From IMG/VR virus record IMGVR_UViG_3300025759_000119, positions 1 to 55,711 of that record: a stretch of 55,711 nt of DNA. The stretch is one strand, 5' to 3'. Origin of the DNA: a virus. The notes under the pieces are model-generated. The model had not been told where the DNA came from and did not search any database. It saw only the letters and a program-made list of their open reading frames with translations. The position numbers and the translations under genes are program-made. Below, one piece after another: positions 1 through 55,711 of the stretch. Position 1 is the first letter of the stretch; the number at the start of each line of letters is the position of its first letter.

Positions 1-1
1 C

Positions 2-109
2 GTAGGTGGAGATCAAAAGATTGTTGTAAACGCTGCCGACTCGATTACTGTGACAGCTTCACAGGCATCAGCCGCTGACGTTACCCTGTCTGTACTGGAG
101 ATCACCTGA
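2..109 (+). CDS. Partial structural protein, C-terminal 35 aa
   Basis: An open frame enters from the left edge and ends at a TGA that overlaps the ATG of the next gene (TGATG). The visible part ends in SVLEIT and is rich in Ala, Val, Ser and Thr, like the small structural proteins at the right end of the window. Tight coupling to a tail-fibre gene suggests a virion role. The start lies outside the window, so size and family are unknown. Joining the right edge of the window directly to the left edge does not continue the last gene into this frame. Confidence 0.6.
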   Translation, partial: VGGDQKIVVNAADSITVTASQASAADVTLSVLEIT

Positions 110-894
110 TGGCTCTAAGTAAAATCGGAAAAAATCAAGTAGATCAGTCCGCTTCCCTTACGGTAGATAGCGACCTCACAGTTGACACCAATACGCTTGT
201 TGTTGACAGCACAAATAATCGGGTGGGCATCGGAGATAACAACCCAACCCAAGCACTTAGTGTAGGTGGGCATATTAAAGTAGACGCTGGCTTAACAGGT
301 TATATCCTAGGGCCAACAGGAGAAATGCTGGTTGGCGAAGATGGCACGGGTTTTTTTCTAGGCACTGGTTTCGGTGCTAATCCGAATATTCCATTCTACA
401 TAGGTCACGCCAACACAGCATCATATAACTTCCGAATGGGAGGGAGTGGTGGCGGTAATAATGTCCTTGCGATTGACAGTTCAGGCCGTGTGACTATGCC
501 GTATCAGCCAGCGTTTTGTGCGCAGGCTTCAGGGGGCTATCAAACAACTAGTCCAATTCCCTTTACTTCTGCAAAAGTAAATACAGGTGGTCATTTCAAT
601 ACATCAACTTACCTATTTACTGCGCCAATAGCAGGGCGATACCTTTTTACTCTGCATATTTATTTTGATAACAACACAAGTGCTGATGGCTACCCAAGGT
701 TCGTAGTAAACGGCTCATATAACCACGGATATGCTTATATGCAAGGAAATAGTGATGGAGATAAAACATCTTCTATGACCACGATGATATCGTTAGCCGC
801 CGGCGATTCTATTCAAGTTACATATTCAGGTGGTGGGTTGCAATATTATGGCGGGGCAGATGAAACTCAATTCACTGGGTTTCTAATCGGTTAA
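109..894 (+). CDS. Tail fibre/adhesin with C-terminal C1q-like domain
   Basis: Likely a receptor-binding tail protein of 261 aa. The N-terminal ~60 residues have the repeated T-V-D-S/N pattern and VGIG motif typical of phage fibre heads that precede a trimeric shaft. Residues ~131-261 read like a C1q/TNF-type jelly roll: AFCAQ near the start, the central GGHFNTSTYLFTAPIAGRYL matching the NxGxxYxxxxxxFxxPxxGxYxF core, then LAAGDSIQV and a final FTGFLIG. C1q domains trimerise and are known on phage fibre tips. It is followed at 18 bp by a small partner gene. The fold call is from motif reading; the receptor is unknown. Confidence 0.7.
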   Translation: MALSKIGKNQVDQSASLTVDSDLTVDTNTLVVDSTNNRVGIGDNNPTQALSVGGHIKVDAGLTGYILGPTGEMLVGEDGTGFFLGTGFGANPNIPFYIGHANTASYNFRMGGSGGGNNVLAIDSSGRVTMPYQPAFCAQASGGYQTTSPIPFTSAKVNTGGHFNTSTYLFTAPIAGRYLFTLHIYFDNNTSADGYPRFVVNGSYNHGYAYMQGNSDGDKTSSMTTMISLAAGDSIQVTYSGGGLQYYGGADETQFTGFLIG

Positions 895-912
895 CTCAAC
901 GGAGTAAAAACA

Positions 913-1188
913 ATGACACAAACAATCACAATCGAACTGACAGATACTCAGTTCAAAGGCTTAGAATACGCTGCATTGTCTCCGTCTGATTGGGCTGAGA
1001 ACGCAGTGACTGAACGTGCAAGGATTGCCAATGACGAAATTGTATCTATCTACACTAACCGTGCGCTAGATGAGGGGGTGCAGATTCCAGCTACTCGTGA
1101 ACTTATCGTGGCTGACGCATTTACACGCGGGTGGGTTAAGACCGCCGAGCAGCGTAACGCCGAAGCAGAAGCCAACTTACCGGAGTAA
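913..1188 (+). CDS. Small tail-fibre partner protein, possible assembly chaperone
   Basis: A 91-aa acidic, mostly helical protein without a signal peptide, preceded by GGAG (ACGGAGTAAAAACA before the ATG). It sits between two fibre genes, with 18 bp before it and 3 bp after it. Fibre-small-gene pairs recur five times in the first 8 kb, so a role in fibre folding or attachment is inferred. I do not recognise the family. It ends with the same acidic NLPE-type tail as other partners (SPE at 2524, KPE at 6507). Confidence 0.6.
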   Translation: MTQTITIELTDTQFKGLEYAALSPSDWAENAVTERARIANDEIVSIYTNRALDEGVQIPATRELIVADAFTRGWVKTAEQRNAEAEANLPE

Positions 1189-1191
1189 ATA

Positions 1192-2217
1192 ATGGGATAC
1201 ATAGGCACTCCAGTTCAGCAAGCATTAACCAAGACAACAAGTCAGTATTTTAACGGCACTGGTTCGCAGACCGTGTTTACGCTTAACCGCGCCGTAAACG
1301 TGCCTGAAGACCTAGAAGTGTTTGTTAACAACATTCAGCAGGAGCCGGGAGTTGGCAAGTCGTACACAGCAACTGGTACGACCCTGACCTTTGACGCCGC
1401 GCCCTCATCTGGCACAGGTAACATCTATGTTATCTATCGCGGCTTGGCAGAGGTAACGCGCCGCTTAGAGCATGATTCGGGAAATCCGCTTGCCGCTACG
1501 ACAGGTACATTTAGTGACGGAATAACAGTAGACAAAAATGGAGCCACAGTAGCTACTTTTGACAGGGCTACGAGTGATGGCAGCATTGTAGACTTCCAGA
1601 AAAGCGGCACCACTGTGGGTGATATTGGGGTCAATAACGGCGACAACCTAAGAATACAAGGTAACTCAGCTCATTCAGGAATTGAATTTGGAACTAATGC
1701 AATATTCCCACATAAAAATAGTTCAAATGTAGATGCTACCATTGATTTGGGAGAAAGCACCCTTCGTTGGAAAGACCTCTACATCTCTGGCGGTGTAGTC
1801 TTTGGCACTGGTGGCCCTTCCCCTATCACAAGCAATACGCTGGATGACTATGAGGAGGGTACTCACAATGTGACTGACCTTTCTGGTGCTGGTCTGAGTA
1901 TTATAACGAACCGTTCTTATTATGTGAAAATAGGTTCGATAGTGAACTTTCAGGCTTCAATAAATGTTCCATCAAACTCAAATAGTAATAGTTTACAACT
2001 TTCTCTACCGTTTAGTTCAAATATTGGTGGTTTCTTTGCTGGAACAGGTGTGCTGGGGTATAGCACTATATCCAGTAGTTCATTTCCAGACCTTTCACCT
2101 ATGGTAAATAATAGTGGCTCTAACATTATTTTCTACTGGGGAAATGCGTCTGGTTTTTCAAACGCAGATGCGTCTGGACATAGAATAGATTTTTGGGTTC
2201 AATGGCAACGAACATAA
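1192..2217 (+). CDS. Tail fibre protein
   Basis: 341 aa. The N-terminus (MGYIGTP, then FNGTGSQTVFTLNRAVN, LEVFVNN, QQEPG) is the beta-rich domain seen at the head of many marine-phage fibre proteins and is shared with the gene at 3817 (MAYIGSEP, FTGDGST, VVQEPG). A middle region has the shaft-like GTFSDGITVDKNGATVATF pattern, ending near residue 230 with LDDYEEGTHNV, after which a separate beta-rich tip of about 110 aa follows. This is a typical modular adhesin: conserved particle-binding head and variable tip. Start ATG follows the previous stop by 3 bp. Confidence 0.7.
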   Translation: MGYIGTPVQQALTKTTSQYFNGTGSQTVFTLNRAVNVPEDLEVFVNNIQQEPGVGKSYTATGTTLTFDAAPSSGTGNIYVIYRGLAEVTRRLEHDSGNPLAATTGTFSDGITVDKNGATVATFDRATSDGSIVDFQKSGTTVGDIGVNNGDNLRIQGNSAHSGIEFGTNAIFPHKNSSNVDATIDLGESTLRWKDLYISGGVVFGTGGPSPITSNTLDDYEEGTHNVTDLSGAGLSIITNRSYYVKIGSIVNFQASINVPSNSNSNSLQLSLPFSSNIGGFFAGTGVLGYSTISSSSFPDLSPMVNNSGSNIIFYWGNASGFSNADASGHRIDFWVQWQRT

Positions 2218-2219
2218 TA

Positions 2220-2239
2220 ACCTGATTGGATTATCAGGT
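2220..2239 (+). other. Hairpin after fibre gene
   Basis: ACCTGAT, loop TGGATT, ATCAGGT: a perfect 7-bp stem directly after the double stop of the preceding fibre gene. No T-run follows, so it is more likely an mRNA-stabilising or attenuating hairpin than a full terminator. Confidence 0.45.
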
Positions 2240-2266
2240 CGGACAGTCCATCCATAGGAGATAAAA

Positions 2267-2524
2267 ATGGCATTAACAGAAGAAACACAACAAGACAAAA
2301 TCGAAATCGTAGGCGACTACAAGCACGTTCAAGTACGCACTGCAACGGTTATCAAGCGGGACGGCGTTGAGATTAGCCGTAGCTTTCATCGGCACGTTGT
2401 AGCCCCTGACACTGATATCACAGGTGAGAGCGCCGAGGTTCGAGCTATTTGCACCGCTGTGCATACAGATGCTATAAAAGAAGCATACGCCGCGCATTTA
2501 GCCGCGCAGGTTTCACCGGAGTAA
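2267..2524 (+). CDS. Small tail-fibre partner protein
   Basis: 85 aa, preceded by a good ribosome binding site (ATAGGAGATAAAA). Predicted beta strands in the first half (KIEIVGDYKHVQVRTATVI) and an alanine-rich helix at the end. It is placed between two fibre genes, 4 bp before the next. I infer a structural or chaperone role from the repeated fibre-partner arrangement; the family is not recognised. Confidence 0.6.
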   Translation: MALTEETQQDKIEIVGDYKHVQVRTATVIKRDGVEISRSFHRHVVAPDTDITGESAEVRAICTAVHTDAIKEAYAAHLAAQVSPE

Positions 2525-2528
2525 ACAG

Positions 2529-3632
2529 ATGCCGATAAGCACCATTAATACAAACAGTATTGCAGACGATGCCGTTACCGTACCAAAGGTAACGGATCAG
2601 GTGCTTACGCACAGGAATCTCATCATCAATGGTGCGATGCAGGTGGCACAGCGGGGTACGAGTGGGTCTATTTCAACAGGTAATCCAAATTATGCTTCAA
2701 TAGATAGATTTAAGACTGAAGCATATGACGCTGATCAATTTGTTGGAACTTGGACGCAAGTCACAGATGCTCCTACAGGTTTTTCATATTCTGGAAAGTG
2801 GACAACAACAACCGCAGAATCAGCAATTGACGCTAGTGAACTTTTTGATGTAAGGCATGTTATTGAGGCACAAAATGTTACACATTTAAATTATGGATCA
2901 GTTGATGCAAAAACTGGCACTTTATCTTTTTGGGTAAAATCTTCTGTGACAGGAACTTTTACCGTTAATGTATATAATATGGATTCAAACAGACACCTTC
3001 CAAAAGAGTATACAATAGACTCTGCTAACACATGGGAAAAAAAGATAATAACTGTAATAGGAGATACAGGCGGCAACAATTTTGCCAATGACAATGGTCC
3101 CGGACTACAATTTACTTGGAACTTAGCGGCGGGGAGTGCTTATAGTGGAACCCCTGTTACAGGATCGTGGGCAGCATATTCTGGGCCTGCTTGGGCGGGA
3201 GCAAACCAATCAAACGCTGTGGGAACAACTCTTAATGCAACATGGCAACTTACAGGCGTTCAATTTGAAGTAGGCGATACAGCCACGCCGTTTGAACACC
3301 GCAGCTATGGCGAGGAACTGTCGTTGTGTCAGAGGTATTATGAAAAATGTGGCGCTGGTATTGTAGGCGGCACTTCTTCCAATACGACTGCGTGGAACAG
3401 CGGCATAGCCTTTAAAGTAGAAAAAAGGGCGACCCCATCCGTTATTCATTTAGCTAATTTCACCGCCATAACCCCCGGTTCAAACACACATACAGTAAGT
3501 GTTAGCACAATGCAGTACTCTACTACATGGGGGGCGTGTTTAACCCATACAGCGACTGGGAGCGCGGGTAGCAACCAATGTTGGTTGTACTTCGAATCCA
3601 GTAACAACATTGCCTTTGATGCGGAGTTATAA
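2529..3632 (+). CDS. Tail fibre protein, NLIINGAMQVAQRGT type (copy A)
   Basis: 367 aa. After a short TINTNSIADDAVT lead it carries RNLIINGAMQVAQRGTS, a motif of many phage fibre proteins, followed by a beta-sandwich of carbohydrate-binding-module type (YASIDRF, LSFWVKSS, WEKKIITV, VQFEVGDTATPFEHRSYGEEL) and a short variable tip. It is paralogous to the protein at 6512-7609: the two match almost perfectly in two 45-bp DNA boxes but are diverged between them. Glycan binding is inferred from the fold pattern, not seen as specific residues. Confidence 0.7.
   Translation: MPISTINTNSIADDAVTVPKVTDQVLTHRNLIINGAMQVAQRGTSGSISTGNPNYASIDRFKTEAYDADQFVGTWTQVTDAPTGFSYSGKWTTTTAESAIDASELFDVRHVIEAQNVTHLNYGSVDAKTGTLSFWVKSSVTGTFTVNVYNMDSNRHLPKEYTIDSANTWEKKIITVIGDTGGNNFANDNGPGLQFTWNLAAGSAYSGTPVTGSWAAYSGPAWAGANQSNAVGTTLNATWQLTGVQFEVGDTATPFEHRSYGEELSLCQRYYEKCGAGIVGGTSSNTTAWNSGIAFKVEKRATPSVIHLANFTAITPGSNTHTVSVSTMQYSTTWGACLTHTATGSAGSNQCWLYFESSNNIAFDAEL
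2619..2663 (+). repeat. Fibre-module box 1, copy A
   Basis: 45 bp encoding LIINGAMQVAQRGTS. It matches 6581-6625 with two differences, while the sequence just downstream is clearly diverged. The contrast suggests a recombination boundary or recent conversion. Confidence 0.8.
3267..3311 (+). repeat. Fibre-module box 2, copy A
   Basis: 45 bp encoding EVGDTATPFEHRSYG; one mismatch against 7223-7267. A further 17-bp identical string TTTGATGCGGAGTTATA ends both genes (3615-3631 and 7592-7608). Confidence 0.8.
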
Positions 3633-3634
3633 CG

Positions 3635-3817
3635 ATGAATGAAATAAACATTGAATCGGCGGTTTACTCCGTAGACTTTGAAGGCAACAACTGCTCCATC
3701 AACGCAACCATTGACGGTATCCGGGTGTCAGTACCTCTTGACCCAGCCAACCGTCACTACGCCGAAATCTCGCGTCAGGTTGAAGCGGGTGAATTAACTA
3801 TACAGGAAGCTGATTAA
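3635..3817 (+). CDS. 60-aa fibre partner protein (copy A)
   Basis: 60 aa, starting 3 bp after the fibre gene and ending in TAATG that overlaps the next start, so translation is probably coupled. The C-terminal half NRHYAEISRQVEAGELTI is shared almost exactly with the protein at 7612-7794, which follows the paralogous fibre gene. The N-terminal half is a short beta segment with SINATIDG. The constant pairing with one fibre type suggests a dedicated structural partner or chaperone; function not recognised. Confidence 0.65.
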   Translation: MNEINIESAVYSVDFEGNNCSINATIDGIRVSVPLDPANRHYAEISRQVEAGELTIQEAD

Positions 3818-4548
3818 TGGCATACATAGGATCAGAGCCAAATTATGGAACGGTAGCTTCCCAGCGCTTTACGGGCGATGGGTCAACGACCTCGTTTGGC
3901 CTGACCCAGACTGTTCCAGACGGTGAGTCAATCATAGTCACTATCGGCAACGTGGTTCAAGAACCGGGGGCCTCGGCTGCATATACGGCATCCGGCAACA
4001 CCCTAGCCTTTAGCGCCGCACCGGCTAACGGTGATGTGATTATGGTGCGCTACCTTGGGCGTTCTATTGACACGCCATCTAGCTACACCAACGTCATCCG
4101 GTTTAAGTATGTGGCTACAGCCAGCCAGACAGTCTTTACTGGTGCGGACATTAACAGCGCCATTCTGGCGTTTAGCGGCCCTGTTGTAGATGTGTTTTTA
4201 AACGGTGTGCATCTGGACGAAACAGACTATACTATCAGCAACGGCGACACGGTTACTTTAGCCACTGGCGCTACACTGAATGACGAGATTGTAATTATAG
4301 CCTACCGCGCCCAGACCTTTGCGGATGTGGTGGCAGCGTCAACTGGGGGAACTTTTGCTGGCGGCATAACCGCGCCGAACTTCCAGACGACAGTAACGAA
4401 GGTACATACGGCTGTGTTCCGCACCAACAACCAGACGGTTACGCAGAACACGACAATTGCCACGGCAGAAAATGCGCTGGCTATTGGCCCACTGACCATA
4501 GACCCATCAGCCACAATCACGGTTGACGGCAACTTAACAATACTGTGA
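3817..4548 (+). CDS. Tail fibre protein, head/shaft type
   Basis: 243 aa. Shares with the gene at 1192 the N-terminal plan MAYIGSEP...RFTGDGSTTSFGL...VTIGNVVQEPG, which occurs twice in tandem here (second unit around residues 95-165, FKYVATASQTVFTGAD ... VDVFLNGVHLDETDY). It ends in a short beta-helix-like run (TTVTKVHTAVFRTNNQTVTQNTTI) without a large tip. Probably an adapter or shaft subunit. Confidence 0.65.
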   Translation: MAYIGSEPNYGTVASQRFTGDGSTTSFGLTQTVPDGESIIVTIGNVVQEPGASAAYTASGNTLAFSAAPANGDVIMVRYLGRSIDTPSSYTNVIRFKYVATASQTVFTGADINSAILAFSGPVVDVFLNGVHLDETDYTISNGDTVTLATGATLNDEIVIIAYRAQTFADVVAASTGGTFAGGITAPNFQTTVTKVHTAVFRTNNQTVTQNTTIATAENALAIGPLTIDPSATITVDGNLTIL

Positions 4549-4555
4549 GGCATAG

Positions 4556-5095
4556 ATGGCTTCTATATTAAATGTAGACCAAATCAATAATGCGGCGGGT
4601 ACGTCTGCTGTCACGATTGACGCAAGCACAGGCAAGCCATCGTTTCCGAATGGTGCGACACTGCCAGCGGGTAGTGTGGTTCAGATGCAAAATTCTTTTG
4701 GAGACACCACAATCGCTATTGCTAATAGTGGTACTGGCAGAATTTATGCCGACCTTTTAACAATTTCATACACCCCAATATCCTCTTCAAATAAAATTGT
4801 TTTACTTGGAACCAGCGGGTTTACCTCTAATAGTTCCGAAACAGTGAGGGGTGCTTTTGGTATTATTTTTGAAGTTAATGGCATTAACCACGGTTTTGGC
4901 GCTTACCCGTGGTATGATGGCGCTCTTGTATATCCGGCATACCCGCCAGATACAACAATTTCAAAAACCGTAGAGGTTCCTACTGGAAGCTCTTTTGATA
5001 TAAAGCTCAAAGGGTATTCATATAACGAATTAGTAGACACTATGACTCCGAGATTCTTTACATACTCATTGACCGTTATGGAGATTGCACAATGA
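4556..5095 (+). CDS. Small tail fibre/tip protein
   Basis: 179 aa. The N-terminus ASILNVDQINNAAGTSAVTI is a short attachment segment common in marine-phage fibres, also seen at 5092 and 5577 (STLYVDTIN, TSILKVSEIQ). The remaining ~130 residues form one beta domain with the SYTPISSSNKIVLLG signature (ITPKSxSSKIxL type), also present in the next protein. The last four bases ATGA overlap the start of the next gene. Likely a tail-tip module; ligand unknown. Confidence 0.65.
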   Translation: MASILNVDQINNAAGTSAVTIDASTGKPSFPNGATLPAGSVVQMQNSFGDTTIAIANSGTGRIYADLLTISYTPISSSNKIVLLGTSGFTSNSSETVRGAFGIIFEVNGINHGFGAYPWYDGALVYPAYPPDTTISKTVEVPTGSSFDIKLKGYSYNELVDTMTPRFFTYSLTVMEIAQ

Positions 5096-5580
5096 GTACG
5101 CTCTATGTCGATACCATTAACGAGAAGACCAGCGGCAACGGTGTGCAGATTCCGGGTCATGTGGTTCAGGTTCAATATCGCGCTGTACCAAACAATGGAT
5201 TTACTACTACTAGTAGTTCTATGACAGATGTAACCGATTGGTATGTAGATATAACGCCAAAATTCTCCAACAGTATCTTAGTTTGGCAAACTACAATTAC
5301 CCTACTATTAGACAATGCTAATGCCTATGGCAGATTTAGGATTGTAGATTCAAATAATGGCGACACACAATGGAGCAGTAACAACTATATGGGTAGTTCT
5401 TCATATAACCAGCCTGTAAATACAATGCTTGACTATCCATTTCTTCACGCGAACACAGCCGGGACAACAAGTTCAATGCGACTACAATTTCAAGTGCAAG
5501 TAAACTCTGGGGGAACACTAAACAACGCTTGGTCAAGTTCGGATAATAGAATAGTTATGGTAACGGAGATCGCTCAATGA
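5092..5580 (+). CDS. Small tail fibre/tip protein
   Basis: 162 aa, overlapping both neighbours by 4 bp (ATGA). Same plan as the preceding protein: attachment segment LYVDTINEKTSGNGV, then a beta domain with VDITPKFSNSILVW. It ends in VMVTEIAQ, close to the preceding protein's LTVMEIAQ, so the two are diverged paralogues. Role inferred as an alternative tip domain. Confidence 0.65.
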   Translation: MSTLYVDTINEKTSGNGVQIPGHVVQVQYRAVPNNGFTTTSSSMTDVTDWYVDITPKFSNSILVWQTTITLLLDNANAYGRFRIVDSNNGDTQWSSNNYMGSSSYNQPVNTMLDYPFLHANTAGTTSSMRLQFQVQVNSGGTLNNAWSSSDNRIVMVTEIAQ

Positions 5581-6104
5581 CCTCGATATTGAAAGTCTCC
5601 GAGATCCAAGACCCAACGAACAGCAACACCGCGCTGACGATTAACAGCAGCGGTATCGTTACGCCAAAAGTGCCTGTTTTGTCAATTGGGGCGTGGTCGG
5701 GTACACAAAGCATTTCTAGTGGTGTTTGGACAGGAATTGATTGGTCTACACACGCAACTGTCCAAGCGGACAACACCAGCACTTGGGACAGTGCAAACGA
5801 AAGATGGCAACCAAATGTTGCGGGCTACTATTTTTGCACTTTAATCACTGCATCTGGGTCGGGAACTATACGCGCAGTGGGTGCAAGATTAACAAAGAAT
5901 GGAAGCGTATATGCTGAAAACGTCATTTGGCTTGCGAGTGAATCTTATGGCGATGACCTTACCTGCACTACCCAAGCGTTAATCCCTATGAACGGAACCA
6001 CTGATTATCTGGGTGCAGAAGCGTACATTTATGACAGCGTTGCAGGTAGTGATAATCTGCTTTCATACACGCGCCATGACTGCTTTTTAGTCAGCGCACT
6101 TTAA
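5577..6104 (+). CDS. Small tail fibre with C1q-like domain
   Basis: 175 aa. Attachment segment TSILKVSEIQDPTNSNTAL, then a jelly-roll-like domain: WQPNVAGYYFCTLITAS corresponds to the FxxPxxGxYxF element of C1q domains, followed by RLTKNGSVYAEN, then GTTDYLGAEAYI and a closing HDCFLVSAL. With the gene at 109 this is the second C1q-like protein in the cluster. Overlaps the previous gene by 4 bp. Confidence 0.6.
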   Translation: MTSILKVSEIQDPTNSNTALTINSSGIVTPKVPVLSIGAWSGTQSISSGVWTGIDWSTHATVQADNTSTWDSANERWQPNVAGYYFCTLITASGSGTIRAVGARLTKNGSVYAENVIWLASESYGDDLTCTTQALIPMNGTTDYLGAEAYIYDSVAGSDNLLSYTRHDCFLVSAL

Positions 6105-6120
6105 TAGGAGTAAAAACAAA

Positions 6121-6507
6121 ATGGCATCAATATCAGAGGCTCTGACCGAACTAGGCATCACCGAATGGGTGTTGCGTGGTGAGCCAACAAATGAAGCAGA
6201 ATTCAACGAGATGTTCCGTAAAGTCACCGGAGCAGACGCTAATGGTTCAGCAATCGAAAGCAGCAACGTAGCTGACTGGGGATGTAGCTGGGCAACCGTC
6301 AACGCAAAGCTAACCGAGCTTAATGCAGCGGAGCCTTTGAAGCTGTTGCGCGCCGAGCGTGACCGCTTGATTGCGGCTACCGACTGGTGGGCATCGTCTG
6401 ACCTTACAATGAGCGCCGAGCGTACAGCATACCGTCAGGCACTGCGTGACATCACTGACAGCTACACCTCACTTGACGATGTTGTGTGGCCTACAAAGCC
6501 GGAGTAA
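6121..6507 (+). CDS. Tail assembly chaperone-like protein
   Basis: 128 aa. The C-terminal ~50 residues, RAERDRLIAATDWWASSDL ... YRQALRDITDSY ... VWPTKPE, match the pattern of the phage tail assembly chaperone family (LRxxRNxLLxxTDWxxxxD, YRQALRDIP, WPxxP). Such proteins assist fibre or tail assembly and are usually encoded beside the fibre gene. The N-terminal 75 residues are unrelated to anything I recognise. Preceded by AATAGGAGTAAAAACAA. Confidence 0.75.
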   Translation: MASISEALTELGITEWVLRGEPTNEAEFNEMFRKVTGADANGSAIESSNVADWGCSWATVNAKLTELNAAEPLKLLRAERDRLIAATDWWASSDLTMSAERTAYRQALRDITDSYTSLDDVVWPTKPE

Positions 6508-6511
6508 GTAA

Positions 6512-7609
6512 ATGAGCCGTGCAAGAGACCTAGCCGATTTAGGTGGTAGCGCAGATGCTGGTGGCCTGACAGGACGCAACCTCATCATCAACGGTGCGAT
6601 GCAGGTGGCACAGCGGGGGACGAGTGTTACTGGCTATACTGATGGGTCAGGTCAAACTTATGTTGCTGACAGGTGGAAAATTCAGGAATATGGCGCTCCG
6701 GCTGCTCAATATACAATCACACAAAATGACATTGCTTCGGAAAATATACCCTTTAGCAAGTCATTAAAATTTGCTTGCACTGCTACAGAAACATCCAGTT
6801 CTTATCTTTTTAGAACAAGATATGATATTGAGGGTCAAGATTGTCAAATCCTTCAATATGGAACATCTGATGCGAAAGATGTAACGCTTTCTTTTTGGGT
6901 AAAATCTAACCTAACAGGCGTTATTAGTGGTTTTCTTTATAATTATGCCAATAATAAGATTATTGGGTGGGAGGCTAGTATAACTTCAGCGGATACTTGG
7001 GAGCGTAAGACTGTAACAATTCCCCCCGATTCAAATACTGTATTTGATGATAATACTACCGGACTTAGTATGGCTTTTACATTTTCTTCTGATTCAAGTT
7101 GGAGCAGTTCTTGGAGTACCACTTCTTGGCAAACCTACGCAAATACTAATCATACTTCTCCAAGTAATATTAATCTCGGAAGTTCGACAAGCAACTATCT
7201 TGAGTTGACAGGCATCCAGCTAGAAGTAGGCGACACAGCCACGCCGTTTGAACACCGCAGCTATGGCAATGAGTTGGCTAGGTGTCAGAGGTATTACTGG
7301 GCGGCACAAAAACTAAACCAAGTTGATGGCAATATTGGTGGTATCGCTATGGCTTATGGTGCTAATAGTGTATATTGGCCTATAATATTTCCAACAACAA
7401 TGAGGACAACACCTTCAGTAGCTTCTGGAGGGACGTGGAGAACCCGGCAAAACAACTTGTACACGTTTACTGCGGCCTTTGGCTATCAACAATCGGGTAT
7501 AAGTGGTGTAATCCTATCACAAGGTGCAACAGGCAACGCTGCCGCTTCTGTGTTTTGGGTAGAGCCAAATGATGGTACTGCCTTCCTGAATTTTGATGCG
7601 GAGTTATAG
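6512..7609 (+). CDS. Tail fibre protein, NLIINGAMQVAQRGT type (copy B)
   Basis: 365 aa, paralogue of the protein at 2529. It has the same RNLIINGAMQVAQRGTS lead, LSFWVKSN, WERKTVTI and EVGDTATPFEHRSYGNEL blocks, with a divergent middle and tip. The N-terminus differs (SRARDLADLGGSADAGGL), a segment often found on fibre proteins in place of TINTNSIADDAVT. So the head segment, the middle and the tip appear to be exchanged separately. Confidence 0.7.
   Translation: MSRARDLADLGGSADAGGLTGRNLIINGAMQVAQRGTSVTGYTDGSGQTYVADRWKIQEYGAPAAQYTITQNDIASENIPFSKSLKFACTATETSSSYLFRTRYDIEGQDCQILQYGTSDAKDVTLSFWVKSNLTGVISGFLYNYANNKIIGWEASITSADTWERKTVTIPPDSNTVFDDNTTGLSMAFTFSSDSSWSSSWSTTSWQTYANTNHTSPSNINLGSSTSNYLELTGIQLEVGDTATPFEHRSYGNELARCQRYYWAAQKLNQVDGNIGGIAMAYGANSVYWPIIFPTTMRTTPSVASGGTWRTRQNNLYTFTAAFGYQQSGISGVILSQGATGNAAASVFWVEPNDGTAFLNFDAEL
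6581..6625 (+). repeat. Fibre-module box 1, copy B
   Basis: Matches 2619-2663 at 43 of 45 positions, in direct orientation about 4 kb apart. Confidence 0.8.
7223..7267 (+). repeat. Fibre-module box 2, copy B
   Basis: Matches 3267-3311 at 44 of 45 positions. Confidence 0.8.
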
Positions 7610-7611
7610 AA

Positions 7612-7794
7612 ATGGATAACACGACAATAACAAACGCACAGTATTACAATAACTCTGATGGTAACATTTCCAGCATCAAAGCCACCATTGACGGCACAGA
7701 GATGTTTATTCCCATTGACCAAACCAACCGCCACTACGCAGAAATCATGCGTCAGGTGGAAGCTGGCGAGTTGACCATAGCGGATGCTGACTGA
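7612..7794 (+). CDS. 60-aa fibre partner protein (copy B)
   Basis: 60 aa, paralogue of the protein at 3635: SIKATIDG and NRHYAEIMRQVEAGELTI are shared. It follows the copy-B fibre by 2 bp and overlaps the next ATG by one base. The duplication includes both the fibre and this partner, which supports a functional pair. Confidence 0.65.
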   Translation: MDNTTITNAQYYNNSDGNISSIKATIDGTEMFIPIDQTNRHYAEIMRQVEAGELTIADAD

Positions 7795-8522
7795 TGTTTG
7801 GTGAGTTGACGCTATCGGAAAGGGCTATTGCAGACCACAGCATTTTAACGCTGGGTTCAGCCACCTCTGACGCCAACTTTACATTAAATCAGACCGGCAC
7901 ATATATCGGTATTACTAGCGCCGAAATGAACGCCATTGCTAGTAAGGCATCAATTGCTGTTGGCATATTAGTTGGTATTATAGATGCCACACTTGAGTTC
8001 ACTCAAAGCAGTGAAGCCACTCGTTTTGCTACCGGTATATCAGGGCAGGTGTTTAGCACTTTGCAAACCAGTGAGGGGCTACGGTTTGCCACAGGCATCT
8101 CAGAGCAGGACGCAGCGTTTATCCAAAGCAGCGCTGCAAGCAGCACCCTTAGTGGTATATCAGAGCAAGAAGCAGCGTTTATTGTATCGGCTCTTGGCGG
8201 GGCAATCACAAACAACCCCGCATCACTGGAAGCTGTATTCATACAGACAACAAATGGGATAGCGGTTCGAGGCGGTATATCAGAGCAAGACTCTTCGTTC
8301 ACGCAAGCAACTCTTGCCTCTAGGGTTTTTGAAGCAGACCCGCTGCAAATCAGCGGTGTATTCATACAAACAACTGATGGTCGTCTCTATTGGGACATCT
8401 GGACAGGATCTCCGTCAACATCACCACAAGAGTCTTGGGTTCAAATAAACCCAACAGGTGGAACGTGGACAGAGATCAACGCTGGTGGTATAGTAGACAT
8501 CTGGACACAAAAGGTGGTGTAA
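7794..8522 (+). CDS. Repeat-containing structural protein
   Basis: 242 aa. Residues ~60-200 hold about six repeats of roughly 25 aa with the motif GISEQDAAFIQSSAASS (variants GISGQVFSTLQTS, GISEQEAAFIVSA, GGISEQDSSFTQAT, PLQISGVFIQTT), probably a repetitive beta-shaft. The last 45 residues, WVQINPTGGTWTEINAGG ... DIW, resemble a Trp-rich end found in phage adhesins. It lies among fibre genes and overlaps or abuts both neighbours. A tail-fibre shaft is the best guess. Confidence 0.55.
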   Translation: MFGELTLSERAIADHSILTLGSATSDANFTLNQTGTYIGITSAEMNAIASKASIAVGILVGIIDATLEFTQSSEATRFATGISGQVFSTLQTSEGLRFATGISEQDAAFIQSSAASSTLSGISEQEAAFIVSALGGAITNNPASLEAVFIQTTNGIAVRGGISEQDSSFTQATLASRVFEADPLQISGVFIQTTDGRLYWDIWTGSPSTSPQESWVQINPTGGTWTEINAGGIVDIWTQKVV

Positions 8523-9509
8523 ATGCCTAGTACATATACAAACAACTCTGGTATTGAAAAACCCGGCTCTGGTGAGCAGGCGGGTACTTGGGGTGCAACC
8601 TCAAACAATAACTTTGATATCATTGACCGCGCCCTAAATGGAGTGGGAACGATTACTCTTGCCGGTACTTCGCATACTCTCACCACGACAGACGGTACTT
8701 TAAGTGACGGGCAGTATAAAGTTCTTGTGCTTGGTGGTACGCCGTCAGGCACAAACACAATTACAATCAGTCCGAATGACCAAGATAAAATTTATTTTGT
8801 TCAAAACAACTCCGGGCAGGCGGCTGTATTTACTCAAGGCTCTGGTACTACTGTTACTGTTCCTGACGGTGATGCTAAGATTATTTACGCAGATGGTGCG
8901 GGTGCGGGTGCTAGTGTAAAAGCGATTTCTGACTCACTGTCGGTTTTAGGTGACATAAACGCAAACACGCTTAAAATTAACAACGTCACTGTCACCGCCA
9001 CTGCCGCAGAGCTTAATACGCTTGACGGCATAACCGCAACAACAGCGGAGCTAAACCATACAGACGGTGTTACCAGCAACATTCAAACGCAGTTAAACGC
9101 AAAACAAAGCACCATAACTGGCGGCGCAACCACCATTACAGGTTCTAACCTAGCAACTAGTAGAGCGTTGGTTTCTGATATTAATGGTAAGGTGGCAGCT
9201 AGTAGCATTATCACAGAAACAGAACTAAACTATCTTAATGGTGTTACCAGCAATATCCAGTCGCAGTTTAACGGTATTAGCACCGAACTTGTGAACGATA
9301 CCTCTCCACAACTTGGAGGCAACCTAGCCGGCAATGGGTTCAATATATCACTAACAAACAGTAACTATATACAACTTGGTAATTGGTATGTGTATATGGA
9401 CGGTAGTGGCAATTTAATTTTTCAATATTCTGGCAGCACAGTAGCTAAAATAGCTACTAATGGCGCCATTACTTCCGAGAACGATGTTACAGCATTTGGT
9501 TCAGTCTAA
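8523..9509 (+). CDS. Tail fibre protein
   Basis: 328 aa. N-terminal PSTYTNNSGIEKPGSGEQAGTWG is the start of a widespread marine-phage fibre family. The middle has repeats of the type ELNTLDGITATTAELNHTDG and GVTSNIQTQLNAKQ, which is the usual trimeric shaft repeat (also ELNYLNGVTSNIQSQ). The C-terminus (SPQLGGNLAGNGFNI, then a short beta domain) is a common fibre tip. The next ATG overlaps the stop (TAATGG). Confidence 0.75.
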   Translation: MPSTYTNNSGIEKPGSGEQAGTWGATSNNNFDIIDRALNGVGTITLAGTSHTLTTTDGTLSDGQYKVLVLGGTPSGTNTITISPNDQDKIYFVQNNSGQAAVFTQGSGTTVTVPDGDAKIIYADGAGAGASVKAISDSLSVLGDINANTLKINNVTVTATAAELNTLDGITATTAELNHTDGVTSNIQTQLNAKQSTITGGATTITGSNLATSRALVSDINGKVAASSIITETELNYLNGVTSNIQSQFNGISTELVNDTSPQLGGNLAGNGFNISLTNSNYIQLGNWYVYMDGSGNLIFQYSGSTVAKIATNGAITSENDVTAFGSV

Positions 9510-10138
9510 TGGCGATACCGGCTTCTGGAACCTTATCATTTTCTGACTTGCAGACAGAGTTTACTGGTGTGAACCCTATTTCTTTGAGTGAGTATTATAA
9601 AAGTGGTGGTAACGGATACGTTCCTACCACTGTTTCAGAAGCCGTAACCGCTAGCAATCTTGGTGGCAGCAATTCTCCTAACTATAGATACCCGGCCATC
9701 AGCGGCTACGACCCACAGATAAACACTTTTGGTCGGCTTTACACGCAGGCTTTGTGGGGCGATAACGGTAGTACCATTACTATGGACAGAAACTTCACTG
9801 TCAACAAGACCGGAACTTACCAGTATTATGTTGGTTATTACATACAAGGTAGCGGAACAGCCAATATTACTATGTACGCAAACGGTAGCGTTGTTCGATC
9901 ACATAGCCTAGCTGTGGGGTATAACACCACCACTTCAGCCGTTAACACACTTTCTCTGAGTGCTGGGCAGGTCATACGGTTTACTGGAAGTGCCCCATCT
10001 TCTGGTTGGGCAGTGATCTATGTTTATGTAGGCGGAAGTTCGTACAACAACGCGGCTGTGGATACAGCCGTTAACTCAAGCATCCCTACATCTGGCGCTC
10101 TTAGCTTGTCTGACTATTATGGCGGGAGAAAAACATAA
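9509..10138 (+). CDS. Tail fibre/structural protein
   Basis: 209 aa. It opens with IPASGTLSFSDLQTEFTGVN and closes with SIPTSGALSLSDYYGG: both ends carry the same xSGxLSxSDxxxxFxG motif, a recurrent attachment element in marine-phage fibre proteins. Between them is a beta domain (FTVNKTGTYQYYVGYYIQG, LSLSAGQVIRFTG) similar in outline to carbohydrate-binding or C1q-like sandwiches. Overlaps both neighbours by one base. Confidence 0.6.
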   Translation: MAIPASGTLSFSDLQTEFTGVNPISLSEYYKSGGNGYVPTTVSEAVTASNLGGSNSPNYRYPAISGYDPQINTFGRLYTQALWGDNGSTITMDRNFTVNKTGTYQYYVGYYIQGSGTANITMYANGSVVRSHSLAVGYNTTTSAVNTLSLSAGQVIRFTGSAPSSGWAVIYVYVGGSSYNNAAVDTAVNSSIPTSGALSLSDYYGGRKT

Positions 10139-12249
10139 TGCCATTAACAAAGCTACAATTTAGACCCGGCGTCAACAGAGAATACACCTCGTATTCAAAC
10201 GAGGGCGGCTGGTTTGATGGGGACAAAATCAGATTTCATCTTGGCTACCCGGAAAAAATTGGCGGCTGGCAGAAGTATAGTGACAATGCTTTTATTGGCA
10301 CTGCTAGGCGGCTCCATAACTGGGTGGCGATAGACGGTTCCAACTTTATGGGTGTTGGCACTACAGTTAAATACTATATCGAAGAGGGCCAAGCTTTCTT
10401 TGACATTACCCCTATCCGCAATACCACTGCGGCTGGTGCTGTAACTTTTTCTGCCACCAATGGATCAACAACAATCACCGTAACAGACATAGCTCACGGC
10501 GCTGTGGCTGGTGACTTTGTTACTTTTAGCGGCGCTGTTAGTCTGGGCGGTTCAATCTCTGCCGTTGTTCTTAACGCTGAGTATCAGATAGACACTATTA
10601 TTGATAGCAATCAATACACAATAACAGTTGTTATTCCAGCAAATGCTTCCGATACAGGTAATGGTGGCGCGAGTGTTGTTGGCAGCTATCAAATTAATAC
10701 AGGTCTAAACACTACTGTGGGTGGCACAGGTTGGGGCGCAGGTCTCTATGGCGGGCGTACTCTTGGTGGCTTGCAAACGATCGTAAATGAGGGCGGCACA
10801 TTCTCCGCAGTAGACACCACGCTTACGGTTCTTAACGCAAGCCCGTTTCCGTCCACTGGTACAATTTTGATTAACCGAGAGTTAATGACATATTCTGGAA
10901 AGTCTGGGAATGACTTGACCGGCCTGACAAGAGGTGTAAACGGAACATCCGCTGTCAGTCACGCAAACGCATCAACCGTGTTTCTGGCTATTGGAAACTC
11001 TGACCCCAACCTAGATTTTACTGGATGGGGTTCCTCTGCTGCTGGTGGTATCATACCGGTATCGGAGCTTCGTCTTTGGTCGCATGATAATTTTGGTGAA
11101 GACCTGATTATTAACCCGCGTGATGGCGGCATTTATTACTGGGACAAAACCAACAGTCTGGCTTCAAGGGCTGTAGAAATTGGAACTTTAGGTGGAGCTT
11201 CCAACACGCCGATCATTGCAAAGCAGGTTTTGGTTTCTGATTTGGATAGACATGTTATAGCCTTTGGCTGTAATGCACAGGGCAGCACAGATCAAGATAA
11301 CTTGCTGATCCGTTTTTCTGATCAAGAATCAATCACCGATTGGACGGCAACTGCGACCAACACAGCGGGTGACTTGCGCCTCGGCTCTGGGTCTACGTTT
11401 GTTCAGGCAGTAGAAACAAAACGTGAGGTTCTGGTTTGGACCGATAAATCACTTCACTCACTGCGTTTTATTGGACCTCCATTTACATTTGGCTTGCAAC
11501 AGCTTGCTTCAAACATCACAATTATAGGGCCAAAAGCCGCCGTGGCTACAGAAGACTTTGTGTTCTGGATGGGTATTGATAACTTCTATGTCTATGCCGG
11601 TCAAACAACTCAGTTGCCTTGCACAGTTAGAGATCATGTTTTTACAGACTTTAACAAAGAGCAGTCAGAAAAAGTTGTGTCTGGTGTAAACTCACAGTGG
11701 GGCGAGGTGATTTGGTTCTACCCGTCATTAAACTCGGACGAGAATGACAGATATGTAATTTACAACTACTTAGAAAAGCTGTGGTATTATGGAACAATGA
11801 GTAGAAGCGCGTGGCTTGATCGTGGTATTCGTCAATACCCTATCGCGGCAGGTGGAAATTATCTTTACAACCACGAGATTGGACAAGATGACGATGGCGC
11901 GGCTATGGAGTCTTACATTGAGTCCAGTCAGATTGACGTTGGCGATGGGGAGCGGTTTACGTTTCTTAGCAGGCTTATACCTGACATCAAGTTCGAGGGT
12001 TCAACAGCAATTAACCCGGCGGTAGACTTCACTGTTAAGACAAGAAACTACCCCGGCGGGAATTACCTGCAAACAGATACAAAGACATCAACTAGAACAA
12101 CAACGGCGCCGGTTGAACAGTTTACAGAAAACCTAAACATTCGCGTTCGTGGTAGGTCTTTCGCGTTTCGCGTTGATTCTGGTGAGACTGGTGTGCGCTG
12201 GAAGCTTGGAACACCTCGTGTAGATCTTCGTCAAGACGGGAGGCGCTAA
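10138..12249 (+). CDS. Tail hub/nozzle-like structural protein
   Basis: 703 aa. N-terminal MPLTKLQFRPGVNREYTSY, EGGWFDGDKIRF and PEKIGGWQ are characteristic of a large structural protein family of marine phages that I associate with the P22 gp10/T7 gp12 class of beta-propeller tail hubs. Residues ~215-285 hold an insertion with LTVLNASPFPSTGTILI and LTGLTRGVNGT, a small beta domain common in viral adhesins. It lies between the fibre cluster and the internal protein genes, as expected for a short-tail hub. Exact fold not verified. Confidence 0.6.
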   Translation: MPLTKLQFRPGVNREYTSYSNEGGWFDGDKIRFHLGYPEKIGGWQKYSDNAFIGTARRLHNWVAIDGSNFMGVGTTVKYYIEEGQAFFDITPIRNTTAAGAVTFSATNGSTTITVTDIAHGAVAGDFVTFSGAVSLGGSISAVVLNAEYQIDTIIDSNQYTITVVIPANASDTGNGGASVVGSYQINTGLNTTVGGTGWGAGLYGGRTLGGLQTIVNEGGTFSAVDTTLTVLNASPFPSTGTILINRELMTYSGKSGNDLTGLTRGVNGTSAVSHANASTVFLAIGNSDPNLDFTGWGSSAAGGIIPVSELRLWSHDNFGEDLIINPRDGGIYYWDKTNSLASRAVEIGTLGGASNTPIIAKQVLVSDLDRHVIAFGCNAQGSTDQDNLLIRFSDQESITDWTATATNTAGDLRLGSGSTFVQAVETKREVLVWTDKSLHSLRFIGPPFTFGLQQLASNITIIGPKAAVATEDFVFWMGIDNFYVYAGQTTQLPCTVRDHVFTDFNKEQSEKVVSGVNSQWGEVIWFYPSLNSDENDRYVIYNYLEKLWYYGTMSRSAWLDRGIRQYPIAAGGNYLYNHEIGQDDDGAAMESYIESSQIDVGDGERFTFLSRLIPDIKFEGSTAINPAVDFTVKTRNYPGGNYLQTDTKTSTRTTTAPVEQFTENLNIRVRGRSFAFRVDSGETGVRWKLGTPRVDLRQDGRR

Positions 12250-12479
12250 TGTCATCTCGTGCGCTACCGCCGCCAAGACTCCCCGAAGCTCCACAAGAAT
12301 ACACTAGGGCTTATATGGAGGATTTAATAAGAGCTTTGGATAGCTATATTCAACAAGAACGTAATCCGGGCGACATGAGGGGGACAACCCTTACCTTAAC
12401 GCAACTACCTACAAGTGCCGCTGGACTTGAGACAGGAGCACTGTATAATAATGCTGGTACAGTAAAGATTGTGACATAA
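12249..12479 (+). CDS. Small structural protein
   Basis: 76 aa, overlapping the hub stop (TAATG). Pro-rich start (ALPPPRLPEAPQEY), a helix (AYMEDLIRALDSYIQQE) and a short beta end with GLETGALYNNAGTVKIV, which resembles the attachment segments of fibre proteins. Its constant position next to hub genes in related phages is remembered, not checked. Probably a small tail or neck component. Confidence 0.6.
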   Translation: MSSRALPPPRLPEAPQEYTRAYMEDLIRALDSYIQQERNPGDMRGTTLTLTQLPTSAAGLETGALYNNAGTVKIVT

Positions 12480-12480
12480 T

Positions 12481-13422
12481 ATGGCTATTTTTGGTGATCT
12501 CGGAAAAGCATTAGGACTCGGCAGCGCTGAAGATATTTTTGGCGAAGGCGACCTCCTACCTATTTTGGCTACGGCGGCTGGGTTTTATTTTGCTCCCGCA
12601 ATGGGTTTGTCGGCTGCTGCCGGCGCTGCCGGTGGCGCTGGCCTTGGTAGTTTAGCCGCAGGTAAGTCTGTGAACGATGCTTTAAAAAATGCTGCAATGG
12701 CGTATGGCGTTGGATCTTTCATGTCTCCTTCAATGACACAAGGCTTACAAATGGGTGGCGGCGCTGGATCTCCACCTAGCTACCTACAAAACCAAATTTA
12801 CGGAGGCGCGGGTCAAGTACCTACTCAGGTAGCGGGGGATTTGAGCGAAGGCATGGTGACAGGTGGTGGGTCTAACGCTGGATCTAGCGGCGGCTTGCTT
12901 GACTTTATGGGTGAAAATCCGCTTTTAACCGCTTCTTTAGCTTCTTCAGGGCTAAGTCTTTTAGCAGGGCAACCGGATGATCCCGGCAGGCCACAACGCC
13001 CATATGCTGACGTAACTGGATTTGATATTAATGTTGTAGACCCAGAAACAGGGGAAGTTCTTAATCTCAAAGACCCGGATGATGCACAACGCTATCGTGA
13101 GGCAATGACTGAAGAGCGTCAGAACCTTTATAGCAATGATATGTACCAACGTATCCCCGGTTATGCACATGGTGGTGCAATGGTTGATCACCCCGATGCA
13201 CATGGAGCTATGTACCAACACAAAAAAATGGGGTATGATGTAGCTGTAAGAGGCGAAGTTGATGGACCGGGAACCGGGACATCCGATTCTGTCCCTGCCC
13301 GTTTATCCGACGGTGAGTTCGTACTAACGGCGCAAGCAGTTCGCGGCGCTGGTGGTGGAGACAGGGATGTCGGAGCCGCCCGGTTATATGATATGATGGC
13401 GGAATTGGAGGCCACAGCGTAA
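12481..13422 (+). CDS. Internal virion or tail protein with Gly/Ala-rich segment
   Basis: 313 aa. Residues ~25-80 are hydrophobic, Gly/Ala-rich (ATAAGFYFAPAMGLSAAAGA, GGAGLGSLAAG) and could cross or line a membrane. The C-terminal part holds DSVPARLSDGEFVLTAQAVRGAG, a motif found in many phage tape-measure or ejection-type proteins (PAxLSxGEFVxxxxAV). First gene of the four-gene internal-protein block. I infer an ejected protein that helps DNA cross the cell envelope. Confidence 0.6.
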   Translation: MAIFGDLGKALGLGSAEDIFGEGDLLPILATAAGFYFAPAMGLSAAAGAAGGAGLGSLAAGKSVNDALKNAAMAYGVGSFMSPSMTQGLQMGGGAGSPPSYLQNQIYGGAGQVPTQVAGDLSEGMVTGGGSNAGSSGGLLDFMGENPLLTASLASSGLSLLAGQPDDPGRPQRPYADVTGFDINVVDPETGEVLNLKDPDDAQRYREAMTEERQNLYSNDMYQRIPGYAHGGAMVDHPDAHGAMYQHKKMGYDVAVRGEVDGPGTGTSDSVPARLSDGEFVLTAQAVRGAGGGDRDVGAARLYDMMAELEATA

Positions 13423-14588
13423 TGCCTACACAAACACAAGAAATCACCCAGCGTCTTCCCGCGTTTCAGGAAGAGTATTTACAGAATATTTTTGAGTCTA
13501 CTCAAAATTTATTCAAGCCTGTGTCTGAAGGTGGGCAGGGTCTTACAATGCCCTATGCTCCGGGTACGGTTGTTGATCTTAGCCAAGGGCAGCAGCAGGC
13601 AATTAATGCAGCTATGCAGGGCGTTGGCTCCTACCAGCCATACTTGCAGCAGGGCGAGCAAGCAATGGGGATTGGTCTTGGCGCAGTTGGTACTGGTCTT
13701 GGCGCAGTTAGTACCGGTGTTGACACTATGGGCACTGGGCTTAGTACGGTTCAGCATGGCACCGGCAGTGTACAACAGGGTATAACACAAGCAGATATAG
13801 CCGCTCAAATGCTCGGCGGGGCAACTTATAGCCCGACTGATTATCAGGCATTCATGGATCCATACATGGATGACGTCATTCAACAACAATATAAAGACAT
13901 TGCACGGCAAGGACAGATTCAAGAACAGAACTTAGGGGCGCAGGCCGTTGGTTCAGGAGCCTTTGGCGGCGCACGGCAGGGCGTAGCGCAGGCAGAAATT
14001 GGCCGCAATGTCATGGAACAGCAGGCACGAACTGGGTCACAGCTTCGCTCCGCTGGATTTGCACAGGCGCAGCAAGCAGCACAACAAGCAGCACAACAAA
14101 AGCTTCAGCAAGCGGGGCAGGCCGGCACATTGGCTGGTCAATATGGTGCGCTCGGCGGTCAGATCGGCGCGCTTGGTTCACAGATCGGTCAGATCGGCGC
14201 AGCTACCGGGCAACTCGGTGCCACCGCAGGCGCACTTGGCGGGCAGGCAGGTCAGATAGGACAGGGTATCGCGGGCCTAGGTCAGATGGGTCAGCAAATG
14301 AACATCCAAGACATTAATGCATTGTTGTCAACGGGGGGTCTATCACAGCAGCAAGCTCAGAATATAGCAAATATGCAGCAGCAGAATCTTATGGCGCAGC
14401 AGAATCTTCCTTTCCAGCAACTGGGTTATATGTCAGATATCTTCCAAGGTGTTCCAGCATTGACACAGACAACAGGTCTTACAACAACACCTCCGCCAAG
14501 CACATCTTCTCAGCTTATGGGTCTTGGCATTGCTGGTCTTGGCGCCTATGGTCAGATGAATCAAGGTCGGGGGTTCCCGGGACAATAA
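13422..14588 (+). CDS. Gln/Gly-rich internal virion protein
   Basis: 388 aa. Two low-complexity blocks stand out: residues ~84-124 with 7-residue repeats (GLGAVGT, GLGAVST, GVDTMGT, GLSTVQH) and residues ~210-290 with Q/A runs (AQQAAQQAAQQ) followed by G-x-x-x-G repeats (GALGGQIGALGSQIGQIG). Such glycine-zipper helices can form membrane channels or long coiled assemblies. Residues 139-160 (DYQAFMDPYMDDVIQQQYKD) and GAQAVGSGAFGGARQ are a conserved pair of motifs in marine-phage internal proteins. Starts on the preceding stop (TAATG). Confidence 0.6.
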   Translation: MPTQTQEITQRLPAFQEEYLQNIFESTQNLFKPVSEGGQGLTMPYAPGTVVDLSQGQQQAINAAMQGVGSYQPYLQQGEQAMGIGLGAVGTGLGAVSTGVDTMGTGLSTVQHGTGSVQQGITQADIAAQMLGGATYSPTDYQAFMDPYMDDVIQQQYKDIARQGQIQEQNLGAQAVGSGAFGGARQGVAQAEIGRNVMEQQARTGSQLRSAGFAQAQQAAQQAAQQKLQQAGQAGTLAGQYGALGGQIGALGSQIGQIGAATGQLGATAGALGGQAGQIGQGIAGLGQMGQQMNIQDINALLSTGGLSQQQAQNIANMQQQNLMAQQNLPFQQLGYMSDIFQGVPALTQTTGLTTTPPPSTSSQLMGLGIAGLGAYGQMNQGRGFPGQ

Positions 14589-14599
14589 GGAAATAGATA

Positions 14600-16351
14600 A
14601 TGGCAAGACCACCACTTAATCGTCCAATGTTTCGTGTACCGGGGATGTCCCGTCAGCCTCAAGGTATTCTTGCGTCTGGTCCACAGATCATGAATGCTGC
14701 TATGCGGTCCACGGACCAAAATCCATATACGCAGGTATCTACTGATCCTGTTGTTCAAGTACCCCGCACAAGATCAAGAGAAACGGTGAAAGAAAACTTT
14801 AAAAACTTTACAGACATCTTTAATCCTATTGGGGAAGCATTAGCCGCAGGCTCTGGGGTAGGTAGGGATATAGTAGAAAGAAGACGAATGGAAAGAGCCC
14901 AGCTTGCGGCTGATGAAATGGTGGAAAAAACTCTTGCGATGCAGGACGCAGACCCGACTGACCCGGATGAAAGCATGTATGGTTCTGACTATGAGTACGA
15001 TGCTAAAGTGTATGGCCCTGCTCGTTATGATGGCATGAACCCGGATGAAAGCATGTACTCTAGTGGTGATGCCGGAACGCCTTTTGATCTAGGAGCCGCA
15101 ATTAACGAAACCAATAAAAAGGTTATAGATAAAAAACCTACAGATAATAAATCAAAAGTAGAAGACATGATGTCTATGCAGGTAGACGCTGCGGCCAAAC
15201 TTCGAAGAAACCTACAAAATATTTACAAGGGTGTAGATTTTGATAAAAACGTGACAGAAGCGTCACAAAATCTTACAACACGGATTTCTGATCTTCAGGA
15301 AACGATGAACAAAAAGAACGAGGAACTTACCCTTGCCGACATTGATGCAGATTTTGAAAATCTTATGGGCTATAAACCCGGTGACATTAAGACCGAAGCA
15401 GAGCAAGAGCGTAAAACTTCTTTCTGGCTTGGCTTGATGAAAGCGGGCTTGGCTATTGCTGCGGGTGAAAGTCCAAACGCTCTTACTAATATTGCAAAAG
15501 GCTTGTCTTTTGGTCTTGATCAGTATGGTAAAGACATGCAGCGCATTTCAAGTCAAGAGCGGCAAGATCTAAAAGAGCAGGCGTCCTTAAGATACAGTCT
15601 TCTTAAAGACAAAAAATCTGAGCAAATTGCTCAACGCGCATTGGATGTGCAATATAAGTCTGCGCTTTATTCAATAGCTCAAGAACAAGACAAGAGAGCA
15701 AGGGAAGACAAAAAACAATTTGTAGACACACAATTTGCTTTAGGTAAGTTAGACATTGCACTTTATCAAACAGCTAACGAATTGGGCTTAAAACTTGGTG
15801 ATCAAAAAATCTCTCAAGAGAAACTAAATCTAATGTCTTCCGAGCTAGAGTTAAAATATACTTTAGATCCAAAACTGGCTGCCTCAGCATACGCGGCAGG
15901 CGGCTTGATTCCTCGTGTAGAAGGTCAGGAAATTGTTATCACTGATCCAACAACTTGGCAGCTAAACCCAGAATGGGTGGATATTGCTAAAAGAGCATTC
16001 TTGGATAGCTCCCCCACGAGATCCACCGCTGCTGATAAGGAAGCAAGCGCGGCAGGAAGAAGACTTGTAGTTAAAGGAGTTCAGTATCCTACAGCGGAAG
16101 CAGCAGAAGACGCGCAAAGAGCCGGCGCTCTTAGTTTTACAGGTGTCACAAATATATATGACAGAGCAATGATGCAGCTAGATGAAGCTCAACGCATGAA
16201 AGGAAAGTTAATAGACACCAACGCGATAGAGATACTTCGTGACGAAGCTACGAAAAACCCAGATTCAGCATTAGCTAAAAGGCTTGAAAAGGCTGGTATT
16301 AAACTCGATTCAGATGTTTTTGACTTTACTGAAATAGTAGACGTCAACTAG
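14600..16351 (+). CDS. Internal virion/ejection protein
   Basis: 583 aa, preceded by AAGGAAATAGATA. N-terminal ARPPLNRPMFRVPGMSRQPQ is a recognisable head of this marine-phage family. Residues ~50-260 are charged and mostly helical with long coiled-coil stretches, including a repeated NPDESMYSS/DPDESMYGS phrase (residues ~117-155). A hydrophobic helix near 275-290 (FWLGLMKAGLAIAAGESPNAL) is followed by FGLDQYGKDM. By position and composition it is an internal protein delivered with the genome. Confidence 0.6.
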   Translation: MARPPLNRPMFRVPGMSRQPQGILASGPQIMNAAMRSTDQNPYTQVSTDPVVQVPRTRSRETVKENFKNFTDIFNPIGEALAAGSGVGRDIVERRRMERAQLAADEMVEKTLAMQDADPTDPDESMYGSDYEYDAKVYGPARYDGMNPDESMYSSGDAGTPFDLGAAINETNKKVIDKKPTDNKSKVEDMMSMQVDAAAKLRRNLQNIYKGVDFDKNVTEASQNLTTRISDLQETMNKKNEELTLADIDADFENLMGYKPGDIKTEAEQERKTSFWLGLMKAGLAIAAGESPNALTNIAKGLSFGLDQYGKDMQRISSQERQDLKEQASLRYSLLKDKKSEQIAQRALDVQYKSALYSIAQEQDKRAREDKKQFVDTQFALGKLDIALYQTANELGLKLGDQKISQEKLNLMSSELELKYTLDPKLAASAYAAGGLIPRVEGQEIVITDPTTWQLNPEWVDIAKRAFLDSSPTRSTAADKEASAAGRRLVVKGVQYPTAEAAEDAQRAGALSFTGVTNIYDRAMMQLDEAQRMKGKLIDTNAIEILRDEATKNPDSALAKRLEKAGIKLDSDVFDFTEIVDVN

Positions 16352-16365
16352 AAATACGGTGATTC

Positions 16366-19300
16366 ATGACAAGATATAGATATGAAGGGCAGATATATGA
16401 TTTCGAGCCCGGTCTTACTAACGATGAAGTTAAAGAAAGAATCGCCAATCTTCCGCAGCAGTCTACTGCACCAGTAACTTCAGCTAGGTACGCTTCTGGT
16501 ATAGAAGAAGACGAGGGTTTTTTTCAAGAAGTCGGGGAAGGGGTAGTCTCCGGCTTGTCCCGCATCCCGCAAGGGATCTTAGAGCTTGGCACTATAGCTT
16601 TTGATGCTGCCGCCGACACCAACTACACGGAAGAAGTCACTAAGTTTTTTGATGAAACAAGAGAAGATTTAGGTATTGATCCTACTGGTTTGGCCGGAGG
16701 AATATCAGAAGGGCTTGCTCAGTTTCTTGTCCCGGGTCTTGGGGCTGCAAGTGCTGTCTCAAGGGTGTCATCAATAGGAAAAATGGCTCGTGGACTTCGC
16801 TCTGCTAAAACTGGGCGAAAAGCATCATCCGCTCGTCTAGCTGCTGCGGAGCGTAAGTATGGTAGTACAAGTCTTAGCACTAGCCAAAAAGTGAACTTGA
16901 CACTGCAGGAAGCAGGCGCTGCAACTGCTGCTGATTTTCTCGTATCTACAGACGGAACACAGTCTATAGGTGACTTTTTTGAACTTGGCGTTACTCAGAC
17001 AAATGAGAAAAAACTTGGGGAGTCAGGAAGAGAAGCCGCTCTTCGTAAATTAATTAACAAAACAAAAGTAGGCGCAGAGTCAGGTCTTTTGACTGTGGGT
17101 TTCCCAATTGCTCTTGGGGCCACTGTAAAAGGCGGGTCAGCCGTTGGCGCATTTAGGCCCATAGAAGCCATAAACGAAACAACCGGGTTGTCTCTTCCCG
17201 GGGCAAGTTTTGCATTAGCGCAAACTGTTACCGGCCCTACAAAAGCAGCCGTTGATTTAATAAAAGGTGCAATTATTCGCGGTGAAGAAAGAATGCTGGA
17301 CCCTCTTCAAGAGGTTGGTGCGTTCGCAGGTATGTTAAACAGAACTTTAGGTACTTTACGGTATCGCGGCTTCTTAGATGCAGAAGTTGCCGATCAGCAG
17401 TCTTTGGTTGGTGCAAAGGTTGAGGGGGAAGTAAAAAGAGCGGACGGTCTTCTTAAAAACATAGAAAAAAACATTGATGAATATCTTAAGCGCCCAGAGG
17501 TTCTTGAGCAAAGCAGCATCACAAAACAAAAAATGCTTAATAATTTTATGGATGTTCTTGAGACAGGGAATCGACCTGACGACCTGCCAGAAGAATTGTT
17601 TAAAGAATATATGAAAGCCAGAAAAGTTATTGATGGCCTGTCCGAAAGATTGCTAGCTACAGGTGCCGTGGCTCGTTTGCCTGAAGAATCAACCAGCAGG
17701 TTTATGGGCCGTGCAGAATTTATCCAGACTGTTAGAAACAACATTCAAACCGGGGGTTATCTGCGTCGCCGTTACCGTGCATTTGAAGATCCTGAAAACT
17801 ACTCAATACCTAGAGGTCTTGCAGACGAGCGGGAAATATTTAATATGCTCCGCACCGGAGGTGCGGAAGGCAGTGAAGGCGACCGTATATTTAAAGACAT
17901 CAAAGAACGTCTTAATATTACAAACTTTCGCGTTACCGAAGAACAAACGCTTGACACATTGACGGACAGGCAGCTTCGCGGTTACGTTGACGCTATCCTT
18001 AATGATGCAAGAAACACAGGACGTGGAAGAATTATGGGGATGAGTTTTCGCTCGTCTATGCGAAAATTAAATCCGCAACTTTTGAACAGGCGAAAAGTAG
18101 ATTTGTCTACAACGAGACGAATCCTTGGCGAAATTAGAGACCCGTTTGAAGCATATGTTGCTACGGTTTCTGATCTGTCAACATTTATAGCTACGGATGA
18201 TTTTTTTACAACATTCCGCAGATTTGTAGATGACGACATAAAAAACGCTAAAAACCGTGAAGGTAGATATAGCGAACTTCGTGCATCTAGAGCAGAAATA
18301 CAAAGTTTAATAAACGCTAGAAGAGAAAATCCGGCTGCTCAGTTAGGCCCGGCTCAAAGCAGATACATAGATACAGAAGAGTATATCAAAAACATTGAGC
18401 AACAAGTAGTTGCAAATGGTGGTGAGTTTACCGACGCATCAAAACAAAAAATCTTAGAAGATCTCAGAGATCAGGGATACTACATCCTTGGCAAAACGGG
18501 ACTTGATGGCAACATATATGACAAAGGGATTAGTGAAAGTGCCTTTGGAGCTATGCACGGGATAGCTATTCCTGAGCCTATGTGGCGGTCAATGTCAAAC
18601 AACATCTTAAATGACGACAACGATTTTACAAAATACTTCTTGCGTCCGGTTTATGGTAGTTTTTTAAAACTCAAGGGCATGACCCAGTATGCAAAGACTA
18701 TTCTTTCTCCCGTCACACAAGTTCGTAACGTAACATCCGCAGCTTTATTTGCTGCTGCTCAAGGCAACTTTGGGAACGGCGCCAATCTTGGGGAGTCCTT
18801 GTCTCTTGTCTTGGGCGATCTTTTTAATATGACCGATGAAAAAGCTCTTGAGTATATGGTTGAACTGCAGCAGCGCGGCGTTATCGGAAGCAGCGCACAG
18901 CTTCGAGAAATTCAAGATACTCTTCGTAAAGGTCTTAATCCACGAACCACTTCCGGAGCGCATATTCTAGATGAAGCTGCCGGGCGGCTTCCCTCTGACA
19001 TAGCCGGGCCTCTTGAAGTCGCTCGCAAAAAAGGTTGGGTGCGCCAAATGCTGGGTAAAGCAGAAGATGCGTATCGTGGCGGTGATGATGTTTGGAAAAT
19101 ATATAACTACGAGTTTGAACACGCTAAAATTAAACAAGCTTATCTAGACGATGTGCAGAATGCCACAAAAGGTTTAACAGATCCGGACGTAATTAAAAAT
19201 GCTAAAGAAGCGGTAGATTCTAGTTACTTAAAGTTTACTAATTCTTCTCCTAGTACATCGCTTGACACCGCATTAAAAGATCTTGCTGCCGACAGAGTTC

Positions 19301-20856
19301 GTAACCTCGTTCCCAATTATGAGCTTGTGCCAGACGCAATTAAAAATCTTCGTAGACTCCCAGTGGGTAACTTTATTGCTTTCCCTGCTGAGATTATACG
19401 CACAGGATTTAATACGCTTGACACAGCAATGCGTGAGTTGTCCAGTGACAGTAAAGCTATACGCCAGATAGGTATGCGGCGGTTGATGGGGGCTACAACA
19501 ACCTTTGCGATTGTCCCAACAGCCCTTCAGGGCATGGCTATGAAGCTGACAGAAACAAGTCAAGAAGAAATTGACGCGGCGAATCGTGTTGCAGCGCCAT
19601 TTCAACGCAACTCTATATTTATTCCTGTGGGCCGGAATGAAAAAGGTAACCTTGAAGTTATTGATTTCAGCCACACCAACCCATACGACATGTTAATCAA
19701 ACCATTCTACGCGGTAATGAACAGCCTTGACCGAGATGGCCGACTGTCCAACGACGGAGTGGAAGCAGGGACTCGTGCTGCATGGGAAGCTTTTTCTGAA
19801 TTTGCGTCACCTTTCTTTGAGCAGTCTATTGCCGCTGCTGTTATACAAGATGTCATGCCTAAGTGGGCAATGGGCAATGGTGGTGAAACAAAAACCGGCG
19901 CTATTGTGTACAAAGATGTTGAGTCACTAGGGAAAAAACTAGAGCGTAGTTTTTTCCATGTGGTAAATGGCCTAAGCCCCGGCATAAGTCCTTTCCGTAT
20001 ACCAACAGGAGCAGACTTGTCGGAGGTCGAAGCAGGGCGTTTTATTCGCGGAACTTTAGGTAATGAGCTTGGTCTTTCCACTAAAGAACCATCCACAGGA
20101 AGAGAATATGGAACAGCGGGTGAGATTATCCGTGCGCTGTCTGGGTTAAACACACAGGAGTTTGACCCAGAACGTATTCTTAGATTTAAGGCAAATGAAT
20201 TTAAATCGAATCGTTCTGAAGCAGCGACATTGTTTAATGATGTGGTTAACAGGGAAGTTTCTTCCCGCGAAGATTATATTAAGGGGTATGTTGAGGCTAA
20301 CGAAGCAAGGCTTCGTGCTTTCCGTGAAATGTCATCTTATGTAGATGATCTCGGAACTTTGGGTCTAACGAGAGCTAGAATAAGAAGACAACTTAAAAAA
20401 GAAAAGTTAGGCAACGCTGAAATAAACAGCATTATGCGTGGGCGTTACGATCCTTTCACGCCATCCAAAGATAAGATGGAAGAAGCTAGACGTAAACGTC
20501 ATGACATTCCGCGCAGCGAATTAAGAACTTTAGAAAGACAAATGCGCCGCTTAGACATAAGCCCGGATTTTCCTGAGCCGACTCCGGAAAGATTTGATTT
20601 TAGCTCGACTCCAACTGCGCCTAGGTCTAATATACTGTCCCCTGAGGATATGTTTTTATTTTCACCGCAGCCTGAACCACAAGCTGCTGCACCACAAGCT
20701 CCGGTCCCCGGTCCAACAACCAAGGTTCCCGGGCAGGCGGTCGGCACACCTGTGGGCTTTACTTATAAAGGTCAGCAAATACCTGCAGAACTTCTCGGTG
20801 GAAATCCAGAAGACATAATGAAAAATGTAGAAATATATCGAAGGAGCCAGCAGTGA
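16366..20856 (+). CDS. Giant internal virion protein, 1496 aa
   Basis: The largest gene in the window. N-terminal RYRYEGQIYDFEPGLTNDEV is the short YxGxxYxFxxGxxxxEV motif often found at the start of large ejection proteins. Residues ~40-300 contain amphipathic and hydrophobic segments (GIEEDEGFFQEVGEGVVSGL, GLAQFLVPGLGAASAV, GLLTVGFPIALGATV). Residues ~755-1070 carry LRPVYGSFLKLKGMTQYAKT, SPVTQVRNVTSA and LPVGNFIAFPAEIIRTGFN, motifs I associate with large phage polyvalent/internal proteins. I see no lysozyme or transglycosylase site. Last internal protein before endolysin, with which it overlaps by 4 bp. Confidence 0.65.
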   Translation: MTRYRYEGQIYDFEPGLTNDEVKERIANLPQQSTAPVTSARYASGIEEDEGFFQEVGEGVVSGLSRIPQGILELGTIAFDAAADTNYTEEVTKFFDETREDLGIDPTGLAGGISEGLAQFLVPGLGAASAVSRVSSIGKMARGLRSAKTGRKASSARLAAAERKYGSTSLSTSQKVNLTLQEAGAATAADFLVSTDGTQSIGDFFELGVTQTNEKKLGESGREAALRKLINKTKVGAESGLLTVGFPIALGATVKGGSAVGAFRPIEAINETTGLSLPGASFALAQTVTGPTKAAVDLIKGAIIRGEERMLDPLQEVGAFAGMLNRTLGTLRYRGFLDAEVADQQSLVGAKVEGEVKRADGLLKNIEKNIDEYLKRPEVLEQSSITKQKMLNNFMDVLETGNRPDDLPEELFKEYMKARKVIDGLSERLLATGAVARLPEESTSRFMGRAEFIQTVRNNIQTGGYLRRRYRAFEDPENYSIPRGLADEREIFNMLRTGGAEGSEGDRIFKDIKERLNITNFRVTEEQTLDTLTDRQLRGYVDAILNDARNTGRGRIMGMSFRSSMRKLNPQLLNRRKVDLSTTRRILGEIRDPFEAYVATVSDLSTFIATDDFFTTFRRFVDDDIKNAKNREGRYSELRASRAEIQSLINARRENPAAQLGPAQSRYIDTEEYIKNIEQQVVANGGEFTDASKQKILEDLRDQGYYILGKTGLDGNIYDKGISESAFGAMHGIAIPEPMWRSMSNNILNDDNDFTKYFLRPVYGSFLKLKGMTQYAKTILSPVTQVRNVTSAALFAAAQGNFGNGANLGESLSLVLGDLFNMTDEKALEYMVELQQRGVIGSSAQLREIQDTLRKGLNPRTTSGAHILDEAAGRLPSDIAGPLEVARKKGWVRQMLGKAEDAYRGGDDVWKIYNYEFEHAKIKQAYLDDVQNATKGLTDPDVIKNAKEAVDSSYLKFTNSSPSTSLDTALKDLAADRVRNLVPNYELVPDAIKNLRRLPVGNFIAFPAEIIRTGFNTLDTAMRELSSDSKAIRQIGMRRLMGATTTFAIVPTALQGMAMKLTETSQEEIDAANRVAAPFQRNSIFIPVGRNEKGNLEVIDFSHTNPYDMLIKPFYAVMNSLDRDGRLSNDGVEAGTRAAWEAFSEFASPFFEQSIAAAVIQDVMPKWAMGNGGETKTGAIVYKDVESLGKKLERSFFHVVNGLSPGISPFRIPTGADLSEVEAGRFIRGTLGNELGLSTKEPSTGREYGTAGEIIRALSGLNTQEFDPERILRFKANEFKSNRSEAATLFNDVVNREVSSREDYIKGYVEANEARLRAFREMSSYVDDLGTLGLTRARIRRQLKKEKLGNAEINSIMRGRYDPFTPSKDKMEEARRKRHDIPRSELRTLERQMRRLDISPDFPEPTPERFDFSSTPTAPRSNILSPEDMFLFSPQPEPQAAAPQAPVPGPTTKVPGQAVGTPVGFTYKGQQIPAELLGGNPEDIMKNVEIYRRSQQ

Positions 20857-21302
20857 ACAAAGATCAATTACGAGAAGAACTGGCAGAAGACGAAGGCTGC
20901 AAGTTTGAGATCTACTTAGATCACTTAGGTCTACCAACTTTCGGAATCGGAGCACTTGTCAAAGAGCACGACCCAGAGTACGGTCTGCCTGTTGGCACAC
21001 CTGTATCAGAGGATCGTGTCCGCCAACGGTTCAACCTAGACATAGCTGTGACAATTGAAGACTGCGGTAGGTTGTACTCAGACTTCGACGAGCTACCCGA
21101 AGAAGCCCAGTTGGTCATTGCCAACATGTGCTTTAACCTCGGCTACCCGCGTCTGTCTAAGTTCAAAGGTATGAAAGCCGGGATCGACGACCGGGATTGG
21201 CACCGCGCAGCCGACGAAATGGTCGATTCGAGGTGGCATGATCAGGTTCCTAACCGCGCAAAGCGTTTGGTTAAGCGAATACGCGACCTTGCAAAGGACT
21301 AA
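20853..21302 (+). CDS. Endolysin, T4-type lysozyme (GH24)
   Basis: 149-aa muramidase that cleaves the glycan strands of peptidoglycan. The catalytic triad of the family is visible: Glu14 in EDEGCKFEIY, Asp23 in LDHLG and Thr29 in LPTFGIG, spaced as T4 lysozyme E11-D20-T26. The C-terminal helical domain has NMCFNLGYPRLSKFKGM and the basic end AKRLVKRIRDLAKD. No signal peptide, so it needs a holin; candidates lie at 47.4-48.1 kb, far from this gene. It ends the rightward virion operon. Confidence 0.92.
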   Translation: MNKDQLREELAEDEGCKFEIYLDHLGLPTFGIGALVKEHDPEYGLPVGTPVSEDRVRQRFNLDIAVTIEDCGRLYSDFDELPEEAQLVIANMCFNLGYPRLSKFKGMKAGIDDRDWHRAADEMVDSRWHDQVPNRAKRLVKRIRDLAKD

Positions 21303-21332
21303 CCTTGTAAATTATACGCTTATTCTACAAGG
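21303..21332 (+). other. Hairpin after endolysin
   Basis: CCTTGTA, 16-nt AT-rich loop, TACAAGG: a perfect 7-bp stem starting right after the endolysin stop. There is no T-run, so termination is possible but not supported as intrinsic. Confidence 0.4.
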
Positions 21333-21356
21333 TACAAACAACTGAAATCATTAGAT

Positions 21357-21391
21357 AAAAACATCGATTCTCGTGGACCTCAGTATCGATG
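21357..21391 (-). terminator. Intrinsic terminator of leftward early operon
   Basis: Read leftward: CATCGAT, 16-nt loop, ATCGATG, then TTTTT. It lies just beyond the last leftward gene (stop at 21401) and faces the rightward virion operon, so it would stop convergent transcription. Confidence 0.65.
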
Positions 21392-21400
21392 GACGTATCA

Positions 21401-21643
21401 TTATACCTCGAGGTCGATGAGAATTGACGTTTTTGTCTTCTCCCCCGTCATTTCTAGACATATCGCATTCGATACTATAACTTCTCCTGCAGTTCGTGGG
21501 TCTGTTAGAATATCTATTGTCATTTCGGCAAGCCTATCATTACATTGACCCAATGTTTCATACGGTCCTCGGCTATCAAAAGCAGTCAAACACTGCTGTT
21601 GATTAGCTACGAAGCATAATAATAGCATTGCCTTGTAAAACAT
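21401..21643 (-). CDS. Small protein with N-terminal hydrophobic segment
   Basis: 80 aa, starting one base after the polymerase stop with GAGG upstream. The N-terminus MFYKAMLLLCFVANQQ is a short hydrophobic stretch that may be a signal or anchor. CLTAFDSRGPY and paired cysteines (Cys18, Cys34, Cys62) suggest an exported disulphide protein. I remember similar small proteins in marine phages but no function. As the last gene of the early operon it might act on the host envelope; this is inference. Confidence 0.6.
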   Translation of the reverse strand: MFYKAMLLLCFVANQQQCLTAFDSRGPYETLGQCNDRLAEMTIDILTDPRTAGEVIVSNAICLEMTGEKTKTSILIDLEV

Positions 21644-23557
21644 CTAGCCTACCTCACCCCAGTTGTCCCCAAGTTCAGCATCGACCTCAAAGGGAACTTT
21701 GAGATCAGGGACACAGTTTGACATTATGTCAACAATCCTGTCTGCTTGTTCTTTGTTTTCGATATTGAAACAAAGTTCATCGTGAACTGTTAGTGTTGGA
21801 CATAGGCCCTCACTGTAGCAATCCACCATTGCTTTCTTTGTCTGGTCGGCACTTGACCCTTGAATTAATCTATTTAACGCTTTGTATGTAAACGCTCTGC
21901 GAATACGTCCTTTGCCGCCATACTCTTTCATTGCCTGCTCTTGTGGCAATGGTTTGTTATAAGTGTAAGACACCGGCTCCCACATGTCAAAGCGGCACTT
22001 TCTTCCGAGCCATGTACGAATCACGCCACGATCTGAAGCATACCTAGATGTCATGTCTGCAAGACCTTTAACAAAGGGAACCCTTTGGTAATATTTATTC
22101 AGCAGCGAGGTAGCTTCTTCTTCTGTAATGTCCAGCACGTTTGCTAGCTTCTTCTTTCCCATCCCATACATGATACCAAGGTTAACAGTCTTGGCTTCCT
22201 TGCGTGGAATCTCTGCCATGTCAGCCACCATTTGATGAAAATCAGCATTGCCTTCATGGTACATTTTTACAACCTCGTCGATCTGTGGATGACGATCCAC
22301 GCCTGTCAAGGTGGCACAGTAATGCGCTAGCCAGCGGGGTTCTTGTGAGGCATAATCAAACGATCCCCACTTACAGCCTTCTTCAGGGACAAAAAGACCG
22401 CGAATCATTTTCTTAATCTCAGGATCCCTCGCAGGTATTTGCTGTAAGTTTGGGTTGCTCGAAGAAAATCTTCCGGTTACAGTACCTCCATCATCAGAAC
22501 GAAGGGCATTAAAGTCACAATGGATTCTACCGTTATGAGAATGTTCAAGAATTGTTTCAACAAAAGTAGTGTTTGCTTTATTAAGTTCACGAATTTTCAC
22601 AATCTTCTTTGCAAGGGGGTGCTCGTGATTCGCAAGAAACTGTTTGGTAAAAGACGGCGCCCCCGTTTTTTCTGTTGCCGCATACTTGACCCCCACCGAG
22701 TCGAAGGCTTTTGCAATAGATGTCGCAACCCACGGCTCGATGGCGACGCCGGTCTCTTCCTTCACTTCTTTAAGTAGAGCGCGTTCACGGGCGGTGAGCT
22801 CTTTTTTAGTTTGCTCCGCTCGATCCATGTCTACTCTAACACCTTTGGTTTTCATGTCCAATAGAACAGGAATTAGACTTGTTTCCAGTTCAAAGATTGA
22901 TGTGCATTCATCTTTTACCAAGTCTGTCCGCAGACGTTCCCACAACCTCAGAGTCACGGCGGCATCCTGCTCCGCATAAGGCCCGACATATCTGGAAGGA
23001 AGACGAAACATCTCACTTTTGGCGTTGACACCAAACTCTTCTGCAGCGGAGCGAAGAATCTTTTCATCCTTGCGCTCCGACAAATAGTCGCGAGCTAGTG
23101 AATCAAGGTTATACCAGCGGCGGTTTTCATTAAGAAGTGGCGCTGCAACCATCGTATCAATGATCTTGCCCTGCACTTCGATTCCCTCTGCGCGGAGCCA
23201 ACCCAAATCATACAGCGCATTGTGCATGATCTTTTCAATATGCGGAGTAGCCATCATTTTCTTCATCCACGCCATCACAGATGAGCGCGGAAGATTCCCA
23301 GCGTCATGTTTGACAGGCAAGTACCAAGAACTATCCCCTGCTGCTACTGCAATACCAATAATGTACCCGTCTTTCCGAGTCCAGCCCGGTCCAAGAGTTG
23401 TGAGGTGTGGGTCTCTGGTCTCAAGGTCAATAGATATTCTTTCGTATTGAGTAAGATCAGGAAGTGATGATGGCGGTGACCAATCACTATCTGTCTTGCC
23501 CCAAGCCACATCTTTTATGTCTTGAGCAAGAAGGTGGTACTGGTATGCATCACTCAT
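21644..23557 (-). CDS. DNA polymerase I, family A, with 3'-5' exonuclease
   Basis: 637-aa replicative polymerase. Exonuclease motifs: Asp44/Glu46 (IDLET), Asn113/Asp117 (HNALYDLGW), Tyr194/Asp198 (YAEQD). Polymerase motif A is SFDYASQEPRWLAHY (Asp401), motif B is RKEAKTVNLGIMYG (Arg452, Lys456, Tyr464) and motif C is TVHDEL (Asp593, Glu594). The residue equivalent to E. coli Phe762 is Leu460. Viral polymerases with Leu there have been linked to slower, more accurate synthesis. No 5'-3' nuclease domain. SD GAGG; overlaps the upstream gene by 8 bp. Confidence 0.95.
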   Translation of the reverse strand: MSDAYQYHLLAQDIKDVAWGKTDSDWSPPSSLPDLTQYERISIDLETRDPHLTTLGPGWTRKDGYIIGIAVAAGDSSWYLPVKHDAGNLPRSSVMAWMKKMMATPHIEKIMHNALYDLGWLRAEGIEVQGKIIDTMVAAPLLNENRRWYNLDSLARDYLSERKDEKILRSAAEEFGVNAKSEMFRLPSRYVGPYAEQDAAVTLRLWERLRTDLVKDECTSIFELETSLIPVLLDMKTKGVRVDMDRAEQTKKELTARERALLKEVKEETGVAIEPWVATSIAKAFDSVGVKYAATEKTGAPSFTKQFLANHEHPLAKKIVKIRELNKANTTFVETILEHSHNGRIHCDFNALRSDDGGTVTGRFSSSNPNLQQIPARDPEIKKMIRGLFVPEEGCKWGSFDYASQEPRWLAHYCATLTGVDRHPQIDEVVKMYHEGNADFHQMVADMAEIPRKEAKTVNLGIMYGMGKKKLANVLDITEEEATSLLNKYYQRVPFVKGLADMTSRYASDRGVIRTWLGRKCRFDMWEPVSYTYNKPLPQEQAMKEYGGKGRIRRAFTYKALNRLIQGSSADQTKKAMVDCYSEGLCPTLTVHDELCFNIENKEQADRIVDIMSNCVPDLKVPFEVDAELGDNWGEVG

Positions 23558-23819
23558 AATAAGCCTCTATATCTTCTAGCGAATGTCTAAAGATGAACAC
23601 AGGAGTTCTGTCTCCTACATGCGCTCCAGCTACGTTATAGTTAAAGTAGTCAATCGCTTCGTGCTCTTCCATGCCCTGTGCCATTAAGATGTCTAGGCAC
23701 TTTTCAGCATCATAAGCAATAACCTGCTCTGACCCACATCTTTCCGCGATGCCTATGACTGCCTCGTCAAAACCATCAGCCTTGTAAAAAAATTTATTAG
23801 CTTCTTTAACTAATGTCAT
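23550..23819 (-). CDS. Hypothetical protein in replication operon
   Basis: 89-aa acidic protein (several E/D clusters, end DIEAYYE). VIGIAERCGSEQVIAYDAEKCLDILMAQGM looks like a small mixed alpha/beta domain. It overlaps both the polymerase gene (8 bp) and the DUF6378-like gene (14 bp), so the three are probably translationally coupled. Family not recognised. Confidence 0.7.
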   Translation of the reverse strand: MTLVKEANKFFYKADGFDEAVIGIAERCGSEQVIAYDAEKCLDILMAQGMEEHEAIDYFNYNVAGAHVGDRTPVFIFRHSLEDIEAYYE

Positions 23820-24087
23820 TGGTCAATTCTCCTCCGCAGGCAAGATACCCGCATCCGTCTACCCAGTTGTCAATGTGGTTCGGGTTTGATGCTATCCGCG
23901 CAATCTTTAACAAAGTCATCTTGACAGCGCAGTCCATTCCTGTAGGCAGATCATCAGGTTTAATACTGTCCCACCAATACCAAACTGTCTCGATGTTTCT
24001 GAAGTTGTCTTCCATGTTACCGTGCTGCGATGCACGATCCTGAGTCACATACCCTTTAGCGGTGTCTAAAACTTCTGCTCTTTTCAT
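23806..24087 (-). CDS. DUF6378-like protein
   Basis: 93 aa. The order DRASQHGNMEDNFRNIETVW ... CAVKMTLLKIARIASNPNHI-DNWVDGCGYLACGGE matches the phage DUF6378 pattern (RxxxHG, NF, KxARI, DNWxDxxGYxAxG). This all-helical, MazG-like family is common next to phage replication genes, which has led to suggestions of nucleotide-related roles; no enzyme activity is established. Overlaps the helicase start region by 4 bp. Confidence 0.8.
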   Translation of the reverse strand: MKRAEVLDTAKGYVTQDRASQHGNMEDNFRNIETVWYWWDSIKPDDLPTGMDCAVKMTLLKIARIASNPNHIDNWVDGCGYLACGGELTNDIS

Positions 24088-25598
24088 ATCGCAAATCCAT
24101 AATTTCCTGTTGATTCGATTAGGTGAAGGTGTTTTTTAGTGCGCGTGGCACCGACGTAGAAAACCCTGACCTCGCTATCTTGATCAAGGCTTTCCATGCA
24201 TGCTTTTGTGGAATCTAGGAAGAGGGCGACGTTATCCGCCTCTCCACCTTTTGCTTTGTGAATCGTCGAAATCCGGATCCTCGGACTGCCAGATAGTAAT
24301 CGCTCCCCCCGCCGACGTACCGACGTAATGTAGCCTATCTCCTTGTCCGATACTTTCAAGACATTCATCCACGGCGTCTTGGCATTCACGCTTAAACTGC
24401 ACCGTTCGATGATGTCGTCCAGAGTGTAGAAAAGATCTGGATCTAAAGATTCTAGGTTTCTTCGACCAGACTTCGTAATAACATTTCCGTTGAGTATCTT
24501 CGAGAAATTCTTCAGTTCTGCTGCTGATAAGGACAAGCCTTTGCATAATTTTAACCACACCTCAATGCCATTTAAAACATTTTGAGATAGGGACCAACCC
24601 GCCCCTTCTCTCCAGAAGAGATAACCGTCTTCCTTCAGGCGGGTGGAGATCTTATTCGCAATGTAATTTGTCCTTGCTAGGATTAACCATTCACCATTCT
24701 CCAGATCAAGCTCCATTATATCGCGATGCCAAGAAAGATTCCCTTGTCTTTCTGTGGGTTGCCAAACTTTATTTTGTCTGATCGCAACACGCTTGACCAA
24801 CTGATCTGAAAAATTGTGCACGGACAACGGTACACGGTAGGATTTATCAAGGACAATCTTATGATCACTGGCATTCAAGAAGTCCGATACACGGACCCCC
24901 ATCCATGAGTATATGCACTGGTCATCGTCACCAGCATAGTAAACCTTCTTGGCATTCGGGACGAGAACTTCCTTTACCATACGCCACTGAAGAGGAGCCA
25001 GATCTTGTGCTTCGTCTATGATCAAAAGATCAAAACGCGGGCTAGTCCCCTGCTCGATGAAGTCCTCAATCATGTCAACAAAGTCACGCTTTTTAAGTTC
25101 TTCCTTGAACTCGCGATAGGCTTTGTCTAGAACTCGTAGCTGTTGAAAATGAAGGCTATAGTCGGCAGAGTCGCTGAACTGCTGCTCAAGACTTACTTCA
25201 CGAACCCGCGCCATCTGTATCATCGACATGTACTTGTCGCCGCCAGAACCCGGTGTAAAAAGAATACCCTCTGACATATTGTTAGATGCGTTCGCACGAA
25301 AATCCAAACCGACAAGAGTGCCGAGGTCATGAAAGTCCCTGCCCTTAAACACATCTTGTGACCTCATGCCCAGCCAGCTAAATGCCAATGAATGCAAGGT
25401 ACGGAACCACATCAGGTCTTTAGGGCCTAATGACAGTTCAGCAAGAGCTCTGGTCTTGGCTTCTTCTGCAGCTTTCTTACTAAAAGACATGAAGGCCACG
25501 CGGCTAGGATCCATTCCACCAACTATCGCTTCTTTGACAATGCTAATAAGCCTTGTTGTTTTGCCTGTCCCCGGGGGACCAAAGATTGTGGTTTCCAT
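24084..25598 (-). CDS. UvrD/Rep-like superfamily 1 DNA helicase
   Basis: 504 aa. Motif I is FGPPGTGKTTR (residues 6-16), motif Ia includes AFMSFSKKAAEEAKTRA, motif II is LLIIDEAQDLAPLQ (~191-204), motif III YYAGDDDQCIYSWMG, motif V ISTIHKAKGGEADNV and motif VI VFYVGATRTKKHL. It unwinds DNA 3'-5' by family precedent. At about 500 aa it is shorter than cellular UvrD (~720), with reduced 1B/2B subdomains. Start ATG overlaps the primase stop (TAATG), coupling helicase and primase synthesis. Confidence 0.92.
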   Translation of the reverse strand: METTIFGPPGTGKTTRLISIVKEAIVGGMDPSRVAFMSFSKKAAEEAKTRALAELSLGPKDLMWFRTLHSLAFSWLGMRSQDVFKGRDFHDLGTLVGLDFRANASNNMSEGILFTPGSGGDKYMSMIQMARVREVSLEQQFSDSADYSLHFQQLRVLDKAYREFKEELKKRDFVDMIEDFIEQGTSPRFDLLIIDEAQDLAPLQWRMVKEVLVPNAKKVYYAGDDDQCIYSWMGVRVSDFLNASDHKIVLDKSYRVPLSVHNFSDQLVKRVAIRQNKVWQPTERQGNLSWHRDIMELDLENGEWLILARTNYIANKISTRLKEDGYLFWREGAGWSLSQNVLNGIEVWLKLCKGLSLSAAELKNFSKILNGNVITKSGRRNLESLDPDLFYTLDDIIERCSLSVNAKTPWMNVLKVSDKEIGYITSVRRRGERLLSGSPRIRISTIHKAKGGEADNVALFLDSTKACMESLDQDSEVRVFYVGATRTKKHLHLIESTGNYGFAI

Positions 25599-27133
25599 TA
25601 GAACGGCACCTCCGACTTCTCAACTACGATGTCGGGTGTGGCAACCTCTGACGCAAACTCAGGCACCCACCATACACGAACTGACTTCCACTTGCCGCTC
25701 GATGTCTTGAAACGCTTAACACCATGTGCGTCTGTGCCGTCATTCATTTCCTTGATTCGTTCTTGAATCTGCGCCCTTGTGTAACTATCAAACTTCTTTT
25801 GACGCAGGTATTCCATCAGTGAGTCAAGTCTAAAATATGTGGCCTGTTCTTCTGCGTCCGTAAATGGCTTACCAACCATGATCTCTTCGACAGTCTGTGC
25901 CTGTACGCGACCAGTGCAGTATGACTCCAACAAATTAAAGAACTGCCCCTTGTATGTAAGTTCTTCTGGCACCTCAATCTGATTGCAATGCTCCATGAGG
26001 TTGTTGATTAGAATCTGCCAGTCCGCATCCTTTGCCCGCTCCGGCATAAAGTTTAACTGCTCCATGCATGACCTTTGAAACAAGCGCGGGTTTTGAAGCT
26101 CGTCTGTATCAAGCTCCAGTCGGCGCCCATCGATATCAAGGAACCACAGCCGTGGCTCAGACAGCACCACTGACAACCCACTGATCGTGGGCAGTGTGCC
26201 ACCGCCACCAATACCGTGCTTCAGGGTGCGGCATACATTTTTATTGCAGTAAGAAGCCATAGGCTCTTCGCTGCATAGGTAGCCCCACTCTTTCTTTTCC
26301 ACTTGATTCTGAATTGTGACAATCTCTGATGCCGGCAGCGGTGGGTTAAAGTCCTTGGCGTTATGCTGCTCAAGCAGAGACTTCCAGTTGATCTCATCAT
26401 ACTTTTTCAAAAAGATACCAAGCTGGAAAGCAAACTTGTTGCGCTCGCCTTCGCCAACGCCGATCATAAGTTTGGCACGAACGCAAGGTATGTAGTCAGG
26501 ATATAGATTTACTTCGCCGCCGATGGGCAGCTTCATGAATTCGTTTGGATCGACACTGATCTCATCGATCATGTCTAAAAATTGTTCTAGTGTCGCCCCG
26601 TCCCCGTCCGGAAAAACCGCCGGGCGGAGCGTCTGTTCCGCATGAAAGTACGGAAGGTTGATAAAGTTACCAACATCACCACGCTCGACCAAAACCTGTT
26701 CCTGCTTCGGAAAGATTTCGCATTTGCCATGCCCAAGCATAGCAGCAATTTCTGCAGCCTTGTCCCTGAATTGTCCTGCACTGAACCACTCCTTAAAGAA
26801 AAAGAATATATGAGCCCCGCCTGATTTAGAACGGCACACGATACACGGTACATTGTTTTCTGATAGCTGTTTGATAAGAGCAGCGTGGTCTAGTGGATAC
26901 ACATCGATATCAAGCGCACCAAACTTGCACTTGTTTTCTTCGTTAATAGGTATCGACCCGACGCCAGTCTTGCCGTCAAGGTGTTCTTGCACAAGCTCAA
27001 CAGTCAACGGTTTACGAACAACGTATGACTTGGCTTTAGTTTTTCCGGCTCTTCGTTCTTCTGATATATCTGTACGTCCATGTGCAGCGCCGAAACCAGC
27101 AAACGCCGCCATGAACCTTTCCGCAAGGGTCAT
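25598..27133 (-). CDS. Archaeo-eukaryotic-type primase (TOTE-like)
   Basis: 511 aa from the ATG with GGAG 7 nt upstream; a TTG start four codons earlier is less likely. The AEP catalytic signature is visible: FGALDIDVY (Asp75, Asp77) and CRSKSGGAHIFFFF (Ser104, His108). Downstream the cysteine cluster YLCSEEPMASYCNKNVC and HGIGGGG match the metal-binding region found in TOTE-type phage primases. The end, VVEKSEVPF, resembles the acidic SSB tip. It would make primers for the family A polymerase; no DnaG-type primase is seen. Confidence 0.85.
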   Translation of the reverse strand: MTLAERFMAAFAGFGAAHGRTDISEERRAGKTKAKSYVVRKPLTVELVQEHLDGKTGVGSIPINEENKCKFGALDIDVYPLDHAALIKQLSENNVPCIVCRSKSGGAHIFFFFKEWFSAGQFRDKAAEIAAMLGHGKCEIFPKQEQVLVERGDVGNFINLPYFHAEQTLRPAVFPDGDGATLEQFLDMIDEISVDPNEFMKLPIGGEVNLYPDYIPCVRAKLMIGVGEGERNKFAFQLGIFLKKYDEINWKSLLEQHNAKDFNPPLPASEIVTIQNQVEKKEWGYLCSEEPMASYCNKNVCRTLKHGIGGGGTLPTISGLSVVLSEPRLWFLDIDGRRLELDTDELQNPRLFQRSCMEQLNFMPERAKDADWQILINNLMEHCNQIEVPEELTYKGQFFNLLESYCTGRVQAQTVEEIMVGKPFTDAEEQATYFRLDSLMEYLRQKKFDSYTRAQIQERIKEMNDGTDAHGVKRFKTSSGKWKSVRVWWVPEFASEVATPDIVVEKSEVPF

Positions 27134-27154
27134 AGCTTTCTCCAATAAAGGAAT

Positions 27155-27190
27155 GGGGAAATGGTAACCTTCCGAGTTGCTACCATCCCC
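27155..27190 (-). promoter_or_regulatory. Hairpin before primase
   Basis: GGGG-AA-ATGGTA, 14-nt loop, TACCAT-CCCC: a 10-bp stem with a 2-nt bulge between the ssDNA-binding gene stop and the primase ribosome binding site. No T-run follows. Might tune primase expression or act as an mRNA processing site. Confidence 0.45.
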
Positions 27191-27198
27191 CCAACTGG

Positions 27199-27999
27199 TT
27201 AAAACGGTACGTCAGCAGCCTTAGTTGCTTCGGCCATCTCATCAGATGTGCCCGCAGCCGTTCTAATCTCTCCTTTACTAAAGCTCTCAGCCATCTTTTT
27301 GGCTTCAAGCATAGCCTGACCCATCTTGGAAACGTCAGTCTCACGGGTTACACGGAAATTATACCATGTGCCCTGATCATTGCTTTCCGAAACGGTGGTG
27401 ATCCGCCACGCAGTACCGTAAATGGGCAGGACAAAAGGTCCGTTCTTGCCTACAGCACGGCACGAGGTGCGCTGCGAATTCCATTTCTTAGAGACCTTCA
27501 ACTGGGTTTTCTTCATGTCCAGTACGGCAGGATCATAGTTGCCAGTCTCTTCGTTATAAACCATCACCAGATGCTGATGACAGCGAACAAGCTCGTTACC
27601 GGACGGCAGAACTTCCGCCGCTCCTTCACGGTTTGTGTTGTTAAGGTCTGGGTCATTATGACTTAGTTCCCGTACCAGACCGCCGCCCGCACTACGCGGG
27701 GTGAACTCAAGGTATTTCATTTCAAAGGCCACTGGAATTACCACGACGCCTTTGTCTTCTGAGTAGATCTCACCCGTCACCGTATTAAAGATGTCACCCT
27801 GTGACGCACCCTTGATATACTCAGGCTTCTCTTTGTTCAGTTGAGGTGATAGCGCTTGCAGGATCCGTACAAACGGTATCTGCATTTGTTCCTGACCAAT
27901 CTTCTCGAAACCCGCACCAGCGTTTTCCTCAAAGATATCCATCAAGCCTTCCGGCGCTAAACTTGTATTCATTTTTTCTGCTACTGCTGTGTTAGCCAT
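27199..27999 (-). CDS. Probable single-stranded DNA-binding protein
   Basis: 266 aa. The central ~160 residues are beta-rich (FEMKYLEFTPRS, LVMVYNEETGNYDPAVLDMKK, WRITTVSES, TWYNFRVTRETD), consistent with an OB-like core. The C-terminal 35 residues are low-complexity and end TKAADVPF, like the DDDIPF tip by which bacterial SSB recruits partners. Position directly before the primase in the replication operon agrees. I recognise the type from marine phages as a presumed SSB; the OB fold itself is not proven. Confidence 0.55.
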   Translation of the reverse strand: MANTAVAEKMNTSLAPEGLMDIFEENAGAGFEKIGQEQMQIPFVRILQALSPQLNKEKPEYIKGASQGDIFNTVTGEIYSEDKGVVVIPVAFEMKYLEFTPRSAGGGLVRELSHNDPDLNNTNREGAAEVLPSGNELVRCHQHLVMVYNEETGNYDPAVLDMKKTQLKVSKKWNSQRTSCRAVGKNGPFVLPIYGTAWRITTVSESNDQGTWYNFRVTRETDVSKMGQAMLEAKKMAESFSKGEIRTAAGTSDEMAEATKAADVPF

Positions 28000-28004
28000 G
28001 TCGC

Positions 28005-28571
28005 TTATCCCTTCTTGATAACAGCGCGGTTACCGACATACACACCGAATGTGTCGTAGTCGATATCTTGTTGAGACTCAATACGATTCTTTACCCATGA
28101 CCGTAAAGTCATAGGATGAATGTGGGTTTTCTGATTTGGCTCAAGACCCTGACCTCGCAGATCATCTAGTATTGCACCAGCCATATTGTCTTGGCCCATA
28201 CCAAACGTAACCACAACGTCATTCTTGATAATGTCTGCTTCACCAATGGAACGCAGGAAATTAAATGCTTCTTCCTTGCGATCATCTGGGATGCGCGCAG
28301 ACACATACTTCTCAACAGAGATTTTATTGCCATCTACTGTTAAGCTTTGTACGCCAAGCTCTTCCATCAACGACGGAATATCTTCCTCGTCAATAGTTCG
28401 CTTCTTGGCTTTCAGGTCTTTAAGAAAACTTTCCGTCTTGTTAATCTCATCGTCTACAGCTTGTGACTGTCGGATCAAACGGGATAGGCGGGTTGTACTT
28501 TCTTCACTAACTTGGTCAAATGCCTTGGCGTTAGCGGCCTCTTCTTCAAATAACGAAAACACATCGTTCAT
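28005..28571 (-). CDS. Conserved phage protein with coiled coil
   Basis: 188 aa. Residues ~28-60 form a coiled coil (VDDEINKTESFLKDLKAKKR), followed by SLMEELGVQSLTV, RIPDDRKEEAFNFLRS, VVVTFGMG, HPMTLRSWVKNRIE and FGVYVGNRAVIKKG. This series is a family I recognise across many podoviruses, encoded beside SSB or helicase genes; its function is unknown. The stop (TAA) is 5 bp before the next ATG. Confidence 0.7.
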   Translation of the reverse strand: MNDVFSLFEEEAANAKAFDQVSEESTTRLSRLIRQSQAVDDEINKTESFLKDLKAKKRTIDEEDIPSLMEELGVQSLTVDGNKISVEKYVSARIPDDRKEEAFNFLRSIGEADIIKNDVVVTFGMGQDNMAGAILDDLRGQGLEPNQKTHIHPMTLRSWVKNRIESQQDIDYDTFGVYVGNRAVIKKG

Positions 28572-28622
28572 CGTTCACACTCCATGTTTAAAGTTTATCC
28601 CCTTCGGGATTGGTCTTTCGTT

Positions 28623-28838
28623 TTACTTACTAACTTTTATTGTGTCAACTGTTTTTATTCTCTCAAGGTGTTTGCCAAACGCTTCAACGTCTCCGCGCCC
28701 ACGCACAGCAGCGTTGTACTCTCGTACAATATGTGACATTTGACCTCCCATCGTGCGCCCCTCTAGGTGCGCGAGATGTTTTAAAACTTTATGAACCTGA
28801 TTCGGCACAGCCACTGATTTGTATTTAGCGTTGTCCAC
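28623..28838 (-). CDS. Small DNA-binding protein, ribbon-helix-helix-like
   Basis: 71 aa, GTG start with AAGGAG upstream. KYKSVAVPNQVHKVLKHLAH-LEGRTMGGQMSHIVREY has the pattern of a ribbon-helix-helix protein: a short basic strand, a helix and a second helix after a Gly-containing turn. Such dimers act as repressors. It starts divergently from the nuclease gene at 28911 with 72 bp between, where the GCTGGGATT element lies, so it could control that gene. Inference only. Confidence 0.6.
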   Translation of the reverse strand: MDNAKYKSVAVPNQVHKVLKHLAHLEGRTMGGQMSHIVREYNAAVRGRGDVEAFGKHLERIKTVDTIKVSK

Positions 28839-28885
28839 TATTTACTCCTTGTTAATGTATAGCCTTCGTGTAAGATTACACAAAT

Positions 28886-28905
28886 AGCTGGGATTTAAAA
28901 GGATT
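28886..28905 (+). promoter_or_regulatory. GCTGGGATT element, copy 3
   Basis: AGCTGGGATTTAAAAGGATT, oriented rightward and ending 5 nt before the ATG at 28911. It matches copies at 35316-35335 and 37276-37295 at about 17 of 20 positions each. Here its AAAGGA also serves as the ribosome binding site. Two GGATT half-sites 11 bp apart suggest a protein-binding operator. Confidence 0.6.
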
Positions 28906-28910
28906 TTTTT

Positions 28911-29315
28911 ATGAAAAAACCCAACTTTCGAAATGTAGAAGGCAAACGCTGTGAACTTATTGCAGTCGATTGGCTTCTGTCTCAAGGCTGTTACACTTAC
29001 ACACAAACTATGGAACAAGGCCCCATTGACATTGTTGCTTTGTCTCCAAAAGGTGAGTGGCTTTACTTCGATGTTAAAAAAGCAAGCCGGCGAGAAGACG
29101 GTAGCATCATCAGCCGCACTCTTGGCTCCAAGCAAAAGAAACTTGGTGTCCGATTGCTGTATGTTGATATCGAAACCAAAGAATGTCACCTTTACCCCCA
29201 TCAATTTAATATTAAACAATCGTCAGAACAAAACGCCGGCAACCGCAGATTCAACGGTGTTAAACCTGAAGCCATTTCTTCACTTCTTCACCAAGAGTCG
29301 CCCCCGCAAGATTGA
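28911..29315 (+). CDS. PD-(D/E)XK-type nuclease, resolvase-like
   Basis: 134 aa, the only rightward gene inside the leftward early region. NVEGKRCELIAVDWLLSQGC supplies the first acidic residue, GPIDIVALSP the central Asp and WLYFDVKKASR the D-x-K pair: the E...D...DxK order of archaeal Hjc-like and related endonucleases. The last 56 bp overlap the 3' end of the convergent helicase gene. A Holliday-junction or structure-specific nuclease role is likely by family. It has its own copy of the GCTGGGATT element. Confidence 0.7.
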   Translation: MKKPNFRNVEGKRCELIAVDWLLSQGCYTYTQTMEQGPIDIVALSPKGEWLYFDVKKASRREDGSIISRTLGSKQKKLGVRLLYVDIETKECHLYPHQFNIKQSSEQNAGNRRFNGVKPEAISSLLHQESPPQD

Positions 29316-30693
29316 TCTTGCTTTGAAGGGACTTGGCTATGTTTATATCCACTGTTCCCGGGACAACCAGATCGACATACAAAACACTTTTGTTCTGCCC
29401 GATACGGTGGCAACGATCTTCCGACTGCATTCTGGTCTCTAGATTATAATCGTTAGCGTAATAGATTACGTTGTTGGCTGCGGTCAGGGTCAAGCCATAG
29501 CCTGCTGTTTGTGGGTTGCCGACAAAGAATCTTGCATCACCTTTTTGGAATGACGTTATAGCGTCTTGACGTTGTTCATCTGTCGTGTCCCCAAAATAAC
29601 TTACCACGCTCCCCGGTCCATGGACTTTAGCTAAAGTAGCTACAATAGCTTTTATGTCGTACCTGAATCTAGACCAAATGATTACCTTGCCCGTCATTTC
29701 TTCGATAGTGTCAAGCATGGCCTGCAACCTGTTGCTTTTAACTTCTACCAGTTCGCCATCGTCTGTCTTCAGATGACCACACAAAACCTGTTGCATACGA
29801 AGCAGCTTTGTCATTACCTCTGATGCCGTGACCAGTTCGCCGTCTTCGAGCAGGGCAATTGCTGCGCTCTTGAGACTGTTGTAGTGCCGGCACTGTTCAT
29901 CAGTCAGCGCCACTTCTCTTGTCGTGTATATCTTTGGCGGTAGGTCAAGAGCATCTTCCTTGGTCACACGGTATGAGAAACCTGCCAGTTTGTCAGTCAA
30001 CTCCGAAAGATTGCGGTAGCCTATAATCTGTTGGAAACTATGCGACCCCATGCGCTGCGTCCGCACCATCGCGTACCGATTCTGGAAAGACCAGTAAGAA
30101 TGGAAGCCCAGAAGATCTGTATCGAGAAAGGCACACTGCGCGTACAAGTCCAGCGGTGATTTCGTAACAGGGGATCCGGTCAGGATTCTCCGGTAGGCCG
30201 CATTCTTACCAATTTTAAGTAACGCTGCAGTTCTTTTGGCCTTCGGATTCTTGATTGTTGTGGACTCGTCAATTGCAAGAAGGAACGTGCTATCTTGTGT
30301 GAAAAGATCCAAGTATTTTTGAACTTTAGGTGTTGCGAAACCCTCCACATTAACCAGTAGGATGCGGAGGACTGAACGCTCCTGCACGGCACCTGATAGT
30401 CGTTTGGCAACGGTCTTGTTTGGGTTCGGATTCCATACATATACCTCATGGTCAATCGCTTCTGGGAAATGAATGGGAATTTCGGAGCTTTCCCAATTCC
30501 GGTATACCCCTTTAGGTGCCACGATGATTGCCGTGTCAATTTTTTCATTCTCATGTAGCCATACGATATTGTCGAGTAGTACCTTCGATTTACCACAGCC
30601 CATCTCCATGAAGTAAGCATAATTCTTTTTGTCATGACTTCTCAGCAAAGCCTCATGCTGATGTGCATAGGGCTCCGTTTTATAATTAAACAT
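29260..30693 (-). CDS. SNF2-family helicase/ATPase
   Basis: 477 aa. Q-like lead PYAHQHEALL, motif I MEMGCGKSK (residues 29-37), motif II LLAIDESTTIKNP, motif III ILTGSPV, then the second RecA domain with VIIWSRFRYDIKAIVATL, GYGLTLTAANNVIYY and motif VI SEDRCHRIGQ. SNF2 enzymes translocate on duplex DNA; compact phage forms are common in marine phages and may aid fork restart or recombination. The nuclease gene lies tail-to-tail at its 3' end, suggesting cooperation. Confidence 0.9.
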   Translation of the reverse strand: MFNYKTEPYAHQHEALLRSHDKKNYAYFMEMGCGKSKVLLDNIVWLHENEKIDTAIIVAPKGVYRNWESSEIPIHFPEAIDHEVYVWNPNPNKTVAKRLSGAVQERSVLRILLVNVEGFATPKVQKYLDLFTQDSTFLLAIDESTTIKNPKAKRTAALLKIGKNAAYRRILTGSPVTKSPLDLYAQCAFLDTDLLGFHSYWSFQNRYAMVRTQRMGSHSFQQIIGYRNLSELTDKLAGFSYRVTKEDALDLPPKIYTTREVALTDEQCRHYNSLKSAAIALLEDGELVTASEVMTKLLRMQQVLCGHLKTDDGELVEVKSNRLQAMLDTIEEMTGKVIIWSRFRYDIKAIVATLAKVHGPGSVVSYFGDTTDEQRQDAITSFQKGDARFFVGNPQTAGYGLTLTAANNVIYYANDYNLETRMQSEDRCHRIGQNKSVLYVDLVVPGTVDINIAKSLQSKINLAGATLGEEVKKWLQV

Positions 30694-30700
30694 GTGTATC

Positions 30701-31075
30701 TTAAAGCCAACTCAAAGCAGATGATGCAGAACTAGACATATAATACATCGGCCTGTATTGGGCTTCCCTCTCGTTAGCAGCGACTGGGTCATCTTCAAAC
30801 CTAGCGCCGTTCATCAGTTCTTCGGTTTCATCAGATAGTAGGAAGGGGCCGTGGAATCCTGTTATCCACACATTCCGCGCCAGCCTACTCCATTGCTCCA
30901 GCTTACTAAGCCGCTGAATCGTCTCCGCCGGTATCCCACTCAGGCTCGAAATAGAAGAGGGGTGGTGACTCATCTCCCACATTCTCTTCGCTACCAGCAC
31001 CGCCAAGTGTGGATGGTTGGGGAAATTCGATGATGTTATTGTCAGATTGACTGTGTACTGTTTCTGTTTTGTCAT
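30701..31075 (-). CDS. Hypothetical protein with HTH-like segment
   Basis: 124 aa. The segment ISSLSGIPAETIQRLSKLEQ is a plausible helix-turn-helix; the C-terminal half continues LARNVWITGFHGPFLLSDETEELM and is acidic. The proposed ATG lacks a clear ribosome binding site, and the first ~55 codons overlap another protein-like frame (30906-31088) that does have one. The real product may start inside, or arise by a +1 frameshift from the other frame. Confidence 0.5.
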   Translation of the reverse strand: MTKQKQYTVNLTITSSNFPNHPHLAVLVAKRMWEMSHHPSSISSLSGIPAETIQRLSKLEQWSRLARNVWITGFHGPFLLSDETEELMNGARFEDDPVAANEREAQYRPMYYMSSSASSALSWL

Positions 31076-31088
31076 CTTTATTACTCAT
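30906..31088 (-). CDS. Overlapping 60-aa acidic frame
   Basis: 60 aa with GGGAG 8 nt before the ATG and overlapping the previous gene's stop. NNIIEFPQP resembles the NVLSFP start of the neighbour at 31317, and the frame is acidic as neighbours are. It runs over the 5' part of the 124-aa frame. A +1 shift near its end would join it to the HTH-bearing frame. Either an independent gene, the true N-terminus, or an artefact of a sequencing indel. Confidence 0.4.
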   Translation of the reverse strand: MSNKDDKTETVHSQSDNNIIEFPQPSTLGGAGSEENVGDESPPLFYFEPEWDTGGDDSAA

Positions 31089-31317
31089 CTTCAATGCTCC
31101 CTGTCATAATACCAAAACGAGCAGCCTCCATGTACCAAAGTATTTCAGCCGGGTCAGACACAGTCGTGATCATCTGAACCACGCCTTCATTGTTCTCGCC
31201 CATAATGATTATGTCTTTGAATGTTTCCCCCGCTACCTCACATACCATGGGCACGGGGTCTTTTGTCCGTGTCACACGATGCAGCGGGAAGGATAGTACG
31301 TTTTGTTCTTCGCTCAT
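31081..31317 (-). CDS. Hypothetical protein
   Basis: 78 aa from the internal ATG (MSEEQNVLSFPL) with GGGAG upstream; a TTG six codons earlier is weaker. Beta-rich start (VCEVAGETFKDIIIMG) and a helix (PAEILWYMEAARFGIM). I recognise no family; the layout VV-Q-M-I-T-T followed by DPAEILWYMEAARF suggests a small regulator. It overlaps the upstream gene by 4 bp. Confidence 0.65.
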   Translation of the reverse strand: MSEEQNVLSFPLHRVTRTKDPVPMVCEVAGETFKDIIIMGENNEGVVQMITTVSDPAEILWYMEAARFGIMTGSIEDE

Positions 31318-31538
31318 AAAGGAGCTCCCTGACAACAGTCTTCAACGATTGCATGGCACACGGTACACTGTTCATGCCCATGCACGAACATTGTTCGTAG
31401 CACGGCGTGACAGCGAGGGCAATGTGTAGCACACATTTCTTGTTTGTCTGCAGCCTTCTTCATTTCTTCCCGCTTGTCAGGAATCACATCATGCCTGCGA
31501 ATCTGTGACCAGTTTGGGTCTCTGAGTTTTATACTCAT
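31314..31538 (-). CDS. Zinc-ribbon protein
   Basis: 74 aa starting at the ATG that overlaps the upstream stop (ATGA). A treble of Cys/His pairs, CATHCPRCHAVL and CTVCHAIVEDCC, forms a likely zinc ribbon in the C-terminal half. N-terminal SIKLRDPNWSQIRRHDVI is basic. Small zinc proteins are frequent in phage early operons as host-transcription or nuclease modulators; no target can be seen. Confidence 0.7.
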   Translation of the reverse strand: MSIKLRDPNWSQIRRHDVIPDKREEMKKAADKQEMCATHCPRCHAVLRTMFVHGHEQCTVCHAIVEDCCQGAPL

Positions 31539-31720
31539 CCCGCCTGTATCCTGTTCCACGCTCTGAAGACCATGTCGTCTTCGGTTTTACTTTTGTCCAT
31601 GTGCTGCTGCACAAGGCTTTCGATAACAGACACAGCTTCCTTCCATTCCATGCGCGGTGGAATAGACGCTATGTCTATTTCATTTGGCATTAAATGCGTG
31701 TGCATTTCGTTCTCCATCAT
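31535..31720 (-). CDS. Hypothetical small protein
   Basis: 61 aa with AAGGAG upstream. Mainly helical (WKEAVSVIESLVQQHMDKSK, DMVFRAWNRIQ). Overlaps the next start by 4 bp. Family not recognised. Confidence 0.65.
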   Translation of the reverse strand: MMENEMHTHLMPNEIDIASIPPRMEWKEAVSVIESLVQQHMDKSKTEDDMVFRAWNRIQAG

Positions 31721-31767
31721 GGTTGACTCTCCTTCATGATATCTTAGTTGGGATAAATTGTAAAATC

Positions 31768-31992
31768 TTATGACTCTACGGCGTCAAATACATCTATGTC
31801 GCCGATAATGTACCCTGCCTGAGTCAGGCGGCGGTTAAATTGTAACTGCCTGTTCATGGCAATCTGTTTTGCTTCGGCCTTGTTGCCAGCCCTTACTTTT
31901 TTAAAGACTTTGCATTCAACCACCAAGCAAACTTCATACTGTTTTACTTTGTTATATTTAGTCTGAGTTCGTGTTAATAATTTTTCAGTCAT
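31768..31992 (-). CDS. Hypothetical small protein
   Basis: 74 aa with GGAGG 4-5 nt before the ATG. YEVCLVVECKVFKKVRAGNKAEAKQIA has the beta-strand then NxAEAxxxA helix plan shared with the proteins at 34236 and 34439 (strand, then a helix rich in A and E). The N-terminal lead is basic. Probably one of a family of small paralogous early proteins; function unknown. Confidence 0.65.
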   Translation of the reverse strand: MTEKLLTRTQTKYNKVKQYEVCLVVECKVFKKVRAGNKAEAKQIAMNRQLQFNRRLTQAGYIIGDIDVFDAVES

Positions 31993-32177
31993 TAGTCCCT
32001 CCGTAAGTTAAGAAGACATTCCATAAATTTCCCGTCATATCATTTAAAGCAGCACGGGTTGACCAGTTATACAGACCACTGAAAATAAGACCTAGGGGGC
32101 AATCTGTCTTGGCATCTATGGCGTTGAAGGACGCTGTCTTTGTCGCCCTTGAGGAGGATAGCTGCTCCCCTTACAAA
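31993..32177. other. Gene-free stretch in early operon
   Basis: 185 bp without a supported gene, containing the ribosome binding site for 31992 and little else. No convincing promoter, hairpin or tRNA seen. Confidence 0.5.
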
Positions 32178-32357
32178 CTATTTTAAATCTTCATGCTTCA
32201 TCTTCAGGCCGCAAGTTATGCATTCCCAGTAATCACCCTGATCAAAACTATGCGTGAAAGATGTCACACTCGTTTTACACTTAGGACATTTCCCTGCTGC
32301 AATCCGCTTGGCAAATGTGCCATCACCTTGAACGATGATCTTACTTTGACTACACAT
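32178..32357 (-). CDS. Zinc-ribbon protein
   Basis: 59 aa from the ATG that has GGAG 5 nt upstream and overlaps the preceding stop by 8 bp. CPKCKTS and CITCGLK, 22 residues apart, form a zinc ribbon. A longer in-frame start would overlap the upstream gene by 59 bp and is less likely. It could bind nucleic acid or RNA polymerase; target unknown. Confidence 0.65.
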   Translation of the reverse strand: MCSQSKIIVQGDGTFAKRIAAGKCPKCKTSVTSFTHSFDQGDYWECITCGLKMKHEDLK

Positions 32358-32553
32358 ACTTGCTCCAATACTCGCCCCACGCTTCTCCAACCATGTCATG
32401 TATTTCATTCATGTCTAAGTGTGGCAGCTTTCTAAAATGTGGCTCCATGGTTCTTACAAACTCATCATATGTCTCACATTCTCCGATGATTGACTCTGCC
32501 GTGTCAAGAAAATCTTCTTCTAATTGCATAGCCATAGCTTTGACCTTACCCAT
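32350..32553 (-). CDS. Hypothetical acidic protein
   Basis: 67 aa with AGGAGG upstream. Entirely helical and acidic (QLEEDFLDTAESIIGECETYDEF). Overlaps the following gene. Family not recognised; acidic helical early proteins often inhibit host DNA-binding enzymes, but nothing specific is seen. Confidence 0.65.
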   Translation of the reverse strand: MGKVKAMAMQLEEDFLDTAESIIGECETYDEFVRTMEPHFRKLPHLDMNEIHDMVGEAWGEYWSKYV

Positions 32554-32826
32554 TTAATCCTCCTGTAGATTAAACTGACGGCGTAGCTGCCACATGCTGT
32601 TATCCAGATTTTTTACATCAGACATCCACAAATCCTGACATTCATGCAGGCTTTGCAACGCACCACTGATTGCATTATAGGCTTCCCTCACCGCCTCGCG
32701 CTGCTCTTTTGACAATTGGTCAAGTCTACCTTGCCGATCACCACGCTCTTGCTCCCGCTGCTCGTCCCAATAGGCGGACTTCTCGTCCAAAGTCCATTCA
32801 TTAAAGTCTTTTGGTAAATCACTCAT
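32554..32826 (-). CDS. Hypothetical coiled-coil protein
   Basis: 90 aa from an internal ATG with AGAGGAAATAAACTA upstream. Highly charged and helical (EKSAYWDEQREQERGDRQGR, then KEQREAVREAYNAIS), ending WQLRRQFNLQED. Probable coiled coil. The stop meets the next ribosome binding site. Function unknown. Confidence 0.65.
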   Translation of the reverse strand: MSDLPKDFNEWTLDEKSAYWDEQREQERGDRQGRLDQLSKEQREAVREAYNAISGALQSLHECQDLWMSDVKNLDNSMWQLRRQFNLQED

Positions 32827-32996
32827 TAGTTTATTTCCTCTTCTATTATAGGTGTCCATCGTATGTCTCCACTCTCAATCATTCTGAGAGCCTCTTCATT
32901 GACAAGGTCTTCGAGATCTTCGACCGAAATATTGTGCGGTGCTTTCACCTCGATGAACCTTGCAATGTCGAACACATACCTTTTTTTACGAACCAC
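32826..32996 (-). CDS. Hypothetical small protein, GTG start
   Basis: 56 aa from a GTG at 32996; the frame is open further upstream but that part overlaps a better gene and has an unnatural composition. RYVFDIARFIEVKAP, then SVEDLEDLVNEEALRMIESGDI. The 11-bp overlap with the upstream gene fits coupling. Start uncertain. Confidence 0.5.
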   Translation of the reverse strand: MVRKKRYVFDIARFIEVKAPHNISVEDLEDLVNEEALRMIESGDIRWTPIIEEEIN

Positions 32997-33201
32997 GATC
33001 CACGATACCTTTGCTTGTCCCACCGTTGTATGCGCGGTTTGTCTTTGAATACATCTCCTGATGTATTTTTCTTTTAATCTTCTCGCGAACAAAAGCCATC
33101 TTCTTGGTCTCAACATCCTTGCGAACCTGACGCCTTTTTTCCTTGCTCATTTTTACTTCCGGAACCTTTAACAATTCCTTGACCTGATCATCACTAAGCA
33201 T
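32986..33201 (-). CDS. Hypothetical basic protein
   Basis: 71 aa, Lys/Arg-rich (SKEKRRQVRKDVETKKM, KIKRKIHQEMYSK). Probable nucleic-acid or anionic-partner binding. GCAAGG precedes the ATG. Family not recognised. Confidence 0.6.
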   Translation of the reverse strand: MLSDDQVKELLKVPEVKMSKEKRRQVRKDVETKKMAFVREKIKRKIHQEMYSKTNRAYNGGTSKGIVDRGS

Positions 33202-33424
33202 CCTTGCCTCGCATGATTATCTCCATGACCTCAGATACTGTGCCTTCGACCCACCAACCACCGTTGTTGTGATGGCCGTCATGAATCCGCGTAACCTCGC
33301 GCTCGATATTCCCGACTCTACGCACCTGACTGTACACCGTGAATGATGTGCCAGTAAAAAACATAACGCCTTCTGGTTTAAACGAGTGGGTGCATAGTCT
33401 GGTTAACACAAATGATTTACTCAT
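33194..33424 (-). CDS. Hypothetical small protein
   Basis: 76 aa, start chosen at the ATG with GGAG six bases upstream. Beta-rich (VMFFTGTSFTVYSQVRRVGN) with HDGHHNNGGWWVEGTVSEVME. Overlaps both neighbours by 8 bp. Function unknown. Confidence 0.65.
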   Translation of the reverse strand: MSKSFVLTRLCTHSFKPEGVMFFTGTSFTVYSQVRRVGNIEREVTRIHDGHHNNGGWWVEGTVSEVMEIIMRGKDA

Positions 33425-33551
33425 CCCCAACTCCATTAAAATAAACTGTTAGCTCTTCAGAATCATCGATGTCCTCATCGATGACCTGATACATAATGTC
33501 CTTGCCATGCACGAGATCATGAATGGCCTTGATTAACTCAGCTTTGGTCAT
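33417..33551 (-). CDS. Hypothetical 44-aa acidic protein
   Basis: A 44-aa frame beginning TKAELIKAIHDLVHGKD and ending FNGVGDE. It fills the gap between two early genes, overlaps both by 8 and 4 bp (ATGA start overlap), and has GGGG just upstream. Typical very small acidic early protein. Confidence 0.6.
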   Translation of the reverse strand: MTKAELIKAIHDLVHGKDIMYQVIDEDIDDSEELTVYFNGVGDE

Positions 33552-33754
33552 CCCCAATCCTTTCGATCTTCTTCCTCATTATAGCCCTTAGTATAGGCAA
33601 CAATCTCATCCGGTGTCATGTCTTGCAGCATGATCCTCTGACCCTTGCCTGTCCCCTCCGGATACCAGTGGGGATTGAAAGAGCGACCATAGTACCTGTC
33701 CGCCGATCCACGATCCATTGGACTTCCGTGCTTGATGCTAAAACTTTGGCACAT
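33548..33754 (-). CDS. Hypothetical small protein
   Basis: 68 aa with GGAGGGG upstream. Residues 33-68 hold EGTGKGQRIMLQDMTPDEIVAYTKGY and a charged end. TPDEIxxYxxGYxxxE looks like a small helical motif. Function unknown. Confidence 0.65.
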   Translation of the reverse strand: MCQSFSIKHGSPMDRGSADRYYGRSFNPHWYPEGTGKGQRIMLQDMTPDEIVAYTKGYNEEEDRKDWG

Positions 33755-33911
33755 AACTTATCCCCTCCAGTTGAAAGGCTTTCACCTTCTGATACTCGCG
33801 CCATTTCGCATCGATCTCCGCTTGTGAAACCTCCTCGAATATCGCATCTCCGAACTCGCGCATAGTCCTGCGAACCTCTTCATCGACATGAATTAAACGA
33901 TCATCAGTCAT
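33738..33911 (-). CDS. Hypothetical small protein
   Basis: 57 aa from the ATG with GAGGAG upstream. Charged helical (HVDEEVRRTMREFGDAIFEE, AEIDAKWREYQKVKAFQ). Overlaps upstream and downstream genes. Function unknown. Confidence 0.65.
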   Translation of the reverse strand: MTDDRLIHVDEEVRRTMREFGDAIFEEVSQAEIDAKWREYQKVKAFQLEGISYVPKF

Positions 33912-34236
33912 CACTGTTCTCCTCAAAAGCCTTCGGGGTTCTATCCCACTGAGGTTCGTTATCCTCCCACATTTCAGTGAAGACACGCTTGTCTTTCAAT
34001 TCATCATAGGTGGCCTTGGTCACCTCGTAGTGACGACCAGCCCCATAGGCCATTTCGCCACAGTTCCAGTACATACCTTCCGGCAAACCGAAAGAGTCAT
34101 GCTCATCGAGGCCGTACCAATCTTTGGCAATCTCTTCCATCACTTCATCAGGATCACCAGCGGTTGCGAACAGGATGGATTGTTGAACCTCGAACTCACC
34201 ATACTGCTCGTCTATGTTTCCAACATAATATTTCAT
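33904..34236 (-). CDS. Hypothetical acidic protein
   Basis: 110 aa from the ATG with GGAAGGAGGT upstream; acidic throughout (EEIAKDWYGLDEHDSFGLPE, FTEMWEDNEPQWD). A conserved-looking GLPEGMYWNCGEMAYGAGRHYEVTK segment. DNA-mimic proteins share such composition but nothing more supports that. Shares one base with the upstream stop. Confidence 0.65.
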   Translation of the reverse strand: MKYYVGNIDEQYGEFEVQQSILFATAGDPDEVMEEIAKDWYGLDEHDSFGLPEGMYWNCGEMAYGAGRHYEVTKATYDELKDKRVFTEMWEDNEPQWDRTPKAFEENSDD

Positions 34237-34439
34237 CACATTACCTCCTTCCAATTACGAATGTTTGTCGAGTCGTCTTCCCAAATCATCTGGGTCTGTT
34301 GGTCATACCGCTCCGGACAACCGTCCGCAGCCAGATTGAACAACTCATGCGCCATTGTATCTGCGGCCTCGACCGACTCAGCGCGAACCTCGATCTGTTT
34401 CCAGACCACCGCATTTATTTCCACAAGATAGCTTTTCAT
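34236..34439 (-). CDS. Small early protein, A/E-helix family
   Basis: 67 aa with GAGGAGGT upstream. SYLVEINAVVWKQIEVRAESVEAADTMA follows the same strand-W-helix plan as the protein at 34439 (KARRIAWHEDEIWAADADAA), indicating tandem duplication and divergence. A single-domain alpha/beta fold is likely; function unknown. Confidence 0.65.
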   Translation of the reverse strand: MKSYLVEINAVVWKQIEVRAESVEAADTMAHELFNLAADGCPERYDQQTQMIWEDDSTNIRNWKEVM

Positions 34440-34618
34440 TATTCCACCTCCTCAATATCTATCCTGTCTAACTCGTCATCAACTTCTGTCGATGGGCAAT
34501 AATTAGGGAATTGTGTCCATTGTTTTAAAAACAATGTTTTTGCAGCATCAGCATCTGCCGCCCAGATTTCATCCTCATGCCAAGCAATCCTTCTGGCCTT
34601 CACAATAAACTTTTCCAT
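34439..34618 (-). CDS. Small early protein, A/E-helix family
   Basis: 59 aa, start chosen at the ATG near GGGGG rather than an upstream GTG. Paralogous in layout to the next gene downstream: IAWHEDEIWAADADAAKTLF. Acidic C-terminus (DELDRIDIEEVE). Confidence 0.6.
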   Translation of the reverse strand: MEKFIVKARRIAWHEDEIWAADADAAKTLFLKQWTQFPNYCPSTEVDDELDRIDIEEVE

Positions 34619-34629
34619 CCTACTGCCCC

Positions 34630-34800
34630 CTACCACCATTGATATTCGTAATTATAATTGTAATCAGCATCAAGCTGATGCCATGCCTGTTCATAAGCAT
34701 AATCCCAGTTTGTGTGGTATCCAGTGGCTATGTCATCATCCGCAATACATTTTGCCCAATGATTTAAACTAGGCTCATGGTCAAATGGTAATTCTTCCAT
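34630..34800 (-). CDS. Hypothetical acidic protein, Tyr/Trp-rich end
   Basis: 56 aa from ATG (MEELPFDHEP). Acidic and aromatic-rich, ending ADYNYNYEYQWW. The ribosome binding site GGGGG is about 11 nt upstream. Function unknown. Confidence 0.6.
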   Translation of the reverse strand: MEELPFDHEPSLNHWAKCIADDDIATGYHTNWDYAYEQAWHQLDADYNYNYEYQWW

Positions 34801-34814
34801 TAGCAATACACCCC

Positions 34815-35087
34815 CTAATCCAACAAAACCATATAGGCATGTGGCTCGTGCTTCATGAACCAACGACAGCCCTTACGAACTTCTTCATATAGCTTTTCCT
34901 GCAGCTTCGGATCATCGGTTTTCTCAGCTATCAATTGAGAACCCATGATAACGTCATAAACTGCGACAGCATCGGCAGGCAAACCCACCTTCTGACCACT
35001 GAATATGTTTTCACAGACCTCCGGCTCATCGCCCACGATACATTTGAATGGTAACTCCCTACCCAAAAATCCCTTAACCTCTGACAT
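34815..35087 (-). CDS. Hypothetical protein
   Basis: 90 aa with AAAGGGG upstream. N-terminal strand segment (SEVKGFLGRELPFKCIVGDE) and a helical C-terminal half (DPKLQEKLYEEVRKGCRWFMKHE). Overlaps the upstream gene by 14 bp. Family not recognised. Confidence 0.65.
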   Translation of the reverse strand: MSEVKGFLGRELPFKCIVGDEPEVCENIFSGQKVGLPADAVAVYDVIMGSQLIAEKTDDPKLQEKLYEEVRKGCRWFMKHEPHAYMVLLD

Positions 35088-35283
35088 ATCTTTGCCCCTT
35101 TACATAAACTACATCATCATACCAACCAGACACCGCTGGCTGACTCGTTAAACCTGTCCCCTCACACTTGGGACAAGCATTAACTTCCCTGTCACTGACA
35201 GGCACATAACCATGACCCACGCAATCATCACACACATACTGAATGCGAATTGCCGTTGATCTAGTCTTTGATTCACGATCCAT
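35074..35283 (-). CDS. DnaJ-type zinc-finger protein
   Basis: 69 aa with AAGGAG upstream. CDDCVGHGYV and CPKCEGTGL are two CxxCxGxG repeats, the zinc motif of the DnaJ central domain, here as a stand-alone pair. It is the first gene of the leftward early operon, directly behind element copy 1, so it is probably among the first proteins made. It may bind unfolded protein or nucleic acid. Confidence 0.75.
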   Translation of the reverse strand: MDRESKTRSTAIRIQYVCDDCVGHGYVPVSDREVNACPKCEGTGLTSQPAVSGWYDDVVYVKGQRYVRG

Positions 35284-35315
35284 GATCCATGCTCCTTGTT
35301 AGGTTGTCTAGGAAT

Positions 35316-35335
35316 AATCCTATAGAATCCCAGCT
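35316..35335 (-). promoter_or_regulatory. GCTGGGATT element, copy 1
   Basis: Read leftward: AGCTGGGATTCTATAGGATT, 32 nt before the first early gene. TTGCTT lies 16 nt upstream of TATAGG, so an early promoter overlapping an operator is possible. Seventeen of 20 positions match copy 2. Confidence 0.6.
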
Positions 35336-35381
35336 ATGTAAAGCAAAAAAACACGCTACATAGTGTTTCTGTGATATTTTT

Positions 35382-35408
35382 TTGACTTGCTTTTTATTTT
35401 TGTAAAAT
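35382..35408 (+). promoter_or_regulatory. Rightward promoter candidate before terminase genes
   Basis: TTGACT and TAAAAT separated by 15 bp, a slightly short spacing. The start point would fall at the first CGTAACGAG repeat, suggesting that whatever binds those repeats controls this promoter. Confidence 0.45.
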
Positions 35409-35410
35409 AG

Positions 35411-35498
35411 GCGTAACGAGCGTAACGGCGTAACGAGTAGGGTTAAACTGTTGTAATCATTAAGGCTGCTCGTTACACTGTGGTTACACTCGTTACAC
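35411..35498. repeat. Inverted CGTAACGAG repeat array
   Basis: Three copies of CGTAACG(A/G)G on the top strand (35412, 35421, 35429) are followed after ~31 bp by CTCGTTACAC (35469-35478), GGTTACAC (35483) and CTCGTTACAC (35489-35498) in inverted orientation. GTAACGAG at 35430-35437 and CTCGTTAC at 35469-35476 form a perfect 8-bp stem. It lies in the divergent region between early and packaging genes: an operator array or a replication origin. Confidence 0.65.
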
Positions 35499-35557
35499 TT
35501 GATACTGTCGGAGTCTGACTTTTTCCCGATATTTCTTTGTTTATACTTTAATAAAAT

Positions 35558-36148
35558 ATGACAGGAACTATAATAGCAATTATGGAACAGGACGAAAAAA
35601 GAACGGTAGGCCGACCAAACGGTCAGATTTTGACAAACCGCCAGCGCGAGTTTGCTAAATATATTGTTGAGGGGATTTACTCCAACGCGGAGTGCGCCCG
35701 CAAGGCCGGCTATGCTGAAGGTCAAGCCGCTAAGACTGCGAGCCTGTTTCTGAACGGCAGGGATTTTCCGCATGTTGTCGAACTGGTCAAACAACTTCGT
35801 GAAGAAAAAGAACGCAAATACGGCGTGACGCTCATTGGTCAACTCAAACGACTGTCTGATCTTTCTAGAAATGCTGAAGAATCTGGTCAATTCTCTGCCG
35901 CCATCAACGCTGAAAAGATAAGGTCTGCGCTTGGCGGTCTTACAATTGACAGGCGAGAGCAAAACCACATTCACCAGATAGACAAACTCAGTAGAGAAGA
36001 AATTATAGCGCGGCTTTCCGAAATCCGAAAGAATCACCCCGCAGCATTCATAGAAGGCGAGGCCATCGAACATGCCCAAACCGGAACAAAACCTTTGGAA
36101 CTCATTCAAGCAAGCCCTGCCGAAAAAATCGCATTGGAACAGGATTGA
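35558..36148 (+). CDS. terS: Terminase small subunit
   Basis: 196 aa; an alternative ATG at 35582 (MEQDEKRTVGRP) is about as likely because neither has a close ribosome binding site. N-terminal LTNRQREFAKYIVEGIYSNAECARKAGYAE is the typical TerS helix-turn-helix (xxQxxFxxxyxxxxNATxAaxxAGYs). A central helical oligomerisation region follows (KQLREEKERKYGVTLIGQLK). It would recognise the packaging site and hand DNA to TerL at 39343. Separated from TerL by 3 kb of leftward genes, which is unusual. Confidence 0.8.
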   Translation: MTGTIIAIMEQDEKRTVGRPNGQILTNRQREFAKYIVEGIYSNAECARKAGYAEGQAAKTASLFLNGRDFPHVVELVKQLREEKERKYGVTLIGQLKRLSDLSRNAEESGQFSAAINAEKIRSALGGLTIDRREQNHIHQIDKLSREEIIARLSEIRKNHPAAFIEGEAIEHAQTGTKPLELIQASPAEKIALEQD

Positions 36149-36485
36149 AAACCGAACCGGAACTGGTGCGCCTGATGTATACCTCGTCATGGATGGTGTA
36201 GCTTGTTGGGTGGAATTAAAAGTTATTATCAAGAACCGCGTCCGAATCTCACAATCACAGATCGCATGGCATCTTTCGCATGATAGGTGCGGCGGGTTGT
36301 CGTTCTTCCTAATGCGTGAGACAGGCAGCAAATCTGCGCTTCTCTTTCCATCGTCAGACGCGCTTGCGCTCTGCGAGCCTCGCGCAAAATGGCCTGATCC
36401 GATTTGTGAATGCGTCATGTCTGAAATCCCTGCGCGCCTGCGAGCCTATGCCCTAGCCGTAAATGAAAAAAGCCAAGCGGCATAA
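36072..36485 (+). CDS. VRR-NUC/Holliday-junction-type nuclease
   Basis: 137 aa, overlapping the TerS 3' end by 77 bp in another frame, with GGCGAGG upstream. IENRTGTGAPDVYLVMDGVACWVELKVI contains the PD-(D/E)XK core: PD in GAPDV and the E-x-K pair in WVELK, preceded by the R-x-E-N lead of VRR-NUC domains. The basic tail helix ARLRAYALAVNEK follows. Such nucleases are often encoded beside phage terminases or replication genes and resolve branched DNA before packaging. Confidence 0.75.
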   Translation: MPKPEQNLWNSFKQALPKKSHWNRIENRTGTGAPDVYLVMDGVACWVELKVIIKNRVRISQSQIAWHLSHDRCGGLSFFLMRETGSKSALLFPSSDALALCEPRAKWPDPICECVMSEIPARLRAYALAVNEKSQAA

Positions 36486-36496
36486 ACCGCTTGGCT
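36466..36496 (-). terminator. Intrinsic terminator, leftward
   Basis: AGCCAAGCGG, loop, CCGCTTGGCT: a perfect 10-bp stem; read leftward it is followed by TTTTTT. It ends the gene whose stop is at 36505 and overlaps the 3' end of the rightward nuclease gene. Confidence 0.8.
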
Positions 36497-36504
36497 CTCG
36501 AGGC

Positions 36505-37233
36505 TTAGTGTTGAACGATTGCTATTGATTTTGCTTTTACTGATGCGCCGGCGCATAGCTTGCAAGTGTCGCACGTTGCCCGCCGGCCTGCTTCCTTACT
36601 AGCGGGGCATAAAGCTTCTGAATCTTTTATAAGTTCGTCTGTCTTTTGTATAACGCGAAATGTCCGCTTGCCTGATTGCCAAGCTTGGCGGGCTTCTGCT
36701 TCTGTGTCCGCGCTGATCATATAAAGCATTGGATCAACTTCAACCAAGCCTGACTGGTGGCTATAGCCGGTATGGCCTTTAGCTTGTGATAAAAGACTGT
36801 CCCAAATATATGACGGAACCGCTGCGCCATCGCCATATGTACCTATTCGAACCATACGACCGGCACCCAATGCAGCTATAGCTTCATGACCTTGTGCCGT
36901 TTCATATCCGCCTTTCATATAGTGTTTCCAAGTGATCAAAACGCCTTGGAATAATGCAACGTAACATGTCCGACCTTTTGCCATTTTGTATTTGCCGAAT
37001 TCTGGATGCGCCGGCGTTAATGCTTCGCCTCTATGTTTACAATTTCCGCAGATTGAAAAGTCATTGCCTAGCTTGCTATTCAACATTGGATCAAGGCCGT
37101 TATCATTTAAAATGTAGGTTTGCACCATGTCGCCGGTTTTGCGATTGCTGCTTTTAACAATAGCAATAACGACAATGGGCGAGCCGTCTATAAGTGACGC
37201 GCCTTTGTATATGATCGAGTTTTGTGGTTTCAT
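36505..37233 (-). CDS. Cysteine-containing conserved phage protein
   Basis: 242 aa with GAGGGG upstream. N-terminal KPQNSIIYKGASLIDGSPIV, DMVQTYIL and SICGNCKHRGE are hallmarks of a widespread phage/plasmid family with an ICGxCxHR metal-type motif; a second cluster CPASKEAGRRATCDTCKLCAG lies near the C-terminus. The middle (GAGRMVRIGTYGDGAAVPSYIWDSLL) is well conserved in my memory of the family. Function unknown. Single-gene unit with its own element copy 2 and terminator. Confidence 0.7.
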   Translation of the reverse strand: MKPQNSIIYKGASLIDGSPIVVIAIVKSSNRKTGDMVQTYILNDNGLDPMLNSKLGNDFSICGNCKHRGEALTPAHPEFGKYKMAKGRTCYVALFQGVLITWKHYMKGGYETAQGHEAIAALGAGRMVRIGTYGDGAAVPSYIWDSLLSQAKGHTGYSHQSGLVEVDPMLYMISADTEAEARQAWQSGKRTFRVIQKTDELIKDSEALCPASKEAGRRATCDTCKLCAGASVKAKSIAIVQH

Positions 37234-37275
37234 TGTAAGCCCCTCAAATGATTATGTTTTAACCTAATAAATAAC

Positions 37276-37295
37276 AATCCCATAAAATCCCAGCC
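37276..37295 (-). promoter_or_regulatory. GCTGGGATT element, copy 2
   Basis: Read leftward: GGCTGGGATTTTATGGGATT, 42 nt before the gene starting at 37233. The similarity to copy 1 extends ~20 bp further upstream. Confidence 0.6.
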
Positions 37296-37421
37296 AATGC
37301 AATAAAAAAGAAACGCATGGAAATGGGAAAAACTACTATTTGTCCCAGATTAAAGCTTTTCGGCTGTTTCAGGTTTCCTTGGTTCTTGCATCGTGCACCT
37401 TGGCAGATGGTTCTATATTCA

Positions 37422-37540
37422 TTTGCGCGTCTGGCCTGCGCCCTTTTTCTGTCAAAAGACCATGGTTCATGGTTCAAATGCCTTGGATCTTTGCGCTTTG
37501 CGCGCCCAGCCTGCGCCCCTTGTCTGTCAGGGGCGACCAT
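37422..37540. repeat. Imperfect tandem repeat pair
   Basis: TTTGCGCG(T/C)C(T/C)(G/A)GCCTGCGCCC-type units at 37422-37463 and 37497-37540, both ending in a GACCAT string. GCGCTCTGCGCCTCCCGC-like sequence recurs at 38047-38063. Possibly remnants of duplicated gene ends or terminators. Confidence 0.45.
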
Positions 37541-37573
37541 AAAAGAAAAGCCCGGACTCGAAAGCCCGGGTTT
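37541..37573 (-). terminator. Intrinsic terminator, leftward
   Basis: Read leftward: AAACCCGG, 10-nt loop, CCGGGCTT, then TTCTTTT; an 8-bp stem with one G-T pair. It lies 8 bp beyond the stop of the gene at 37581. Confidence 0.7.
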
Positions 37574-37580
37574 GGTTCTG

Positions 37581-37883
37581 TTATAGTGATTCAGATTCTT
37601 GACGCGGATCGCACGGGGAAAGATGCGCCCATTCGCCGCGTTCGTTGCGCTCCGACCACATGTCGAGGAACGCCTGATGGTGATCTTCGAGCGAATAAGA
37701 CTCATCGCGCGGGGTGCCTTCGTGGAACGTGTCAGAGTCTAACACATCCCAACGCGACCCCTCGTGCAACCCGAGCTCGAACGCGCGGGCTTCCGCCTGC
37801 GTGGCGAACTGGCGCGTGAAGAACTCGCGCTCGCCACGATAAGAACGCTCATCGATAAACAAAACATATGAAAGTTGAACCAT
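37581..37883 (-). CDS. Hypothetical protein
   Basis: 100 aa with GGAG upstream of the ATG. N-terminal strand (VQLSYVLFIDERSYRGER), then an alanine/glutamate helix (TQAEARAFELGLHEGS) and an acidic aromatic stretch (DHHQAFLDMWSERNERGEWAHL). The strand plus QAEARAFE helix resembles the plan of the small early proteins at 34236 and 34439. Forms its own unit with terminator. Function unknown. Confidence 0.65.
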   Translation of the reverse strand: MVQLSYVLFIDERSYRGEREFFTRQFATQAEARAFELGLHEGSRWDVLDSDTFHEGTPRDESYSLEDHHQAFLDMWSERNERGEWAHLSPCDPRQESESL

Positions 37884-37908
37884 GATAAAATCTCCAAGTT
37901 AAAGTTAA

Positions 37909-37946
37909 TGGTTCATGGATCATAGCACACGGAACATGGTTCATGG
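37909..37946. repeat. Two TGGTTCATGG motifs
   Basis: Identical 10-mers at 37909-37918 and 37937-37946, with a third at 37463-37472 and an inverted relative (CCATGAACC) at the TerL start, 39341-39349. They lie in the leader of the gene at 37883, 28 bp apart. Possible operator; weak evidence. Confidence 0.35.
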
Positions 37947-38047
37947 TGTCATCTATTTGACACGTCAAGATTCTGACACGTCAAATTTCTGACTTGAAAA
38001 AAGCGAGGCCACAAACGGAGTTTGTGGCACACGTTCCGTGTCCCTTG
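37947..38047. repeat. Direct repeat DR1 with operators and hairpins
   Basis: 101 bp matching 39085-39202 except for one 16-nt iteron, one A and one substitution. Contains two GACACGTCAA iterons (16-nt period), each with the palindromic TGAC-AC-GTCA core, then GCCACAAAC-GGA-GTTTGTGGC (9-bp stem) and ACACG-TTC-CGTGT. Read leftward the large hairpin is followed 5 nt later by TTTTTT. Confidence 0.8.
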
Positions 38048-38081
38048 CGCTCTGCGCCTCCCGCTTCGAAGTTTGGCGGGA

Positions 38082-38108
38082 TAAAAAAAGAGGCGACCGC
38101 AGCCGCCC
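38082..38108 (-). terminator. Intrinsic terminator, leftward
   Basis: Read leftward: GGCGGC-TGCG-GTCGCC (one G-T pair) followed by TCTTTTTTT. It lies directly after the stop of the gene at 38115. The same hairpin core recurs at 38864-38883. Confidence 0.75.
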
Positions 38109-38114
38109 CAGTTG

Positions 38115-38327
38115 TTAACCGTGTAGGATTTCACTTAACTCACCATCCCATGCGTCATCGTTAGCACAGTGGATTGCATCGATTGGTGACATACCAGCAT
38201 CATAATAGTCGCGCCATGTTGCATCAGCTAAATCGTGGATGCCAAAGCCGACGATGCTTTGTAGTTTTCTATCACACGCTTTTTCAAACGACTCGTATGT
38301 TTTGGTGTCACAAGATACATATGTCAT
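38115..38327 (-). CDS. Hypothetical acidic protein
   Basis: 70 aa from the ATG with GGAG upstream; a longer start is less likely. FGIHDLADATWRDYYDAGMS and a helical acidic end (AIHCANDDAWDGELSEIL) resemble a DLxDxxxxDxxDxGxSPxxA motif seen in small plasmid/phage proteins. Last gene of the HTH-protein operon. Function unknown. Confidence 0.65.
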   Translation of the reverse strand: MTYVSCDTKTYESFEKACDRKLQSIVGFGIHDLADATWRDYYDAGMSPIDAIHCANDDAWDGELSEILHG

Positions 38328-38346
38328 GATCATCTCCAATAAAAGA

Positions 38347-38408
38347 GACCGCGCCACACTTGGGAGAACCCATCGCAGTGACGCGGTCAGTTGCCATTAT
38401 GCGATGGG
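38347..38408 (-). promoter_or_regulatory. Interleaved inverted repeats, possible attenuator
   Basis: GACCGCG (38347-38353) pairs with CGCGGTC (38382-38388), and CCCATCGCA (38369-38377) with TGCGATGGG (38400-38408). The two stems overlap, so they form either a pseudoknot or alternative structures. They fill the leader between the HTH gene stop and the ribosome binding site of the gene at 38327. Confidence 0.5.
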
Positions 38409-38840
38409 CTATTTGTATGCTGTTAGTGATGCGATGCGGTATTTGTATTTACCTGTCACACCGAACCGCTCACGCTCGACATTGTGAAGCCGGCGCAGAT
38501 TTGGCAGCACCTTAGTCTTTACTGTGTCGGTTGTGATGCTTAGATGATTAGCAATCTGCACACGAGACTTGAAGCCTTGGCGTAAGAACTGCTCCGCCTT
38601 GACTAGCTTTTGCGCTGATACACCAAGCCGCTTGTTTAGCTCTGTCTTTGGCTCAGGATCTTCTGTGACTTGCGCCTCTTCGAACACTTCGCCTCTGACA
38701 TAAGCCAGCACAACTCTTGTAACGATGCTGTTAGCATCTCTTGTCTTAACACTGTCAGACTTGTTTGCCAGTTCATTGATCCGCACAGCAGCCGATAGGA
38801 TATCAAGCTTGCTCTCGATGTTGTAATAATTGTCAGTCAT
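38409..38840 (-). CDS. HTH transcriptional regulator
   Basis: 143 aa from the ATG with GGAGG upstream; a longer frame lacks a ribosome binding site. KAEQFLRQGFKSRVQIANHL-SITTDTVKTKVLPNL forms a winged or tri-helical HTH in residues ~88-122 (SRVQIANHLSITTDTVKTKV). The N-terminal half is helical (LSAAVRINELANKSD) and could dimerise. It lies in the operon whose promoter overlaps TTGACACGTCAA operators, so it probably represses itself and may switch early to late expression. No enzyme domain. Confidence 0.7.
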   Translation of the reverse strand: MTDNYYNIESKLDILSAAVRINELANKSDSVKTRDANSIVTRVVLAYVRGEVFEEAQVTEDPEPKTELNKRLGVSAQKLVKAEQFLRQGFKSRVQIANHLSITTDTVKTKVLPNLRRLHNVERERFGVTGKYKYRIASLTAYK

Positions 38841-38863
38841 ATTAACCTCCGATGTTGATGGTT

Positions 38864-38883
38864 GGGGCGACCGCAGCCGCCCC
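38864..38883 (-). other. GC-rich hairpin between zinc gene and HTH gene
   Basis: GGGGCGACCGCAGCCGCCCC, the same core as the terminator at 38092-38107, with similar flank (GTTGTT/ATTGTT). It has no T-run here, so read-through to the HTH gene is likely, perhaps reduced. Confidence 0.5.
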
Positions 38884-38892
38884 GATTGTTTA

Positions 38893-39003
38893 CTATTCAT
38901 TCTCTTCTGCGTCAGCAGCGCACTCGTCACAGGCATAGTCGCCCTCGAACTCGTTCACGATCAGCCAACAATTCTCACAGTCCATGTTTGGTTTTACAGT
39001 CAT
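38893..39003 (-). CDS. 36-aa zinc-ribbon protein
   Basis: A short gene with a strong ribosome binding site (AAGGAG) and two CxxC pairs: CENCW near residue 9 and CDECA near residue 25. It ends acidic (ADAEENE). First gene after the operator-controlled promoter in repeat DR2. A single zinc ribbon of this size usually works by binding another protein; partner unknown. Confidence 0.6.
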   Translation of the reverse strand: MTVKPNMDCENCWLIVNEFEGDYACDECAADAEENE

Positions 39004-39077
39004 ATCTACTCTCCTTAGTTAATGGATGGGATATATCCCATAATCAACAATAGCCCCTACTAGGGCAGACTGCAACA

Positions 39078-39106
39078 ATTATTTTGTCATCTATTTGACA
39101 CGTCAA
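39078..39106 (-). promoter_or_regulatory. Leftward sigma70-like promoter
   Basis: Read leftward: TTGACG, 17-bp spacer, AATAAT. The -35 lies inside the TTGACACGTCAA operator (39095-39106), and two more operator copies follow upstream at 39111-39122 and 39127-39138. It would transcribe the zinc gene and the HTH gene and be repressed by a protein bound to the iterons. Confidence 0.65.
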
Positions 39107-39202
39107 GATTCTGACACGTCAAGATTCTGACACGTCAAATTTCTGACTTGAAAAAAAGCGAGGCCACAAACGGAGTTTGTGGCACACGTTCCGTGTCTCT
39201 TG
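39085..39202. repeat. Direct repeat DR2 with operators and hairpins
   Basis: 118 bp, the second copy of DR1 with three instead of two 16-nt iterons. The GCCACAAAC-GGA-GTTTGTGGC hairpin followed (leftward) by TTTTTTT may insulate the operon promoter from transcription entering from the right. Confidence 0.8.
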
Positions 39203-39217
39203 TCGGGGGTTACTCCC

Positions 39218-39309
39218 ACTGATTGGCAACCAGCTTGGCATCGCGTTAGGGGGGACCCCCTTATTTTTGGGGTGTGGTGTTACTGATTGGCTGTATAATA
39301 CACTGATTG
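39218..39309 (+). promoter_or_regulatory. Late promoter/operator candidate
   Basis: ACTGATTG occurs at 39218-39225, 39282-39289 and 39302-39309; the last two are exactly 20 bp apart and flank TATAAT at 39294-39299. No good -35 box is present, as expected for an activator-dependent promoter. TerL starts at 39343. GTATAATA is also present after the capsid terminator at 54803. Confidence 0.5.
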
Positions 39310-39342
39310 ATAAATTCATTCGAATGTATTATCGTTTGGACC

Positions 39343-40818
39343 ATGAACCTAGATGCTCTGCCAAAAGAAGTGTTACAGGAAGTTTTGCTGCTGGAAGAAC
39401 AGCGCAAGCGCCTAGAGACACGCGATAAAGCCCAAGAACAGTTTATGCCGTATGTCCATCATGTATATGATGGCTTCATTGAAGGCCGGCATCATATTAT
39501 CATTGCAGAAAAGCTAGAAAAAATCGCGCGTGGTGAATTAAAACGCTTGATTGTAAACATGCCACCCCGGCATTCTAAATCAGAATTTGCTTCGTATCTT
39601 ATGCCTAGCTGGTTTTTGGGCCGGAATCCAAAGTTAAAAATTATTCAAGCTACCATGAATACGGAACTTGCTGTAAGATTTGGACGCAAGGTCCGAGATC
39701 TGATCGCCGACCCTATTTATGGGGAGATCTTTCCCAATACGGACCTAAAACAGGACAGCCAAGCAGCCGGTCGTTGGGAGACCAGCGCTGGCGGGGAATA
39801 TTTTGCGGCTGGGGTGGGCGCTGCAATGACTGGTCGTGGCGCGGATTTGTTAATTATTGACGATCCTCACTCGGAGCAGGACGCACTTTCCCCTAGTGCT
39901 TATGATAATGCGTGGGAGTGGTACACATCTGGCCCAAGACAGCGTCTGCAGCCGGGCGGTGCCATCATTATTGTCCAGACGCGGTGGTCTAAGAAAGACA
40001 TTACGGGCAGGTTACTGCAGGCTCAGGGCGTGGACACCATGACTGACCAATGGGAGGTAGTAGAATTCCCTGCGATTATGCCATCGGGGGAACCACTGTG
40101 GCCGGAATTCTGGCCCAAGGAAGAGTTACTTAAGGTAAAGGCGTCACTGTCTCCCGGAAAGTGGAATGCCCAGTGGCAACAAAATCCTACATCTGACGTT
40201 ACAGCATTAGTGAAACGTGAATGGTGGAACGTGTGGGAGCGAGAAGACACCCCTAAGCTAGAGTATGTGATTCAGTCTTACGATACGGCGTACAGCAAAA
40301 AAGAGACGGCTGACTACTCTGCTATTACTACATGGGGTGTGTTTCAGCCTCGTGAGGACGGGGATCAGCATCTGATCTTGCTTGATGCGAAGAAGGGTCG
40401 CTGGAATTTTCCTGAGTTAAAAGCGATTGCTTTAGAGGAAAATGAGTATTGGGAACCGGACATGATGTTAATTGAGGCGAAGGCTTCTGGTATGCCGCTA
40501 GCGGACGAGTTACGTCTGCAGAATTTGCCGGTTACTACCTTTGCTCCGGGCCGGCGCAAAGGCGGGGGTGGGTTGGACAAAACAACCCGTATGCATATGG
40601 TTGCCCCTATATTCGAATCTGGAAAAGTATGGTATCCTGAACGTAAATTCGCTGAAGAAGTAATAGAAGAAGTTGCCTCGTTTCCAAATGGAGATCATGA
40701 CGATTACTGCGACAGTATGACGATGGCTGTTATGCGGTTTCGGCAGGGCGGCTTCATTAGTTTGGACGGCGAAGAGCTTGAAGACTGGGGCCCACCTCGT
40801 AAAAGAGAATACTATTAA
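39343..40818 (+). CDS. terL: Terminase large subunit
   Basis: 491 aa from ATG (MNLDALPKE); an in-frame TTG 12 codons earlier is less likely. It is the ATP-driven DNA-packaging motor with a headful or cos nuclease. Walker A-like MPPRHSKSE (residues 73-81), Walker B LLIIDDPHSEQD (169-180), coupling motif IIVQTRW. The RNase H-like nuclease has Asp314 (SYDTAYS), Glu378 (LIEAKASG) and Asp453/454 with Asp457 (GDHDDYCDS). Length is usual. First gene of the rightward head operon; the next ATG overlaps its stop. Confidence 0.95.
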   Translation: MNLDALPKEVLQEVLLLEEQRKRLETRDKAQEQFMPYVHHVYDGFIEGRHHIIIAEKLEKIARGELKRLIVNMPPRHSKSEFASYLMPSWFLGRNPKLKIIQATMNTELAVRFGRKVRDLIADPIYGEIFPNTDLKQDSQAAGRWETSAGGEYFAAGVGAAMTGRGADLLIIDDPHSEQDALSPSAYDNAWEWYTSGPRQRLQPGGAIIIVQTRWSKKDITGRLLQAQGVDTMTDQWEVVEFPAIMPSGEPLWPEFWPKEELLKVKASLSPGKWNAQWQQNPTSDVTALVKREWWNVWEREDTPKLEYVIQSYDTAYSKKETADYSAITTWGVFQPREDGDQHLILLDAKKGRWNFPELKAIALEENEYWEPDMMLIEAKASGMPLADELRLQNLPVTTFAPGRRKGGGGLDKTTRMHMVAPIFESGKVWYPERKFAEEVIEEVASFPNGDHDDYCDSMTMAVMRFRQGGFISLDGEELEDWGPPRKREYY

Positions 40819-43800
40819 TGGCAAAGCGCTATATAGATAAAAGTATAGATGAGCAACAGGCGGAAAGAGCCGCTGGTTTTTCCAAGCGCATGCAAAATCT
40901 CACTGAGGCTGGATCAGGTATGGTGGACCGGCTATCCCAGATGGCTACTGGTCTTGCTAAGGAAGAGGTTTTTGGCATTCCCGGGTTACTGGGGGATTTA
41001 GCGAAGCCTGCTTCAGCCATTTTAAACCCCGTTCTTTATGCCACAAATCCTAAAGTCAGTGAAAATGTAAGTCAGTTTGCAAAAGATTTTGGTGCATCGG
41101 GCCTTGCAGCAAAAGCTGGTGTAGAGCTTTCTGACGAGTTCTTTGATGAACAGGGGGAACTTCGTCCAGAGATGGCTGGCAGGTTTCTGGCTCCCGGCGC
41201 GTTATATGCTAAGGTTGCAACCTTAGCGCCAAAAGTGGGCCGTGGACTTCAGGACCTTGTATCGGGGCTCAGGGATAATGATTTTTTTCCTCCGAACGGA
41301 CCGCAGTTGAACCCTGTGACGGTGGCTCCTGATCCACGGACCACGTTTCCTATGGATAAGGCTCCTGTCCCAGAAACTTCTGTAATGTTAAATGAGGCTC
41401 GTGGTACAGGGTCCACGGACGCTAGACTTGTTGACTTGATTTCTAAGGGCGATATCAACACTCCGGAAGATATAAAGAGTTTTTTCCCTGACTTCCGGAT
41501 TTTAAATCCTGAAGATTTTCCAAGTCAGGACAAGTTTGAGTATGCAGAAAAGTCCGCTCAGTACAAACTGATAAACCAGTACAGGGCCAGCCCTAAAGAA
41601 AAAAAGATTAAAAAGACATTAGCCCCTAATCCGGAAACCTACATGATTAGTGAAGAGGGTGCATCGATGATTGGCGATGCACATTCACCACTTCTTGATG
41701 TTTTGAAAAAAATGGATATTCCTCCCGGGGGTATAGCCGGGTCGTCTGTGATAGAGCAGGTAGGTAAGCAGTTAAGTAATCGCAGAAACATTGAACTTCA
41801 GCAGTATGGTTTAGTGGATTATTTTTCAAAGAATGCGGATAAAAAGTTTTCGCGGGAAGAACTAATCGAAACTTTTGACACTGTGGCGCCTAGTATTGAT
41901 GTTAAGACTGTCATGGAAACAGACCTGCAGACTGCTGGTGTGCCAAGTCTTGCTTATCAAACGCCCGACGGCGTTACTGACGCTGCAGCCCCTGACGGGC
42001 ACGGCGTTATTGTGTTTGGCAACCGAAAAGGTGCTCAGGTTGGTGGTGTAAAGCTAAAAGGTGTGCCGGGTCACGACTATTTCAAAGATGACATTAGTGG
42101 TTTCTTTGGTCAGGTGCGTTTTAGCATCGTACCGGATCCGTACAACCCGGATTCCGGTCGGAGATACATGAGCCTAAACGAGTTTCAGGCTGATCTTATT
42201 AGAGGTTTAACCGATCTGGCGGAGGGGCGTGACACATCATATGCCCGGAGAATGATTCAGGATCAGCGTGTACCGTTGACCCCGGGCGAAAAACTGGCTC
42301 TCAAGGAGATAGATACAAGTCTAGAAAAATCTAACTATTCCCAAATGGAAAAAACAGCAACGCAACTAGACGAGGAAGCACGGCAAATTCAAGGAAAAGG
42401 GGAATATCGTTTAGGTCTTCGTGCAGACGGCGCACCATCTCGTCAAAGAGCGGAGTCACGCAATAGATTTGATATCGCTCTTCGTGCGCTTAACGAAGGG
42501 CTTGCTGATCGCAAAACTCCGGAGCAGGTAGAAGAGTTTTTATTAAGACTTTTAGGGGATGACAACACCACAAGTAACACAGTTCTTAGAGATAGCCTCA
42601 CCCAGATGTGGCGACGATCAAACGCAACTGCAGTATCGCGCTTACAGGCGATGTCTGACGCGGGCATAGGCTCGGCCATGCCCGGCATGTTGCGTAAAAT
42701 GATTAAGGAAAAAGACACCTTGGCTGAATTCCAGAAGGAAGCGCTTTTTGACGAACTTCAGCAAATTGAAGGCGTTTTTGATATGAATAGAGTGTTAGAA
42801 GATGCTACCCGTTATTCGGAAGACCTTACCAAAGCATTTTTAAAGGGTGTTGAGGGGGACAACTCAAGTATAGTTATTGGTCTAAGTGGTAAAAAGGTTC
42901 AAAATGCTCGTTCGCAACTGTCCCGCGACGAAGTCTTGGCTGCGCTACCGGACGGCTGGTATGAGAAAACAGTAAACGATCTTGTTGAAAAGTACAAAGC
43001 CACAGACAAGCAAATAGGTTCAGGTAAATTTCCATATAAAAACATGCGTGGATATTCGCGCGTTAACAACATAGGCACTAATGATACTCGCAGGACTGCC
43101 GAGGCTGTGGTAAATGATGTTCTTGACTACATGGGTAACGCACCGGGGTCTTCGCTCACTGGCGCTAGAACGCTAGGCACCAACTTTAAAAACTGGCTGG
43201 ACAAAAAGAACTACTTTAATGCTGCAGAAAAGCGTCTTAGTGAAATTGACGGACTACGTCCGTCTGATATCGACATACAGGAGGCAAAGCAGGATTTTTA
43301 TACTGACGTTCTTCAGAAAAGCGGCATAGAAAATGTTGCTGACGTTCTTCAGCTTCGAGACAAAACCATCCGCTCTGGTGGTACATCAGGGTATATACAA
43401 GACGTTCCGTTTAAAACACAAAACGCATTTAATCAATTTGCTCTTCGTGCAGCAGTGCGGGAAGCTGAAAAACTTGGTTTAGACGGAGTTGTGGTGCCTG
43501 ATTGGGCGGACATGTCTGTTATGCCGGGAAGATTAGATAGCACTGAGTTTACAATCGGTACAAACACTGACGTAACCATTCCCATTTACACAGATGTAGC
43601 GACCAAAATAGATGAGGCAGTAAAAAAACAAACGGATTTTCACACACAAGAGGGGTCATATTATATACCTGACGAAAACTATCTTCCTGTAAAAGACATA
43701 AAAGAAATAATAGATAGCATTGAAGACCCAAAACAAAAAGAAGCAATAGTTGAATTAATGCCTTCAAACACATCCTCAGATCAGTTTGCAAAAACCACAT

Positions 43801-44207
43801 TAAAATCATACGCCCGTGGTGAGGAATTAGGTGAGTATTACCCCGACATTGCGGAGGATTTAGTTGACGTAGGTATAATGAAAAACACAATTCAAGGTCT
43901 TCTTGACACGGGTAGAGAGCAAACCAAAAAATACAGAGCTTTCAAAACAAACTACGGTGATGTTCTGGACGCAGGATTACAACGATTAGTTTCGGAAGGT
44001 GTTACTGTAGAAAACAAACCGTTTGGTTTATATAACCCAAGAGAAAATAAAATAGAGCCGTTTGGTGACATTAAACGCCCTGCCCGCGTAATTGAGCTAA
44101 CAGGAAAAACAAAAGACATTGCCAAAAAAGTGCCTAGCGCTTACAATAAGGGCGGTCACGTTGATGTCCGTGGCGGCATTGGTGCTATGGCTAGGAGGGT
44201 AATGTAA
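40818..44207 (+). CDS. Polyvalent-like giant protein, 1129 aa
   Basis: Between TerL and portal, where most phages have nothing this large. N-terminal ~90 residues have amphipathic helices. Residues ~355-510 hold GVPSLAYQTPDGVT-DAAAPDGHGVI, GVKLKGVPGH and EFQADLI. Near residue 870 IQDVPFKTQNAFNQFALRAA-VREAEKLGLDGVVV and later KKYRAFKTNYGDVLDAGLQR with VIELTGKTKDI match the order of the C-terminal region of large polyvalent phage/plasmid proteins (PFxxxWxxxALR, GxDxVxW, YxxxLxxxL, IxITxxxR). It ends KGGHVDVRGGIGAMA, part of a C-terminal tag family. Probably packaged and injected; activity unknown. Confidence 0.6.
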   Translation: MAKRYIDKSIDEQQAERAAGFSKRMQNLTEAGSGMVDRLSQMATGLAKEEVFGIPGLLGDLAKPASAILNPVLYATNPKVSENVSQFAKDFGASGLAAKAGVELSDEFFDEQGELRPEMAGRFLAPGALYAKVATLAPKVGRGLQDLVSGLRDNDFFPPNGPQLNPVTVAPDPRTTFPMDKAPVPETSVMLNEARGTGSTDARLVDLISKGDINTPEDIKSFFPDFRILNPEDFPSQDKFEYAEKSAQYKLINQYRASPKEKKIKKTLAPNPETYMISEEGASMIGDAHSPLLDVLKKMDIPPGGIAGSSVIEQVGKQLSNRRNIELQQYGLVDYFSKNADKKFSREELIETFDTVAPSIDVKTVMETDLQTAGVPSLAYQTPDGVTDAAAPDGHGVIVFGNRKGAQVGGVKLKGVPGHDYFKDDISGFFGQVRFSIVPDPYNPDSGRRYMSLNEFQADLIRGLTDLAEGRDTSYARRMIQDQRVPLTPGEKLALKEIDTSLEKSNYSQMEKTATQLDEEARQIQGKGEYRLGLRADGAPSRQRAESRNRFDIALRALNEGLADRKTPEQVEEFLLRLLGDDNTTSNTVLRDSLTQMWRRSNATAVSRLQAMSDAGIGSAMPGMLRKMIKEKDTLAEFQKEALFDELQQIEGVFDMNRVLEDATRYSEDLTKAFLKGVEGDNSSIVIGLSGKKVQNARSQLSRDEVLAALPDGWYEKTVNDLVEKYKATDKQIGSGKFPYKNMRGYSRVNNIGTNDTRRTAEAVVNDVLDYMGNAPGSSLTGARTLGTNFKNWLDKKNYFNAAEKRLSEIDGLRPSDIDIQEAKQDFYTDVLQKSGIENVADVLQLRDKTIRSGGTSGYIQDVPFKTQNAFNQFALRAAVREAEKLGLDGVVVPDWADMSVMPGRLDSTEFTIGTNTDVTIPIYTDVATKIDEAVKKQTDFHTQEGSYYIPDENYLPVKDIKEIIDSIEDPKQKEAIVELMPSNTSSDQFAKTTLKSYARGEELGEYYPDIAEDLVDVGIMKNTIQGLLDTGREQTKKYRAFKTNYGDVLDAGLQRLVSEGVTVENKPFGLYNPRENKIEPFGDIKRPARVIELTGKTKDIAKKVPSAYNKGGHVDVRGGIGAMARRVM

Positions 44208-44404
44208 TGTCTGACAAAGACAAAGTTCGCATTGACGGACGTACAATGAAACAAATAAGGCAAATAGCGCAAGAAGATGTGACCAAGCTTACGGATAAGC
44301 AGTGGGAAGCATGGAGCAAATCTGCTAACAGCAAAGCAGCGGGCGGCATGGTTAAGGGCTTTAGCCCTATTGCCCGTCCACAAAGATTTAAGGGAGTATT
44401 CTAA
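44207..44404 (+). CDS. Small tagged protein
   Basis: 65 aa, starting on the stop of the giant protein and ending on TAATG. Basic start (DKDKVRIDGRTMKQIRQIAQ), a helix with LTDKQWEAWSKSAN, then the tag-like end AAGGMVKGFSPIARPQRFKGVF. It is the first of three tagged small genes in a row before the portal. Function unknown. Confidence 0.65.
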   Translation: MSDKDKVRIDGRTMKQIRQIAQEDVTKLTDKQWEAWSKSANSKAAGGMVKGFSPIARPQRFKGVF

Positions 44405-44697
44405 TGGCGCCTCGTTCACCACTAAAAAAGAAAAACAAAAAAGAAGGTTCTGATAACTACAGCAAGAAGCCTACGCCGGCACCTAAGATTAGCCCAGCAA
44501 TTGGCAAAAAACTCACAGATGGTAAAAACACTATTACTAATATGCCAGACCACAAAGAGATACAGCGAACGCACAGACGTAAGCGTGGGCAGGATGAAGG
44601 CATTGAGCGAGCGAGTTCAGGCAAATATTATATGAGTAAAAAATGCGGCGGCGCCGTACATAAAGCTCGTGGCGGAACATTTAAAGGAACATTCTAA
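44404..44697 (+). CDS. Small basic tagged protein
   Basis: 97 aa, very Lys-rich (SPLKKKNKKEG, THRRKRGQDEG). Ends CGGAVHKARGGTFKGTF; the last 14 codons are nearly identical in DNA to the end of the next gene (42 bp, one mismatch). The next ATG overlaps the stop. Basic composition suggests contact with DNA or the portal/terminase complex. Confidence 0.65.
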   Translation: MAPRSPLKKKNKKEGSDNYSKKPTPAPKISPAIGKKLTDGKNTITNMPDHKEIQRTHRRKRGQDEGIERASSGKYYMSKKCGGAVHKARGGTFKGTF

Positions 44698-44703
44698 TGG
44701 CAC
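44662..44703 (+). repeat. Tag-encoding repeat, copy 1
   Basis: 42 bp (AAAGCTCGTGGCGGAACATT...) matching 44931-44972 with one mismatch, covering the stop-start junction. Encodes KARGGTFKGTF. Confidence 0.8.
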
Positions 44704-44966
44704 CTAAAGCTCCTAAAACACCGAAGAAGAAAAAAAACAAGAACATAAAAAATACATCCGCTGCTGATGTTGTAGCAATGGTAGCGCCGCATCTTCAGGA
44801 TATAATAAATTATGGGGCACACGGGACTGCAATACTTGGAGCCGGAGCTTTAGGTTATGTTCCGTACAAGCTTAGAAAAATAGAGGAAGAGTCCAAGAGT
44901 AAGGGTAAAAAACAAGGCGGGGCTGTACTAAAAGCTCGTGGCGGAACATTTAAAGGAACATTTTAA
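44697..44966 (+). CDS. Small tagged protein with hydrophobic segment
   Basis: 89 aa. Basic lead (PKTPKKKKNKNIKN), then a hydrophobic Gly-rich stretch GTAILGAGALGYVPYKL that could insert in a membrane, a charged linker and the end GGAVLKARGGTFKGTF. Partial duplicate of the preceding gene at the 3' end only. Stop overlaps the portal ATG. Confidence 0.65.
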   Translation: MAPKAPKTPKKKKNKNIKNTSAADVVAMVAPHLQDIINYGAHGTAILGAGALGYVPYKLRKIEEESKSKGKKQGGAVLKARGGTFKGTF

Positions 44967-44972
44967 TGGCAC
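44931..44972 (+). repeat. Tag-encoding repeat, copy 2
   Basis: Second copy of the 42-bp tag-encoding repeat, at the junction with the portal gene. Confidence 0.8.
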
Positions 44973-47362
44973 TACCCCCACAAATGGTTGACATGGCAAT
45001 GGGCCCGGGCGGCCCATCTGACTTAATGCCTGAAGAAATGCAGGTTGAACTTCCGGGTTTTGAGGACGAGCTACCACCGGGCATTGAGATTGCAGGTGAA
45101 GAAGAGATGGTCGAGGTTCAGACTGAGGAGTATGACCACAATGCCAATCTTGCTGAGGTCTTAGATGATTCCGTTTTGCAGGAAATTTCGTCTGATCTAC
45201 GGGCTAAAATTAAAGAAGACCAAGATTCCCGCGATGAGTGGGAAGAAGCTATTTCAAAAGGTCTGGGGCTTCTTGGTATTAACTATGAAGAGCGGACCGC
45301 GCCTTTCTTGGGGGCGTCTGGGGTGCATCACCCACTATTGTCTGAAGCAGTAACGCAGTTTCAAGCACAGTCGTATAAAGAAATGCTACCTTCTGGCGGC
45401 CCTGTTAAGACACAAATTCTTGGCACACCAACCAGAGAGACGGAAGATCAGGCGCAGCGTGTTGAAGATTTTATGAACTATCAGATTACTGAGGTAATGG
45501 AAGAGTTCGATCCAGACACTGATCAGATGCTTTACTATCTGCCACTGACTGGTTCTACATTTAAGAAAGTATACTTTGACCCCACAAAACAACGCGCTGT
45601 GTCAAAGTTTGTGCCTGCAGAAGATTTGATTGTACCCTACACTGCGTCTGACTTACGCACCGCAGAACGGGTAACTCATGTTTTCCGCATGACTGAAAAC
45701 GAAATTAGAAAACTGCAGTTTGCAGGGATTTACAAAGACGTAAATATTTCACCAGTTGAAGAGAGCGAAGATGAAGGAAAAATTCATAACCGTGCTAACG
45801 AGCTTACGGGAATACGTCCTAACTATGGGGACGATGTCTATACATTATATGAAGTCCACGTTGATCTCGACCTTGAGGGGTTTGAAGATACTGACATGCA
45901 GGGCGATCCCACGGGCATTCGGTTACCTTATATTGTTACCATTGATGAAGGTTCTGGAGAAGTTCTTAGCCTTGTTAGAAGCTATCGTGAAGCGGATCCC
46001 TTAAGGCGTCGCAGACAATATTTCACACACTATAAGTTTTTGCCGGGTTTTGGGTTCTACGGCTTTGGTCTTCTGCACACAATCGGTGGGTTGTCTCGTG
46101 CGGCGACCTCGATTTTGCGTCAGTTAATTGATGCGGGAACTTTGTCGAACCTGCCGGCTGGATTTAAAGCTAGGGGCGTTCGTATTCGTAATGACGATGA
46201 GCCGCTGTCCCCCGGCGAGTTCCGTGACATTGACGCTCCCGGCGGCGATCTTAAAAACTCTATTATCCCGCTGCCTTACAAAGAGCCGTCAGCTACACTT
46301 GCCCAGCTTCTTGGTGTAATTGTAGATTCTGGTCGTCGTTTTGCACAGGTGGCAGACTCAAAGGTAGCCGATGTTAACTCACAGGCTCCTGTTGGGACTA
46401 CGGTTGCATTAATTGAGCAGGGTTCAAAGGTAATCTCTAGCATTCACAAGCGTCTGCACTACGCACAGAAGCAAGAGTTTAGAATGCTGGCGGAGGTTTT
46501 TGCCAGTAACCCGATGCCTTATCCTTACTTTGTTGGGCAGAACATTCCCCCAGAGATTATGCAGCAGGACTTTGATGGGCGGATTGACATCTTACCAGTG
46601 TCTGACCCGAACATTTTCTCAATGTCTCAGCGTTTGTCTTTGGCGCAGACTCAGCTTCAGTTGGCTCAGGCAGCGCCGCAGCTTCACAATCAGTATGAAG
46701 CCTATCGCCGGATGTATGATGCGTTGGATGTAAAGAACATTGATGCAATTCTGCCAGCACCGCAGCCGCCACAGCCCATGGATCCTGCAAAGGAGAACTC
46801 TGCTGCATTGAAAGGGTCGCCGTCACAGGCATTCCCACAGCAAGATCATAGGGCGCACATTCGTGTACACGCATCTATGATTCAGTCCCCGGCTATTCAA
46901 GCTAACCCACAGGCGTTTTTGATTTTGCAGTCTCATGTTCAGGATCATGTTTCTCTGTTTGCTCGGGACATTGTGCAGGAAGTGTTTAAAAACGCTATGC
47001 AGCAGGCACAAATGGCCGGCGAACCAATCCCACAGATTGATCCAAACGTAGTTGAGGCTATGGTTGCACAGCAAACGGCTGAAACACTGGAGCAGCTAGC
47101 GCCGCTCTTAATGCCGGCACAGCAGCCTGATCCGCTTGTAGAAATCCGCAAGCAGGAGCTAGAGATCGATCAACTGGAAGTTCAGCGCAAGATGCAGAAC
47201 GATACAATGGACTTCCAAATTGATCAGGCTAAGTTGCAACAGGCAGCTAACCTAGCCATGCAGCGGATGCAAACACAACAGGGTATCGCGGATGACCGGA
47301 ATGATGTGAATATCTATCGCATCAACACACAGGCCGGGCTAGCTAGGAACCGTGGACAGTGA
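44966..47362 (+). CDS. Portal protein
   Basis: 798 aa dodecameric head-tail connector. After an acidic N-terminus (VQTEEYDHNANLAEVLDD), the characteristic portal sequence of marine podovirus-like phages follows: GLLGINYEERTAPFLGASG, TQFQAQSYKEMLPSGGPVKT, LTGSTFKKVYFDP, RAVSKFVPAEDLIVPY, KFLPGFGFYGFGLLHTIGGL, LRQLIDAGTLSNLPAGFK and QAPVGTTVALIEQGSKV. The C-terminal ~100 residues are Gln-rich coiled coil (QKMQNDTMDFQI-type), likely the barrel. The size is in the usual 700-800 range. Confidence 0.85.
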   Translation: MALPPQMVDMAMGPGGPSDLMPEEMQVELPGFEDELPPGIEIAGEEEMVEVQTEEYDHNANLAEVLDDSVLQEISSDLRAKIKEDQDSRDEWEEAISKGLGLLGINYEERTAPFLGASGVHHPLLSEAVTQFQAQSYKEMLPSGGPVKTQILGTPTRETEDQAQRVEDFMNYQITEVMEEFDPDTDQMLYYLPLTGSTFKKVYFDPTKQRAVSKFVPAEDLIVPYTASDLRTAERVTHVFRMTENEIRKLQFAGIYKDVNISPVEESEDEGKIHNRANELTGIRPNYGDDVYTLYEVHVDLDLEGFEDTDMQGDPTGIRLPYIVTIDEGSGEVLSLVRSYREADPLRRRRQYFTHYKFLPGFGFYGFGLLHTIGGLSRAATSILRQLIDAGTLSNLPAGFKARGVRIRNDDEPLSPGEFRDIDAPGGDLKNSIIPLPYKEPSATLAQLLGVIVDSGRRFAQVADSKVADVNSQAPVGTTVALIEQGSKVISSIHKRLHYAQKQEFRMLAEVFASNPMPYPYFVGQNIPPEIMQQDFDGRIDILPVSDPNIFSMSQRLSLAQTQLQLAQAAPQLHNQYEAYRRMYDALDVKNIDAILPAPQPPQPMDPAKENSAALKGSPSQAFPQQDHRAHIRVHASMIQSPAIQANPQAFLILQSHVQDHVSLFARDIVQEVFKNAMQQAQMAGEPIPQIDPNVVEAMVAQQTAETLEQLAPLLMPAQQPDPLVEIRKQELEIDQLEVQRKMQNDTMDFQIDQAKLQQAANLAMQRMQTQQGIADDRNDVNIYRINTQAGLARNRGQ

Positions 47363-47420
47363 TCATGTGGGACATGCACAATCGCACGACTAAAGAGCAG
47401 GCTGAAAGGAATCGTAAAAG

Positions 47421-47816
47421 ATGCTCCAAGCACTAATAGGTCCGGCTACCGACTTGATCGGTAAGTTTGTTGAAGACAAAGACCAGAAGAACAAGCTGGC
47501 GCATGAGATTGCCACTATGGCGGAGCGTCATGCACAGGAGCTTGCCAAGGGTCAGTTGGCTATCAATGCTGAAGAAGCCAAGTCACGGAACTTGTTCGTG
47601 GCGGGTTGGCGCCCGAGTGTTGGCTGGTGCTGTAGCTTGGCCTTGTTCGCTCACTTTTTGGTCTTCCCTACTATGGATGTAGTAACTGCCTACATGGGCG
47701 TTGAGCCAGTAGCTTATCCTCAGTTTGATATGGACAGCTTGATGACTGTCTTACTGGGCATGCTTGGGCTTGGGGGGATGCGTAGCTTCGAGAAGGCCAA
47801 GGGTTTAACAAAGTAA
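47421..47816 (+). CDS. Holin-like protein, 3TM superfamily
   Basis: 131 aa with AAGGAA upstream. N-terminal amphipathic helix (HEIATMAERHAQELAKGQLA), then FVAGWRPSVGWCCSLALFAHFLVFPTM, the AGWRPxxGW plus hydrophobic helix hallmark of the 3TM holin family, and a second membrane helix (SLMTVLLGMLGLGGM). It would make the membrane lesion that releases the endolysin encoded at 20853. It overlaps the next start by one base. Confidence 0.8.
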   Translation: MLQALIGPATDLIGKFVEDKDQKNKLAHEIATMAERHAQELAKGQLAINAEEAKSRNLFVAGWRPSVGWCCSLALFAHFLVFPTMDVVTAYMGVEPVAYPQFDMDSLMTVLLGMLGLGGMRSFEKAKGLTK

Positions 47817-47926
47817 TGGCTAAAAAAGTAGACAGCACCCCCATCCGTCGCAAGCGCATTCGGCGTCCGGGACAGCATAAAAAGAATATGAACAAACGCA
47901 ACAAAGTCAAGACTTTCTTTGGGTAG
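47816..47926 (+). CDS. 36-aa strongly basic protein
   Basis: Starts on the holin stop (TAATG) and ends 2 bp before the next ATG. About 15 of 36 residues are Lys or Arg (IRRKRIRRPG, then NKRNKVKTFFG). The position inside a fully packed lysis cassette supports expression. Function unknown. Confidence 0.6.
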   Translation: MAKKVDSTPIRRKRIRRPGQHKKNMNKRNKVKTFFG

Positions 47927-47928
47927 TT

Positions 47929-48132
47929 ATGGTGAGCGTAGAGACTTTTCTTAAATGGAAGATTCTGCCACGCTTTATGATGTTGGCTAGCACCATAATG
48001 TCATGGCGTTGTGCTGAGTGGTTCATGGCCTTGGACGTTCCGACTGCTGCTCAGTCGGCATTCGTGTCTGTGGTCATGGGTGTTATGACTGGTGTTTTTG
48101 GGATTTGGATGGGTCATGAGCACAAAGGTTAA
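47929..48132 (+). CDS. Small two-helix membrane protein, possible second holin
   Basis: 67 aa. Two predicted membrane helices: FMMLASTIMSWRCAEWFMAL and SAFVSVVMGVMTGVFGIWMG, with a short basic lead and tail (HEHKG). Located between a holin and a DUF1289 protein; could be a second holin, antiholin or pinholin. Overlaps the next gene by 17 bp. Confidence 0.6.
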   Translation: MVSVETFLKWKILPRFMMLASTIMSWRCAEWFMALDVPTAAQSAFVSVVMGVMTGVFGIWMGHEHKG

Positions 48133-48244
48133 AAGCCCGTGCGTGGGTATTTGTGTGTTAGACAAAGAACGTGTAAGATGTATTGGCTGTGGTCGTACCA
48201 TAGACGAGATAATTAGTTATGGCAAAACTAGGGTAGAAGACTGA
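48116..48244 (+). CDS. DUF1289 small Fe-S-type protein
   Basis: 42 aa, ATG overlapping the previous gene by 17 bp and TGATG overlap with the next. SPCVGICVLDKERVRCIGCGRTIDEI is an exact example of the DUF1289 pattern (SPCxxxCxxD...CxGCxRTxxEI); Cys9, Cys13, Cys22 and Cys25 are the conserved four. Cellular DUF1289 proteins are small predicted iron-sulphur/zinc proteins of proteobacteria; the phage role is unknown. Confidence 0.8.
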   Translation: MSTKVKSPCVGICVLDKERVRCIGCGRTIDEIISYGKTRVED

Positions 48245-49083
48245 TGTATGCTCCAATGAAAATGGGATTTCCTACGGGCATGGCTGGGGGTGGTATCACT
48301 CAGTTCTTGCAGCCGTTGCAGGAATATTTATCCCAGCAAGTTGTGCAGCAGCAGGTTCAGCCCTTTATAACTGAGGTTTCTGATGAGGCGCAGGAAAGAT
48401 TTAATCTTGGCGGCACCGGCAGCAACGACATATTTAGTAACGACATATTTGATAATAATATGTTTCAGGGTAATAGCGGTGGCATAGGTACGTTACCATC
48501 AAACGACCTACTTCCGGCTATTAAAGATGCTCAAGCGTTGTATGGTGGAAATGAACCTATGCCGGGTATTGCACCCGATCCGAGGCCACTAATGAACGGT
48601 TTCCCATCGCCGAATGAACCTATGCAGCCGGCAGTCCCAGATATCGATCAGGGTTTTTTTGACTCAGATGAGTATCTTAATTTTATGAGTAAGCCTCAAA
48701 TAGGTACACAAGATATTTATATGAGTCGCTATTTTGGTCAGATGGGTTCTGGTAGCTTGGGCGGTATGCAAGAAAAAGCATATGAAGACTATCTACGGCG
48801 CACGGGGCAGACCGATAAAATTATGGATACCAATCCTTTTGCTCCTACCGTGGGTATGCTCTCTACGCAACCTACGCAGCTTCCGGGGCCTAGACTTCCA
48901 ACTTTTACAGGTACAGGAAATGACGGCTTTGGAAGCGCTTCACAGGGGCCGTTAGATTTTTATAACCCTTCCGTTGGGCCAATGTATGGGCCAGAAGGAA
49001 CTTACTCTTTAACTGGTGGTCCACGACCTGTCTCGCAGGATCCGTATCAACGGACCCTATTTTCTGGAGCGGTGAATCAATAA
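48244..49083 (+). CDS. Pro/Gly-rich putative structural protein
   Basis: 279 aa. N-terminal YAPMKMGFPTGMAGGGITQF, then a helical QQVVQQQVQPFITEVSDEAQ, and a long Pro/Gly/Asn-rich half with repeated NEPMPGIAP/NEPMQPAVP and SNDIFSNDIFDNNMF phrases. No catalytic motif. Neighbours suggest a virion or morphogenesis role. Stop and next start share TAATG. Confidence 0.55.
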   Translation: MYAPMKMGFPTGMAGGGITQFLQPLQEYLSQQVVQQQVQPFITEVSDEAQERFNLGGTGSNDIFSNDIFDNNMFQGNSGGIGTLPSNDLLPAIKDAQALYGGNEPMPGIAPDPRPLMNGFPSPNEPMQPAVPDIDQGFFDSDEYLNFMSKPQIGTQDIYMSRYFGQMGSGSLGGMQEKAYEDYLRRTGQTDKIMDTNPFAPTVGMLSTQPTQLPGPRLPTFTGTGNDGFGSASQGPLDFYNPSVGPMYGPEGTYSLTGGPRPVSQDPYQRTLFSGAVNQ

Positions 49084-49526
49084 TGGCGAAGGTAAGATTA
49101 AATCAGTTTGCGGAAGACCTTGGTATTAACCGTTCCTCTGCACAGAAACTTATGAAAAAGGCTCGAGGCCGCAAGGATGGCGGGTCAAATGTAATTAAAA
49201 AATATTCCCCGGGGCTTCAAGATCGTATGAAACGGTTTGAGGATGCCGAGCGTATTTTCAGAGAAGACACAAAGATTGGAACAAAAATGGAAAAATCATC
49301 TTCAAAACCAAAGTCCAAGCGTAAGGCTTTTGATGAGTATTACGAAAAGCACGGCGAGGTTCATCCGAAAGACCCTCGGACAAAGCGTGATCATCCTATG
49401 AACCGTGAAGGTCGCCCGCTTGTCACAGAGACCGAAGACATTGTCGAAGCCAAGGCTGGCAAGTATATGGCTTGCGGCGGCTATGGTAAAGCAATTCAAG
49501 GCACGAAGTTCACCGGAGTTAAGTAA
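49083..49526 (+). CDS. Basic protein with N-terminal HTH and C-terminal tag
   Basis: 147 aa, mostly basic. VRLNQFAEDLGINRSSAQKL is a helix-turn-helix-like start; residues 40-100 are charged and helical; the C-terminus AGKYMACGGYGKAIQGTKFTGVK belongs to the GG...FxG tag group near the portal. May bind DNA or RNA during assembly. Overlaps both neighbours by one base. Confidence 0.6.
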   Translation: MAKVRLNQFAEDLGINRSSAQKLMKKARGRKDGGSNVIKKYSPGLQDRMKRFEDAERIFREDTKIGTKMEKSSSKPKSKRKAFDEYYEKHGEVHPKDPRTKRDHPMNREGRPLVTETEDIVEAKAGKYMACGGYGKAIQGTKFTGVK

Positions 49527-50827
49527 TGGGTAACTGGAACCAAGGTTCATCTGGTCTGTCCGATGAGGATATGGATCAATCTCTACAGCAAGATATTGCT
49601 GCGGCTAATTTTGCTGCATCGGGGGGAGATCTTGGTGACTATACCTTTGGCGGAAACTTTGTAAACGACGCTGACAACCCGGGCTACACTGGTACTTCGA
49701 CCAATATGAACCAAGCTGTAGCAGACATGCAGGGTCTTTTTAATACTCAACGTGGAATTACTGCCTCGAATCCATATGGTAAAGAGGGCTTTTTTAGCCG
49801 GGTTTTGGGTATAGACCCCAGTAAGATCGACTATTCAGGTAATATGGATCTCAATACTCGTATGGGTATTGCTAGGAACCAGTTTTCTAAGTACATGAAC
49901 CCTCAAAATGTAAAGGGTCAAATTGGTTACAATGACGCTTATGACACGGCTGAAAAAGGAAAGCTTCGTGCAGGAGTGCAGGACGCAGGCTACCAAACAG
50001 TTTACGGGCCTGTGATGGAACAGGCTCGAAAGCAAGGCATAGGTGAAATGCTTGCTCGTGGAGCGATGGGTCTTTTTGGTGGCCTTCCGGGGTTGGCGTT
50101 GGGTCAGATAGGTACACAAGAATATGGCTTGCCGGGGGTGGATGGTTTTGACTCATTCAACCCCAATAACCCTCGCGCGGGTGGCGGCATTTTGGGTAGT
50201 ATGATGCTTGGCGGCCTCAATACAAGTCAAGCAGCGGCTCAAGCAGCACAGGCAGTAGATACTCTTCGGGCAAGGTTTTCCCCAAACCTTGCCCCTACCA
50301 CTAACGCTGGCATAGGATCTTTGACCCCAGCTAACTATGAGACAAGAGCCGACATCCGTAATCGTGTGACACCCACTGCTCCAGCGATGGGCTCGGTGTT
50401 TGAGGTTGATGGGCGATCTTTTATAGCAGGGAAAAACGGTCCTATCGAACTGTCTGGAGTTAGTTTACCTAACTTTCGTTCATCTCGTCCAACCGAAGCT
50501 ACGATTGACAAGGGGCAAGGCCAAATTTTGGGTGTGCAAGATTATTTTCAAAATCAATTCGCCGCTCCTGCCAATCAATCTGAAACCCTCACGGATAAGA
50601 TGAACCTAGGTTTGAGAGATAGCCGACTCGGCACCCCTTCAGGAATACAAAATACGGGACTTTTTGGTGAGAATCCTAAAGCTGCCGGTTTTCGGACTAT
50701 CGGGGAAATGATACAGTCGGTTATTAACGAAGAAAATTTACCTGACAATCAGAACATGTACGGCTCGGGAACGCCAGACCTAAATGATATTTTGAATATG
50801 TACGGCATGGAGACAGTTGGACAATGA
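49526..50827 (+). CDS. Putative virion protein, Gly/Asn-rich
   Basis: 433 aa. N-terminal GNWNQGSSGLSDEDMDQSLQ, central Gly-rich hydrophobic segment (MLARGAMGLFGGLPGLALG, AGGGILGSMMLGGLN) and a disordered Asn/Pro C-terminus. The composition matches the internal proteins at 12.5-16 kb. Probably packaged in the capsid; no enzyme motif. Overlaps the next gene by 4 bp. Confidence 0.55.
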   Translation: MGNWNQGSSGLSDEDMDQSLQQDIAAANFAASGGDLGDYTFGGNFVNDADNPGYTGTSTNMNQAVADMQGLFNTQRGITASNPYGKEGFFSRVLGIDPSKIDYSGNMDLNTRMGIARNQFSKYMNPQNVKGQIGYNDAYDTAEKGKLRAGVQDAGYQTVYGPVMEQARKQGIGEMLARGAMGLFGGLPGLALGQIGTQEYGLPGVDGFDSFNPNNPRAGGGILGSMMLGGLNTSQAAAQAAQAVDTLRARFSPNLAPTTNAGIGSLTPANYETRADIRNRVTPTAPAMGSVFEVDGRSFIAGKNGPIELSGVSLPNFRSSRPTEATIDKGQGQILGVQDYFQNQFAAPANQSETLTDKMNLGLRDSRLGTPSGIQNTGLFGENPKAAGFRTIGEMIQSVINEENLPDNQNMYGSGTPDLNDILNMYGMETVGQ

Positions 50828-51228
50828 GAATTGAAATTAAACTAATCCCTGACGGGCTTGATCTAGGAAAAGCAATTCAAGATGGCATCCCTGTAGACAA
50901 AATGCAGGATGCATGCCCTATTGCCACGCAGGATCTTGAGACTAACGAAGAGAACAAGCGCCTTGCCATCAAAGAACATCAGTACGGCCCGGCAGTTAAT
51001 CCAGAAGAAAGCTGCGGTGTTTGCGCTGTATTCAACATTACAGAGCATATGCAGCAGTGTATGAAGGACGAAACCGGAGAAATCGGTTATTGTCAGTTGC
51101 TTAAGTTTATGTGCAGTGCTAGAAACAGTTGTGCAGCATGGGAAGAGGGCGGTCCATTGACGGACATGCCGAACGAGCATGGATCTACATGTGCTTGTGG
51201 TAAGCCCGACTGCGACTGTGGAGAGTAA
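50824..51228 (+). CDS. Cysteine-rich protein with HiPIP-like spacing
   Basis: 134 aa. Cys64-x2-Cys67 in SCGVCAVF, Cys90 in GYCQLL and Cys103 in NSCAAW give the order CxxCxxF...GxCxL...xCxAW known from high-potential iron-sulphur proteins, plus a C-terminal CACGKPDCDCGE metal-binding tail. HiPIPs are electron carriers of proteobacteria; finding one in a head operon would be odd. Alternatively a zinc-stabilised structural protein. Overlaps the previous gene by 4 bp. Confidence 0.5.
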   Translation: MRIEIKLIPDGLDLGKAIQDGIPVDKMQDACPIATQDLETNEENKRLAIKEHQYGPAVNPEESCGVCAVFNITEHMQQCMKDETGEIGYCQLLKFMCSARNSCAAWEEGGPLTDMPNEHGSTCACGKPDCDCGE

Positions 51229-51438
51229 ATGGACGTATCTCTTTTTGTTTCAAGGTACAGAAAAGCCTTGAAAAACCGCATAGAAGACATTAGTGTCTCT
51301 ATAACAAGTGGTAGTGTTTCCAACATGGAAAATTACCGCGCATCCGTAGGTGAGATTCAGGGGCTCACCTATGCACTTGATGAACTTCACGCCCTGCTAC
51401 AGAAGGTTAATTATGACGACGACTCTGATAGTACCTGA
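51229..51438 (+). CDS. Small helical protein
   Basis: 69 aa directly after the previous stop, overlapping the GroES-like start by 26 bp. Helical (FVSRYRKALKNRIEDISVSI; GEIQGLTYALDELHALLQ), acidic end (YDDDSDST). Small helical proteins at this place in head operons often are head-completion or chaperone partners; unproven. Confidence 0.6.
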   Translation: MDVSLFVSRYRKALKNRIEDISVSITSGSVSNMENYRASVGEIQGLTYALDELHALLQKVNYDDDSDST

Positions 51439-51844
51439 CTACATCCTCGCGCAACGTGAGGCAAAAAAGAAAGCCGAAGAGGCTGCAAAACAAAAAACCC
51501 TAAAAGAAAGAATTCCGCAACCCACTGGTTGGCGTTTGCTCGTCATGCCGTATATGGGTCGTGAGAAGACTGAAGGTGGGGTTTATGTACCTGATCAAGC
51601 AAGAGAGCGTGAGGCACGAGCCACTGTCGTAGCTTATGTACTAAAGGTAGGACCTTTGGCATATAAGGACGAGGATAAGTTCGGCGACGCTGGACCGTGG
51701 TGTTCTGAGGGCGATTGGGTATGTATCGGAAGATATGCTGGTTCTCGATTCCAGATTGAGGGTGGCGAAGTCCGGATTATTAACGATGATGAAGTCATCG
51801 CAACCATCGTCGATCCAGACGATATAAAAACATACGGAGCTTAG
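51413..51844 (+). CDS. GroES-like co-chaperonin
   Basis: 143 aa from the ATG preceded by AGAAGG. After a charged helical lead (KKKAEEAAKQKTLKER), the GroES barrel is readable: GWRLLVMPYM, the mobile-loop region GREKTEGGVYVPDQ, VLKVGPL, a GDWVCIGRYAGSRFQIEGGE segment (GDxVLFxKYAGxExxxxGxE) and IINDDEVIATI. It would cap host GroEL, like T4 gp31, to fold the capsid protein encoded 2 kb downstream. No GroEL gene is present in this window. Confidence 0.85.
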   Translation: MTTTLIVPDYILAQREAKKKAEEAAKQKTLKERIPQPTGWRLLVMPYMGREKTEGGVYVPDQAREREARATVVAYVLKVGPLAYKDEDKFGDAGPWCSEGDWVCIGRYAGSRFQIEGGEVRIINDDEVIATIVDPDDIKTYGA

Positions 51845-51845
51845 T

Positions 51846-52730
51846 ATGCAAGAAGAACTACCCGAAAAAGAAGAACTAGAAATTATAGCCGAGGACGAAG
51901 AAGGTGGTGAGGTTGAAGAGCAAAAGGAAGAGCTTAAAGCTGAAGACCAAGCAGAGTCTAAGGACGATGATGATGAATTAGAGAATTATTCCGAGTCTGT
52001 TCAGCGCCGTATTCGTAAGCTTACAAGCAAGTATCGTGAAGAAGAGCGGCAGAGACAGGCGGCTATTGAATACGCTGAAGCGGTAAAAAGACAAAATGAT
52101 GAGCTACAGCATCGTCTAACAAAATTAGACGAGTCTTATGTTGGTGAGTTTGGGACGCGGCTAGAGTCTCAGGTGATAGCAGCAAAAGAAGCTTACAGAA
52201 AAGCTCATGACGAGGGTGATGTTGACGCCATGTTTGAGGCGCAAGAAAACATCAGTCGTCTTGCAATGGAGCGGTCTCGCTACGATCAAATCAAACAACG
52301 TAATGAGGCAGCACCCGCCCGTCAACAAGCTCCTCAAGAAGTTCCAGCACAAGCTCCACAAAGAGCGGCGCCGGCTAGGCCAGATCCAAAAGCTGAGGCT
52401 TGGGCGGAAAAGAACAACTGGTTTGGGCAAGATCAGACCATGACATATGCTGCTTTTGGCATACATCGTCAATTAATTGAGGATGAGGGGTTTGACCCAA
52501 CGTCCGATGAGTACTATACTGAGTTAGATCGCAGAGTCCGTGTTGAGTTTCCACACAAGTTTCAGAACTCAAGACGGGATGCGGGACCCAGAGTCGCTTC
52601 TGCTGAGTCCACGGCTTCTAAGTCGTCATCTAAGGGGCGCAGAACAGTTAAATTGACTCCTTCGCAAATATCAATTGCGAAACGTCTGAATGTTCCGCTT
52701 GAAGAATATGCAAAGTATGTGAAGGATTAA
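51846..52730 (+). CDS. Scaffolding protein
   Basis: 294 aa. Acidic start (PEKEELEIIAEDEEGGEVEE), long charged helical region with EERQRQAAIEYAEAVKRQND, a Gln/Pro/Ala linker (PARQQAPQEVPAQAP), and a basic C-terminus (KSSSKGRRTVKLTPSQISIA-KRLNVPLEEYAKYV) typical of the helix by which scaffolds bind the capsid protein. Position one decoration-like gene and one stabilising gene before the major capsid protein agrees. Confidence 0.8.
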   Translation: MQEELPEKEELEIIAEDEEGGEVEEQKEELKAEDQAESKDDDDELENYSESVQRRIRKLTSKYREEERQRQAAIEYAEAVKRQNDELQHRLTKLDESYVGEFGTRLESQVIAAKEAYRKAHDEGDVDAMFEAQENISRLAMERSRYDQIKQRNEAAPARQQAPQEVPAQAPQRAAPARPDPKAEAWAEKNNWFGQDQTMTYAAFGIHRQLIEDEGFDPTSDEYYTELDRRVRVEFPHKFQNSRRDAGPRVASAESTASKSSSKGRRTVKLTPSQISIAKRLNVPLEEYAKYVKD

Positions 52731-52733
52731 ACA

Positions 52734-53186
52734 ATGGCTGATAGAACAACTCGCGAAGCAACAACTCGCGCAAAAACTACACGGCGTAAGCCGTGGACAC
52801 CGCCTTCTAAGTTGGAGGCACCGGAAGCACCAGCAGGCTACAAGCATCGTTGGATTCGTACATCTATTCGTGGCGAAGATGACAAGTTGAATGTGAATGC
52901 AAAGATCCGGGAAGGGTGGGAACCAGTAAGGGCAGAAGAATATCCTGAACTGGCCGACCGTTATCCAACGATTGAAGATGGTAAACATGCTGGAGTTATC
53001 GGGGTAGGCGGACTAATGCTTGCTCGAATTCCAGAAGAAACGGTAGATGAAAGAACTGAATATTTCCGGGAGCAGACCCGCAATCAAATGAAAGCCGTGG
53101 ACGATAACCTGATGAGGGAACAACACCCCTCAATGCCGATTCATAATGAACGGAAAAGTCGTGTATCATTCGGGGGCAAGGACTAA
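52734..53186 (+). CDS. Conserved capsid-region protein
   Basis: 150 aa, 3 bp after the scaffold. Basic lead (TTREATTRAKTTRRKPWTPPS), then APAGYKHRWIRTSIRGEDDKLNVNAKIREGWEPV, a block I recognise from the same place in many marine-phage head operons, and a helical end. Functional assignment is not known; perhaps a scaffold-associated or head-binding protein. Confidence 0.65.
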   Translation: MADRTTREATTRAKTTRRKPWTPPSKLEAPEAPAGYKHRWIRTSIRGEDDKLNVNAKIREGWEPVRAEEYPELADRYPTIEDGKHAGVIGVGGLMLARIPEETVDERTEYFREQTRNQMKAVDDNLMREQHPSMPIHNERKSRVSFGGKD

Positions 53187-53212
53187 CCCCCACACTTGAT
53201 AAGGAGTAAGCA

Positions 53213-53827
53213 ATGGCAAACACTAATGTTGCCTTCGGCCTCAAGCCGATCAATACTGCCGGTAGCACACCTGCTACTAGCGGTACAAACGCATACTTCA
53301 TCGACAGCAGCGCAAGCGCGATCTATCAGGGGTCAATGGTGAAAGCGGATAACGGTGGTGAAATCGTTATTTGTTCTGCAACCGGTGACACTGAGGCTCC
53401 CGTAGGCGTATTCGCTGGCTGTGAGTATGTTTCTTCCGTGACTGGTAAAAAGGTCTTTTCAAATTATTGGCCCGGTTCGGGTGCGAACACAAACTTCGAT
53501 ATTATCGGATATGTGTACGACAACCCGATGCAGCGCTTTATAATTGCGACAGACGCAACCATCACAAACAAAGCTACTGCTGTAGCAGCCATTTTTGAGA
53601 ACTCACAGTTCAATAGTGGCGCAAGCGGCAGCACAACCACTGGCATTTCTAGCGCACAGCTTGATGTTGCAACTCTTGACGCAGCCAACGCTTCTCTTCC
53701 TTTGAAGATTGTTGGTATTCTTGATGATCCAGAGAATGCAGACTTCACTGCCGCCGGTATTCCTATGATTGTGATGCTTAATAACCACGCACTGCTTCAG
53801 TCTAATTCTGAAGCTGCAATCGCTTAA
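53213..53827 (+). CDS. Putative head decoration/stabilisation protein
   Basis: 204 aa with AAGGAGTAAGCA upstream. Entirely beta-rich with small residues: FGLKPINTAGSTPATSGTNA, YQGSMVKADNGGEIVI, GVFAGCEYVSS, IPMIVMLNNHALLQSN. It lies immediately before the major capsid gene, where decoration or stabilising proteins usually are. No enzyme motif. Call from position and composition. Confidence 0.6.
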   Translation: MANTNVAFGLKPINTAGSTPATSGTNAYFIDSSASAIYQGSMVKADNGGEIVICSATGDTEAPVGVFAGCEYVSSVTGKKVFSNYWPGSGANTNFDIIGYVYDNPMQRFIIATDATITNKATAVAAIFENSQFNSGASGSTTTGISSAQLDVATLDAANASLPLKIVGILDDPENADFTAAGIPMIVMLNNHALLQSNSEAAIA

Positions 53828-53839
53828 GGGAGTTTAGAT

Positions 53840-54751
53840 ATGGCTATTTCTCGCGCACAACTCGCCAAAGAACTAGAGCCCGGTCTAAATGCTCTCTTTG
53901 GTATGGAATACAACCGGTACGAGAACCAGCATTCCGAAATCTTCGACACAGAGTCATCTGACCGTGCGTTCGAAGAAGAGGTAATGTTGTCTGGATTCGG
54001 GGCTGCACCGACTAAAGGTGAAGGCACAGGTGTATCATATGATGATGCACAAGAAGCCTACACTGCTCGGTACAACCACGAGACAGTTGCTATGGCCTTC
54101 TCAATCACTGAGGAAGCTGTAGAAGACAATCTCTATGATCGTCTAGCATCTCGTTACACTCGTGCCCTCGCTCGTTCGATGGCACACACAAAGCAGGTTA
54201 AAGCTGCGGCTATCCTGAACAACGCATTCTCTGCCGGCGCATTTGCTGGTGGTGACGGTGTTGCTCTGTGTGACGCATCACACCCGCTTACATCTGGCGG
54301 CACTTTTGCCAACGAGCCGGGCGTCGCTGCTGATTTGAACGAAACTTCTTTGGAAGACGCTCTTATCAACATCGCAGGTTTCGTGGATGAGCGCGGCCTG
54401 ATTGTTGCCCTTCGTGGCATGAAGCTGATCATTCCTCGTCAGCTTCAGTTTGTTGCCGAGCGTTTGCTCGTATCAAACCTTCGGGTTGGTACAGCCGACA
54501 ACGACATCAACGCCATCAAGTCTTCAGGAATGCTGCCAGAAGGTTATGTAGTCAACGACTTCCTAACCGACACTGACGCCTTCTTCATCAAGACTGATGC
54601 GCCAAACGGCTTCAAGCACTTTGAGCGCATGGCTTTGTCAACTGCAATGGATCCAGACTTCGACACTGGCAACATGCGGTTTAAAGCTCGTGAGCGTTAC
54701 AGCTTCGGCTTCTCAGACCCACGCACTGTGTTCGGTTCACCGGGCGCATAA
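53840..54751 (+). CDS. Major capsid protein, HK97-like fold
   Basis: 303 aa. Readable family features: FEEEVMLSGFG, a YTARYNHETVAMAFSITEEA stretch, ASRYTRALARSMAHTKQVKAA-AILNNAF with a CDASHPL motif shortly after, and LIIPRQLQFVAERLLVS (P-domain-like) followed by FLTDTDAFFIKT and the end ERYSFGFSDPRTVFGSPGA. The CDxxHPLxxG signature is typical of this Mu-type/HK97-like capsid family. Strong terminator follows 19 bp after the stop. Confidence 0.88.
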   Translation: MAISRAQLAKELEPGLNALFGMEYNRYENQHSEIFDTESSDRAFEEEVMLSGFGAAPTKGEGTGVSYDDAQEAYTARYNHETVAMAFSITEEAVEDNLYDRLASRYTRALARSMAHTKQVKAAAILNNAFSAGAFAGGDGVALCDASHPLTSGGTFANEPGVAADLNETSLEDALINIAGFVDERGLIVALRGMKLIIPRQLQFVAERLLVSNLRVGTADNDINAIKSSGMLPEGYVVNDFLTDTDAFFIKTDAPNGFKHFERMALSTAMDPDFDTGNMRFKARERYSFGFSDPRTVFGSPGA

Positions 54752-54770
54752 GCGTAGGCAAAATGAATAC

Positions 54771-54800
54771 AAAGGGCGGCTTTCGTGCCGCCCTTTTTTT
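54771..54800 (+). terminator. Intrinsic terminator after capsid gene
   Basis: AAAGGGCGGC, loop TTTCGT, GCCGCCCTTT then TTTT: perfect 10-bp stem plus T-run. It separates the head operon from the next unit and would limit read-through of the most expressed gene. Confidence 0.92.
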
Positions 54801-54803
54801 GTG

Positions 54804-54841
54804 TATAATAAGTCATCCCTGACAGCCGCATGGTGCGGCTG
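54804..54841 (+). promoter_or_regulatory. TATAAT box and leader hairpin after terminator
   Basis: TATAAT at 54804-54809, directly after the terminator, without a clear -35, followed by CAGCCGCA-TGG-TGCGGCTG (54823-54841), a perfect 8-bp stem in the leader of the gene at 54867. Suggests a separate start for the tail-gene unit. The GTATAATA string also precedes TerL (39293-39300). Confidence 0.45.
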
Positions 54842-54866
54842 ACACTAGCCACGACAGGAGATCTAA

Positions 54867-55097
54867 ATGGCTCGTACAACTTTTTCGGGTCCACTGAAGG
54901 TAGATACCGCCTTCTGGGCCACCCCAATCCTTTTTGCAAACCTGCCTGCGGCTTCAGCCGACAACGAAGGCTACATTTACTATGTATCAGATGCTCGTAA
55001 GGCTGCTGAAGGTGCCGCTGCTGGTACAGGAAACCTCGTGTTTTCTGACGGTTCAAACTGGATTCGTGTAGATACCGGCGCAACCGCTGTTGCATAA
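54867..55097 (+). CDS. Small structural protein
   Basis: 76 aa with AGGAGATCTAA upstream. TFSGPLKVDTAFWATPILFA, EGYIYYVSDARKAAEGAAAGTG and LVFSDGSNWIRVD: a beta-rich protein of the marine-phage head/tail region (similar to the GxYVSDGxxW class). It starts the unit behind the capsid terminator. A head-fibre or neck component is possible. Confidence 0.65.
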   Translation: MARTTFSGPLKVDTAFWATPILFANLPAASADNEGYIYYVSDARKAAEGAAAGTGNLVFSDGSNWIRVDTGATAVA

Positions 55098-55107
55098 GGA
55101 GGCTTAA

Positions 55108-55377
55108 ATGGCTGGTCCAGTAAAAGCCTATAGTGCTACAGCGACAGGGGCAGTAGGTCCGGGTCGCTCACGCATTAAACAGATTGTTATGTACGCTACC
55201 GCCGCTGGTGCGTTTACGCTAACCGACGGCAACGGCGGTGCGACATTGCTTACACAAAAATTTCCTGCCGGTCAGAATGCTCTTAACATTCCGGGCGACG
55301 GTATAATTGCTGAAAGCGGTGTTTATGTAAGCGCAATCTCGGGTACAGGTGCCGAACTAACAATCTTTTTGGCGTAA
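55108..55377 (+). CDS. Small structural protein
   Basis: 89 aa with AAGGAGGCTTAA upstream. Beta-rich with small residues (VGPGRSRIKQIVMYATAAGAFTLTDG, GVYVSAISGTGAELTIFLA). It resembles short head- or tail-decorating proteins; family not named. Composition matches the truncated frame at the start of the window. Confidence 0.6.
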   Translation: MAGPVKAYSATATGAVGPGRSRIKQIVMYATAAGAFTLTDGNGGATLLTQKFPAGQNALNIPGDGIIAESGVYVSAISGTGAELTIFLA

Positions 55378-55381
55378 AACA

Positions 55382-55711
55382 ATGTCTGTCCACGAGATAC
55401 GATCTATATCTCAAGTCGGCACAAGCGAACCGTTTGAGCTACAGGTCGCTCGTGGGCAGATTTCGGGTCATAAAACTGTCTTTAAGTTTGGCTACAACGC
55501 TTCTGTTGGAGACTCTAAGGAAACCATTTGGGAACAGGGCGGTTTATACGCTTATCCCGCATCAGCCACAGTAATGACTATATCAAGCAGTTCGGCTAAT
55601 GACACTGCCGCAGGAACTGGTGCAAGAACAGTAGAAGTTTTTGGCCTAGATGCGGATTACAACGAAATAAACGAAGTTGTCACACTGAATGGGCAAACTG
55701 CTGTTAACACC
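55382..55711 (+). CDS. Partial structural protein, N-terminal 110 aa
   Basis: Open to the right edge. SVHEIRSISQVGTSEPFELQ, GHKTVFKFGYNASVG, TIWEQGGLYAYPASATVMTI and GTGARTVEVFGLDADYNEIN form a family that I recognise from marine phages as a structural protein encoded after the capsid gene. The C-terminus lies outside the window. Confidence 0.65.
   Translation, partial: MSVHEIRSISQVGTSEPFELQVARGQISGHKTVFKFGYNASVGDSKETIWEQGGLYAYPASATVMTISSSSANDTAAGTGARTVEVFGLDADYNEINEVVTLNGQTAVNT

Follow-up and report, generated by a model that had tools for sequence, protein, structure and literature searches.

Two direct repeats, DR1 and DR2, in a run of small leftward genes beside the terminase large subunit gene of a marine phage are best explained as duplicates of a single regulatory leader that faces leftward. 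Each would head one of two neighbouring small-gene units, and both units would be under one DNA-binding protein, a reading to which we assign a probability of about 60%. The original prediction was of a movable regulator cassette bracketed by the repeats, but the locus is better read as paired regulatory leaders heading two units. DR2 would head unit A (zn36, HTH143 and acid70) and DR1 would head unit B (gp100, then gp242). Because the leaders at units A and B match, a single DNA-binding protein would control both. Within each leader copy, a hairpin would stop incoming leftward transcription, and an array of dimer-type 16-bp protein-binding sites would end right before the promoter. Over evolutionary time, recombination between leaders would add, remove and reshuffle small-gene units, and it would occasionally make the copies alike again.

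Genomic context

The window, which is the whole stretch of DNA analysed (55,711 bases), is a 55.7-kb IMG/VR virus record with a GC content of ~46%. Its TerL was 53-61% identical to the TerL of HTVC023P, HTVC027P, 023Pt_psg01, and phage DSL-LC04. The annotations of HTVC023P, HTVC027P, and DSL-LC04 contained no matching small leftward gene block adjoining TerL. No integrase or transposase gene was found among the 38 window proteins scanned against PHROGs, in agreement with the prediction of a phage without integrase, and a transposon or integrase-borne unit was rejected on this ground. Searches of Rfam and PADLOC gave 0 matches each, 0 tRNAs were found, and a PDB search by sequence gave no convincing match (best E 0.34). 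A GroES-like co-chaperonin gene (phrog_3188) was located at 51350-51844 and is annotated in HTVC023P too.

A run of small leftward genes fills the stretch between gp242 and TerL. The three genes predicted between the repeats, for a zinc protein, an HTH regulator, and an acidic protein, are each present as a minus-strand open frame. The two predicted copies of a GGCGACCGCAGCCGCC hairpin were both present but are not equivalent, as only the copy at the end of unit A has a T7 run; with up to 3 mismatches allowed, 4 of 100 shuffles also had two or more copies. Other short repeats were seen around unit B. Three exact copies of the motif ATGGTTCATGG lie around gp100 and its putative promoter (37462, 37908, and 37936), and the window has six copies when one mismatch is allowed, compared to 1.0 expected. 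Between gp100 and gp242 lies a direct repeat of 33 nt (37422-37454 and 37497-37529) that carries a GGCGCAGGC-type motif, and similar GGGGCGCAGG motifs recur at this position in relatives.

Table 1 Features of the repeat locus in the window.
Feature	Position	Strand	Remark
DR1, putative unit B leader (terminator-like hairpin followed by three abutting 16-bp sites)	37947..38047	-	101 bp
DR2, putative unit A leader (terminator-like hairpin followed by four abutting 16-bp sites)	39085..39202	-	118 bp
Terminator-like hairpin in DR1	38008..38028	-	T-run five bases downstream
Terminator-like hairpin in DR2	39163..39183	-	T-run five bases downstream
Three pseudo-palindromic sites of DR1	37947..37994; starts 37947, 37963, 37979	-	HGTCA-N6-TGACD pattern
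Four pseudo-palindromic sites of DR2	39085..39148; starts 39085, 39101, 39117, 39133	-	HGTCA-N6-TGACD pattern
Putative extended -10 of unit B promoter, TGTGC TATGAT (TGTGCTATGAT)	37919..37924	-	no recognisable -35
Putative unit A promoter, TTGCAG-17-TATTGT	39047..39075	-	-10 at 39047-39052
zn36, 36-aa four-cysteine (zinc-type) protein	38893..39003	-	weak Pfam C1_2 match, below cut-off
HTH143, predicted winged-helix protein	38409..38840	-	open frame and predicted model
acid70, small acidic protein	38115..38327	-	phrog_519, E 8e-7
gp100, first gene of putative unit B	37581..37883	-	open frame
gp242, downstream of gp100, probably in unit B	36505..37233	-	phrog_2554, unknown function
Terminase large subunit (TerL), divergent from unit A	39343..40818	+	-
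GC hairpin GGCGACCGCAGCCGCC with T7 tail, terminator-like end of unit A	38090..38109	-	T7 run on minus strand
Second GC hairpin GGCGACCGCAGCCGCC copy, between zn36 and HTH143	38866..38881	-	no T tail

The repeat pair

DR1 and DR2 are direct repeats that are 96-98% identical over ~100 bp. They differ essentially by one 16-nt iteron, as had been claimed: a 16-nt unit and an extra T within a T-run make up the 17-bp length gap, and the single substitution, C/T, lies near the end. No further copy was present in the 55,711-base window, where the 21-nt hairpin pattern was likewise confined to the two repeats. The iteron pattern with up to 3 mismatches had five matches in the window, all within the repeats, and 0 in shuffles. 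On the minus strand, each repeat presents in the same order a small hairpin (ACACG-GAA-CGTGT), a 9-bp stem (GCCACAAAC-TCC-GTTTGTGGC), a T-run five bases on, and the abutting 16-bp pseudo-palindromes. The DR1 hairpin folded moderately better than shuffles (z -1.65), and the DR2 hairpin had a z of -2.66. Both repeats are real and look functional. A search with the hairpin pattern for a donor returned the same contigs only.

The repeated units described earlier as iterons are there, although they are better read as a 16-bp pseudo-palindrome, HGTCA-N6-TGACD, with three abutting copies in DR1 and four in DR2. We dropped the simple direct-iteron reading, as the pseudo-palindrome accounts for every copy, including the first, degenerate one. 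HGTCA-N6-TGACD matched seven times in 55,711 bases, each time inside DR1 or DR2, while 50 dinucleotide shuffles of the window gave a mean of 0.44 and a maximum of 2.

Spacing between sites and putative promoters

DR1 and DR2 each end just upstream of a different putative promoter. At the DR1 end, the nearest site (TGTCAAATAGATGACA) starts 38 bases before TATGAT, counted from first base to first base, and at the DR2 end the nearest site (TGTCAAATAGATGACA) starts 48 bases before TATTGT. These fixed distances, like the repeats and the sites, are read directly from the DNA, and the ten-base difference between them is about one helical turn. The putative -10s of units A and B differ from each other and lie outside the repeats, and therefore the promoter would not be part of the duplicated unit. 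A -35 inside the repeat (TTGACG-17-AATAAT) was rejected as the main reading, since DR1 lacks a -10 at the corresponding distance and since TTGCAG-17-TATTGT and TGTGCTAnGAT have counterparts in relatives.

Both distances recur in related phages. Among 11 loci examined, the 38-base distance was found in all six with TGTGCTAnGAT (window, L006, L008, L099, L100, and L153), and this promoter was absent from L007, L019, L039, L047, and L152. The 48-base distance was found in 6/6 loci with a unit A promoter (window, L006, L007, L008, L099, and L100), where the spacing of L099, whose -10 is TACTGT, was counted by eye; the six loci of each count are related and so not independent. Between L100 and the window, 10 of the 22 intervening positions differ (manual count) and the spacing is unchanged.

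Provided that the -10 is correct, the nearest site of unit B is centred at about -42.5 relative to the putative promoter. Sites near -42 and -52 are untypical of a simple repressor, and the position appears to fit an activator at least as well as a repressor. From this arrangement we infer that the -10s would serve as promoters, the hairpins as terminators, and the 16-bp sites as binding sites of a protein acting as an activator, with its site near -42 at an extended -10 promoter without a -35 in unit B, and near -52, one helical turn further out, in unit A. Downstream of the unit A -10, a palindrome (GGGATATATCCC, 39028-39039), kept as GGGATTTATCCC in relatives, is a possible second operator.

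Leaders in related phages

Loci were gathered via HTH143, TerL, gp242, and the repeat patterns. The TerL scan was a sample that kept 80 of at least 599 stretches, and 97 loci with TerL and its left neighbour were reduced to 74 distinct regions. An HTH143 relative (E<=1) was present in 10 of the 74 regions, L001 and L004 both being of the window type; L152 and L153 were added separately. This gave 11 distinct loci of four types, named here W (window, L006), X (L007, L008, L099, L100), Y (L019, L039, L047, L152), and Z (L153). Rows L002-L005, L009-L015, L094-L098, L147-L151, and L155, the same as or near-identical to the window, L006, L007, or L019, were not counted, nor was L154, which is close to L153. 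Matches of HTH143 to phage records numbered 0.

A leader core resembling CGRRGAACGTGTTGC was found in all 11 distinct loci with an HTH143 relative, in one copy in L007, two copies in the window, L006, L008, L099, L100, L019, and L153, and three copies in L039, L047, and L152. It was found in 0 of the 64 other sampled terminase-adjacent regions, which have no HTH143 match at E<=1; as the 11 loci are relatives, the co-occurrence of core and HTH143 may be shared descent. The GAACGTGTTGC core of the leaders is conserved, and the gene content between leaders varies: zn36 and HTH143 in L008, the same two genes under separate leaders in L047, and HTH143 plus an 84-aa frame in L007. The sites vary as well. 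L008, L099, and L100, whose repeat sequence is different, have three sites at the DR2 position and one or two at the DR1 position, with other inter-site spacings; L153 has only one 16-bp site, and the Y-type leaders have none. Among the relatives, inter-site spacing is 16, 20, or 23 bp and site number 1-4.

Many other terminase-adjacent regions sampled hold direct repeats of different sequence, some extending from promoter-like sequence to the start codon (L017, L022, and L038), and thus repeated leaders are common at this locus. The repeats of L017, L022, and L038 lie between vrrnuc and TerL, are AT-rich and 76-83% identical, and head two gene blocks with the same layout but unrelated sequence.

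Leader copies of the same phage were also compared with copies at the same position elsewhere. Between the window and L006, DR1 and DR2 are 99% identical, compared to 88% for gp100 and 91% for HTH143 at the DNA level, and 92 to 100% for other non-coding flanks. Over a 66-base stretch, own-pair identity in type W was 95-97%, versus 61% or less when the equivalent position of other types was compared. The corresponding values were 86-88% versus 79-83% for type X, a mixed 74-86% versus 70-83% for type Y (for L152, the middle copy was taken as "DR2", as its first copy did not fit the pattern used), and 82% versus 79-83% for type Z. For L039, L047, L152, and L153, own-pair identity was not above the best same-position identity in another type. 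Homogenising of the leader copies is therefore clear only in type W, which carries the case for concerted replacement. Within W, and likewise for L008 and L099, a leader copy was closer to its same-position counterpart in the other phage than to the second copy in its own, which places the last homogenising before those splits.

Hairpin and G-quadruplex tract

In non-W leaders, a tract that is C-rich on the transcript occupies the position of the window's hairpin. On the plus strand, which serves as template when transcription runs leftward, its complement is a G-quadruplex motif, for example GGGTGGGAGGGTGGG. Of the 20 non-W leader copies, 17 had such a motif and 3 lacked it, and it was found in 0 of 4 W copies. 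The loci searched contained 21 such motifs in 161,520 bases inside the regions and 2 in 500,883 bases outside. The two leader copies of L153 reach the motif by different sequences. GGGTGGGAGGGTGGG and its variants recur on the plus strand in the leaders of L008, L099, L100, L019, L039, L047, L152, and L153. The tract may act in the DNA as a quadruplex, in the RNA as a C-rich loading stretch for Rho, or as a site for a protein.

We tentatively suggest that a swappable leader block builds and rebuilds a small-gene battery. The block would combine the conserved core with a transcription-stopping part (a hairpin terminator in the window type and a G-quadruplex/C-rich tract in most copies of the other types) and, in several types, operators in fixed helical phase to the following promoter. 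One to three blocks would then set the number of separately headed, commonly controlled units.

Alternative explanations

The paired-leader reading is favoured by the confinement of all seven window sites to the repeats by a site grammar kept in L008, L099, and L100, and by the recurring distances from site to -10; the Y-type leaders without sites, the T-run five bases off the stem, the modest DR1 fold, and the -10s outside the repeats count against it. A possible but doubtful sub-case is that HTH143 is itself the binder of the 16-bp sites, repressing (or activating) both unit B and its own unit in a lambda-repressor-like circuit. HTH143 is encoded within unit A, and every locus that has the leader core also has an HTH143 relative; the HTH143 model is of moderate confidence overall (mean pLDDT 69.7) with a good C-terminal half, where a winged helix is confidently predicted (residues 67-136), and weakly resembles dimeric ArsR/MarR repressors (best Foldseek E 8.6e-3, none below 1e-3). 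However, L100 and L153 have the same kind of 16-bp site with HTH143 relatives (39% and 33% identity) of different recognition-helix residues, L019, L039, L047, and L152 have HTH143 relatives without any 16-bp site, and the site positions argue against simple repression. A lambda CI-type DNA-binding domain was rejected for HTH143, as the Pfam Phage_CI_repr match was below the cut-off (E 0.027, 15.3 bits, cut-off 22) and the model is a winged helix. A dimeric-type host regulator or another phage protein is equally open as the binder. It is unlikely that the arrays are replication-origin iterons, or packaging sites, instead of operators. The origin reading stays alive through a closely similar unit, TTTTGACGTGTCAGA, arrayed with 15-nt spacing in two other phages: within an Escherichia phage gene that is annotated as replication protein O (blastn E 2e-4), and close to a gene of that kind in a Klebsiella phage (blastn E 0.1). 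Iteron origins are arrays needed for replication that adjoin an initiator gene and an AT-rich stretch. The cumulative GC skew minimum near 37.5-40 kb and the flanking TerS and TerL genes would also suit an origin or packaging role, but the minimum coincides with a change of gene direction, itself a sufficient cause. Each of the two arrays lies directly upstream of a putative leftward promoter at fixed spacing, and inter-site spacing and site number vary in relatives, with none in Y types, which argues against the origin reading. The TTTTGACGTGTCAGA arrays inside or beside the O gene (L156:1438-1566, Escherichia phage vB_EcoS-733R5, and L157) encode SDTSK-type peptide repeats.

The original prediction held that the repeats could allow loss, gain, or amplification of the cassette and thereby change operator number. 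We consider it improbable that they actively recombine in this manner in a living population. Direct repeats of such length and identity are good substrates for homologous recombination, leader copy number and gene content differ among relatives, and contig L002 starts inside DR2, as assemblers break at repeats. Yet neither a deletion junction joining DR1 to DR2 with the genes missing nor a tandem or circle junction had any match in IMG/VR (0 each), and all five contigs with both repeats (window, L003, L004, L005, and L006) show the same unit numbers, with no iteron-number variants; with the window and five other contigs of this type, power is low and low-frequency variants are possible. L007, with a single leader, keeps HTH143 and lacks DR1, gp100, and acid70, and is thus not the predicted deletion product. 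The proposal would have been contradicted if all relatives kept the segment without a repeat pair, but among the 11 distinct loci carrying an HTH143 relative, 10 show two or three leaders and L007 shows one. Gain and loss of leader-bounded units over evolutionary time appear to be supported because leader copy number ranges from 1 to 3 with changing gene content; a change of operator number is plausible in that sense only. Present movement was not seen.

Comparison with known systems

The closest known systems to the proposed paired leaders are the PeSL, or mobile regulatory cassettes, of T4-like phages, reportedly described by Arbiol in 2010 and Comeau in 2014. PeSL combine a terminator stem-loop and a promoter in a repeated intergenic unit, occur in many copies genome-wide, and exchange neighbouring genes. 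The present locus would share with them a terminator-plus-promoter composite that recurs between variable small genes and may be linked to shuffling by homologous recombination, but it falls outside their defining features. Predicted terminator-like hairpins are present in both repeats, and leader copy number (1-3) and gene content change among relatives, with no junction found in IMG/VR; however, the putative -10s are not inside the repeated unit, and only two copies occur, at one locus, with none elsewhere in the window. Unlike PeSL, the repeats carry an operator array, and the phage is not T4-like. PeSLs mediate gene shuffling in T4-like phages, according to PMC4503421.

The 17-bp dyad repeats of Cluster O mycobacteriophages (Corndog) resemble the present sites in being short and palindromic, with many intergenic, in phages without integrase (PMC4351075). 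They number more than 30 over the whole genome; the window has seven sites in two arrays only. The stoperators of Cluster A mycobacteriophages likewise represent a regulator site repeated within a single phage genome. Stoperators are asymmetric, oriented, and genome-wide, and act in termination; all seven sites here are symmetric, next to putative promoters, and in two arrays. Class II activator promoters (CRP/FNR type, lambda CI at PRM) have a site near -41.5 and a poor -35. Unit B would be similar in its 5-6-5 symmetric 16-bp site near -42 and lack of a -35, but the candidate activator is hypothetical, and the second promoter's site near -52 is not at a usual CRP position.

In the literature searched, with partial coverage, neither paired leaders nor leaders with a G-quadruplex were described for HTVC023P-type phages, and the main text of PMC9599517 has 0 occurrences of promoter or direct repeat. 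Read as paired leaders, an odd-looking repeat pair would become a testable rule for the control and exchange of small genes in mostly uncultured marine phages. The rule would predict site spacing, promoter dependence, and the swap between hairpin and G-quadruplex tract, all of which may be tested on plasmids.

Follow-up and report, generated by a model that had tools for sequence, protein, structure and literature searches.

The window, a 55,711-nucleotide stretch of viral DNA (IMG/VR record IMGVR_UViG_3300025759_000119, positions 1 to 55,711), carries a phage head module in which four proteins end in related C-terminal peptides. All module features located below lie on the + strand. The upstream limit of this zone is the terminase large subunit gene (39307..40818; phrog_38, E = 7.6e-106), followed by a gene for a protein of 1129 residues (40818..44207) and three small genes. 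The portal gene comes next (44966..47362; phrog_1216, E = 1.7e-52, with a weak PF23899 match) and serves as our lineage marker. Further downstream lie a putative scaffold-like protein (51846..52730; phrog_28737, to which no function is assigned), so called from its position and C-terminus only and encoded directly upstream of the capsid gene, and the major capsid protein itself (53840..54751; phrog_371, major head protein). A holin gene is found in the same module, as is a GroES-like gene, which is also present in the module of most relatives examined.

The four related ends (stops at 44404, 44697, 44966 and 49526) share the consensus ...[R/Q]G-x-x-F-x-G-[V/T]-[F/Y/K]. Tag A, GGMVKGFSPIARPQRFKGVF (44342..44401), ends a basic protein of 65 residues (44207..44404) whose homologues bear the same tag and whose stop overlaps the start codon of the next gene. 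That gene encodes a lysine-rich protein of 97 residues (44404..44697) ending in tag B, GGAVHKARGGTFKGTF (44647..44694), which belongs to no PHROG or Pfam family and lacks a convincing relative in phage records. A second B tag, GGAVLKARGGTFKGTF (44916..44963), ends the adjoining 89-aa protein (44697..44966). Beyond the portal, tag C, CGGYGKAIQGTKFTGVK (49473..49523), closes a 147-aa protein (49083..49526), in which an alignment of 72 sequences delineates a conserved N-terminal segment of ~45 residues, a variable linker and the tag; the N-terminal segment is helix-turn-helix/IF2_N-like, with sub-threshold Pfam and PDB matches. A preliminary description had counted a fifth member, the 1129-aa protein with its stop at 44207, which instead bears a distinct tag, D. 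It had also noted 42 bp of DNA common to two of the proteins: the sharing is real, and its exact extent is 41 of 42 bp between the two B copies, made up of a 32-bp exact run, one mismatch and 9 matching bases that run across TAATG into the next gene.

Conservation of the tag peptide

The tags are 16-20 residues long and all finish at the C-terminal residue. To estimate how often such ends arise by chance, we took the loci that had been retrieved by their portal alone and reduced their C-termini to 505 non-redundant ones. An F or Y at -5 combined with G at -3 occurs in 59 of these, where internal positions predict 2.7 (p = 3e-58), and profile-profile scores between tag classes reach 11.5-14.7, compared with a maximum of 5.7 in 54 comparisons with untagged C-terminus families. 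Chance is thereby ruled out as the origin of the tag, and the similarity reported from inspection holds under statistical alignment.

In total, ~390 distinct tagged proteins fall into 72 body groups, some of which may join small or truncated members. Tag A is near-invariant over 82 distinct DNA sequences while its synonymous codons vary; for tag B, 171 distinct sequences were collected. F at -5, G at -3 and the residues outside RGG are invariant or nearly so in ~370 sequences, and conservation is strongest at the distal F-x-G-x-[FYK] end rather than in the GG-V part. Between different body families, pN/pS is 0.08 for A, 0.22 for B and 0.43 for C, at pS of 0.7-0.8. Since synonymous sites vary where residues stay constant, selection acts on the peptide. 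A reading of the terminal F/Y as an outer-membrane beta-signal was rejected, because Gly occupies -3 and Lys is the last residue of many C tags.

The tag is not covered by any family or structure known from Pfam, NCBIfam, PHROGs or PDB. A tblastn search of the tag peptides against 50,697 phage records returned a weak match to phage HTVC023P and the query's own source record only, and B-tag DNA compared with 84,980 cellular genomes gave a single match, which does not lie at an ORF end. Searching the literature by motif strings and phrases, we found no relevant paper and no published description.

Bodies, genomic setting and the large neighbor

Homologous bodies exchange tags A and B: loci L038 (A) and L369 (B) have 90% body identity, and the body type encoded at 44697-44966 carries tag A instead in L334, L346 and L320, where the body is 72-76% identical to the B-tagged homologue L169. 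Tagged bodies have a median pI of 9.5-10.2, against 6.4 for neighboring ORFs, a control set that includes some spurious ORFs. LysM domains are present on 2 of 89 representative tagged proteins, and most bodies contain neither an envelope-related domain nor a hydrophobic segment.

In the window and six near-complete relatives, genes with tags A, B and C sit between terminase and GroES, the sole exception being one tagged gene ~3 kb past the capsid gene. The phrog_1216 portal family is present in 41 of the 48 records retrieved through the tag, the other seven being fragments. Tags are not recognizable in the basal relatives that have this portal family too (CRP-901/902, MinM2, and Caulobacter and Alcaligenes phages). 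Within the window, the canonical ejection-type proteins (DNA ejection protein phrog_4287 at 13422-14588 and virion structural protein phrog_22602 at 16366-20856) are untagged, so the tag is not required of every internal protein.

Tag D, GGHVDVRGGIGAMARRVM (44151..44204), the C-terminus of the 1129-aa protein encoded between terminase and portal, reappears in the forms GGMVRSGIGAMAREVM, GGPVDLRPKKLVHSGIGAMARQVM and GGKVDLRSGIGDIFKVYS at the ends of variable homologues of that protein. Some D-tagged proteins match phrog_6958 (virion structural protein) and some phrog_342 (internal virion protein with endolysin domain); no Pfam domain was found in the window's protein or in eight D-tagged relatives. 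When all five D types are placed on the portal tree, at least 14 changes are needed, mostly switches between D1 and D2, and this comparison of D tag and portal therefore points to no docking partner. The D-tagged protein resembles polyvalent proteins (Iyer et al., 2017), which phages package together with their genome, and the N4 virion RNA polymerase (vRNAP) in being large, with a variable middle, and encoded beside terminase and portal. In N4 vRNAP, a terminal region is required for encapsidation (PMC5512222). Scanning D-tagged proteins revealed no known effector domain, however, and the combination of at least two known domains (effector, peptidase or ParB-type) that marks a polyvalent protein was not found; the A-, B- and C-tagged proteins, for their part, are small. 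The large D-tagged neighbor would use a second C-terminal tag, analogous to the one shared by the small proteins.

A candidate docking peptide for procapsid cargo

The same peptide is conserved at the protein level on many unrelated bodies, is swapped between homologous ones and is restricted to the head module within a single portal lineage. Together with its position at the extreme C-terminus, these properties give good support to the proposal, made in the preliminary description, that the tag is a docking or targeting signal. Of the destinations suggested there, procapsid incorporation through portal or scaffold appears the best reading. A protease finds no support: no separate head-protease gene was recognized among the head genes scanned, where the capsid protein has weak matches to protease-fusion profiles in the distal part of those profiles, and the tag lies at the very end of the protein, not at a cleavage junction. 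A membrane is likewise unsupported, given that the bodies are polar as well as basic and that the tag is no hydrophobic anchor.

On balance we favor, with somewhat better than even confidence, the view that the tag is a docking peptide at the C-terminus through which basic cargo of various kinds is loaded into the procapsid. A flexible segment rich in Gly-Gly and Lys would join the tag, as the constant part, to a variable cargo body, mostly basic and probably partly disordered. The tag would bind one conserved head-morphogenesis component of the portal lineage, for which the portal, the scaffold-like protein and the inner face of the capsid protein are the candidates; no dedicated receptor gene was identified. 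Accessory proteins made late could thereby become part of the procapsid and come to lie alongside the packaged DNA, and some of them would probably be ejected into the host. Dialects A, B, C and E would be variants of a single motif that differ by lineage. That the tags bind a common partner, that tagged proteins enter the virion and that ejection follows are steps that we infer.

Known systems offer partial parallels. Like the tag, the capsid targeting sequence (CTS) of phage T4 (on IPI, IPII, IPIII and Alt) is a short conserved peptide on diverse, unrelated and basic proteins, as the 72 body groups and their high pI illustrate here. The CTS takes proteins into the scaffolding core and they are later injected, whereas incorporation through the window's tag is presumed. 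The CTS is N-terminal and is removed by the gp21 prohead protease, while every tag described here is at the extreme C-terminus and unrelated in sequence. Another parallel is the cargo-loading peptide (CLP) of encapsulins: short and usually C-terminal, it is common to unrelated cargo encoded beside the shell gene and is enough to bring that cargo into an HK97-fold shell (PMC7355545). Our tag is likewise a short C-terminal peptide on unrelated proteins encoded next to the shell gene, in the terminase-capsid interval. It would differ in serving several cargo proteins per virus and a DNA-filled capsid, and a comparison by eye showed no match to CLP motifs. Multiple internal ejection proteins are known from a short-tailed phage, Kuravirus SU10 (gp20-24; PMC9509320), whose portal is distantly related to that of the window (the weak PF23899 match). 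The SU10 proteins show neither sequence homology nor the tag, and the window's own proteins of this type are untagged.

Several other readings were weighed. The tag could dock proteins to a non-structural partner, either a host protein or a phage chaperone such as GroEL/GroES, the tagged proteins being assembly factors outside the virion. Conservation is high enough to need a specific groove, GroES-like genes accompany the tags, and tags A, B and D begin with GG-x-V, which bears a loose resemblance to the Gly-Gly-hydrophobic mobile loop of GroES (EGGVYVPD in the window's GroES). Yet the basal relatives encode GroES without tags, conservation peaks at the distal F-x-G-x-[FYK] rather than at GG-V, and basic charge and LysM bodies better match cargo, which leaves this reading unlikely. 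It is quite unlikely that the tag is a nucleic-acid-binding RGG-type tail holding proteins on DNA with no specific protein partner: RGG/RG with aromatic residues and basic bodies would suit such a tail, but tag A has no RGG at all, and general DNA binding needs neither the invariance outside RGG and at F -5/G -3 nor a limit to one portal lineage. Docking to the cell envelope, peptidoglycan or a tail component, for lysis or entry, could account for the LysM domains and the nearby holin gene; we regard it as decidedly improbable, as most bodies are basic and free of envelope-related features and the tagged genes cluster with head rather than tail genes.

Two readings treat the peptide as incidental to the DNA. 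The two near-identical B copies of the window and the rapid turnover of cargo genes might point to a DNA patch shared through recent gene conversion or a cargo-exchange recombination site. Across genomes, however, synonymous sites in the tag DNA have diverged almost to saturation (pS 0.7-0.8) and pN/pS falls as low as 0.08, so it is the peptide that is conserved, not the DNA; this makes the reading highly improbable, though recombination may still help to spread the tag. That the likeness is a by-product of the next gene's overlapping Shine-Dalgarno site and start codon (TTTAAAGGA...TAATG) is scarcely credible. Most tagged genes do have a stop that overlaps the following start, and the Gly at -3 is encoded disproportionately often by GGA, but in a set of 480 untagged genes that overlap in the same way, G occupies -3 in only 17%, and F/Y at -5 accompanies it in 4%; moreover, the tag spans 16-20 residues, and many tagged genes, notably those with tag C, have no overlapping start. 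As a sole cause the overlap is refuted, and it explains codon choice at -4/-3 only.

More tentatively, and at less than even confidence, procapsid docking may extend to a modular "address label" in a portal lineage of abundant marine short-tailed phages, in which a C-terminal dialect peptide loads any small basic protein at a dedicated head partner, the clients comprising at most one of A/E type, usually one of C type and a changeable number of B type. In that case the head would serve as an exchangeable vehicle, delivering proteins that act against the host or protect DNA. If true, this would provide a sequence rule predicting which small "hypothetical" proteins of marine phages enter the particle, and would offer a naturally occurring C-terminal handle by which foreign proteins could be brought into a phage head. 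More than 70 body groups without known function would then be candidates for packaging or injection, much like the T4 internal proteins that block host defenses. These predictions are testable now because HTVC023P, a cultured phage of Pelagibacter HTCC1062, bears tags C and E; the peptides of its proteins are RGGGMARMKPTKMY in gp30, RGVGAAIRGHKFIGVK in gp32 and RGGGAAVRGMGFKGVF in gp51.

Tagged proteins in the head module

The window, one IMG/VR virus contig 55,711 bases long, carries a head module in its right part, and start-on-stop overlaps (TAATG) are common among the module's genes. The terminase large subunit (39307-40818, phrog_38) is followed by a gene for a 1129-aa protein (40818-44207), three small genes and the portal (44966-47362, phrog_1216), then by a holin, more small genes, a GroES-like gene, a scaffold-like protein and the major capsid protein (53840-54751). 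We find that the three small genes encode one protein ending in tag A (44207-44404) and two ending in tag B (44404-44697 and 44697-44966), and that a protein ending in the related tag C is encoded beyond the portal (49083-49526). The preliminary description had listed five related C-termini: the ends it quoted are correct, but the 1129-aa protein (stop at 44207) bears a different tag, D. It also reported 42 bp of common DNA, of which 41 match, the exact run being only 32 bp.

Homologues of the 1129-aa protein differ in length (about 600-1900 aa), and often only short stretches of them can be aligned; their C-terminal tags are kept. Tag D takes several forms (GG-x-V-D-x-R-S-G-I-G..., KKGGI.SKFRK, AKGGYIDLRRKAS and NEGGLVVNIFA), carried by a large variable protein near the portal in the window (40818-44207) and in relatives L090, L096, L128, L130, L139 and L340, with repeated D1/D2 switching along the portal tree. 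Two homologues match phrog_6958 ('virion structural protein') and one weakly matches phrog_342 ('internal virion protein with endolysin domain'), which indirectly supports the idea that virion-associated proteins are encoded in this zone of the genome.

Conservation of the tag peptide

Relatives were gathered by a portal search (80 loci), with further ones among the listed matches to degenerate patterns of B-, C- and A-tag DNA. Because the latter are biased by construction, enrichment was calculated on portal-selected loci alone. Once reduced to a set non-redundant at 60% identity across the final 40 residues, their C-termini number 505, of which 59 carry Phe or Tyr at -5 and Gly at -3 (counted from the C-terminus) vs 2.7 expected from internal positions. 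The similarity between tag classes persists under statistical alignment, with profile-profile scores of 13.7 (A-B), 14.7 (B-C) and 11.5 (A-C), compared with a top value of 5.7 among 54 scores against untagged C-terminus families.

Across at least 82 A, 171 B and 122 C distinct sequences, position -3 is Gly without exception and -5 is Phe save one Tyr, both positions being demanded by the class patterns. Tag A is near-fixed across 20 residues (at least 82 distinct sequences) and tag B across RGG[T]FKGx[F/Y] (at least 171), where fixation is also imposed by the search pattern; B tags from portal-derived loci look like those found by pattern. Conservation stops at the residue level, codons for Gly, Pro, Ala and Gln being free to vary. 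Between tags on different bodies (the tagged proteins minus their tags), pS lies at 0.7-0.8, with pN/pS values of 0.08 for A, 0.22 for B and 0.43 for C. GGA is over-used for the -3 Gly, since these bases also serve the next gene as its Shine-Dalgarno site. Only 4% of 480 untagged genes with the same start-stop overlap have Phe or Tyr at -5 with Gly at -3. Kept residues, varying codons, low pN/pS and this overlap control together show that the target of selection is the peptide.

Diversity of the tagged bodies

With tags removed, at least 394 proteins form 72 groups by blastp, some of which may be inflated or merged by small or truncated members; ortholog and group counts rest on simple ORF calling and blastp. 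Tags swap between homologous bodies, as in L038 (tag A) and L369 (tag B), 90% identical over 62 body residues. Tag A is found in L334, L346 and L320 on a body resembling the window's 44697-44966 protein, and an 83-aa protein of DSL-LC04 ends in KKKTKIY, a related body in the tag-bearing lineage having tag A. Tagged bodies are basic (median pI 9.5, 10.2 and 10.0; above 9 in 70, 92 and 97%). In the control, made up of small ORFs nearby and containing some spurious ones, the median is 6.4 and 26% exceed 9.

LysM is the sole clear known domain on tagged proteins (2 of 89 representatives). LysM-type domains occur on B-tagged proteins of L105, where the gene directly follows the terminase, and of L145, L147 and L160; these are possible packaged peptidoglycan-binding proteins. 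Proteins of the C family share ~45 conserved N-terminal residues, which resemble helix-turn-helix/IF2_N at sub-threshold level only; a variable linker then leads to the tag. In L057, L063, L064, L069 and L174, tag C is immediately preceded by a dockerin/EF-hand-like segment (DLTGDNKVTQADILKGRG and similar).

Distribution and putative role

A/B/C tags in the window and in six near-complete relatives are confined to the stretch from terminase to GroES, the one exception being a case ~3 kb past the capsid gene. HTVC023P has one more, gp51, among its later genes. Portal phrog_1216 is present in 41 of 48 tag-bearing records, the other seven being 4-19 kb fragments. The pattern-based search found no tag near 18 of 247 distinct portals, which belong to truncated contigs, to untagged or variant-ending members (L056, L067, L360; some such endings escape the patterns used) or to basal relatives. 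Basal relatives that lack a recognisable tag comprise CRP-901/902, MinM2 and Caulobacter and Alcaligenes phages, with portal identity of ~45% or less.

The HTVC023P lineage uses a sister dialect, tag E: its pre-portal gene ends in ARGGGMARxKPTKLY or ARGGGMAIQGMKPTKLY (ARGGG-M-A-x-KPTKLY in L386-L465, e.g., L400:91-573), and tag C is frequent on the gene after the portal. It is through the ARGGGMAIQGMKPTKLY ending that this dialect bridges to tag C. Tag A keeps company with B1, C and D1/D2, B2 with C and D3/D4, E with C, and C with D5. Among the matches listed, tag A is never found twice in one contig (0 of 165), nor is tag E (0 of 65), even though the bodies that bear them differ; tag B reaches four copies per contig. 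The collections are metagenomic, with a host given for cultured HTVC023P (Pelagibacter) only.

One fixed peptide, many changing bodies and adjoining shell genes form, by analogy, the pattern of a loading signal. The nearest working analogue is the T4 internal proteins, which are diverse and basic, with a capsid targeting sequence as their only common part (PMC3012670); in encapsulins, a C-terminal peptide is able to load an HK97-fold shell (PMC7355545). The tag-bearing genomes examined have in common terminase, portal, GroES, scaffold-like, two small-protein and capsid genes, so a phage-encoded partner is probably the product of one of these. This partner would be structural, and tagged proteins may enter the virion or be ejected. 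The tag is absent from the canonical ejection-type proteins of the window, suggesting that it would mark an additional, exchangeable set.

Elsewhere in the window, a tail-fibre-like region holds near-duplicate gene pairs ~4 kb apart (2529-3817 and 6512-7794) with repeats of 49-145 nt at 73-94% identity, and 43 nt repeats spaced by 60 and 120 bases lie within a coding region at 8094-8316.
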